Shown: piece by piece, positions 1 through 36,651 of the stretch
Numbering within the stretch: position 1 is the stretch's first letter
How the letters are laid out: the number at the start of each line of letters is the position of its first letter
Assembly (NCBI GenBank): GCA_020445165.1
Contig: JAGRHE010000009.1
Location: 1-36,651, forward strand
Length of the DNA: 36,651 bases
From: Gammaproteobacteria bacterium
GTDB lineage: Bacteria; Pseudomonadota; Gammaproteobacteria; Chromatiales; Sedimenticolaceae
Direction: 5' to 3'
The notes under the pieces: model-generated
Database searches by the model: none
Seen by the model: the letters and a program-made list of their open reading frames with translations, nothing else
Told to the model about the DNA's origin: nothing
Translations under genes and position numbers: made by a program

Positions 1-894
1 ACGCCAAGCCAATTCGTTGAGTTCCGCCTGCAATGTCTGGAGGCGATCGCGATAATGCTGGTGGTCGATCGTTTGGCTGAGATCGACTCGATCGAGCAGC
101 GTGATGCGTGCTTCCGGCGCATTCGGCAACAGATCGCCATTGCTGCCGGACGGCGAGTCATCCAGGCGCCGCTCGTCATGCGGTTGTTGCTTCAGGGCCT
201 CGAGCATTTCGCCGAGCAGGATCCGACCGGTCGTCATGTCGCGGTAGCGATGATCGCTGGCTTCGATAATGTGCCAGGGTGCGCGACCGATATCCGTGGC
301 GCGCACCACCCGATCGGCCATTTCTTCAAAGCGGCGGTACTGCTCACTGAACTTGGATTTCTTGGGCAGCATCTTCCAGCGGCTGCGGTCGCTTCGGGCC
401 AGCGCCTTGAGTCTCTTGCGCTGGACCGTCTCCGCAAAGTGATACCAGCACTTGACGATTACGGCACCGTCATTGATCAGCATCCGCTCGAGATCGCGGA
501 TGCCGCGCATGCACTGGTCGATGTGCGCTTCGTCCCAGTCGCCACGGAAGTGCTGCTCGATGGGATGTTGGTACCAACCGCCGAAGAACACGCTGATTGC
601 GCCGCGTCTTGGCATGGCGCGCCAGAAACGCCAGGCCCGGGGACGCAGTCGTTCTTCGTCGCTTTCCTCCCAGAAGGCATACACGTTAACGCCACGCGCA
701 TCGAGCCACTCGTCGAGCCGGTTGACCACTTCGCCTTTGCCCGCACCCTCGATTCCGGCAATGATCAGATAGACTGGGATATTCTTTTCGAGCAGCGCGA
801 TCTGGGCCTCGAGCAATTGGGTGCGCAGGTCCTCGACCTCTGCCTTGTAGGATTCTTTGCTCAGTCTGCGTCCTATCTTGGCGGTGGCGAACAT
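1..894 (-). CDS. pap: Polyphosphate:AMP phosphotransferase (tandem PPK2), 3' part cut by window edge
   Basis: PPK2-family enzyme, expected to transfer phosphate between polyphosphate and nucleotides in the cytoplasm. The 298 residues present form the first PPK2 domain of a probable two-domain protein. They show a Walker A loop GIEGAGKG at about 47-54, the Walker-B-like segment FFGGWYQHP at 103-111, and a basic lid helix after WYHFAETVQRKR. In known two-domain Pap proteins the C-terminal domain is the active one; it lies outside the window. The ATG at 894 is preceded by a clear GAGG-type ribosome site and sits 13 bases after the nadA stop, so it should be the third gene of the nrtR-nadA operon. 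A single-domain PPK2 cannot be excluded, because the 3' end is not visible. Confidence 0.85.
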   Translation of the reverse strand, partial: MFATAKIGRRLSKESYKAEVEDLRTQLLEAQIALLEKNIPVYLIIAGIEGAGKGEVVNRLDEWLDARGVNVYAFWEESDEERLRPRAWRFWRAMPRRGAISVFFGGWYQHPIEQHFRGDWDEAHIDQCMRGIRDLERMLINDGAVIVKCWYHFAETVQRKRLKALARSDRSRWKMLPKKSKFSEQYRRFEEMADRVVRATDIGRAPWHIIEASDHRYRDMTTGRILLGEMLEALKQQPHDERRLDDSPSGSNGDLLPNAPEARITLLDRVDLSQTIDHQHYRDRLQTLQAELNELAWR

Positions 895-907
895 GACCTG
901 GTTTACC

Positions 908-1981
908 TCATTGGCGGGGCAGGGCGCCGCTGATGCCGTGCTCGGCGGCGAAATCGAGCATCCGTTGAATGGAGCGGACGGCGCCGGCCCGGATTTTCGG
1001 GTCGACCTCTATGGCATTGTGGCCCGTGATCAGCACCTGTTCCAGGTTCTGCAGTGCGTTCTTCGCCATCCACGGGCAATGCGCGCACGATTCGCAGGTC
1101 GCGCCGACGCCCGCGGTCGGTGCCGAAATCAGTTTCTTGCCCGGTGCCAGCTGCTGCATCTTCCAGAAAATGCCATCGTCGGTGGCGACAATGAATTCGT
1201 CGTTGTCCATCTTTGCCACGGCCTTGATCAGTGCCGTCGTCGAGCCGACGACATCGGCCTGTTCGAGCACATCCTGCGGTGATTCCGGGTGGACCAGGAC
1301 GGCGGCTTCCGGATGCAGCCGTTTCAGGCGTTGCAGTGCGAAGCCCTTGAATTCCTCGTGCACCACGCAACTGCCTTCCCACAACAACATGTCCGCGCCG
1401 GTCTGCTGTTGCACGTAGTGACCGAGATGGCGGTCCGGCGCCCACAGGATTTTTTCACCGCGCTCGTGCAGGTGACGCACGATCGGCAGCGCAATGCCCG
1501 AGGTGACCATCCAGTCGGCGCGCGCTTTCACCGCGGCACTGGTGTTGGCGTAGACGACCACCGTGCGGTCCGGATGCTGGTCGCAGAACTCACTGAACAG
1601 GTCGGCCGGGCAGCCCTCGTCGAGCGAACAGGTGGCATCGAGGTCGGGCATCAGCACGCGTTTTTCCGGGTTCAGGATCTTGGCCGTCTCACCCATGAAA
1701 CGTACGCCGCATACGACGATGGTCTCGGCATCGCTGGCACTGCCGTAGCGCGCCATCTCCAGCGAGTCGGCGACGCAACCACCGGTTTCCTCTGCCAGTG
1801 CCTGCAGATCGCCGTCGACGTAATAGTGCGCCACCAGCACGGCGTTCTGTGCGCGCAGCAGGTCCTTGATGCGCTGCTTGAGGGCATCCTTCTCCTTGGC
1901 ATCCAGGGTTGGCCACACGGGGTGGGCGGGCACCTGGATGCGCGGTATCGGCATGCCGATCTGGATCGTCTGCGTCTTCAC
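908..1981 (-). CDS. nadA: Quinolinate synthase NadA
   Basis: Condenses iminoaspartate with dihydroxyacetone phosphate to quinolinate in de novo NAD synthesis, using an oxygen-sensitive [4Fe-4S] cluster. The 357-residue protein has the family's usual length. It contains the three cluster cysteines at the expected places: C118 in DATCSL, C205 in [11 protein letters not shown] and C302 in the CESCAHC triad (296/299/302). The substrate motif VAHYY is at about 50-54. Its ATG overlaps the nrtR stop by four bases (ATGA), implying translational coupling, and pap follows after 13 bases. Regulation is inferred to be by NrtR through the operator-promoter at 2679-2727. No nadB is visible in this window. 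Confidence 0.97.
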
Positions 1982-2664
1982 TTGATGATCTCCACGCGCT
2001 TAGCGCACAGGGCGCGGTATTCCCGCGCGGGACGGTGGTTGCCGTTGCGACGCTGCCGGCCGGTTTCTTCCACCAGGCCGAGTGACAGGATGCGTTTGCG
2101 GAAGTTGCGCTTGTCGAGATCCTGCTCGAGCAGGATCTCGTAAACCCCCTGCAGTTCGCTGAGGGTAAAGGTCTCGGGCAGGAAGCCGAACGCAATGGTC
2201 GAGTAATCGAGTTTCGAGACCAGGCGCTCGTGCGCCACGCGCACGATCTCGGCATGATCGAATGCCAACTCCGGCAGTGTGTCGAATCGGTGCCAGCCGA
2301 CGTCGGCGGCATCGCTGGCCGCGCGCGGCGCTGTCTGCACGTCCTGCGGGACCAACGCGAAGTAGGTGACACTGATGACCCTTTCGCGCGGGTCGCGATG
2401 GGTTGCGCCGAACGTGAACAACTGCTCCAGGTACAGGCCACTGAGCCCGGTTTCCTCCTCCAGTTCGCGTGCGGCGCAGGAATCCAGGTCCTCGTCGATA
2501 TCGAGAAACCCGCCCGGCAGTGCCCAACTCCCGGCGAACGGGGGATTGGCCCGCCTGACCAGCAGAATGTTCAAGCGTCCTTCCATAATGGTGAACACGA
2601 CCACGTCGGTGGAAACCGCCGGGTGCGGGTACGGGTAGCTGAACAGTTGTTTGGCTTCGCGCAT
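1978..2664 (-). CDS. nrtR: NrtR-type Nudix transcriptional regulator of NAD metabolism
   Basis: Predicted 228-residue repressor with an N-terminal Nudix domain (about 15-150) and a C-terminal winged helix (about 165-225). The C-terminal segment LDKRNFRKR...RPAREYRA is typical of NrtR. Members of this family bind ADP-ribose or NAD-related ligands and repress NAD genes. The Nudix signature is complete here (G52-x5-E58-x7-R66-E-L-x-E-E-x-G-L74), whereas many NrtR proteins have lost it, so hydrolase activity is possible. I use the ATG at 2664 rather than upstream alternatives, because the upstream stretch is occupied by the promoter and paired palindromes. Being first in the nrtR-nadA-pap operon suggests autoregulation. 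Confidence 0.9.
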
Positions 2665-2678
2665 CGTCAGGTTGGTAA

Positions 2679-2719
2679 GTGTGAAAAATACACCGTCGAT
2701 GATAGTGTCCGCAGTACAC
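2679..2719. promoter_or_regulatory. Paired GTGT-N7-ACAC palindromes, putative NrtR operators
   Basis: Two 15-base inverted repeats with the same arms and spacing: 2679-2693 (GTGT gaaaaat ACAC) and 2705-2719 (GTGT ccgcagt ACAC), centres 26 bases apart. The second fills the space between -35 and -10 of the nrtR promoter. The first covers the predicted transcription start. The position argues for repression. Assignment to NrtR is inferred from adjacency, and I have not matched these sites to a published consensus. Confidence 0.6.
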
Positions 2720-2727
2720 CTTGTCAA
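2699..2727 (-). promoter_or_regulatory. Sigma70-type promoter of nrtR-nadA-pap
   Basis: Read on the minus strand: a perfect -35 TTGACA (2727-2722), a 17-base spacer, and -10 TATCAT (2704-2699). The predicted start is near 2692, giving a leader of about 28 bases to the nrtR ATG. This is the strongest-looking promoter in the window. It is physically occluded by the palindrome at 2705-2719. Confidence 0.8.
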
Positions 2728-2855
2728 CCTGCCATAGGGAATGGGATACATGCGCCGGTGATGCCCTGAATTGGTTGCCCAGCATCAAGTCTTCATCTCC
2801 ATTGCCGATACTGCTACGACATAACCCATGTCGCAGCGATGTGACAGCCGAGTCC

Positions 2856-3695
2856 ATGGCAACGACCTTGTACGAGAAACTGATCTCAACGGAATCGCTT
2901 GCGCCGCTTCCCGCGGTTGCCAGCCGCCTGGTGCGGCTGGCCAATGACCCCGATGTGCAGATCGAAGAACTGGCTTCGGTGATCGAGCAGGATCCGCCGC
3001 TGACTGCCAAGGTGCTCGGTATCGCTAACTCTGCGTTCTATTCGCCGCGAATGCCGGTGCTGACGGTGCGCGATGCGATCATTCGGGTGATTGGCCTGCG
3101 TATGGTTGCCAACCTGTCTTTTGGTCTGGCACTTGGTGGTGGTTTCGACACGACGGCCTGCAAACGCTTCGACCTGACGCGGTATTGGTTGCAGGCACTG
3201 GGTACCGCCGATCTTGCGAGCGGGCTGGTGCGTGCTGCTGCCTTGCCCGACAAGCCGGACCCCGACGTTGCCTACCTGGTTGGTTTGCTGCACAACATCG
3301 GCGAATTGCTGCTGGTTCACCTGGCGCCGCAGGAGATGAGCGAGGTGCTCGCCGATGCCGATTCACTGACTGCGGCAGAACTGGTGCAGCGTGAACGGGA
3401 GCTGCTCGGCACCGATCGCTGGGAGGCAGGGGCGCTATTGATGCGACACTGGGAATTGCCGGCTGTCGTTGCCGATTCGATCGCCCAGTTCAACGATGCC
3501 GGCAATGGCCAGGCATGTACCGCGATGGTTCGACTGTTGCGTGCCGCGCGCAACTGGATAGACGGCGCCATTCTGGGGCGTACCGAGACATTGCACGTGG
3601 TGGACGTGGACGAGGCTTATTGCGAGTACCGGTCAAATGCGTTCCACGAAAACTACGCATCGCTGAAGTTGCTTGCCGGCTCCCTGAGTCATTGA
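2856..3695 (+). CDS. HDOD-domain signalling protein
   Basis: A 279-residue stand-alone HDOD protein. These are HD-related output domains usually lacking the full catalytic metal site and found in bacterial signalling. The N-terminal half has the hallmark pattern: LPAVASRLVRLANDPDV, then IEQDPPLTAKVLGIANSAFY, then DAIIRVIGLRMVANLS. The degenerate HD segment reads LVGLLHNIGELLL (HN instead of HD), which argues against phosphohydrolase activity. There is no receiver, GGDEF or kinase domain. The ATG at 2856 starts just before the conserved domain; upstream in-frame starts would run into the nrtR promoter region. It is divergent from nrtR and convergent with mak, so probably monocistronic. Target unknown. 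Confidence 0.85.
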   Translation: MATTLYEKLISTESLAPLPAVASRLVRLANDPDVQIEELASVIEQDPPLTAKVLGIANSAFYSPRMPVLTVRDAIIRVIGLRMVANLSFGLALGGGFDTTACKRFDLTRYWLQALGTADLASGLVRAAALPDKPDPDVAYLVGLLHNIGELLLVHLAPQEMSEVLADADSLTAAELVQRERELLGTDRWEAGALLMRHWELPAVVADSIAQFNDAGNGQACTAMVRLLRAARNWIDGAILGRTETLHVVDVDEAYCEYRSNAFHENYASLKLLAGSLSH

Positions 3696-3733
3696 AACGA
3701 TTCGACTCTGAGGTCAGTCATCGGTCATCTGAT

Positions 3734-4627
3734 TCACGCCGGCCACAGCCACGCCGCGCCGCGCACACCGCTGCTGTCGCCGTGCCGTGGTGCAGAGAGC
3801 CTGGTTCGGACGACATCCGAAAACACGTAGTTTCCCCAAAGGGCCGGTACGTTGCGGTATAGCCGCTGCATGTTCGACAGGCCGCCACCGAGCACGATCA
3901 CATCCGGGTCAACGATATTGATGACGCTGGCCAGTGCCCGCGCCATGCGATCTTCGTAACGCTGCAGGCAGCGTTCAGCTGCAATCTCTCCGCATTCGGC
4001 GCGGTGGGCGATTTCCTCGACTGTGGTGACAGCCGGGTCGGCGTAGGCGGCCAACAGCCCGGGGCCAGACAGGAAAGTCTCGATGCACCCGGATTTTCCG
4101 CAGTAACATGGCGGGCCGGGCAACTCCTCATCGTGCGGCCAGGGCAGGGGGTTGTGTCCCCATTCCCCGGCGATGGCATTTCGCCCGCGCAGCAGCCGAC
4201 CGTCGATCACGATGCCACCGCCGGTGCCGGTGCCCACGATAACGCCGAACACGCAGCCAGCGCCCCGTCCTGCGCCGTCGACCGCCTCGGACAGTGCAAA
4301 GCAGTTGGCATCATTGGCAATACGCACCTCGCGTGCGAGGTGCCGGCCGAGATCGTGATCGAGCCGGGTATTGTTGAGGCAGGTGGAATTGGAATTGCGC
4401 ACACGCCCGGTATCGGGTGAAAGCGCACCGGGGGTGCCGACTCCCACGCTGCAGGGTGCGTCGACGAACTGTTCGAGACGCACGACCAGCCCCACGATTG
4501 CAGCCAGCGTCGCAGCGTAATCTCCCTGCGGAGTGGCAACCCGTTCACGCGCGGCCACGCTGCCGTCGTCATTCAGCACGATGGCCTCGATCTTGGTGCC
4601 GCCCAGATCGACGCCGATGCGGGGCAT
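3734..4627 (-). CDS. mak: ROK-family fructokinase (Mak-like)
   Basis: Predicted ATP-dependent sugar kinase of 297 residues, strongly resembling E. coli Mak (manno(fructo)kinase) along its whole length. Visible features are the phosphate-binding loop GVDLGGTK (5-12), catalytic Asp106 in ANDANC, the ROK zinc site formed by His158 in GEWGHNP and CYCGKSGCIE (C174, C176, C181), and the C-terminal signature HGDSSGVRGAAWLWP shared with Mak. It should phosphorylate fructose or mannose to the 6-phosphate in the cytoplasm. Substrate choice among ROK hexose kinases is inferred. It begins 20 bases after the dynamin-like gene and is probably cotranscribed with it, although no functional link is evident. 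Confidence 0.9.
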   Translation of the reverse strand: MPRIGVDLGGTKIEAIVLNDDGSVAARERVATPQGDYAATLAAIVGLVVRLEQFVDAPCSVGVGTPGALSPDTGRVRNSNSTCLNNTRLDHDLGRHLAREVRIANDANCFALSEAVDGAGRGAGCVFGVIVGTGTGGGIVIDGRLLRGRNAIAGEWGHNPLPWPHDEELPGPPCYCGKSGCIETFLSGPGLLAAYADPAVTTVEEIAHRAECGEIAAERCLQRYEDRMARALASVINIVDPDVIVLGGGLSNMQRLYRNVPALWGNYVFSDVVRTRLSAPRHGDSSGVRGAAWLWPA

Positions 4628-4647
4628 ACCGTCGCCGGTCCCTGTCG

Positions 4648-6171
4648 TCAGTCGTTGCCGGTAGCGCGCGCCGCCTTTGGCTCTGGCAAGGAATCGTCGA
4701 ACTCCTCGGCCGCCGCGGTCAGTTCCAGAGGTGCGGTGCCCGACGGATTGGTGAAGCGGTCGTTGAGATCCTGGACGTAGCGGTCGGCGTCTTCCAGAAC
4801 CTTGAGAATCTGGCGCCGGCTGCGGCGTGTCCAGCCAGCCGGGTGGCGGCTAAATATGCTGCGCCAGGGCTTGGTATTCAGGCGGAAGGCGTCCCTGAGG
4901 CTGCCGCGGATTCCCAGGTTCTGCCCCGTGCGTTCGGCTGTTCCCATCAGACTCGCGGCGGCCAGGTGACGCACGCCGAAGTGCACCAGCAGCCACACAA
5001 GATAGGCGGCGAGCGCGGCAAAGTAGAGGCGGATCGGACTCTCGCTGATGGCCTGCCACCACGGTGCTTCGAGTCGCATGCCGTTCCACTGGCCCAGCTG
5101 GTTCGTGATGGCGAAGAAGCCGGCCACGATCAGCACCGCGGCGATCGCATCGCCGATCAGGGTGCGCTTGCGCCAGCGCTCGATGATTCCCTGCAGGGCG
5201 GGTACGGTCTTCTCTTCGAATCGACGGGCGGTTTTTTCCAACGATCCGACGATCCGGTAGGCGCGTTCGATCTCGACCTGCTCCATGCGCTCATGGATCT
5301 CGCTCAGATCGGTGTCGCGCTTGCTTTCGAAACGGCGCCGCAGTGCTTCGTTGGGAATCGGGTTGGCGGCTTCCTGGTTGTAGATCGCGAAGAAGCGGCC
5401 GGCGGTCAGGCCGCGCTCGCCGAGTGCGCGCTGCCAGGCTGCCACCACTTCTTCCGGATTGTCTTCGCGTGCAGTGGTGTCGATCTGGTTGAGGATGTAC
5501 AGGAACTTGCCCGAGTCCTGTCGGCTGATCGTTTTGCTGACCAGGTGGTCCAGCGTGTCGCGCATCGCGCCGGGTTCCGGGTGACGTGCGTCGAAGAACA
5601 CCAGGACCAGGTCCGACAGGTCGATGATGTGGTCGGTGATGCGCAGAGTAGAGGTGCGCTGGGCGTCCGCATCGAATCCCGGTGAGTCGATCAGGATCTT
5701 GCCGCGCAGCGCCTGGCTGGTGCTGGTCTTCAGTTGCAGGTAAGCGTCGATCCGCGAGCCTTCGCCCGCCGCGACCTTTTCGATCTCGGTGCTGATCTTG
5801 TAGAAGGGAAAGCGTGGATCCGAATCCAGAGCCTGGCCGGGCAGCGCGTGGGTCGTCGACTGGTTGCTGTAGCAGAGCACGGTGAACTTGTCGTCGACCG
5901 CCTGGTTGCCGCTGCGCTGCAGTTTCATGCCAAGGTAGTGATTGATGAAGGTGGATTTGCCTGCCGAAAACGTACCCAGCACCGAGATCAGAGGCCACCA
6001 GGGGATCTGCGTGGCATACGACTGTTCGGGGTTGAACAGGCCCATGCGGTAGGCGATGGCGTCCAGTTCGCGAAAGCTCTGCACCGTGGTCAGCAGTACA
6101 GGGTTTTCCTGTTCCAGGTGGGCTTCGAGATGTTTCAGGCGGGTTTCGATGACGGGGCCGGCACCACGCAT
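4648..6171 (-). CDS. Dynamin-like / EHD-like membrane GTPase
   Basis: A 507-residue large GTPase. Motifs: P-loop GTFSAGKST (66-74), switch I Thr in DDKFTVL, G3 DSPG (162-165), G4 NQID (228-231). After the G domain come a charged helical region (about 280-335) and two hydrophobic segments (about 338-358 and 381-402), suggesting anchorage in the inner membrane, then a basic C-terminal helix. Bacterial dynamin-like proteins remodel or protect membranes; the specific role here is unknown. A GAGGAG ribosome site lies nine bases before the ATG at 6171. There is no second dynamin gene alongside, unlike the tandem LeoABC or DynA/B arrangements. Confidence 0.82.
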   Translation of the reverse strand: MRGAGPVIETRLKHLEAHLEQENPVLLTTVQSFRELDAIAYRMGLFNPEQSYATQIPWWPLISVLGTFSAGKSTFINHYLGMKLQRSGNQAVDDKFTVLCYSNQSTTHALPGQALDSDPRFPFYKISTEIEKVAAGEGSRIDAYLQLKTSTSQALRGKILIDSPGFDADAQRTSTLRITDHIIDLSDLVLVFFDARHPEPGAMRDTLDHLVSKTISRQDSGKFLYILNQIDTTAREDNPEEVVAAWQRALGERGLTAGRFFAIYNQEAANPIPNEALRRRFESKRDTDLSEIHERMEQVEIERAYRIVGSLEKTARRFEEKTVPALQGIIERWRKRTLIGDAIAAVLIVAGFFAITNQLGQWNGMRLEAPWWQAISESPIRLYFAALAAYLVWLLVHFGVRHLAAASLMGTAERTGQNLGIRGSLRDAFRLNTKPWRSIFSRHPAGWTRRSRRQILKVLEDADRYVQDLNDRFTNPSGTAPLELTAAAEEFDDSLPEPKAARATGND

Positions 6172-6655
6172 GTCAAATTACTCCTCGTGTCCTTTGCGGA
6201 TTTCGTTTTCGGCATGGTAACCCGGGTCGGGGGCCTGCTGCGCTATGCCGGCCACCGGATTTTTGAATATCAGTGATGGCTAAACTACTGAGTACGCTCG
6301 GTAACCCCTTGTCGCGAACTTCCGGATACCTGCCCCGGGCCATTGCCGGATTGCAATTGAAAGCGGGACTGGCGGATAATTGCGTCACTCACGACTGCCC
6401 GGTTAGCGGTCGGCCGCGCCCGCGGATTGATTGACTTCCGGGCATAAATTTTGTGCGGGATCAGTGGTTTGAAAGAGTTTCCTCGACTGTTTCAACCGCG
6501 CGGCAGCCGCCGCCTTTCATCGCACCAGGGGAGATGCAGCAGATCGACGCATGCGCACCAACGCCGTCGTCTCACCCGACAGGGTATGGCTGCCGCCAGG
6601 CCAGGCCGCGTGCCTGACGTCCATGCCCGCCGCAACCACAAGGTTCAGATAAAGA
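6172..6655. other. Non-coding stretch between dynamin-like and RND genes
   Basis: A 484-base gap between divergent genes. The left edge holds the ribosome site of the dynamin-like gene. On the plus strand a weak promoter-like pair TTGCAA (6352-6357) and GATAAT (6376-6381), spaced 18 bases, could serve the RND genes. A short open frame (6276-6434) has no ribosome site. I see no convincing operator, RNA gene or terminator. Confidence 0.4.
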
Positions 6656-7798
6656 ATGCATAAAACACTGATAGCCGTCGCTACTGCCGCTGCCTTGCTG
6701 CTCAACGTTGCCGCGCATGCGCGCGACCGGCAGTATGAGGATGTGTTCGTTGTCAAGGAGTCATCCGAGACGCCCACCGTCGTGATCAGCGGCAACGTGG
6801 TGCCCTTTAAGGCTGTCACGCTGGCGGCGCAGCTGCCGGGACGGGTCAAGTTCATCGCCGGGATAGAAGGTGAGTCGTTCGAAGCCGGTACCACGCTGGT
6901 CGCGATCGATGAAGATGAACTGATGGCCAAGCGCAGCGCGGCTTACGCTCAGCTCGCGGCCGCCGATGCTGAACTACGCAATGCCGGTGTCCAATATTCG
7001 CGCGAACTGTGGTCACCCCAGTCGTCGAATGCACCCGGCGGCATGGCGATCCCGAACCTGTTCGACCAGATGTTCACCCGGCCTGCCGAGGATTTCTTCG
7101 GCCAGCGCGATCGCGGTGCCGAGCGCAGTGCTGACCTTTATGCATCCAGTACACGAATGGAACAGGCGCGCAGCGCGATGTTGCGGGCTCAGTCGGAGAT
7201 CCGCGCGATTGATGCAAAGCTGCGCGATGCGAAAAGCCTTGCGCCCTTCGACGGCGTGATCCTGGAAAAGTACGTCGAGGAGGGTGATACCGTGCAACCC
7301 GGTCTGCCGCTGCTCAAATTTGCCGATGTGACATGGCTGCAGATCGAGGCGGATGTGCCGGCGCAGCTCGCGCAGGGCCTGCAACCGATGAGCGTGCTGC
7401 AGAACGCGGCAACCTTCGATGATCATCCCGAACCTGTCGCGGTGCGTGTCGCCCAGGTATTCCCGATGGCTGACGTGCAGCGTCACACCATTAAAGTGAA
7501 GCTCGATATCCCGCAGGGGGTCTCCAAGCCGGGAATGTATGCCCGCGTGCTGATTCCGGATTCCTCGGGCCCCGTGCGCAGCCAGCTGCCGGTGATTCCG
7601 AGCACTGCCATCCGCTATCGGGGCAGCCTGCCGGTCGTTTACATCCAGAACGAGAACAGTGAGCCTGAGCTGCGCATGATCCGTCAGGGTAAGCAGCTCG
7701 ACAACGGCATGACGATGGTGTTGTCCGGGATCGCGCCGGGCGACCGCGTCTACCCCAATCCGGGGCCCGACATCATGAGCAGAACCCGCAGCGAGTAG
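6656..7798 (+). CDS. RND efflux periplasmic adaptor (membrane fusion protein)
   Basis: A 380-residue HlyD/AcrA-type adaptor linking an inner-membrane RND pump to an outer-membrane channel. It begins with a cleavable signal peptide (about 1-22, ending AHA). The lipoyl half-motifs flank a helical hairpin: PGRVKFIAGIEGESFEAG near 61-78 and APFDGVILEKYVEEGDTVQPG near 198-218. The hairpin (about 90-190) includes an unusual insertion rich in Asn, Pro and Phe around 120-155. Beta-barrel and membrane-proximal segments follow to the C-terminus. The permease gene begins 70 bases downstream. There is no lipobox, so it is probably periplasmic. No outer-membrane channel gene lies nearby, so a TolC-like protein must be encoded elsewhere. 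Substrate unknown. Confidence 0.9.
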   Translation: MHKTLIAVATAAALLLNVAAHARDRQYEDVFVVKESSETPTVVISGNVVPFKAVTLAAQLPGRVKFIAGIEGESFEAGTTLVAIDEDELMAKRSAAYAQLAAADAELRNAGVQYSRELWSPQSSNAPGGMAIPNLFDQMFTRPAEDFFGQRDRGAERSADLYASSTRMEQARSAMLRAQSEIRAIDAKLRDAKSLAPFDGVILEKYVEEGDTVQPGLPLLKFADVTWLQIEADVPAQLAQGLQPMSVLQNAATFDDHPEPVAVRVAQVFPMADVQRHTIKVKLDIPQGVSKPGMYARVLIPDSSGPVRSQLPVIPSTAIRYRGSLPVVYIQNENSEPELRMIRQGKQLDNGMTMVLSGIAPGDRVYPNPGPDIMSRTRSE

Positions 7799-7868
7799 CG
7801 GGGATCGTGCCAGGCGCCGCGTGCGGCATGCGGCCCTGAAAACTGCACCAACAGACAAGTAGAAATCC

Positions 7869-9209
7869 ATGAGTGACACCGAGCAGCGCCCGCCGGGCGG
7901 CAACGAACCGAGTAACAATCCGGAAGCCAACCTCGGCCTGGCCGGGAGCATGGCCCGGTTCTTCATCAATTCGCCGCTGTCACCGCTACTGTACCTGGCC
8001 ATGCTGATGCTGGGCGTGTTGGGACTGCTGGCAACTCCGCGCCAGGAGGATCCACAGATCTCGGTGCCGATGATCGACCTGATCGTGCAGTACCCTGGTG
8101 CCGAACCGGAGCAGGTCGCGTCGCTGGCCGTGCAGCCCCTCGAGCGGATCATGTACGAGATCGAAGGCGTCAAGCACGTCTATTCGGCCAGCCAGCGCGG
8201 TATGGGTGTGGTCACGATCCAGTTCGAGGTCGGCGAGGGCATGGAGCCTTCGCTGGTCAAGGTCAACGACAAGCTCGAATCCAATATGGATCGTATTCCG
8301 CCCGGTGTCATGCCGCCGTTGGTCAAGGCGAAAGGCATCGACGACGTACCGGTCGTGACCCTGACCTTGTGGTCGGAGCGGGACTACAACGGCGATGGTA
8401 TCCCGGACGTCGATGACTCGCAGCTGCGCCGCCTGGCGCAATCGGTCCTTCAGCACATCAAGGAAATTCCCGAAACCGGCAACAGTTTCGTGGTCGGTGG
8501 ACGTGCCGAGCAGGTCACCGTCGAGGTCTACCCGGAGCGACTGGCCGGCTTTGGACTCAGCCTGGCCCAGGTCGCCCAGGCCATCACCGCGAGCAACGTC
8601 GAACAGCAGATGGGCGGGGTCGAATCGGGCGGGACCCACATGATGGTCGTGTCCGGTGCTTTCCTGGAAACCGTCGAAGACATTCAGCGCCTGCAGGTCG
8701 GCAGTCACAACGGCGTACCTGTCTATGTCAGCGACGTCGCCGACGTACGCCAGGGACCGGAAGATGCGACTCAGACCGTGGCCTATTACAGCGGTGCCGC
8801 GTCTGAAGATCCGGATCGCGCGATCAGCGTGCCCGCAGTCACGATTGCGGTGGCCAAGAAGAAAGGCACCAACGGCGTCGAGGTTGCAGAAGCCATCCTC
8901 GAGCGGGTGGAGAACCTGCGTGGCCGCCTTATCCCGAATGATGTGAACGTCAGCGTGACGCGCAACTATGGGCAGACAGCGGAGCAGAAGGTCAACGACC
9001 TGATTTTCAAGTTGTTCATCGCCACCATGTTCGTGTTCTTCCTCGTGTGGATCGCGTTCCGGGCGCTGAAGCCGGCGTTCGTCGTGTTGTTCGTCGTGCC
9101 GGTGGTGTTGCTAACTGCTGTTCACGATCCTGTGCGCGTTGCTGCTCGATTTCACCATCGACCGGGTATCGCTGTTCGCGCTGATTTTCTCGATCGGTAT
9201 ACTGGTTGA
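7869..9209 (+). CDS. RND permease, N-terminal fragment (frame broken near 9117)
   Basis: First part of an AcrB-type proton-driven exporter: cytoplasmic N-tail, TM1 at about 37-55 (LSPLLYLAMLMLGVLGLLA), the first periplasmic porter/docking region, then TM2-TM3 at the end. The family-like sequence stops after VVLFVVPVVLLT. The following residues (AVHDPVRVAARFH...) are out of frame and end at 9209. The natural continuation begins at 9118 in the next frame, so one extra base, most simply G9117, splits the gene. An aspartate-rich loop at residues 172-183 resembles a calcium-binding EF-hand/dockerin loop. As it stands this 446-residue product lacks the proton-relay TM4. Real mutation and sequence error cannot be separated here. 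Confidence 0.85.
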   Translation: MSDTEQRPPGGNEPSNNPEANLGLAGSMARFFINSPLSPLLYLAMLMLGVLGLLATPRQEDPQISVPMIDLIVQYPGAEPEQVASLAVQPLERIMYEIEGVKHVYSASQRGMGVVTIQFEVGEGMEPSLVKVNDKLESNMDRIPPGVMPPLVKAKGIDDVPVVTLTLWSERDYNGDGIPDVDDSQLRRLAQSVLQHIKEIPETGNSFVVGGRAEQVTVEVYPERLAGFGLSLAQVAQAITASNVEQQMGGVESGGTHMMVVSGAFLETVEDIQRLQVGSHNGVPVYVSDVADVRQGPEDATQTVAYYSGAASEDPDRAISVPAVTIAVAKKKGTNGVEVAEAILERVENLRGRLIPNDVNVSVTRNYGQTAEQKVNDLIFKLFIATMFVFFLVWIAFRALKPAFVVLFVVPVVLLTAVHDPVRVAARFHHRPGIAVRADFLDRYTG

Positions 9210-12024
9210 CGATGCCATTGTGGTAGTCGAGAACATCTACCGGCGATGGCTCGAGGAAGGTCAGACCGATACTGCCACCGCGGTCGATGCGGTGCGCGAG
9301 GTCGGCAACCCCACGATTCTTGCCACCTTGACCGTCATCGGCGCACTGCTGCCGATGGGTGCTGTGTCCGGCATGATGGGACCCTACATGCTGCCGATTC
9401 CGGTTCTGGGTTCGGTGGCCATGGGTATCTCGCTGTTTGCGGCCTTCGTATTCACGCCATGGTTTGCCATTCATGGCATGTTCCGGCCGTCGATGGAGTA
9501 TCTCGAGAGCGCCGAGAAGCGTGAACACAAGGAGGCCGAGTGGCTTGAGGGTCTGTATCGGCGGATCCTGATCCCTATGATCCACGACCGACGCAAGGCG
9601 CGGCTGTTCAAGCTCGCCATGTGGGGCGTGCTGCTGCTGATGTGTTCCTTTTTCTATTTCAAATGGGTCGCAGTCAAGATGCTGCCGCTCGACAACAAGC
9701 CGGAGTTCTCTGTCGTGCTCGACATGCCGGAAGGCACGCCGCTGGCAGACACCGGCAACATGGCGCACGTGATCGCCGACCGGTTGCGCCGTATGCCCGA
9801 GGTCACGGCGGCGCAGATCTACGTCGGAACAGCGCGGCCGTTCGATTTCAACGGCATGGTCCGACACTACTACCTGCGCCAGTCGCCGTGGCAGGCTGAG
9901 GTGCAGATCCAGTTGCTGGACAAGACCGAGCGCTCCCGCTCGAGCCACGAGATAGCGGTCGATGCGCGTACCCAGATCACGGCGCTGGTCGAGGGGACCC
10001 AGGCGCGATTTGCGGTGGTCGAAATGCCGCCGGGGCCGCCCGTGCTGCAATCGGTGGTGGCCGAGGTACACGGCCCTGACCCGGAAACCCGCCGCCAGGT
10101 GGCCAGGGACCTGACGACCATTTTCGCGCAGACTGAGAGCCTGCGTGAGCCGTACGACTACTGGCACTTCGAAGTCGACAACCAGAAGGCCCAGCGTCGT
10201 GGAATCTCCGTCGAGAGCATCAACCGTGAGCTGTCGATGGCGCTCGGCGGTTACGTGCTGGGCGACGTGAAGCAGCGTGCCGGTCATGAGCCGATCAACA
10301 TCGTGATCCAGGTGCCGATGGCCGAGCGTTCCCAGATCAACCGCCTCGGCGACATCCTGGTGCAGTCGGCATCGACCGGTGCCGCGGTGCCGCTGCGCGA
10401 ACTCGGTACGTTCGAGCGCCGTACCGAATCGCACATCATCTACAACAAGGACCTGCGTCCGGTCGAGTACGTGGTTGCCGATGTCGGCGGCCGCCTGGCG
10501 GCACCCATCTATGGCATGCTGCAGGTCGAAGACAAGCTGATGGAGTTGGGCTGCAAGACGCCCGACAATGTCCACCTGTGCGATCACATGTACTACACCG
10601 GGCCGCCACCCGATGACAGCAGGTCGGCGATCGAATGGGCTGGCGAGTGGACCGTCACCTACGAAACCTTTCGTGACATGGGCATCGCGTTCGGTGCGGC
10701 ACTGATCCTGATCTACATCCTTGTGGTTTGGGAATTCGGAAACTTCCGCATACCTGCCCTGATCATGGCGCCAATCCCGTTGACCCTGCTGGGCATCATC
10801 CCGGCGCACATGCTGTTCTTCCAGATGGGCTGGGGTGGCGAGTTCACGGCGACGTCGATGATCGGCTGGATCGCCCTGGCCGGCATCATCGTGCGTAACT
10901 CGATTCTGCTGGTCGATTTCTCCGTGCATCGAATCCAGGAAGGCGATTCGGTCGTCGACGCGGTCATCACCTCCTGCAAGACGCGAACCCGGCCGATCCT
11001 GATCACTGCACTGGCGCTGGTGTGCGGTTCGTCGGTGATCTTCTTCGATCCGATCTTCCAGGGCATGGCGATTTCGCTCGCCTCGGGTGTGCTGGTCTCG
11101 ACCATGCTCACCCTGGTCGTGATCCCGCTCGGATGCGTCGCGGCCGCTGACTCGCTGTGTGCGGTGGCCGGCACCAAGTGCCACAAGTTCACCCGCGGTC
11201 AGGAGCCGGACGGTGGTCCCGACGGCGGACCGGACGGCCCCCAGGGTGGCGGTCGCCCGAAAGTGGGGGATCCGCTGTGGGTCAAAGCCTGGGGTGGTTT
11301 CGCCAGCGTGTTGTTCACGACGATCGGGGCAGTGGTAGCGCTGGTTGGCGCTGTCGGCGGTCTGTTCAAGCGCAAACAGCCACGGCCGGCGCACAAGGCG
11401 GACCGTCCGCCTGTGGTCGCGGCTTCCACGGGGTCACGAAAAGCCGACGACATCGAAGGGGCGGCCAAGTCGATCAGCGAGCCGGTGAAGGCGATTTCTG
11501 AGCAGGACGACGAGCCGAGCGCAGCGTCGGTCGCGGCCGCTTCGAACGAGGCCGCGGCGCCGGTCCAGCCCGCGAAGAGGCCGCCTCAAGCAGCGGCGAG
11601 TGATAGAAAGTCCGCCGAAAGCGAGGAAGCTCCTGCCCCGAAGTCGGTGCGAAAAACCGCATCGTCCGCGAAGCGAGCTGCCGCGAAGAAGGTGACGGTC
11701 CGCAAGTCGACCGCCGTTGCGGAGCGGGGTGATGCCGGCACACCGGCAACCGATGCCAGCGCGTCGGAAGATGGGAAGAAGCAGTCGGGCGCGACCAAAG
11801 CCAGGACGGCCAAGTCAACGGCGACGGATGCTGCATCGGGCAAGCGGGCGGCAGCCAAGGCGACACCTGCGAAGGCCGATACGGCGAAAGCAGCGAAGCC
11901 CGGTAAGGTCCGCGCACCGGTGGCGATTCAGTCGAAAGTTGCCTCAAGTCGCAAGAAAACCGCAGGAAGGCGGGGTATCCAGTTGAAAAGTCTGGGAAAA
12001 ACTGGTGGAGACGGGCTAAACTGA
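9139..12024 (+). CDS. RND permease, C-terminal fragment with Lys/Ala-rich tail
   Basis: Continuation of the RND exporter. The frame is open from 9115, and the first in-frame ATG is at 9139. TM4 carries the proton-relay pair D24-D25 in GILVDDAIVVVEN. The second periplasmic region and TM7-TM12 follow to about residue 680. Beyond the normal family end there is a Gly/Asp/Pro linker (11200-11260), an extra hydrophobic segment (719-743), and about 217 residues dominated by Lys, Ala, Ser, Pro and Arg (744-961) that resemble histone H1 tails. With the frame restored the protein would be about 1,385 residues, against roughly 1,050 for typical RND permeases. No ribosome site is visible at 9139, so the fragment is probably not made independently. 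Confidence 0.85.
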   Translation: MLLDFTIDRVSLFALIFSIGILVDDAIVVVENIYRRWLEEGQTDTATAVDAVREVGNPTILATLTVIGALLPMGAVSGMMGPYMLPIPVLGSVAMGISLFAAFVFTPWFAIHGMFRPSMEYLESAEKREHKEAEWLEGLYRRILIPMIHDRRKARLFKLAMWGVLLLMCSFFYFKWVAVKMLPLDNKPEFSVVLDMPEGTPLADTGNMAHVIADRLRRMPEVTAAQIYVGTARPFDFNGMVRHYYLRQSPWQAEVQIQLLDKTERSRSSHEIAVDARTQITALVEGTQARFAVVEMPPGPPVLQSVVAEVHGPDPETRRQVARDLTTIFAQTESLREPYDYWHFEVDNQKAQRRGISVESINRELSMALGGYVLGDVKQRAGHEPINIVIQVPMAERSQINRLGDILVQSASTGAAVPLRELGTFERRTESHIIYNKDLRPVEYVVADVGGRLAAPIYGMLQVEDKLMELGCKTPDNVHLCDHMYYTGPPPDDSRSAIEWAGEWTVTYETFRDMGIAFGAALILIYILVVWEFGNFRIPALIMAPIPLTLLGIIPAHMLFFQMGWGGEFTATSMIGWIALAGIIVRNSILLVDFSVHRIQEGDSVVDAVITSCKTRTRPILITALALVCGSSVIFFDPIFQGMAISLASGVLVSTMLTLVVIPLGCVAAADSLCAVAGTKCHKFTRGQEPDGGPDGGPDGPQGGGRPKVGDPLWVKAWGGFASVLFTTIGAVVALVGAVGGLFKRKQPRPAHKADRPPVVAASTGSRKADDIEGAAKSISEPVKAISEQDDEPSAASVAAASNEAAAPVQPAKRPPQAAASDRKSAESEEAPAPKSVRKTASSAKRAAAKKVTVRKSTAVAERGDAGTPATDASASEDGKKQSGATKARTAKSTATDAASGKRAAAKATPAKADTAKAAKPGKVRAPVAIQSKVASSRKKTAGRRGIQLKSLGKTGGDGLN

Positions 12025-12087
12025 AAACAGGCGCAAGGTCTCGGCGCGACATGGTGTCCGCCGCGATCCGCAACCGGGAGAGAAGTC

Positions 12088-12651
12088 TTGGTCGCGCGAC
12101 TGTTTTTCTTCGTGCCTGTAGTGGCGATTGGCATCGCGATCTTGCCGCTGCAAACAACGCCATGGGCGGCCCAGGCGGCCGGCGCGGGCGCCTATGTCGC
12201 CACCGAACGCTCCCAGTTCAGGCCTTGGTCCTACCAGCCGGACTCGGCCACGGCGCGCAGCCGGACAGCCGGGTCGCCGTCGAAACCCCGTGTCTCTGCG
12301 ACCGTTCGTGCAAGTTCACGTGAAATGGATCTTTTCACCGACCGCGCAGGTGCTCGCAAGGCTATACCGGTAACGCGTGGCAAGGAGCTTGGACTGCAAT
12401 TCCGGCCCGATGACAGTGCCGGCCCCTATGGACAATCTGCCGTGCCCGCAGTGCCGCCCGGGGTGGAGCAGGATCAGAGCCAGTTCCGCCCCCTTCAGCC
12501 TCGTCGGAAACCGACCTATGAGGAACTGGAGATGCAGGCGGATTCGCAATTCCAGGGGCCGGTTTTGCAGCCGGTTCTGCCTTACCCACCGATGCCCACG
12601 CTGCCGCCACGCTACCCGGGGATGGTCCCGCCACCTTGGATGGGTTACTGA
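12088..12651 (+). CDS. Predicted secreted protein with three QFRP motifs (FRP protein A)
   Basis: I do not recognise this family. The 187-residue product starts at a TTG with a GGGAG ribosome site at 12076-12080. It has an N-terminal signal peptide (hydrophobic 5-22, cleavage probably after AQA at 31). The mature part is low in hydrophobic residues and has the tetrapeptide QFRP at 43-46, 104-107 and 132-135, plus a related SQFQGP at 153-158. The C-terminus is Pro/Tyr/Trp-rich (YPPMP, PPPW). There are no cysteines. It lies 63 bases after the RND permease and upstream of two more secreted proteins with the same motif. Export is well supported; function is unknown. Confidence 0.7.
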   Translation: MVARLFFFVPVVAIGIAILPLQTTPWAAQAAGAGAYVATERSQFRPWSYQPDSATARSRTAGSPSKPRVSATVRASSREMDLFTDRAGARKAIPVTRGKELGLQFRPDDSAGPYGQSAVPAVPPGVEQDQSQFRPLQPRRKPTYEELEMQADSQFQGPVLQPVLPYPPMPTLPPRYPGMVPPPWMGY

Positions 12652-12793
12652 ATAGGGTGGAATCGGTGTTGACGAGGTTTGCTATTTCGAGCACCTGAAG
12701 AATATGAGACGCCAGTCTTAAGTTCCTGATTGGAAAGCTTCGGGTTGGCGGTCATTCAGACTCATCCACAGTCACTACACAGCTTTCACAGAC

Positions 12794-12825
12794 TTTTCCA
12801 CAAGCTTGTCCACAAGATCTTGTGG
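12794..12825. promoter_or_regulatory. Overlapping palindromes and DnaA-box-like 9-mers
   Basis: Two adjacent perfect palindromes, ACAAGCTTGT (12800-12809) and CCACAAGATCTTGTGG (12810-12825), end immediately before the -35 hexamer of the next promoter. The same stretch has 9-mers close to the DnaA box: TTTTCCACA (12794-12802) and TTGTCCACA (12806-12814), with TCATCCACA further upstream (12762-12770). The placement is that of an operator. Whether the binder is DnaA or a dimeric repressor is unknown. Confidence 0.5.
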
Positions 12826-12853
12826 TTGACACCCATCTGTTCGCGTATATATT
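12826..12853 (+). promoter_or_regulatory. Sigma70-type promoter of the FRP-motif cluster
   Basis: -35 TTGACA (12826-12831), 16-base spacer, -10 TATATT (12848-12853). The predicted start is near 12860, giving a leader of about 50 bases to the GTG at 12909. The promoter probably drives FRP proteins B and C and the downstream ATPase and membrane genes, which have no comparably good promoter of their own. Confidence 0.65.
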
Positions 12854-12908
12854 GTGCAATATGGTCAGAACGTTGCGCAGGTTTGCGTTTCTGCAGATAG
12901 GGGGGCGT

Positions 12909-13490
12909 GTGAGCGGACGTATCGGACGGGTAAGCACTGTTTGGGGGTTCGCCGGCCTGTTGGCGGTTGGTATGCTGACCAGCGAAGCGGTTGTGGCCTT
13001 CCAGGGTGGATGGCAGGGTCCCTCCGGCGGCACGGCGAAGCGACTGTATTTCCGTCCGGTGGCCGCTGCGTCACGACAGGCCCCGTCGAACCGCTGGCGG
13101 CCGCAGCAGCGCATCTCACAACCCGTTCGAAGCACACGGCATGCGGGCAGGGTTGCGTATCCGCTGGGTCTACCGGCTCCGGCCGCATCGTCCAGTTTCT
13201 CGGTCGTGCCGCGCGGGGTTTCGTCGGCCAGCGATTCGCTGGGTCGCCAGTTCAGGCCGCAGGTCGCCGGGCCGGCAGCTTCGCTGACGCAAAATGCGGA
13301 TTCAGTAGCGAGTGTGCAGGGTTTACAATCCCGTTTTCGGCCTGCATCAAACAAGCGCAAGCAGCCGTATGAACTGAGCGCTGCCGGTCGCAACAACATT
13401 CAACAGCCATACGCAGCGGCATATGTGTCGCCCCGCTACATGCCGGTTTCGTCGTTCGCGGGACACGGCATCTATTGGCCGCTGCATTGA
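12909..13490 (+). CDS. Predicted secreted protein with four [F/W]RP motifs (FRP protein B)
   Basis: An unrecognised 193-residue protein. I choose the GTG at 12909 because it follows a run of G residues suited to ribosome binding and gives a compact signal peptide (basic MSGRIGR, hydrophobic 8-30). The in-frame ATG at 12861 would lie at the predicted transcription start. The mature region is rich in Ser, Ala, Arg, Gln and Pro. It contains YFRP (47-50), RWRP (62-65), QFRP (114-117) and RFRP (142-145), and ends with an aromatic segment GIYWPLH. There are no cysteines and no known domain. It shares the motif with the genes on both sides, suggesting a paralogous or co-functioning set. Confidence 0.7.
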   Translation: MSGRIGRVSTVWGFAGLLAVGMLTSEAVVAFQGGWQGPSGGTAKRLYFRPVAAASRQAPSNRWRPQQRISQPVRSTRHAGRVAYPLGLPAPAASSSFSVVPRGVSSASDSLGRQFRPQVAGPAASLTQNADSVASVQGLQSRFRPASNKRKQPYELSAAGRNNIQQPYAAAYVSPRYMPVSSFAGHGIYWPLH

Positions 13491-13594
13491 ACCGATCCAT
13501 GCCGGGGCTTTCGTGTCGGCATGTGTGACCTGACAGGCGACCGCGGTCCAGCTGCTGGCCGGCAGCCGAAACACGAATAATCGAGAGGAAAGAC

Positions 13595-14524
13595 ATGAGA
13601 AGTACGGGACAAGTTGTTGTTTTAGCAGGAATCCTCTTGGTAGGCGCCTCCATCACTTCGGCCAGTGCCGGGACCGGGTTTGGTCAGCAATGGCGTCCGG
13701 CCGACGGCTACTTGGTCACTCAGCCGGCGTCGTCCGCCCCGTACACGACCAGTACCGCGCGCACCCATGTGCCGGCAACGGTACAGCGGATAGCCAATGT
13801 ACCGTCGTTCCGGCCACGGTCCGTTCGCCTGGCAAATCGCTTCGCCGAGTTGCGTGGTGCGCCGCGCGCCGATGGATACCAGCAGTTGGCTGCGCACAGT
13901 ACCGGCATCCAGCAATATCAGCGATACACTCCCTACCAGCCATACAGCATGCCGACGCCGATGCCGGCTTCACAGGGTTTTGCGGCGCCGGTCTGGGCTG
14001 GGCCCTTTGGCCAGATGGCTCAGGCATTTCCGAATCCGATGCCAATGTTCAACCGGACGTTCGCGTGGCGTCAGCCTGCCGACCAGTGGTCCGGGTATCC
14101 GCCGGCAGCGCCGAGCTATGGGCAGCACGCCTTCCCGCAATATCCGGTGTCCGCTTACCGCGATTTCGGACCGGCTTCCGCAGCGGTGTACCGTGCTTCG
14201 TTCCCAGGCAACTGGCGGCCGCTGGCTCAGGCGCGTCTGAATCCGGTCCAGCATCGGTCAGCTGCTGATCTCGCGGCTACGTCGAGGGGCTATGCGCACA
14301 CCTACCAGGATCGCATAGTCGCGGCCGGCAATTGGCGGCCACTGGAAACGGGAAGTCAGGCTTCGTTGTCGCGCCATGCAGCGAACTTCCGCCCGCAGGG
14401 CTATGGCCGCTCGACATGGACGGATCGGACTGCATCTACAGACCCCGCTCCGAGTCTGCTGCCGGGGTGGGCGACCACCTTCAACGACAGCGACGCGGCG
14501 TGCTCCTGGTGTAGCGGTTCCTGA
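13595..14524 (+). CDS. Predicted secreted protein with five [F/W]RP motifs and C-terminal CxxC (FRP protein C)
   Basis: The largest of the three motif proteins, 309 residues. A good ribosome site (GAGAGGAAAG) precedes the ATG. The signal peptide covers about 1-25 (ending SASA). Motifs: QWRP 32-35, SFRP 71-74, NWRP 206-209, NWRP 246-249, NFRP 264-267, plus a scrambled AWRQP near 157. The middle (105-195) is rich in Tyr, Pro, Gln, Met and Phe and looks disordered. The only two cysteines form CSWC (303-306), six residues from the part-end, suggesting a disulfide, metal or covalent attachment role. The ATPase gene starts 18 bases after its stop. No family recognised. Confidence 0.7.
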   Translation: MRSTGQVVVLAGILLVGASITSASAGTGFGQQWRPADGYLVTQPASSAPYTTSTARTHVPATVQRIANVPSFRPRSVRLANRFAELRGAPRADGYQQLAAHSTGIQQYQRYTPYQPYSMPTPMPASQGFAAPVWAGPFGQMAQAFPNPMPMFNRTFAWRQPADQWSGYPPAAPSYGQHAFPQYPVSAYRDFGPASAAVYRASFPGNWRPLAQARLNPVQHRSAADLAATSRGYAHTYQDRIVAAGNWRPLETGSQASLSRHAANFRPQGYGRSTWTDRTASTDPAPSLLPGWATTFNDSDAACSWCSGS

Positions 14525-14542
14525 TCACCGGATGCGATCTGC

Positions 14543-15178
14543 ATGATCACGGTAATTGGCAGTCTGAAGGGCGGGTCGGGCAAGAGCACGGTGACCTTCA
14601 ACCTGGCTGTCTGGCTGGCCCTCGCCGAACGCAATGTTGCCGTGATCGATGCGGACCCCCAGGCCACGTTCAGTGATGTCCTCGACGTGCGCATCGAAGA
14701 GGGCTACGAGCCCAGCATCCTGCGTCTCGACAGCGCCGCGCTGACTGACAAGTCGCTGCGTGCAGGGTACGACGATATCTTGATCGACGTCGGCACCGCG
14801 TCGATGGATAACTTCCGTCAGGCGCTCACGATCGCCGATCGGATCCTGGTGCCCGTCCCGCCGAGCCAGGCTGACATCTGGTCAACCCAGCGCTTTCTGA
14901 GATACCTCGAATCCGTCGAGCGCAAGCGCAAACCCGAGGTGCTCGGCTTCATCAACCGGGGTGACACTCACCGCGCGATTCGGGAGTCGGACGAGGCCGC
15001 AGCAGCGCTGGTCTCGCTGCCCGGCATCCGTTATCTCAAACCACGCCTTTCACAGCGTACTGCGTATCGTCGGTCGTTCAGTGAGGGCCTCGCCGTGTTC
15101 GAGCAGGAGCCACGTGGTAAGGGCGCAGCAGAGTGGAATGCGCTTGCCGCCGTGCTTTATGCCGATATCCTGACATGA
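14543..15178 (+). CDS. Orphan ParA/MinD-type ATPase
   Basis: A 211-residue deviant-Walker-A ATPase. Motif KGGSGKST (9-16) has the signature first Lys; Walker A' follows as VIDADPQ (about 34-40), and the Walker-B-like strand is DDILIDVGTA. Such proteins position cargo such as plasmids, chromosomes, chemoreceptors, carboxysomes or secretion complexes by ATP-dependent surface or nucleoid binding. No ParB gene or parS-like repeat is seen next to it, so chromosome partitioning is unlikely. It sits between the secreted FRP proteins and a membrane TPR protein, 7 bases before the latter, suggesting it localises their assembly. The MinD-type C-terminal amphipathic helix is not obvious. Confidence 0.85.
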   Translation: MITVIGSLKGGSGKSTVTFNLAVWLALAERNVAVIDADPQATFSDVLDVRIEEGYEPSILRLDSAALTDKSLRAGYDDILIDVGTASMDNFRQALTIADRILVPVPPSQADIWSTQRFLRYLESVERKRKPEVLGFINRGDTHRAIRESDEAAAALVSLPGIRYLKPRLSQRTAYRRSFSEGLAVFEQEPRGKGAAEWNALAAVLYADILT

Positions 15179-15185
15179 TCGAGCG

Positions 15186-15860
15186 ATGCCTGCCGGCGCG
15201 TTGATCACCATTCTCGGCTGGTTTGCCAGCCATCTGATCGTGTTCACACTGATCGGGTTCGCGGTGATCGGGTTTTTCGTGTTGGATCGGCAGCCGCTTG
15301 CGCAGGCCCCGCTCGCTGCCGAAGAAAGCGTTTCAGTAGCGCCGGTGTCAAAGCGCCCTCCGGTTGAAGCCACCGCGGCTGTGACAACCAACCCGGCTGG
15401 CGCGATGCCAGAGGTCGCTCCCGCCGAGTCCAAGTCGCCGCCAGCTCGTGCACCGAAGCTCATCGGCGGCAGCATCCCGGTTTACGATCTGAAGAATCGG
15501 CCGGCGCCCGAAGGCGAGGGCTTCCGGCCCGGTGGGGTCCCGGCCGAGCCCCCCATGGAGCTGCCAAGCGATCGCGAATCGCTCCTGCAGAATGCCCGGC
15601 GCGCATTCTGGAACGGTCAGTTCGAGGCTGCCGAAGCGGTTTACATGGACCTGATTGCGCAGTATCCCGATGATGCCGACATATTCGGAGAGCTTGGCAA
15701 CCTTTACGAGGGGATGGGGCAGGCTGACCTGGCAAGAGATGCGTTTTTCGAGGCGGGGGTTCGTCTGCGAAACGCCGGTGAGCGGAAGAAGCTTTCTCAA
15801 GTAATTGAAATTTTGAAGAAATCAGGTGACGAGCGGTACATGTCGCTGAGCGATCCCTGA
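15186..15860 (+). CDS. Membrane-anchored TPR protein carrying one FRP motif
   Basis: A 224-residue protein with an N-terminal transmembrane anchor (about 14-33), a Pro/Ala-rich linker (about 36-125), and a C-terminal helical part with TPR-like repeats: LLQNARRAFWNGQFEAAEAV and then DIFGELGNLYEGMGQADLARDAFFEAG. The linker holds GEGFRPGG, the same FRP tripeptide repeated in the three secreted proteins upstream. The order anchor-linker-TPR resembles scaffold proteins of envelope machines, where the TPR part binds partners. The gene follows the ParA-type gene by 7 bases and is very likely cotranscribed. Function is inferred only from layout. Confidence 0.7.
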   Translation: MPAGALITILGWFASHLIVFTLIGFAVIGFFVLDRQPLAQAPLAAEESVSVAPVSKRPPVEATAAVTTNPAGAMPEVAPAESKSPPARAPKLIGGSIPVYDLKNRPAPEGEGFRPGGVPAEPPMELPSDRESLLQNARRAFWNGQFEAAEAVYMDLIAQYPDDADIFGELGNLYEGMGQADLARDAFFEAGVRLRNAGERKKLSQVIEILKKSGDERYMSLSDP

Positions 15861-15968
15861 CCGTGATCGCCGCTGGGCGACTGAATGCCCAGAACGGCGC
15901 TGTTCCGTAGTGACGGGGATTTATGGTACTTTGATGGGAGACCACTCAGAGTGCCCCCCGAGGATCCC

Positions 15969-16466
15969 GTGAGCAACGCCACCGAAACCGCCGACAAGGT
16001 CGTTGACCCGAATGCCGAGTACAATCGTCTCGCAGAGGTATTCGAGTCCAGCGCGCGTCGCTGGGAACTCATCGTGTATCCGTCACTGTTCGCGTTCATC
16101 ATCCTTGCGGCATACGGTTTCTACCTGATTTACAACCTGGCCAAGGACGTCCACTACCTGGCAATCAGCGTTGACACCAACATGACGATGCTTTCGGGCA
16201 ACATGCAGAACGTTTCCGAAAACATGGGCCAGTTGACGGCGAACATCCGTGCCATGACGGTAACGATGGACTCGATCGACAACAAGGTCGCAACGCTCGA
16301 ACCGATGCTCGCCAACCTGGATTCGATGGATGGCGCAATCCAGTCGATGACTCATGCTACGCACACCATGGGCAAGGCAACCCAGTACATGCAGGCGGAC
16401 ATGGGCAGGCTCAGCTATAGCGTCGGCCGCCCGATGTCATTCATGAATGCCTTCATGCCGTGGTAG
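15969..16466 (+). CDS. Single-pass membrane protein with Met-rich coiled coil
   Basis: A 165-residue protein of unknown family. The GTG at 15969 is preceded by GAGG with a 5-base spacer; an upstream ATG at 15885 lacks a ribosome site. An N-terminal polar segment of about 35 residues precedes one transmembrane helix (VYPSLFAFIILAAYGFYLIY). The remaining ~95 residues form a predicted long helix with Met, Asn, Thr and Asp at regular spacing, including 15 methionines. It ends PMSFMNAFMPW. The pattern recalls extracytoplasmic coiled coils of MCP- or MCE-like proteins, but none is matched. It is the last gene before the strong terminator at 16485-16512 and probably belongs to the FRP cluster. Confidence 0.65.
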   Translation: MSNATETADKVVDPNAEYNRLAEVFESSARRWELIVYPSLFAFIILAAYGFYLIYNLAKDVHYLAISVDTNMTMLSGNMQNVSENMGQLTANIRAMTVTMDSIDNKVATLEPMLANLDSMDGAIQSMTHATHTMGKATQYMQADMGRLSYSVGRPMSFMNAFMPW

Positions 16467-16484
16467 GGTAGTGCACAGCATGAC

Positions 16485-16512
16485 AAAAAAGCCCCTCGCG
16501 AGGGGCTTTTTT
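16485..16512. terminator. Bidirectional rho-independent terminator
   Basis: A perfect 16-base palindrome GCCCCTCGCGAGGGGC (16491-16506) is flanked by six A on the left and six T on the right, so it can end transcription in both directions. It lies between convergent genes, 18 bases after the Met-rich membrane protein and 46 bases beyond the fimX-like stop. Confidence 0.92.
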
Positions 16513-16558
16513 GTACCTGGAAGGATACGCGGGACGGCAATCGCGGCCGCCGCGTGTT

Positions 16559-18673
16559 TTAGCCCAGGTGTTGTTCTTCGTAGGTGATGGTGCCCGAGGG
16601 TGCCTGCAGGAAATAGCCCTGGATGTAGTTGACGCCGACATTCCACAGGATCGCCAGGCTGCTCGCATCCTCAACTCCGCTGGCGATGGTTTTGTACCCC
16701 GCCGCCTGCAGCCTGCTGTTGATGTCACTCATCTTGTCCTGTTGATCAGCATTGCTGGCCAGGTCGCGCATCAGTTCCGGGGACAGTTTGACCACGTCGA
16801 CCTGGATGTGTTCCAGCAAGGCATCCACAGCTGCAGAGTCGCTGAAGTTGTTGACTGCGATCCGGCAGTTGATCTTGCGTAGACCGCTGATCAGTTCCTT
16901 GGCTGGGGTCAGCGAGTGGCGCAGATCGCTTTCGCGAAACTGGAACGTGAGCCAGGATCCCTTGGCACGAAATTCACGCAGGCAGTCCACGATCCACAGC
17001 AGCATCGAGTCGTCCTCGATGCCAGCGCGTGACAGGATGATGTAGAAGATGATCTTCTTGCCATCGCGTCGGTGACTGGCCAGTTCGCGAATCGCATTTC
17101 GTACCACCCAGCGGTCGACTTCGGCCAGTCGGCTGGCGTCACGCGCCGGGGATAGGAAGACGTCGGGCACCAGTTCCTTGCCGGAATCGTCCACCAGGCG
17201 CAGGTAGACGGAATAATTCTCGCGGGTATCACCCTGCAGGCTCACGATCGGTTGGTACTTGAGACGGAAACCGTCGTTGGCCAGCGCATTGTCGATGAGC
17301 CGCACGACCGCAGCATCGGCTTCGGCCAGGTGCCCGGTGTCGCCGGGAATTTCGTCATTGTAGAACACGACCCGATTCTCGCCCTCGGACCGAGCGATGC
17401 CGGTCGCGCGGCAGGACCGGTTGATCAATTCGTGTGCAGTGACCTCGTCGCCTCTCTCGGTGCGGGTCACGCCGATCGAGTAGGCCGGTTTGATCGGTGC
17501 ATCCTTGATGCTTTTGAAGGCATGTGCGCGCAGGTTGTGCAGGCAGCGTTCGGCGACTTCCAGTGCCGGTTCTTCATCGTCGCAGAGAATCATGAAGTCG
17601 TGGTCGCCGAAGCGGGCCAGAGTGTGCGCACGGGTCGCGGTTGCGGCAAGCACGCTGGCGGCTTCGGTAAGCATCTGTTCGGCACAGCCGAATCCGCAGT
17701 TTTCACGCATTGCCGCATAGTTGGTGATCGAAAGCTGCACCAGTGCGTGGCCATTGCCATCGCGTTCCTGCTTACTCACCAGGGCTTCGAGGCGCTCCAT
17801 GAACGACTGCCGGTTGAAGAATCCGGTTTGAGCGTCCTTGCTGGTGAGTTCTTCGATACGCTTCTGCAGGGCCAGGTTCTGGCTCTGGTCGCGAATCATC
17901 AGCTGCGTGCAGTTTTCTCCATCAATGCTTGCCGGCGCGAATTCCATGCGCGCCTTGAATTCACTTTTGTCGGCAGTCACGCAGCTGAATTCTTCGGTGT
18001 GCTTGCCGGTTTCATCGACCTTGCGCAAAGCGGCCTTGAAGCGCGCCCGCGAATCCGGGCCGATCATATCCATGATGGGGAGTCCATCGATCTCATCGGC
18101 CGATTCATAGCCGAACAAATCAAGGTATGCCTGGTTGGTGTTCAGGTACATCCCCTCGTGCACGTAGGCGATGGCGTCCCGTGAGCTCTGTACGAGCACA
18201 TTGCTGCGTGCCTCTGCCTCGTCGAGTTGGCGCTTCAGTCGGGCGACTTCGCTGCGCAGTTGCAGTGTCTGATGCTCGCGACGTATCGCCAATGCGACGT
18301 GTTCCTCGTCGTTGATATCGATCAGGTCCTGGAGGCCGTGGTCGATCGCCATGCTGCGTACGTCCACCGGGTTTTTGCATACCAGCAGGATGCTCGCGGC
18401 AGGATTCAGCGCACGCACCTTGCCGATCGCCTCGACCGGCGAAATCGTCTGCGCATCTGCGTTGATGACGACCAGCTCGCAGCCATCTGCGCTGAGCAGT
18501 TGGGAAAGGGTTTCCGTGGTATCGGCGGTCTTGAGATGAGCGGCCTGGCCCTGGTTGCGCAGGGCATTGGCGAAGCCATCGGCGACGCCGAGTGCGCAAC
18601 CGATCGCGAGAAGTTCGACCGGGGTTTCCGGGGCGTCCGAATCCACGGGTAAGGTTTCAGCGAAAGCAGACAA
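16559..18673 (-). CDS. fimX: FimX-like c-di-GMP receptor (REC-like/PAS/degenerate GGDEF/degenerate EAL)
   Basis: A 704-residue multidomain protein with the architecture of Pseudomonas/Xanthomonas FimX, which binds c-di-GMP and controls type IV pilus assembly at the pole. Order: receiver-like domain (about 20-135), coiled coil (135-160), PAS (about 160-265), GGDEF (275-445), EAL (455-700). The GGDEF signature is degenerate, RFGDHDF (354-360), and the EAL signature is replaced near YSVYLRL (487-493). Cyclase and phosphodiesterase activities are therefore improbable. The EAL C-terminal motif YIQGYFLQAP (683-692) remains, compatible with nucleotide binding. The gene follows its PilZ-like partner by 57 bases on the same strand. 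No pilus genes are in view, so the pilus role is inferred from family. Confidence 0.85.
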   Translation of the reverse strand: MSAFAETLPVDSDAPETPVELLAIGCALGVADGFANALRNQGQAAHLKTADTTETLSQLLSADGCELVVINADAQTISPVEAIGKVRALNPAASILLVCKNPVDVRSMAIDHGLQDLIDINDEEHVALAIRREHQTLQLRSEVARLKRQLDEAEARSNVLVQSSRDAIAYVHEGMYLNTNQAYLDLFGYESADEIDGLPIMDMIGPDSRARFKAALRKVDETGKHTEEFSCVTADKSEFKARMEFAPASIDGENCTQLMIRDQSQNLALQKRIEELTSKDAQTGFFNRQSFMERLEALVSKQERDGNGHALVQLSITNYAAMRENCGFGCAEQMLTEAASVLAATATRAHTLARFGDHDFMILCDDEEPALEVAERCLHNLRAHAFKSIKDAPIKPAYSIGVTRTERGDEVTAHELINRSCRATGIARSEGENRVVFYNDEIPGDTGHLAEADAAVVRLIDNALANDGFRLKYQPIVSLQGDTRENYSVYLRLVDDSGKELVPDVFLSPARDASRLAEVDRWVVRNAIRELASHRRDGKKIIFYIILSRAGIEDDSMLLWIVDCLREFRAKGSWLTFQFRESDLRHSLTPAKELISGLRKINCRIAVNNFSDSAAVDALLEHIQVDVVKLSPELMRDLASNADQQDKMSDINSRLQAAGYKTIASGVEDASSLAILWNVGVNYIQGYFLQAPSGTITYEEQHLG

Positions 18674-18730
18674 GAGTCATCCCCTGCAAGCAGGTCTTTG
18701 GTAACGAATCGACATTACGCGTGATAGCCA

Positions 18731-20638
18731 CTAGAGGTTGCCCCAGAGGTCATTGAATTCGTCACCTGGCCGCTCACCGCTGTTCGGCTCGGCTTCGCTG
18801 GTGGCAACCGATTCGAAATGATAGCGTGCAAAAGCGCTGCTGAACTCGACCAATCGGGTGAGCCTGATCAATTGCTCCTGACCGCCACGGCTCAGCAGCA
18901 GGTCAGTTCCCGTTTGCAGGCTCATCGTGCTCATTATCAGGCTGGCGGTCGAGTTGCTCGCGGGATCGGAATCGGTGACCACCAGGCATTTGAAGGAGGG
19001 TGCATCACGCTTGGCCGCCTTGGGTTTTTCGCGGACATCCGCGGCCTCGCAACGCGTCGAGATGACCTCGAGGCCGAGGTCGATCGCCTTCTCGTCGACC
19101 CGTTTCATCCAGCGAATCACGCCAAGGCCGTAAGTGCTTCGATCTGCCGGCGATTCGACGCCTATCAGCTCACCGATCTTCACCCGTGGAATGCCATCGC
19201 CCTGCCAGCGGATACAATAACCGCCGGCACTCTCGTTGACCGTCTTGACTGCGTGTGGCTCGTGCTCGTGCTCCGTGGTTGCCGGTGCATCGCTGGCCTC
19301 ACCGAATTCATCGAGGCGTGAGGGGGGCAGGCCCGCAATCGGTTCGAGCTGACTCTCGACGAACAGCGAGTCGGTTGCCAGTTCACTGTCCAGTGGCGCG
19401 AGATGAACGTTCTCGAGGCTGCCCGAGGACCAGCGGATCTTGCGTCGCGCGCCGGCTTCGGGCGAATCGGTCTCGTCCAATGAGAAGACCGGCGTGCGTG
19501 TGGTCGAGTAGGGCAGCGAGTCTTCTGCCTGCAGATTGCCATACACCGAATGCAGTCCGGCGACGACGCGCAGGTCGAAATTGAGCTTGGTGCGCACGAA
19601 GCGGCGGTCCGGCGGGCGACTCCAGGCCAGGATCAGAAGTCGCAGCAGAGGCCGCGTCAACGGAGACCTCGCCGCCTGCGTGCCGCTACGGTTGTCCCAC
19701 GGTGCCTGTTCGAAGTCGGAACGTAATTGCTTCAACAGTTCACGTACGTCGAGGATCGCGATCCGTTTGCCGGGGACCGGCGTGCGCAGTGAGTTGTGCA
19801 TCGGTGCCGAGTCGGCCCAAAGGTCGACGTTGAAACGTCCGAGGCTGGTTCCACCATCGTCTTCGTTGAGGATCGTCGTGTAACGCGACCAGTCGTCCAG
19901 GTGTGCGAACAACAGGCGTGCATGGCTCTGACGTAGGCGATGAGGGGTGGAACTGGCGAACAGCATCAGCGCCTTGAACAGCTCCTCGATGCTGGTGCTT
20001 GCGTTTTTCTGACGACCATCGTCGGCCTTTACCGGCGTGCGATGGATGTTGTTCTGTGAGGCGTAGGCATAGATGCTGTTGATCTCGCGCCACATGCCTT
20101 CCGGCCAGCCGCTGTAGACCAGCGCATGCTGCAGCATGGTCTGGCCGAGGTAGTGCAGTGCGCGATGCAGCGCGATGATCAACAGTCGCCGGTCGAAACC
20201 GCTGCTCGATCCCGAGATCATCCGTTCGATGATGATCTTGTACGAGGTGGCCAGTTCCTTTTGCAGTTCGCGTGCGAGTGCCGCGGTCTTGGCGCCCTTG
20301 GTCGAAAGAGGCAGGCCGACGTCGATGTAGTGTTTCTGCAGGTTGCTGGTGATGTATTCCACCGGAGGGCGGAATTTTTCCACCGTCTTGGCACGCAGGA
20401 GATCGGGGATCTCGATCCGGTTGAACTCGACCAGGGTGTTGTAGATCCGGCGCGCGGTCTCGCCGATGTTGGCCATCGGCAGGGATTCGAACCAGGCCTC
20501 GGTCTCTTTCGGGTCGAGCAGCAGGTTGTCGGCCTTGGCGGCGGACTGCTGCGGTATCTGCAGGCCGAGCAGCGGGCGTGAATTGGTATCGTCTCGGCCG
20601 GCTCCCTGTGGCGTGCTTGTATCGTCGGTCGCAGTCAA
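18731..20638 (-). CDS. Large helical protein with C-terminal PilZ-like domain, FimX partner
   Basis: A 635-residue cytoplasmic protein without signal peptide or membrane segment. The first ~370 residues are mostly helical. A Ser/Asp-rich linker follows (about 370-460), then a PilZ-like segment (about 465-530) with NESAGGYCIRW (468-478), matching the second PilZ motif ([D/N]xSxxG), and VKIGELIGVES and GLGVIRWMKR. The first PilZ motif (RxxxR) is not evident, so direct c-di-GMP binding is uncertain. The immediate linkage to fimX suggests the pair acts together in c-di-GMP control of surface motility. I recall similar genes beside fimX in pseudomonads, but the biochemical role is not known to me. 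Confidence 0.65.
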   Translation of the reverse strand: MTATDDTSTPQGAGRDDTNSRPLLGLQIPQQSAAKADNLLLDPKETEAWFESLPMANIGETARRIYNTLVEFNRIEIPDLLRAKTVEKFRPPVEYITSNLQKHYIDVGLPLSTKGAKTAALARELQKELATSYKIIIERMISGSSSGFDRRLLIIALHRALHYLGQTMLQHALVYSGWPEGMWREINSIYAYASQNNIHRTPVKADDGRQKNASTSIEELFKALMLFASSTPHRLRQSHARLLFAHLDDWSRYTTILNEDDGGTSLGRFNVDLWADSAPMHNSLRTPVPGKRIAILDVRELLKQLRSDFEQAPWDNRSGTQAARSPLTRPLLRLLILAWSRPPDRRFVRTKLNFDLRVVAGLHSVYGNLQAEDSLPYSTTRTPVFSLDETDSPEAGARRKIRWSSGSLENVHLAPLDSELATDSLFVESQLEPIAGLPPSRLDEFGEASDAPATTEHEHEPHAVKTVNESAGGYCIRWQGDGIPRVKIGELIGVESPADRSTYGLGVIRWMKRVDEKAIDLGLEVISTRCEAADVREKPKAAKRDAPSFKCLVVTDSDPASNSTASLIMSTMSLQTGTDLLLSRGGQEQLIRLTRLVEFSSAFARYHFESVATSEAEPNSGERPGDEFNDLWGNL

Positions 20639-20791
20639 TGTTTTCGCCAGTCAGTCGAGTTTTTGGGATGAATCGTTATCCGCCACCGGCGAAGCGTTTC
20701 TGCCGCCCGGCGATTGCATGCGCAAGTTCCTGCCAGACACCAAGTTTAGCCGCAGGTCGTCGATCTGTGCAGCCTGTCGGCGTCGTGCCGC

Positions 20792-21802
20792 TCATGCCGT
20801 GACAGTCACCTTGTTCGGGGCCCCGGGGACCTCGCGAACCAATTTGGGCACCAGGTAACCCGGCAGGCTTGCACTCAGCTGTGCCAGCAATGCCTTTGCG
20901 CGCGATTCGTCGACGTCGAAGTGGGCCGCGCCGGCCACCGGGTCCAACAGATGCAGGTAGTACGGCAGTACGCCCGCGCTGAACAAGGACTCGCTGAGCC
21001 TGACCAGGGTATCGGCGCTATCGTTGATGTCCTTGAGCAGAACCGCCTGATTCAGCAATGTCGCACCGGCGCCGCGCAGGGCGGCGAGGGCCGCGCCGAG
21101 TTCGCGCGTGATCTCGTTCGGGTGATTGGCGTGGATGACGACGACCACCGCCAGCCCGCACTCCTGCAGCATTGCGCACAGCGCTGGCGTGACCCGGCCA
21201 GGCAGGACCACCGGCAGGCGCGTATGCAGCCGCAGCCGTCGCAGCCGGGTCAGCCGGGCGGTATCGGCGAGCAAGGTTGCAATGCGCCGGTCCGACAGGC
21301 TCAGCGGGTCACCGCCACTGAGGATCAGCTCATCGACGTCGGGCATCGCGGCGAGCGTTTCCAATGTTGACTGCCAATGGCGCAGCAGCGACTGCTCGGC
21401 GTAAGGGAAATGGCGGCGGAAGCAGTAGCGACAGTGGACAGCGCAGGCACCTGTGGTGATCGCCAATGCGCGACCGCGATATTTCTGCAGCAGTGCCGTG
21501 TCACGAAGGGCGTTCAGATCACCGACCGGGTCGCTTGCATAGCCGGGTTCGGCGCTGTGTTCGGCCTGCATCGGCAGGACCTGCCGCAGCAGCGGATCGT
21601 GCGGGTCGCCGGACCGCATCAGCCGGGCGAAATAACGTGGAACGCGCAGCGGGAAGGGATTCGCTTGGTCGAGGTCGACACCCGCCAGGTCGGCCTGGTC
21701 GAGGGCAAGGAACTCCAGCAGTTCGCGCGGACTGTTGAAGGCATCGGCGAGGTCCTGCTGCCACTGTTCAGGCTGCAAGCCTTGGGGGGAAAGGGGTATC
21801 AT
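20792..21802 (-). CDS. epmB: EF-P beta-lysylation protein EpmB (lysine 2,3-aminomutase)
   Basis: Radical SAM enzyme that converts (S)-alpha-lysine to (R)-beta-lysine for attachment to elongation factor P. The 336-residue protein contains the radical SAM cluster motif CAVHCRYCF (C120, C124, C127) followed by RRHFPYAE. The [10 protein letters not shown] motif and the PLP-binding Lys331 in APNKVTV near the C-terminus match E. coli EpmB in spacing. It is divergent from efp, separated by only 40 bases, so the promoters of both must overlap. With efp and epmA next to it the modification pathway is physically complete apart from the hydroxylase EpmC, which is not seen here. Confidence 0.95.
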
Positions 21803-21842
21803 TAGGGGCTTTGGTTGCTCTTGTGTTTTTGACGAGGATCGA

Positions 21843-22415
21843 ATGGCGACTTACAGCACAAACGAATTCCGGGGCGGTCTCAAACTGCTGTTGGACGGTG
21901 ACCCGTGCACCATCATTGAAAACGAATTCGTCAAGCCGGGCAAAGGTCAGGCTTTCAACCGGGTGAAGATCCGTAACCTCAAGACCGGCCGGGTGCTGGA
22001 AAAGACCTTCCGGTCCGGTGAAACGGTCGAGGCAGCCGATGTCGTCGACCGCGACCTGCAGTACCTGTACAGCGACGGTGAATTCTGGCACTTCATGGAC
22101 AACGACAGCTTTGAACAGGTCCAGGCCGATGCCAACGCCATGGGCGAGTCGGTGAAGTGGATCAAGGAGCAGGACCTGTGCATGGTCACGCTGTGGAACG
22201 GTACGCCGATCGCCGTCGAAGCGCCGAATTTCGTCGTCCTGGAGATCACAGAGACCGATCCCGGCCTCAAGGGTGACACTTCGGGCGGTGGTGGCAAGCC
22301 GGCCACGCTGGAGACCGGCGCCGTGGTCCGCGTACCGCTATTTATCCAGACCGGTGAGAAGATCAAGGTCGACACCCGTACCGGTGATTATGTCAGCCGG
22401 GTCAAGGACGAGTAG
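21843..22415 (+). CDS. efp: Elongation factor P
   Basis: Translation factor that relieves ribosome stalling at polyproline stretches. The 190-residue product has the three-domain EF-P length. The modification loop VKPGKGQAF contains Lys34, the residue beta-lysylated by EpmA. Downstream landmarks such as [12 protein letters not shown] and the C-terminal [21 protein letters not shown] are intact. The ATG follows a GACGAGGATCGA leader with a usable ribosome site. epmA overlaps its 3' end by 26 bases, implying coupled expression of factor and modifying enzyme. Confidence 0.98.
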
Positions 22416-23397
22416 GGACCCGCTCGACAGCGACTGGCGTCCGGGTGCCAGTCTGGCGGCTTTGCGCGCGCGGGCAGCCATGCTCGCCGCCTTGCGCCAG
22501 CACTTCGCCGCGACGGGCGCCATCGAGGTCGAAACCCCGCTGGCGGCCAGCACGGCCGGTACCGACCCGGCGCTTCAGCCGCTGACAGCACTTTACACGG
22601 GGCCGATCTACCCGGCAGGCGCCCGCCTGTATCTGCAGACGTCGCCCGAGTTCGCGATGAAGCGTCTGCTGGCAGCCGGCAGCGGGCCGATCTACCAGGT
22701 GTGCAAGGCGTTTCGCGACGGCGAGGCGGGCCGGCTGCACAATCCCGAGTTCACGATCCTCGAGTGGTATCGGCCCGGCGTTGACATCCATGGGCTGATC
22801 GACGAGGTCGCGCAGGTGGCACGCCTGGTTCTCGATCGCCCCGGGCTGAAAAGCGAATCACATTCCTACGCGGGTCTATTCGCGGACCTGCTTGGCATCG
22901 ATGTGTTCACGGTCGACCCTGACGGGCTGCGCTCGATTGCGCTCGCTCACAACATTCTCGGTGCCGAAGGCATGCTCCTGTCGCGCGATGGCTGGCTGGA
23001 TTTGCTGTTCAGTCATCTGCTGCAGCCCGGTCTGGGTGCCGAGGCATTGTGCTTCGTCACCGACTACCCGGCCAGCCAGGCCGCGCTCGCGCGACTCAAT
23101 CCCGACGGTCTGTCCGCGGCCCGTTTCGAACTGTTCCATCGTGGGATCGAGCTGGCCAACGGTTTCGACGAGCTGGTCGATGCCGATGAACAGGCAGCGC
23201 GCTTCGAGGCCGAGAACTGCCTGCGCCGCTCGGCCGGGCTGGAACCGGTCAAGGTGGACCGGCGGCTGATCGATGCCCTGCAGCATGGTGTGCCGGCCTG
23301 CAGTGGCGTGGCGATGGGACTCGACCGCTTGCTGATGCTGCGCCTGTCGTTGCGCGATATCGATGAAGTGCTGAGTTTTTCTCTGCAGCGCTGTTGA
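22390..23397 (+). CDS. epmA: EF-P--(R)-beta-lysine ligase EpmA
   Basis: A truncated lysyl-tRNA synthetase paralogue (formerly GenX/PoxA) that activates (R)-beta-lysine and attaches it to Lys34 of EF-P. The 335-residue protein has the class II aminoacyl-tRNA synthetase core without the anticodon-binding domain: [12 protein letters not shown] (motif 2 region), [41 protein letters not shown], and motif 3 [13 protein letters not shown] take the ATG at 22390, inside the end of efp; earlier in-frame starts would encode unrelated residues. The length agrees with E. coli EpmA (325). The start lies in the overlap with efp and has only a weak ribosome site, consistent with translational coupling. Confidence 0.93.
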
Positions 23398-23472
23398 GTT
23401 GTCGGCTGCCTGATCTGCTGTCGGTGATTATTGTCAATGCGCGCCGGCAGCCGTCGATGGCATGCTGATCCA

Positions 23473-24039
23473 ATGCGCGTCATGCTGGTCATTTCCCTAG
23501 TCGTGATCCTGGCTGCCTGCGAATCTGCGGAGCGGGCCCGGACGCCCGTTGTCGATGCGCACGCACTGGCTGAACAGGGCGACACGGCCCGCCTGCTGGA
23601 GACGATCACGCAGCACGGCGATGTCGACCGGCGTGACATCTGCTACCGCACGCCGCTGATGCTGGCCGCGCAGTACGGTCACCTGGAAACGGTCGAAAGT
23701 CTGCTGAACGCCGGAGCACGGGTGGCATTGCATGAAAAGGGTTACTACACGGCGCTGATGCTGGCGGCCGGCAATGGTCATGCGCAGGTGGTGCAGCGAC
23801 TCGCCGCGGCCGGCGCCGATGTTGACGAAATCGAGATCACGCGTGGCTGGACCGCGCTGATCTGGGCGGCCAAACGCGGCCACCGCGAGACGGTTCGGGC
23901 ACTGCTCGAACTGCAGGCTGACACCTCGATCCGGGATGCCCAGGGCCGTTCGGCCCATGACTGGGCGCGTGCAGCTGGGCATGCGGACATCGCCGCGATG
24001 CTCGCCAGTCAGCGTGCCGTCGTGTCACGCATCCCCTGA
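23473..24039 (+). CDS. Ankyrin-repeat lipoprotein
   Basis: A 188-residue predicted lipoprotein. Signal peptide MRVMLVISLVVILAAC ends in a lipobox with lipidated Cys16; Glu at +2 favours the outer membrane. The mature part comprises about four ankyrin repeats: CYRTPLMLAAQYGHLETVESLL, YYTALMLAAGNGHAQVVQRL, GWTALIWAAKRGHRETVRALL and GRSAHDWARAAGHADIAAML. Ankyrin repeats mediate protein contact; the partner is unknown. The ATG at 23473 gives the canonical lipoprotein signal, so I reject an upstream ATG at 23431. The 3' end overlaps the converging psd gene by 15 bases, and no terminator is visible between them. Confidence 0.85.
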   Translation: MRVMLVISLVVILAACESAERARTPVVDAHALAEQGDTARLLETITQHGDVDRRDICYRTPLMLAAQYGHLETVESLLNAGARVALHEKGYYTALMLAAGNGHAQVVQRLAAAGADVDEIEITRGWTALIWAAKRGHRETVRALLELQADTSIRDAQGRSAHDWARAAGHADIAAMLASQRAVVSRIP

Positions 24040-24915
24040 CAGGCCATTCCCTGGCTGGCCCAGTGCCTGGCCCATACGTACCGCGCTGCCAGCTTGCAGC
24101 GAGCGGTCCCAGTCAACGGCGCCGGGAGGCAACAGCACGATCACGGTCGATCCCATGTTGAAGCGACCGATCTCCTCGCCCGCGGCAAACCGGGGTGCCT
24201 GCTCACCCTGGTAGGACCAGCGCGTCGGTTGTCCACGGCGTGCGCGCACCTCGCCATGCCAGACCGTCTGCATGCTGCCGACGAAAATCGCTCCGACCAG
24301 GATCACGGCCATCGGGCCAAGCTCGGTATCGAAGTGACAGATCACGCGCTCGTTGCGTGCGAACAGGCCGGGTACCAGCTGCGTTGTCGCCTCGCTCACG
24401 CTGAACAGGTCGCCAGGTACAAACACCATCGAGCGCAGTGTGCCGGCGTAGGGGATGTGCACGCGATGGTAGTCCTTGGGTGACAGGTAGATGGTCGTGA
24501 ACGATCCATCTTCGAACGCCATGGCCGCGGTGCGATCGCCCGCCAGCAATGCCTGCAGTGAGAAGTTGTGACCCTTGGCCTGCACCAACGAGTCGCCGTC
24601 GATGCCACCGATCTGGCTGACACGGCCGTCGGCCGGCGACACGATGGCGTTGGGCGCGATCGGACGGGCGTCGTCCTTCAGTGCGCGGGTGAAGAAATCG
24701 TTGAAGCTGGCATAGGTCTGGGCATGTGGCTCGGCGGCCTCGCTCATGTCGACCCCGTAACGCTGGCTGATGCGGTCGATCAGCAGGTTCTTCAGCCACG
24801 GACGGCGACTGCGTGCAATGCGATACATGCCAGCTGCGAGCAGGTGCTGCGGCAGGATGCGCAGCAGGTTGGTGCCCAGGTGATCCAGCAATCCCGGTTT
24901 GCTCGATTGCGACAT
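24025..24915 (-). CDS. psd: Phosphatidylserine decarboxylase proenzyme
   Basis: Makes phosphatidylethanolamine at the inner membrane; the precursor cleaves itself to form a pyruvoyl cofactor. The 296-residue protein carries SPADGRV with Asp96, YHRVHIP with His150/His153, and the self-cleavage motif near the C-terminus. That motif reads MGST instead of the usual LGST, leaving Gly255-Ser256 intact, so processing is expected. The ATG at 24915 matches the family N-terminus. It is the last gene of a tight minus-strand set: aminotransferase, hypothetical protein, psd, with gaps of 8 bases each. Confidence 0.95.
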   Translation of the reverse strand: MSQSSKPGLLDHLGTNLLRILPQHLLAAGMYRIARSRRPWLKNLLIDRISQRYGVDMSEAAEPHAQTYASFNDFFTRALKDDARPIAPNAIVSPADGRVSQIGGIDGDSLVQAKGHNFSLQALLAGDRTAAMAFEDGSFTTIYLSPKDYHRVHIPYAGTLRSMVFVPGDLFSVSEATTQLVPGLFARNERVICHFDTELGPMAVILVGAIFVGSMQTVWHGEVRARRGQPTRWSYQGEQAPRFAAGEEIGRFNMGSTVIVLLPPGAVDWDRSLQAGSAVRMGQALGQPGNGLSGDA

Positions 24916-24923
24916 GTCCGGCC

Positions 24924-25514
24924 TTACTCCACGAACTCGATGATGGTGGTGATGTTGCGGGCCATGATAACCGGAGCCTCGTGCGGTACCAGCGCCCATG
25001 CCTCGCGTGCCGGCGAAACCAGCACGGCATTGCTTTGTAGTGGGCTGCACCAGTCGTCGGTCAACGGTTGGATGCCCAGTTGCGCACTGAGTTCCGCGAG
25101 TTCCTGCGGCGCTGCGGCGAGCACGTCGAGCCACGGCAAGGAGCCGGCGAAATGCGCAACCTGGTCGTCGTCCGGATCGTCATAGGCGAGCAGGGTAAGG
25201 CGCAACTGTTTCTGAATGCCTGCGTGCGTGGCGAGCCGGTTGTGTACCAGTGCGTGATGACGCAGCAGTTCGGCACATTTTGGCGCCGTCGTATCGGCGA
25301 CGACGAACAGCCTCCAGGGCTGGTCCGTGCCGGATGTTCTCGTGGCCAGCAGCTCGCCGTAATCGATGAGTCTTGGCGTCGGGTAGACGATGGCAGACAG
25401 CTCGTCGAGCGGCCGACGCTGCCACGCCTGGCCGAGGTAGTAGCCGACGATCAGGCTGGCGAGCGCCGCCAGGGTCAACAGCAGGCGCGCGCGCGGCCCT
25501 CGTCGGACGACCAT
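24924..25514 (-). CDS. Membrane-anchored protein, possible cysteine-less thioredoxin/SCO-like fold
   Basis: A 196-residue protein with an N-terminal anchor (about 11-30), the rest probably periplasmic. The pattern of a short strand (WRLFVVAD), a helix (ELLRHHALVHNRL), a strand (LRLTLLAYDDPDD) and a late NAVLVSPAREAWALVPHEAP recalls SCO1/SenC proteins. The metal-binding CxxxC is absent: the only cysteines are C80 in PKCAELL and C156 in DDWCSP. The fold assignment is inference from pattern only. Tight packing between the aminotransferase and psd (8 bases each side) implies cotranscription. Function unknown. Confidence 0.6.
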   Translation of the reverse strand: MVVRRGPRARLLLTLAALASLIVGYYLGQAWQRRPLDELSAIVYPTPRLIDYGELLATRTSGTDQPWRLFVVADTTAPKCAELLRHHALVHNRLATHAGIQKQLRLTLLAYDDPDDDQVAHFAGSLPWLDVLAAAPQELAELSAQLGIQPLTDDWCSPLQSNAVLVSPAREAWALVPHEAPVIMARNITTIIEFVE

Positions 25515-25522
25515 CGACCGCT

Positions 25523-26707
<1,185 letters not shown>

Positions 26708-26745
26708 GAGAGTTACCCGCTTGGCACAGTGAATACTGGGTCGCG

Positions 26746-26775
26746 AGTATAGTGACCGTCGGAAAACACGATCAA
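26746..26775 (-). promoter_or_regulatory. Sigma70-type promoter of the aminotransferase-psd set
   Basis: On the minus strand: -35 TTGATC (26775-26770), 18-base spacer, -10 TATACT (26751-26746). The predicted start near 26739 leaves a leader of about 32 bases before the aminotransferase ATG. Confidence 0.55.
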
Positions 26776-26826
26776 GCGCAATAACCCGTCGCATCGCCGG
26801 GTCTGGCCTTTCGGACAGGTGAAGTC

Positions 26827-27054
26827 ATGATCGGCAAGATCGCGAAGACCGAACGGAACCGGCGCGAGCACTGGCCGAGGAGCGGTATCGTGTATGTCGT
26901 GCGCATCGCCCCGAGCGGGCGCGTGGCCTGGTGCCAATCGAGGTGTGCCGCCAGGGGTTGTGGATCGCATCTCGGTCACGTGTTCCCGGATGTGCCAAGG
27001 CCGACCGGGTTGCGTCACTGCTACGGGTTGCTGGACCTGGACGCCGAGACCTGA
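26827..27054 (+). pseudogene. msrB: Decayed msrB (peptide methionine sulfoxide reductase B)
   Basis: Three pieces of MsrB are visible in order but not in one frame. An N-terminal MIGKIAKTE starts at 26827. In the next frame [18 protein letters not shown] (about 26863-26916) matches the family segment LTPEQYRVxRxHGTExA. Back in the first frame, [19 protein letters not shown] (about 26956-27024) matches the zinc-binding and catalytic-Cys end. The central part, including the first CxxC zinc pair and the GCGWPSF motif, is missing (about 50 codons). At least two frame changes and an internal deletion make an active enzyme impossible. The remaining open frame of 75 codons could be mistaken for a small gene. 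Confidence 0.75.
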
Positions 27055-27055
27055 A

Positions 27056-27577
27056 TCACCCGATCTTTCCGCTCAGGACCATCTCTACCTTCTTTGCCGA
27101 CCAAAGTCCGCCGCCGGGGACCGGGCGACCGAGTTCATTCCACAACTGGGCGGTCTGTTCCGGCAGGATGCGGTTGTTCTCGAATTCCTTACCCTCGCGA
27201 ACCAGGGCGCCGAGATAGGCGGCTTCGCCAGCCAGCTGGACCAGCTGGACCAGCGTGATCTGGGCGCCGTGCTTTTCCGCCAGCATGTCGAGAACATCCT
27301 CGGGAGCGGCGCTGGCAAGCAACGCGGCCGCTTCCGGACCGATGTCGGGCAACTCGACCGGGCGCGGGATATGCAGCTCGATCTCCTTGAGTCGGCGACG
27401 CACCAGCGGTACCACATCGCGGGTATTGCGGCTGGAAAGGTGCGGAAAGTGTTCGTTGAAGCGATCGATATGGTCGACCACGACGGTGACCGTTTCCATC
27501 TTCTTCCAGGCATCGTGGGCCGGAATCAGTTCGCCGCCGAAGCGGATCATGGGTTGATCGGTGGAATCGCTCATCAT
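27056..27577 (-). CDS. Conserved-looking hypothetical protein
   Basis: A 173-residue soluble protein without signal peptide, membrane segment or recognised domain. The body is helical with charged stretches (VVPLVRRRLKEIELHIPRP) and a C-terminal SAKKVEMVLSGKIG. Two tandem ATGs (27577, 27574) are both possible starts; an upstream TTG at 27589 is less likely. No clear ribosome site is present. It is convergent with the msrB remnant (one base apart) and lies 94 bases downstream of the phoQ-like stop on the same strand, so it may be the distal gene of that cluster. Function unknown. Confidence 0.65.
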   Translation of the reverse strand: MMSDSTDQPMIRFGGELIPAHDAWKKMETVTVVVDHIDRFNEHFPHLSSRNTRDVVPLVRRRLKEIELHIPRPVELPDIGPEAAALLASAAPEDVLDMLAEKHGAQITLVQLVQLAGEAAYLGALVREGKEFENNRILPEQTAQLWNELGRPVPGGGLWSAKKVEMVLSGKIG

Positions 27578-27671
27578 CGATTGTGTCAATTGGCGACCTG
27601 CTCAGGTGTGCCTACATTAGCGGCGGGCAGGGCGCGCGCTTGAACGGCCGGGAACAAAACGGTTCGCGGAC

Positions 27672-28997
27672 TCAGCCCGGTAGCGTGATGCGGATCGACG
27701 CGCCACCGGTGTCCGCCGTTCCGATGCTCAGCGTCCCCTGGTACTGGGTGACGATTCCGCTGGCCACGGCTAGGCCGATACCCTCGCCGGGATGATGTTG
27801 GTCGGCGCGTTCGCCGCGGCGCAGGACGCGATCGACATCCTGCGTTGCGATACCGGGCCCATCGTCGTCAATGACTACTTCGATGCCGCCGGTCTGCTGG
27901 GCGGCGCTGATTCGCACTCTTGCGCGCGCATGCTTGTAGGCGTTTTCCAGCAGGTTGCCGAACAGTTCGAACAGGTCGCCCTGGTCGGCGCGTAGCATCA
28001 GCTGAGAAGGCAGGACCCGTTTCGCCGCAATCCCGCGGTCGCGGTGGACCTTGTCCAGGCCGGCGCACAGCCGCTCGAGCACGGGCACGACATCGACGCT
28101 GCGGGTGACACTGCTGATGCCGGCAACCGCGGCTCGCTGGCGCTGGTAACGCACGATCTGGTCGATCCGCTCGCTCTGTTCGACGATCGCCTCGCGCAGG
28201 TCGCTGTCCGGGCATTGTTCGGCGGCGCCACGCAACACCGCCAGGGGTGTCTTCATGCTGTGTGCGAGATCGGCGAGGCTGTTGCGCACCCGTTCCTGGC
28301 GCGACCGGTTCTGAGTGATCAGCGAATTGAGGTTGTCGCTCAATGCGGTCAGTTCCTCCGGCACTTCCCCCTCGACCTGGTTGCTGTCACCGGTCTCGAT
28401 GCGTCGCACAGCCGCACTCATCGCGCGCAGCGGTGCCAGGCCCCAGCGCGCCAGCATGGTTTGCATCAACAGCAGCAGGCCGGCGACGCCACCGAGCCAG
28501 ATCCACAGGGTGTTGCGGAATGCGCGTTGTTCGGCGACCAGGGTGTGGGAATCGGCGGCGACGGCCAAGGTATAGCGTTGGGGTTTGCCATCGTCGTCCT
28601 CCCAGCTGATGCCCTGTTCGAAGATCGACAGCTCCGGTGTCAGGCGAAACACGGTCACGCCCACGCCGATTTCGCTGACCAGGCGCCGGTCCTTCCCGAT
28701 CAGGGAGCCGGAGCGCCAGCGGTAGCCTCCGTTCTCGCCACTGACCTCAGCATACAGGCCCGAATCCGGCGAGTTGAATGCGGGTGCGCCAAGCACCTCG
28801 GGCAGGCGCATGCGTCCGTTGGCATCCTCGTCCGCGGTCGCGAGCAGGGTATAGACATGTGCCTGCAGGCGTTCGCGCACCGCGGCCTCGCTGCTGTTGC
28901 GGAATGCGCGGTCGAGCGCGGCACCGGCCAGTCCGAGAAATGCGGCCAGCACGACCAGGTTGCTGACCAGCAGGCGCCGGGTGATCGAGTGCGCCAT
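27672..28997 (-). CDS. phoQ: PhoQ-like sensor histidine kinase
   Basis: A 441-residue membrane kinase: TM1 (about 9-30), periplasmic sensor (about 31-160), TM2 (about 162-183), HAMP (184-235), dimerisation helix with phospho-acceptor His246 in LADLAHSMKTPLAVL, then the ATPase domain with NLLENAYKHA, DDDGPGIA and GEGIGLAVA. The H-box and N-box wording is that of enterobacterial PhoQ. The periplasmic domain contains a DEDANG stretch and a WEDDDG stretch that could bind divalent cations, as in PhoQ, but ligand sensing is inference. It follows the phoP-like gene by 9 bases. Confidence 0.88.
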   Translation of the reverse strand: MAHSITRRLLVSNLVVLAAFLGLAGAALDRAFRNSSEAAVRERLQAHVYTLLATADEDANGRMRLPEVLGAPAFNSPDSGLYAEVSGENGGYRWRSGSLIGKDRRLVSEIGVGVTVFRLTPELSIFEQGISWEDDDGKPQRYTLAVAADSHTLVAEQRAFRNTLWIWLGGVAGLLLLMQTMLARWGLAPLRAMSAAVRRIETGDSNQVEGEVPEELTALSDNLNSLITQNRSRQERVRNSLADLAHSMKTPLAVLRGAAEQCPDSDLREAIVEQSERIDQIVRYQRQRAAVAGISSVTRSVDVVPVLERLCAGLDKVHRDRGIAAKRVLPSQLMLRADQGDLFELFGNLLENAYKHARARVRISAAQQTGGIEVVIDDDGPGIATQDVDRVLRRGERADQHHPGEGIGLAVASGIVTQYQGTLSIGTADTGGASIRITLPG

Positions 28998-29006
28998 CCG
29001 CAGACC

Positions 29007-29675
29007 CTAGGTGACCAGTCGATAGCCGCGACCGCGCAGTGTCTCGATCGGTTTACGCTTGCCATCCGGGTCGATCTTCTTGCGGATCCGCCCGACCAGC
29101 ACCTCGACCACGTTGCTGTCACGATCGAAATCCTGGTCGTAGACATGCTCGGTCAGCTCGGTTTTGGAGATGACCTTGCCGGCGTGCACGGTCAGGTATT
29201 CGAGAATGCGGTATTCGTGCGCGGTCAGGGTGACCGCCTCGCCATCGACCGTGACCTGCTGCGTGACCGTGTCGATACCCATTTCGCCGACCTCGAGCAG
29301 CGGCGAGCTGTGGCCGGCCGCGCGCCGCAGCAGGGCGTTGACCCGCGCCAGCAGTTCCTCGCTGTGGAAGGGCTTGGTCAGGTAGTCGTCGGCACCGCTC
29401 TCGAGTCCTTCGACCTTGTCCTGCCAGGCGTCGCGCGCGGTCAGGATGAGAATCGGAAACGGGCGCTTGAGCTGGCGCAGTTCGCGGATCAGGTCGATGC
29501 CCGAGATTCCCGGCAGGCCGAGATCGATGATGGCCAGGTCCATCGGGTACTCGCGCCCGAGGTAAAGGCCGGTCTCGCCGTCCTCGGCGCCATCGACCGA
29601 ATATCCCCGCTGCTTCAGCTGCGCGGTCAGCTGTTCGCGCAGGGTCGGCTCGTCTTCGACGACCAGGATGCGCAT
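29007..29675 (-). CDS. phoP: PhoP-like response regulator (OmpR family)
   Basis: A 222-residue regulator: receiver domain (about 1-118) with acidic pocket ED at 7-8, phosphorylated Asp51 in AIIDLGLPG and Lys101 in LTKPF, and an OmpR-type winged helix (about 125-220) ending ETLRGRGYRLV. Sequence and gene order match PhoP of PhoPQ systems, which commonly regulate envelope genes in response to low Mg2+ or antimicrobial peptides. It lies between a PepSY gene (6 bases upstream) and the kinase gene (9 bases downstream). A PhoP-box-like direct repeat at 30608-30624 upstream of the cluster suggests autoregulation. Confidence 0.9.
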   Translation of the reverse strand: MRILVVEDEPTLREQLTAQLKQRGYSVDGAEDGETGLYLGREYPMDLAIIDLGLPGISGIDLIRELRQLKRPFPILILTARDAWQDKVEGLESGADDYLTKPFHSEELLARVNALLRRAAGHSSPLLEVGEMGIDTVTQQVTVDGEAVTLTAHEYRILEYLTVHAGKVISKTELTEHVYDQDFDRDSNVVEVLVGRIRKKIDPDGKRKPIETLRGRGYRLVT

Positions 29676-29681
29676 CGCCGG

Positions 29682-29936
29682 CTACCGGCGGCCGCGCTCG
29701 GGACGGCCCGACTCGGCGTCGATCTGCAGGCGCTTGACCCGGCCATCGTCGGTCAGGATCCGGATGTTGTGTGACTCGCGCCCGCCGCGATTGCGGGTTT
29801 CGGCCGACAACACCCGGCCGTTGTAACGATCGCGTGCGTCGGAGACCGCCTCGTCGAGCGACTTGCGGCGGTCTCCGGCAGACGCACCGTGTGCGACCAT
29901 CAGGCCGATCAAGAACGCAGTCAACAACGTTTTCAT
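29682..29936 (-). CDS. Small periplasmic PepSY-type protein
   Basis: An 84-residue exported protein: signal peptide (about 1-20, ending ASA) and one PepSY-like domain, with the pattern LDEAVSDARDRYNGRVLSAETR...HNIRILTDDGRVKRLQIDAESG. Single PepSY proteins are frequent neighbours of two-component systems and may modulate the sensor or a protease. It is 6 bases upstream of phoP, so almost certainly in the same transcript. The C-terminus is very basic (RPERGRR). Confidence 0.8.
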   Translation of the reverse strand: MKTLLTAFLIGLMVAHGASAGDRRKSLDEAVSDARDRYNGRVLSAETRNRGGRESHNIRILTDDGRVKRLQIDAESGRPERGRR

Positions 29937-29975
29937 GTTTGCGGTCCCGGCGCCCTGGCGCCTCTTGTCCTCGGA

Positions 29976-30542
29976 TCAGAAGCGGGTCGCGTGCAGACCC
30001 TTCAGCCCCCGGTCGACGCGTATCCATTCGCCCGGATGATAGTCGGTCTCGGTGAAGAACACGCGTCCCCGGTAGCGGTATTTTACATGGTAAGCGACCA
30101 GCTCTTCGCGCTCCTGGGTGCGCGAGAGGGTTGTGCAGTGCTGGTCGTTGCCGGCGCCTTGGTAGGTGTCCGCGGTCCAGTGATCGGCGATGCGGTTGCC
30201 GGCCATTGCACCAAGCACCGTGCCCGCGATGGTCATTACGGTACGCCCACTGCCGCCGCCGACCTGGTTGCCCAGCACCCCGCCGACCACGCCACCGATC
30301 AAGGTGCCGGCCAGCTGGCGACCGTCGCCATTGAAATAGCGACGGCCGACGCCGTAGTCGTCGGAATCCGACCAGCATTGCTGTTCCGGGACTTCCACCG
30401 CGACCGTTTCGTAAAGTGGTTTGACATGCAGGACCTTGCCGAAAGCCGGACCAGGCCGGTCGCGACCGACATCTGCATGCGCGTTCTGGACGATACCTCC
30501 GGCCAGGACCAGGCTGGCAATCAGGGTTGGGATCTTATGCAT
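29976..30542 (-). CDS. Exported glycine-zipper 2TM protein
   Basis: A 188-residue envelope protein: signal peptide (about 1-23, ending AHA), then a domain with glycine-zipper helices GTLIGGVVGGVLGNQVGGGSG (79-99) and TIAGTVLGAMAGNRIAD (104-120). This is the arrangement of the rickettsial 17-kDa surface antigen family, followed by a beta-rich end (VKYRYRGRVFFTETDYHPGEWI). Such proteins insert in or associate with the outer membrane. The ATG at 30542 gives a proper signal peptide; an upstream start at 30590 would not. It leads the cluster glycine-zipper, PepSY, phoP, phoQ and sits directly behind the PhoP-box-like repeat, making it a probable PhoP target. Confidence 0.85.
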   Translation of the reverse strand: MHKIPTLIASLVLAGGIVQNAHADVGRDRPGPAFGKVLHVKPLYETVAVEVPEQQCWSDSDDYGVGRRYFNGDGRQLAGTLIGGVVGGVLGNQVGGGSGRTVMTIAGTVLGAMAGNRIADHWTADTYQGAGNDQHCTTLSRTQEREELVAYHVKYRYRGRVFFTETDYHPGEWIRVDRGLKGLHATRF

Positions 30543-30589
30543 TTTGGTTCCGCCTCCGCCGTTGATGCTGCCCCTTGCAGCCTGAAGCA

Positions 30590-30624
30590 ACCCTAGCGCC
30601 CGCAGCCTGAACCAATGCTGAACC
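30590..30624 (-). promoter_or_regulatory. PhoP-box-like direct repeat and -10 element
   Basis: On the minus strand GGTTCA-N5-GGTTCA (30624-30608), one mismatch per half-site from the enterobacterial PhoP box [G/T]GTTTA-N5-[G/T]GTTTA. Twelve bases downstream is a TAGGGT (30595-30590) that could act as -10, the spacing usual at PhoP-activated promoters. Evidence is pattern and position only. Confidence 0.45.
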
Positions 30625-30901
30625 TGCCGGGGCGACGATAAAAACAGGCCGTGTCCCGGGTCGGGGCGATCGAAAACCAGGATCCTGCTGATCGGGGAAG
30701 AGGTGCTGGGTGTTACAGAGTAACATTACATCCCGGTTCAGGCTGTTGCCGGCGTGCCATCATTCTTTAGGTTCCCAGGGTGTACACTCCGCCCTCGCGC
30801 ACGCCGCCACCCCGGCATTGGAGTTGATATTGGGCCTCGTTGACCATTCCCAGTCCTGTTGGCTGCCCGGACCCGCTACGCAGGCAACGGGCTTCGGCGC
30901 T
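30591..30901. other. Divergent intergenic region with an inverted repeat
   Basis: A 311-base non-coding stretch between the glycine-zipper gene and the adenylate cyclase gene. Besides the PhoP-box-like repeat it has a perfect inverted repeat TGTTAC-AGA-GTAACA (30711-30725) and a lone GGTTCA on the plus strand (30735-30740). No obvious plus-strand -35/-10 pair for the cyclase gene was found. Confidence 0.5.
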
Positions 30902-32335
30902 ATGCTGCGACGCATGTGGCGGCACTACGAAAACTCGCCGATTCCCCTGGGTCTGAAATGGTCGGTCAGCATCGCGTCGCTGATCGTGCTGGCGATGGGC
31001 GTGCTCGGTTTCTACCTGATCCAGCAGCAGGAGGCCGGCTACCGCAGCCAGGTCGACCGCTTCAGCCAGGTCATCGTCGAGCAACTTGCGCGGGTCAGCG
31101 GCGAACCGCTGATGGCGGGCGACACGCTGACGTTGCAGATTCTGCTGCAACGTCAGACGCAGAGTGAGCTGGTTCTCGGCACGGCGCTTTACGATCTCGA
31201 CGGTGCCACGGTGATCACCGCCGGTGTGACGCCGCCAGACCGTCCGGCGTCATTGACCGGCCTTTCGACGGTGCGTTCCTGGGATTGGGAGAACGGGGCC
31301 CACCAGGCAGTGTCCTACGTGAGTCCGGTGGTGTTCCAGGATGTCACGGCCGGCTATCTGACGGTCAGCATCGACCGCTCACCGTTGGAACGCGACCTGA
31401 AGGTCACGCTGCGCTTCCTGATGGTCTCGACACTGCTGATGATATTCGTCGGAGTCATGTTGGCCTTCGTGCTGGCCCATCGTCTGTCGCGACCGATCGA
31501 ACGTCTTGCTCGGGCCGGCGAGTCGCTCGATGATCATGCGCTGAGCGGCGTGTTCGAGCGTCGGGACGAGATCGGCCAGGTGCTCGGCACCTTCCAGCAC
31601 CTGGTCGAAGGCGTGCGCCGCAAGAGCCAGATCGAGGCGGCATTCTCACGCTATGTCTCGCCCCAGGTGGCGCAGCAGGTGCTGGCCAGCGACACCATGC
31701 TCGGCGGTGATTGCGTGACTGGCAGTGTGTTGTTCTGCGACATCGTCGGATTCACCGAGATGTCGGAGACGCGCGAGCCCGGCGACGTGGCCGCACTGCT
31801 CAACGATTACTTCGGCTATTTCGCACTGGCCGCCGAGAGCTGCGGCGGGACGGTCGACAAGTTCATCGGCGACGCCATCATGATCGTGTTCGGGGCGCCG
31901 CATGCCGATGCCCACCATGCGCTGCATGCAATGACCTGCGGCATGCTGATTCAGCAACTGACCGGTCACATCAATGAACGGCGTGAAGCTGCCGGACAGG
32001 CGACCGTGCGCCTGCGTGTCGGCATCAGCAGTGGCCCGATGCTTGCCGGCAACCTCGGTAGTGCGGCGCGGATGCAATATACCGTGGTCGGCGATACCGT
32101 GAACGTCGCCGCACGCCTGTGCGGCATGGCCGAGCCGGGCGGCGTCATGCTCACCTGTACCATGCTTGGCAACGGTCAGCCGGGCCGACTCGAACACTAT
32201 GCCGACATGGGGCCGGTGCAGCTGCGTGGCCGCAAGGAGAACGTCGAGGTCTGCGTGATGGATGTGGAGGCGGTCGCGCGCGACGTCGATGCAGACCTGT
32301 TGATCGAAAGGATTCTGAGCGAGGCCGGAGGCTGA
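30902..32335 (+). CDS. Membrane-bound class III adenylate cyclase
   Basis: A 477-residue receptor-type cyclase: TM1 (about 20-40), periplasmic sensing region (41-168), TM2 (170-192), HAMP (193-240), linker [13 protein letters not shown], then a class III catalytic domain. Catalytic residues appear complete: metal Asp280 ([13 protein letters not shown]) and Asp324 (DKFIGDAIM), purine-site Lys320 and Asp398, transition-state Asn401 and Arg405 ([10 protein letters not shown]). The Lys/Asp pair indicates ATP rather than GTP. It should make cAMP in response to an envelope signal. The ATG at 30902 has a poor ribosome site, and a second ATG at 30914 is an alternative. The next gene starts directly after its stop. 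Confidence 0.88.
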
Positions 32336-33301
32336 ATGCTGCGTTGGCTATTGCCACCGATGCTGCTCTTGCTGGCCGGCTGCGCCGGATTCGGCGAGCG
32401 TCTGCAACCGGCCAAGCCGCTGCTGAATCCACCGGCATCTGCCGCAGAGGCGGTGGCCATCGCGCGTGACATCACTGGGCGCGGCCGATGGGCGGAAGGT
32501 TTGCGCTACCTGGACTCCGCGAGCCTGAGTTTTCCCGCAGACGCCGCTGAATTGGCAGTAGCACGCGAGGAAATCAGCAGTGAATGGCAGCGTGAGGAAC
32601 GCCGCCTCGAAGACCAGATTCTGGTCAGCGAGTCGGAAAACCTCCGGCGCAAGGTGGGGCTGTTGGAAAAACTGTCCCTTGGCCGGCCTGACGACCTGGT
32701 CATCATCTCGCGGCGCATCTACTGGCGGGAACGACTGACAGCGCAGCTTGAGAACCTGGTGCAGTGTGCCGAACATCACGTCGCAGCCACTCCACAACTG
32801 GCCAAGCGCTGTTTCGATGTTGCTTCCTGGTTGTCGGTCGATGGGGCGGTGGAGACGCGGCTGGCCGCGGTCGACGAGCAGCTGCGCAAGGTCGCCAGCG
32901 TCGCTGCACAGCGCCGCCGGGCCAACGAGGAACGGGAGCGCAAGGCGCGCGCAAGGGTACTGATGGACAATGCCCGGGCGGCGATCGACGCGCACGATTA
33001 TCGCGGTGCGCTCGACACCCTGAAGAAGGTCGAGAGCCTGCAGCCGGGCAACGAGGAAGTCGCCGGATTGCAGGAGCAGGCGATGTCGATGATCAGTCCG
33101 CAGATCGAGGCCCTGATCAAGCTCGGTGATCATCTCTACCTGGATGAACAGCTCGAAGCGGCAGTCTCCACCTGGAAGGCCGCACTGACACTGCAGCCGC
33201 AGGACGAAGAGATCATCGGACGCATCGACCGGGCGCAGTCGGTGCTGGGGAAACTCGAGGCCTTGCGCCAGCGGCAGAAGTCGGCGCCGGTGACGGAGTG
33301 A
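32336..33301 (+). CDS. Lipoprotein with TPR-like helical repeats
   Basis: A 321-residue predicted lipoprotein: lipobox LLAGC with Cys16, then a mainly helical body. A coiled-coil segment rich in Glu, Arg and Lys (about 70-115 and 185-215) precedes two TPR-like units near the C-terminus (ARAAIDAHDYRGALDTLKKVESLQPGNEE and LIKLGDHLYLDEQLEAAVSTWKAALTLQPQDEE). Its ATG abuts the cyclase stop (TGAATG), with a GGAGG ribosome site inside the cyclase end, so the two are coupled. It may form the envelope partner of the cyclase sensor domain, but that is inference from coupling alone. Confidence 0.82.
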   Translation: MLRWLLPPMLLLLAGCAGFGERLQPAKPLLNPPASAAEAVAIARDITGRGRWAEGLRYLDSASLSFPADAAELAVAREEISSEWQREERRLEDQILVSESENLRRKVGLLEKLSLGRPDDLVIISRRIYWRERLTAQLENLVQCAEHHVAATPQLAKRCFDVASWLSVDGAVETRLAAVDEQLRKVASVAAQRRRANEERERKARARVLMDNARAAIDAHDYRGALDTLKKVESLQPGNEEVAGLQEQAMSMISPQIEALIKLGDHLYLDEQLEAAVSTWKAALTLQPQDEEIIGRIDRAQSVLGKLEALRQRQKSAPVTE

Positions 33302-33372
33302 TCTGCTTGCGGGCGTGAATGATGCGGCGCCGGCCGCCAATGGTGGCCACCGACGCGCACTGTGCACGGGCC

Positions 33373-34950
33373 CTAGAACATGTCAGCGTTGATCAGGAAG
33401 TGCACCCAGATGCTGGCGGCGTAACCCAGCGCAATGGCCCAGGTCCATTTCAGGTGGGCGAAGAAGGTGTAGATGCCTCGCGCCTGTCCCATCACGGCGA
33501 CGCCGGCCGCCGAGCCGATAGCCAGCATGGATCCACCCACGCCGGCGGTCAGCGTGACCAGCAGCCATTGTCCGTGTGACATGTCCGGCAGCATCGCCAG
33601 CACCGCGAACATCACCGGGATGTTGTCGATGATCGCCGACAGCACGCCGACCAGGATATTGGCACCAGTGGGACCGAGCTGGCCGTACATCAGTTCCGAA
33701 CCCAGTGCCAGGTAACCGAGGGTGCCGAGTCCGCCGACGCACAGGATGATGCCGTAGAAGAACATCAACGTGTCCCACTCGGCGCGTTCCAGCGATTTGA
33801 AGATGTTGTAGGGAAGTTGGCCCGGCTGCACCGTCGTCTGATTGGGTGGCACGGTCTCAGTGCCTTCGAGGTCGAGCTGGTGCTCGCCCAGGTTGTTCTC
33901 ACCTTTTTCCAGCATCGCGTCGGTCTGACGCCTGGCCTCGCTTGTGCCTTTCTCCGCCAAGCTGTGGGCACGGCGCTTGAGGTAGTAGCCGAAGAACTTC
34001 AACAGGCCCAGGCCGGTCATCATGCCGAGCACTGGAGGCATGTGCAGGAAGTTGTGTGCCGACACTGCCATGGCAATGGTCACGATGAACAGCCCTACCA
34101 CGAACCAGGCACCGTGTTTGAGTTCGGCTGATTCGTTCAGCGCTGCCGGCCGCTCGGAAGAAACCGTGAACGACATCAGTGCCGCCGGCACCAGCCAGTT
34201 CACGACGGACGGAATGAACAGGGCGAAGAATTCGCTGAAATCGATCAGTCCCTTCTGCCAGACCATCAGCGTGGTGATATCACCGAATGGCGAGAAAGCG
34301 CCGCCGGCATTTGCCGCGATCACGATGTTGATGCAGGCGACGGCGACGAACTTGTGGTTTGCGCCGCCGACGGCCATGGCCACGGTGGCCATCAGCAAGG
34401 CGGTGGTCAGGTTGTCGGCGACCGGTGAAATGCAGAACGCCAAGCCTCCGGTCAGCCAGTAGATGGTCCGCAGCGAGAAACCACGTGTGACCAGCCAAAC
34501 ACGCAACACGTCGAACACGCCGCGCTCTTCCATCGTGTTGATGAAGGTCATCGCTGCGAGCAGGAACAGGAACAGCTCGGCGAATTCGAGCAGGTTATGG
34601 CGCATCGCGATTTCGGCGGTATGGATATCGCCGGTCTGGGCATAGGCAATGGCGACCAGCACCCAGATGATGCCAGCCGCGACGATCACCGGCTTGGACT
34701 TGCGCAGATGCAGCGTCTCTTCGCCGATGACCATTGCATAGGCGACGATGAACACGATCAGGCTGGTCCAACCGGCCCAGTGCGATGTGAAGTCGAGCGG
34801 GTGCGCGGTGCCCTCGGCGAATGCCGCGGCCGGCAGGAAGAGTCCCAGCAGGACCGCCAGCCAGGCGAATCGACCCCAATGGCGATTGTTGGTTTCGATG
34901 CCGTGTGTGCCGTGTGTGCCGTGATGGCGGGATATCCCTGTCGTACGCAT
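33373..34950 (-). CDS. nhaD: Na+/H+ antiporter NhaD
   Basis: A 525-residue polytopic antiporter exchanging cytoplasmic Na+ (or Li+) for H+. It has the family landmarks HNLLEFAELFLFLLAAMTFI, SPVADNLTTALLMATVAM, NAGGAFSPFGDITTLMVW and SAIIDNIPVMFAVLAM, with many hydrophobic helices and a hydrophilic loop at about 360-400. The N-terminus is unusual: a His/Thr/Gly-rich stretch (about 8-17) encoded by a short tandem repeat, then a signal-peptide-like hydrophobic segment ending AAAFAEG. The ATG at 34950 has no strong ribosome site; an upstream extension to 35145 encodes sequence unlike the family and is rejected. It points to a saline or alkaline habitat. Confidence 0.93.
   Translation of the reverse strand: MRTTGISRHHGTHGTHGIETNNRHWGRFAWLAVLLGLFLPAAAFAEGTAHPLDFTSHWAGWTSLIVFIVAYAMVIGEETLHLRKSKPVIVAAGIIWVLVAIAYAQTGDIHTAEIAMRHNLLEFAELFLFLLAAMTFINTMEERGVFDVLRVWLVTRGFSLRTIYWLTGGLAFCISPVADNLTTALLMATVAMAVGGANHKFVAVACINIVIAANAGGAFSPFGDITTLMVWQKGLIDFSEFFALFIPSVVNWLVPAALMSFTVSSERPAALNESAELKHGAWFVVGLFIVTIAMAVSAHNFLHMPPVLGMMTGLGLLKFFGYYLKRRAHSLAEKGTSEARRQTDAMLEKGENNLGEHQLDLEGTETVPPNQTTVQPGQLPYNIFKSLERAEWDTLMFFYGIILCVGGLGTLGYLALGSELMYGQLGPTGANILVGVLSAIIDNIPVMFAVLAMLPDMSHGQWLLVTLTAGVGGSMLAIGSAAGVAVMGQARGIYTFFAHLKWTWAIALGYAASIWVHFLINADMF
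34900..34926. repeat. Short 9-base tandem repeat in nhaD 5' end
   Basis: Two exact copies of GCCGTGTGT (34900-34908, 34909-34917) and a third, altered copy (34918-34926) encode the HGTHGTHG stretch of NhaD on the minus strand. Because the unit is a multiple of three, copy-number change would keep the frame. Confidence 0.7.
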
Positions 34951-35170
34951 GATTCCGTGTTCTCTTTGGCGAGGTGATCGGTTGCTTGCGCTATCGGCGC
35001 CGGATTGATCATCTTGAGTGACCGATGAGCGCGTTGCGAAGCAATCTGGCCGATCCCGGCGTGACAGGTTGCAACGGTCTGCGCACCGTGTCCGAAGCGC
35101 GACCGCCATCAGCTTCGCAGCCCACCGTCGGGATGACGCTGACAACGCCGGCCATTACCATCGGCGCAGG

Positions 35171-35767
35171 ATGAATTACCTGGCGCACCTGTACCTGGCC
35201 GACAGCGACCCGGATGCCCTTGTCGGCAGCCTGATGGGTGATTTCGTCAAGGGGGCGATCGATGCAACGCGATTGCCGGGTTCGCCGGCCCTGGCACGCG
35301 CAATCGTGCAGCACCGCCACATTGATTCATTCACCGATGCGCATGCGGTCGTGCAACGCAGCAAGCAACGGATTCGGCCGCCATATCGACGTTATGCCGG
35401 TATCCTCGTCGACGTCTTTTACGATCACTACCTGGCCATTACGTGGCAGCGTTATTCCGACGTCGAGCTCGCTGCGTTCGCACAGTCGGTCTACCGGGTG
35501 ATGATGGCGCGGTTGGACACGCTGCCGCCGCGTATGCAACGCAGCATGCGCTACATGATACGCGCCGACCTGCTGGTGAGTTACCGGGATATCGATGGGG
35601 TGGGGCGCGCCCTGCTGGGCATCGAGTCGCGCCTATCGCGGCCGAGTGGCTTGAGCGCGGCGATCAGCGAACTGAAAGACAATTACGCAGAACTGGCGAG
35701 CGACTTTGACGCGTTTTTTCCGCAGTTGCGGGAATATGTCGAACGGCAAGCGCCGGGCGTTGATTGA
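35171..35767 (+). CDS. acpH: Acyl carrier protein phosphodiesterase AcpH
   Basis: A 198-residue HD-type metal-dependent hydrolase that removes the phosphopantetheine arm from acyl carrier protein. The start MNYLAHLYLA and the motifs GSLMGDFVKG, VQHRHIDSFTDAH and FYDHYLA match E. coli AcpH (193 residues), including the His and Asp residues expected to bind metal. The ATG at 35171 follows an AGG directly; the 220 bases upstream to nhaD are the shared divergent promoter region, without a clear hexamer pair. It appears to be monocistronic. Confidence 0.93.
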   Translation: MNYLAHLYLADSDPDALVGSLMGDFVKGAIDATRLPGSPALARAIVQHRHIDSFTDAHAVVQRSKQRIRPPYRRYAGILVDVFYDHYLAITWQRYSDVELAAFAQSVYRVMMARLDTLPPRMQRSMRYMIRADLLVSYRDIDGVGRALLGIESRLSRPSGLSAAISELKDNYAELASDFDAFFPQLREYVERQAPGVD

Positions 35768-35846
35768 GGTTTTTCATGGCAGTGCCCGAGGCAGTTCAGG
35801 TCGGTGAACAAGGTCGCCGGGGGCGTGGATGAGCGTTCGGGCTCAG

Positions 35847-36191
35847 TTATGCCGGGCCCCGATCCCGTGGCTGCTCGGAGTCTGGCAGCGTGTACGCATC
35901 TGCGACATAAGCCGGCCCTTTCATCAGTACGACGATCAGGCAGCCGATGGCGACCGTTAGCGCTGCTGTCCATGCAGTCACTACGAACGCGATCGCCAGG
36001 ATGATGACGTCGGCCTGGTAGGCCTGGATAGACTGACCGTCATCGGGCGCGGGAAAGTACCGGGCGAGCGCGTGGCAGAGCAGCGGTACAGCGGTGGCCG
36101 CGGCCAGCCAGCGCGGCAGTCGGCGCAGGATACGCCGCTCCAGCCCAGCTGGACTCCGATCGTATCCGGGCAGCTTCCGAAATGCCCTCAT
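35847..36191 (-). CDS. Small two-helix membrane protein
   Basis: A 114-residue protein with a basic N-terminus (RRILRRLPRW), two hydrophobic segments (about 28-45 and 62-91), and a polar C-terminus beginning KGPAYVADAYTLPD. No domain recognised. The KGPAYVADAY segment looks conserved-like, and similar small membrane proteins are common in gammaproteobacteria, but I cannot assign a role. A GAGGCGGGG stretch upstream of the ATG can serve as ribosome site. It converges with acpH, 79 bases away. Confidence 0.65.
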   Translation of the reverse strand: MRAFRKLPGYDRSPAGLERRILRRLPRWLAAATAVPLLCHALARYFPAPDDGQSIQAYQADVIILAIAFVVTAWTAALTVAIGCLIVVLMKGPAYVADAYTLPDSEQPRDRGPA

Positions 36192-36615
36192 CAGCGACCC
36201 CGCCTCGGATCCGTCCGGTGCACGGTGACCCGCCGGGCGGCCGTAAGCAGAGCGGTGTTTTTTGCTCGCAACGTCAACACAGCATCTCCGCTGTGGCGAG
36301 GATCAGTAGCAGAGGCGAGTGAACCCCGAGGATCGAAACCGTACAGAGTCGGCAATCGGGGTCGGCCAGCTTTGCTATTACGGAATCGATGATTTTTCGT
36401 CTTTCTGTGTCGGGGTTCTGTTTGCTCCCACGGCAAGCATGGTCCGAGAGAGGTCGAAAGCAAGCCGGCGGAAGGGCGAAAAACCAGGACAAGACCTGTG
36501 TTGGTCGGCGGTTTGAAGTCGGATGCGCAATGTGACCGGATTGCGGACGGACCGTCCGTGATCGATACCGGGCCGCGGCCGCTGACAGGCTGCGTGTCGA
36601 TAGAAAGAGAAGGTA
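36192..36615. other. Non-coding stretch before tRNA-Leu
   Basis: A 424-base region without a convincing gene. It contains the palindrome at 36544-36558. The segment next to the tRNA would hold its 3' trailer (minus strand). I see no terminator with a T-tract, no integrase remnant and no obvious attachment-site duplication within the window. Confidence 0.4.
36544..36558. repeat. CGGACGG-A-CCGTCCG inverted repeat
   Basis: A perfect 7-base inverted repeat around one central base, in the gap downstream of the tRNA-Leu gene. There is no adjacent T-run, so a terminator is unlikely. It could be a protein-binding site of unknown identity. Confidence 0.5.
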
Positions 36616-36651
36616 TGGTACCGAGGGTCGGACTCGAACCGACAAGCTGTT
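36616..36651 (-). tRNA. tRNA-Leu, 3' part only
   Basis: On the minus strand the last 36 bases read as the end of a tRNA: variable-arm end, T-arm GTCGG-TTCGAGT-CCGAC, acceptor strand CCTCGGT, discriminator A, and encoded CCA. The acceptor and CCA (CCTCGGTACCA) agree with tRNA-Leu(GAG) of E. coli as I recall it, and the sequence before the T-stem fits a class II long variable arm. The anticodon lies outside the window, so the isoacceptor is not proven. Confidence 0.75.

What the first reader, a model, noticed from the sequence alone, without database searches (positions are those of the whole stretch)
12088..16466. Candidate undescribed envelope system: secreted [F/W]RP-motif proteins with an orphan ParA ATPase and a TPR scaffold
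Seen: three consecutive exported proteins carry 3, 4 and 5 copies of [Q/N/S/R/Y]-[F/W]-R-P. The membrane TPR protein two genes further on carries one more (GFRP). That makes 13 copies in about 900 residues, where chance from ordinary composition would give fewer than one. The proteins are otherwise dissimilar and low-complexity, so the motif is the conserved element. Between them sits a ParA/MinD-type ATPase without ParB, and the set ends with a Met-rich membrane coiled coil and a strong terminator. Inference: the motif is a docking, processing or polymerisation signal, and the ATPase/TPR/membrane proteins localise or assemble the secreted products.
Basis: partly seen in the sequence, partly recalled or inferred. 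Interest (0 to 1): 0.82.

Follow-up and report, generated by a model that had tools for sequence, protein, structure and literature searches.

The report
Sulfur-globule coat and positioning operon
This gene cluster, found in bacteria that store sulfur as tiny beads inside the cell envelope, probably makes coat proteins for those beads and a molecular tether that may place the beads in the cell; neither role has been tested at the bench.

Summary
F1-F3 carry 3, 4 and 5 [FW]RP motifs and the TPR protein one, against about 0.5 expected from shuffles. Motif columns are the best-conserved columns of F1-F3. The unit is larger than reported: it starts with an HlyD-type adaptor and an RND permease (frameshifted here). 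The order RND-FRP-ParA-(TPR)-coiled coil is conserved across Chromatiales sulfur oxidisers. Two things were missed. (1) The permease ends in a long low-complexity tail closed by RRGI[RQ]LK: the motif is in 71 of 75 loci with ParA (the other four have close variants) and 1 of 10 without. (2) In distant relatives, genes like those of sulfur globule proteins sit in the same slot: 14 of 25 loci, none in 1,077 kb of flanks. In 369 Gammaproteobacteria the coiled-coil family and Pfam SGP co-occur (52 of 56 SGP genomes), also among dsrA genomes. Best reading: FRP proteins are periplasmic sulfur-globule coat or adaptor proteins, and ParA engages the permease tail to place the pump-globule assembly. Globule association is well supported for the operon; ParA-tail binding is inferred from covariation; pump cargo and motif function are unknown.

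The parts
6656..7798 (+). Periplasmic adaptor (membrane fusion protein), 380 aa
   Evidence: found; Pfam HlyD_D23 3.8e-13; orthologue precedes the RND gene in L009, L026, L048, L054 and L078
7869..9209 (+). RND permease, N-terminal part; reading frame broken between this ORF and the next
   Evidence: NCBIfam RND_permease_2 3.2e-53; one continuous ORF of 1362 aa in L009
9139..12024 (+). RND permease, C-terminal part, with long Lys/Ala-rich tail (about 11134-12021)
   Evidence: Pfam ACR_tran 8.9e-74; tail of the window 296 aa
11968..11988 (+). RRGIQLK, conserved end motif of the permease tail, proposed ParA partner peptide
   Evidence: motif in 71 of 75 ParA-bearing loci and 1 of 10 without; coordinates checked
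12088..12651 (+). F1: exported-looking protein, 3 [FW]RP (12217, 12400, 12484)
   Evidence: orthologues L001, L003-L006
12822..13490 (+). F2: exported-looking protein, 4 [FW]RP (13050, 13095, 13251, 13335); true start probably 12861
13595..14524 (+). F3: exported-looking protein, 5 [FW]RP (13691, 13808, 14213, 14333, 14387), C-terminal CxWC (CSWCSGS, 14501-14521)
   Evidence: CxWC in 6 of 6 sequences aligned, window included
14543..15178 (+). ParA-family ATPase, deviant Walker A KGGSGKST
   Evidence: Pfam CbiA 1.1e-15; NCBIfam ParA_partition 1.8e-38, below its cut-off; nearest solved structure ParF; alignment of 21
15186..15860 (+). Membrane-anchored TPR protein, one GFRP (15522)
   Evidence: Pfam TPR families, best E 1e-4, all below curated cut-offs; syntenic in part of the relatives
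15969..16466 (+). Single-span Met-rich coiled-coil-like protein ('Met' family), C-terminal GRPMSFMNxFMPW
   Evidence: 1411 homologues, alignment of 22, model of one long helix 14-153 with mean pLDDT 67

Best explanation
A sulfur-globule coat-and-positioning operon. Shown: gene content, conserved order, motif conservation, covariation of the permease tail motif with ParA, and linkage and co-occurrence with sulfur globule protein (SGP) genes. Inferred: F1-F3 are Sec-exported low-complexity proteins that join the protein coat of periplasmic sulfur globules, with [FW]RP as a repeated short binding element (aromatic-arginine contacts). The RND permease and its adaptor sit in the inner membrane beside the globule, together with the TPR and coiled-coil proteins, and handle a hydrophobic cargo such as sulfur species or lipid. 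The cytoplasmic tail of the permease carries a positively charged end peptide that binds the nucleoid-bound ParA, so that ParA spaces or tethers the pump-globule assembly along the cell, as McdA does for carboxysomes.
For: Synteny: RND, ParA and Met in this order in 62 loci including the window. FRP proteins: 40 of the 51 loci with at least 300 bases between RND and ParA have a + strand ORF with two or more motifs; 0 of 62 on the opposite strand. Motif columns invariant far above other columns (F2: 12 of 12 against 6 of 210). Tail motif: 71 of 75 with ParA, 1 of 10 without (Fisher 5e-9 is printed there for a slightly relaxed pattern, 72 of 75 against 1 of 10). In L047 the FRP, ParA and TPR genes are missing and the tail end reads RKSVRIK; its genome has no close ParA. 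SGP-like ORFs inside the RND-to-Met interval in 14 of 25 distant loci; over all 86 loci 16 ORFs in 316 kb inside against 0 in 1,077 kb outside. Pfam SGP at or over cut-off for several. Co-occurrence of Met family and SGP in 369 genomes: 52 both, 25 Met only, 4 SGP only, 288 neither; within 117 dsrA genomes 46/18/4/49, p 4e-13. SGP in 27 of 27 genomes tested of the 80 fetched by the Met family, and in 0 of 14 control genomes.
Against: In the window's own lineage no SGP-like gene lies in the operon (0 of 61 close loci), so the globule link there rests on orthology and on SGP elsewhere in relatives' genomes. 11 of 62 loci have no FRP gene between RND and ParA, and in another 11 no ORF reaches two motifs; 6 of the first 11 genomes were tested and still have SGP, so FRP proteins are dispensable. 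25 of 77 Met-family genomes have no Pfam SGP match. Shared ancestry inflates both tests: only 4 independent tree pairs, where the sign test cannot reach 0.05. L140 has the tail motif without ParA at the locus. Tail length alone follows ParA weakly (1.7 of 4 pairs). No expression, localisation or binding data. Inactivating the globule protein SgpD did not change globule size or number in A. vinosum (PMC10386293, passages).
Confidence: 0.6

Rival explanations
1. A ParA-localised RND efflux pump that removes toxic sulfur species, lipids or metals. The FRP and SGP proteins are its periplasmic accessories; globules are not its target.
For: RND core and adaptor are the largest conserved parts; operons without FRP or SGP-like genes exist (L137, L138, L153, L154); DUF4412-like and DUF302 genes join the operon in relatives, which would fit a hydrophobic cargo.
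Against: Does not explain why SGP-like genes sit in the operon in 14 of 25 distant loci and nowhere in the flanks, or why the Met family follows SGP among dsrA genomes.
Confidence: 0.2
2. A cell-surface or matrix assembly system: FRP proteins are exported to the outer membrane or beyond and the pump delivers lipid or protein parts of that layer.
For: Low-complexity exported-looking proteins; tripartite-type adaptor and permease.
Against: No outer membrane factor or surface-layer gene was seen by eye in the five loci listed (no search was made); the association is with sulfur globule genes.
Confidence: 0.1
3. The motif is a by-product of biased composition, and the neighbours are unrelated housekeeping genes.
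For: The proteins are low-complexity and rich in R and P; a codon-usage gene caller missed F1-F3.
Against: 0 of 5000 shuffles reach the counts; motif columns are the conserved ones; strand control 40 loci against 0.
Confidence: 0.03

Closest known systems
Sulfur globule proteins SgpA-D of Allochromatium vinosum (Pfam PF17228, SGP)
   Same: Exported low-complexity proteins with regularly placed prolines (description of Sgp in PMC10386293, passages); SGP-like genes occupy the same operon slot in distant relatives.
   Different: F1-F3 match no Pfam family at E up to 1 and only a chance NCBIfam hit (F3, E 0.15); glycine is 7 to 9.5% against over 20% in the SGP-like ORFs (one search rule); they carry [FW]RP, and F3 has a CxWC end. 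In A. vinosum sgpA, sgpB and sgpC lie apart (locus tags in PMC10386293).
McdA-McdB carboxysome positioning and other ParA/MinD cargo systems
   Same: ParA-type ATPase beside its presumed cargo; proposed partner is a basic disordered peptide, as described for known partners (PMC10241942, passages).
   Different: The peptide is at the C-terminus of a membrane transporter, not an N-terminus, and the cargo would be on the far side of the inner membrane.
ParF-ParG plasmid partition
   Same: ParF is the nearest solved structure by sequence (4dzz, 51 bits); ParG acts through a flexible basic tail (recalled).
   Different: No ParG-like gene was seen by eye in the operon; it holds a transporter.
RND efflux permeases (MdtB, AcrB, MexB type)
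   Same: Full-length RND core with adaptor gene upstream.
   Different: Tail of 126-350 residues (median 235) in the 75 ParA-bearing loci, with a conserved end motif and linkage to ParA, TPR and coiled-coil genes.

Membership tests
ParA-family cargo-positioning system | Deviant Walker A motif with signature lysine | tested here: met
   KGG[ST]GKST in all 21 aligned sequences; meaning of the motif recalled
ParA-family cargo-positioning system | Dedicated partner that binds the ATPase through a basic flexible peptide | tested here: inconclusive
   Candidate peptide RRGI[RQ]LK covaries with ParA; binding not tested
ParA-family cargo-positioning system | Cargo moves or is spaced on the nucleoid | not testable with these tools
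   needs microscopy
SGP sulfur globule proteins (PF17228) | Match to the Pfam model | tested here: not met
   F1, F2, F3: 0 families at E up to 1
SGP sulfur globule proteins (PF17228) | Signal peptide and low-complexity mature part | tested here: inconclusive
   signal sequences judged by reading only, no program was run; low complexity by composition
SGP sulfur globule proteins (PF17228) | Located on sulfur globules | not testable with these tools
   needs proteomics or tagging
Tripartite RND efflux system | RND permease and adaptor | tested here: met
   the window copy of the permease is frameshifted
Tripartite RND efflux system | Outer membrane factor | not tested
   none seen by eye in the five loci; no search made
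ParABS chromosome or plasmid partition | ParB and parS | not tested
   no ParB-like gene seen by eye; neither ParB nor parS was searched

The most novel reading that the evidence does not exclude
A ParA ATPase in the cytoplasm positions and shares out a periplasmic storage organelle, the sulfur globule, by gripping the cytoplasmic tail of an RND permease whose periplasmic side is linked through TPR, coiled-coil and [FW]RP proteins to the globule coat. This would be a ParA system acting across a membrane, and [FW]RP a new coat motif.
Probability: 0.42. Interest if true: 0.88.

Novelty: new variant of a known kind. Interest (0 to 1): 0.77.

Why it matters
How sulfur globules are built, placed and inherited is open: the sections I read of a 2023 study name four coat proteins and no assembly or positioning machinery (PMC10386293). 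This operon is a ready set of testable genes that tracks globule-protein genes even among sulfur oxidisers. In 5.39 million open papers none holds 'sulfur globule' with 'ParA' as whole words; five hold 'sulfur globules' with 'ParA'. Of these five, two use the Portuguese or Greek word 'para', two are off-topic by title, and one (PMC11773610) only suggests ParA homologues for carbonate inclusions. If the tail binds ParA, it adds transporters and periplasmic bodies to the cargo list of ParA systems.

Tried and rejected
Composition artefact: rejected by shuffles, strand control and column conservation. A codon-usage gene caller was tried as a motif-blind way to define genes; it missed F1-F3 in the window, so its counts (39 motifs in 13,779 residues inside against 4.4 expected; 48 in 292,323 elsewhere against 54.4) are only a partial control. 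SgpD identity: I asked whether the coiled-coil protein of L116 finds a relative in eight genomes (seven Chromatiaceae, one Sedimenticola); 1 of 8 had a weak hit. The FRP protein of Marichromatium gracile finds only itself, named hypothetical. So I do not claim that an FRP protein is SgpD, nor that the exporter beside sgpD is this RND. A. vinosum itself was not identified among the genomes. AlphaFold of the Met protein gave one long helix at low confidence (mean pLDDT 67, pTM 0.25), so no fold search was made. An outer membrane factor, ParB and parS were not searched for. Supplements of papers could not be read. The lead that FRP proteins might be found unlinked elsewhere in these genomes was not followed.
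Full report
Check of the observation. The three exported-looking proteins and the TPR protein carry 3, 4, 5 and 1 copies of [FW]RP in 942 residues; shuffling each protein gives about 0.5 in all, and 0 of 5000 shuffles reach the count in F1, F2 or F3. Thirteen other proteins of the window hold 4 copies in 5,863 residues. Orthologues of F1-F3 in five relatives (L001, L003-L006) were aligned with the window: invariant columns are 7 of 9 motif columns against 26 of 178 others in F1, 12 of 12 against 6 of 210 in F2, and 12 of 15 against 20 of 294 in F3. So the motif is the conserved element. F3 also ends in a CxWC in all six.

What the unit is. Upstream of F1 lie an HlyD-type adaptor (6656-7798) and an RND permease whose frame is broken in this window (7869-9209 and 9139-12024) but continuous in relatives such as L009. 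The Met-rich protein really starts near 15969. A search with it gave 1411 homologues, of which 120 were listed. A scan of genome contigs gave 212 relatives, of which the best 80 were kept. Those with genus names are Chromatiales sulfur bacteria (Sedimenticola, Thiocapsa, Halochromatium, Thiohalocapsa, Thiorhodococcus, Marichromatium, Lamprocystis, Thiolapillus and others); many are unnamed Gammaproteobacteria or Chromatiales genomes. dsrA is over its cut-off in 26 of 27 of these genomes given (of 80); the 27th (G013, L029) had only a weak match.

Synteny and FRP genes. In 62 loci (61 plus the window) RND, ParA and Met occur in that order on one contig. In 51 of them the RND-ParA gap is at least 300 bases, and 40 of the 51 contain a + strand ORF of 80 or more residues with two or more [FW]RP; none of the 62 has one on the other strand. 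Of the other 11, I read seven (L038, L043, L052, L060, L061, L062, L069): each has an ORF with one FRP and an FRxDP-like variant. In 11 of 62 the gap is under 200 bases and no FRP gene lies between. Relatives add a DUF4412-like gene (below its cut-off) and a DUF302 gene.

The permease tail. Beyond the conserved core the permease carries a tail of 126-350 residues (median 235) in the 75 ParA-bearing loci counted, often rich in K, R and A, ending in or near RRGI[RQ]LK. To test the link with ParA I took 60 further regions around hits of the Met family in 369 Gammaproteobacteria. Among 86 loci with permease and Met and a complete permease end, 76 have ParA; one (L053) is masked and was dropped. 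The strict motif R[RK]GI[RQK][LI]K, set after seeing the close loci, is in 71 of 75 with ParA; the other four (L025, L051, L145, L151) have WRGIRLN, RRGIRLR, PRGIRIK and KRGIKLK. It is in 1 of 10 without ParA (the Fisher p of 5e-9 printed there is for a slightly relaxed pattern, 72 of 75 against 1 of 10). The exception, L140, comes from a genome with a more distant ParA (38% identity) elsewhere; of the other eight genomes without ParA at the locus, six have best hits at 27-35% identity and two have none. In Ca. Thiobius (L047) the FRP, ParA and TPR genes are missing and the tail end reads RKSVRIK; its genome has no close ParA (best 30%). On a permease tree of 48 of the 86 rows the lack of ParA needs 6 changes, at least 4 on well supported branches. 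Over random pairings, four independent pairs go the same way in 3.5 of 4 on average, the other way in 0.1 and do not differ in 0.4; so few pairs cannot reach p 0.05. Tail length alone (120 residues or more) goes the same way in only 1.7 of 4. RND permeases have both ends in the cytoplasm (recalled), so this peptide is where ParA is. Known ParA partners bind through a positively charged disordered N-terminus (PMC10241942, passages); here it is a C-terminus. The nearest solved structure is ParF.

The link to sulfur globules. In L116 the operon holds a protein like SgpA/B between permease and TPR; Pfam's sulphur globule family scores it at the cut-off (26.7; 25.7, just below, in the genome search). 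A composition rule (G over 20%, Y+N+W+F+M over 16%) was then made and kept. By it, 14 of 25 distant permease-Met loci have such an ORF between permease and Met: 5 of 8 in the regions seen before or while the rule was made (L101-L120) and 9 of 17 in those fetched later. 0 of 61 close loci do. Over all 86 loci 16 ORFs lie in 316 kb of intervals, 0 in 1,077 kb of flanks, 1 on the opposite strand. Pfam scores are at or over cut-off in L116, L117, L120, L128, L140, L146 and L155, below it in L141 and L151, and absent in L111, L115 and L144; of the two ORFs of L145 one was scanned, with no match. The genome search puts L152, and also L150 (missed by the rule), over cut-off by position. Across 369 genomes the Met family is in 77 and SGP in 56; both in 52, SGP alone in 4, Met alone in 25 (p 4e-39). 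Because both could simply mark sulfur oxidisers, I repeated it within genomes with dsrA (117 at E up to 1e-90: 46 both, 18 Met only, 4 SGP only, 49 neither; p 4e-13) and with soxB (150: 50, 19, 3, 78; p 3e-20). So the family follows globule proteins, not just sulfur oxidation. SGP is in 27 of 27 genomes tested of the 80 fetched by the Met family and in 0 of 14 control genomes. Shared ancestry inflates these p-values. The Met family is also wider than the operon: many of its genes stand without this RND or ParA, so genome counts are of the family, not of the whole operon.

How it most likely works. Shown: conserved operon, conserved motif, tail-ParA covariation, SGP linkage. Inferred: FRP proteins coat or bridge periplasmic globules; the TPR and coiled-coil proteins (one membrane span each by reading) and the permease form the membrane side; ParA on the nucleoid grips the tail and spaces the assembly. 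The cargo of the pump is unknown; a hydrophobic one would fit. SgpD shows that such a protein can be placed on globules by tagging (PMC10386293; abstract, introduction, discussion and passages seen). That paper says sgpD lies beside a hydrophobic/amphiphilic exporter; I could not show whether this is the same permease.

Comparison and novelty. F1-F3 are not members of PF17228 (tested, not met). The ParA belongs to the ParA family by its motif and hits, but the cargo and partner are not among those described in the passages read. Literature: no paper of the library holds 'sulfur globule' with 'ParA' as whole words. Five hold 'sulfur globules' with 'ParA': in PMC3397948 and PMC11172852 the word is the Portuguese or Greek 'para'; PMC11773610 suggests in one sentence that ParA, FtsZ or MreB homologues could place carbonate inclusions; two are off-topic by title. 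The rows listed show no paper on such an operon, judged by titles and abstracts of the listed rows only. In the passages seen of PMC11267869, PMC10892978, PMC3368242, PMC7787665 and PMC7356093 this cluster is not described.

Noticed in passing
window 7869-12024: The RND permease is split by a frameshift (two overlapping ORFs); relatives such as L009 have one ORF. Sequencing error or a real break could not be told apart.
   Followed up: partly
window 14501-14521; L001, L003-L006: F3 ends in CxWC-(S/G)GS in 6 of 6 sequences aligned; a possible anchor for sulfur chains or a redox site.
   Followed up: no
L026 6710-7441 and 9190-9768; L116 9896-10678: A DUF4412-like protein (below cut-off) and a DUF302 protein (L026) lie inside the operon of relatives; ORFs similar to the DUF4412-like one recur in L048, L054 and L078 by reading.
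   Followed up: partly
window 4648-6171 and 16559-22415; L009, L048, L054, L078: By reading, a dynamin-like GTPase upstream (also L054, L078; Pfam for L078) and a GGDEF-EAL gene plus EpmB and EF-P genes downstream are shared with relatives; the wider neighbourhood is conserved too.
   Followed up: no
L104-L106, L108-L110, L112-L114, L119: Met-family genes without this RND or ParA in the fetched region. In L119 a MinD-like ATPase ORF follows the Met gene. G376 has two copies (L101, L136).
   Followed up: no
window 12826-12853: Promoter-like site (11 of 12) just before the probable start of F2.
   Followed up: no
L145 4501-6000; L128 5551-6498: FRP-bearing ORFs (5 and 2 motifs) stand beside SGP-like genes in the same operon, so the two protein kinds are not strict alternatives.
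   Followed up: no
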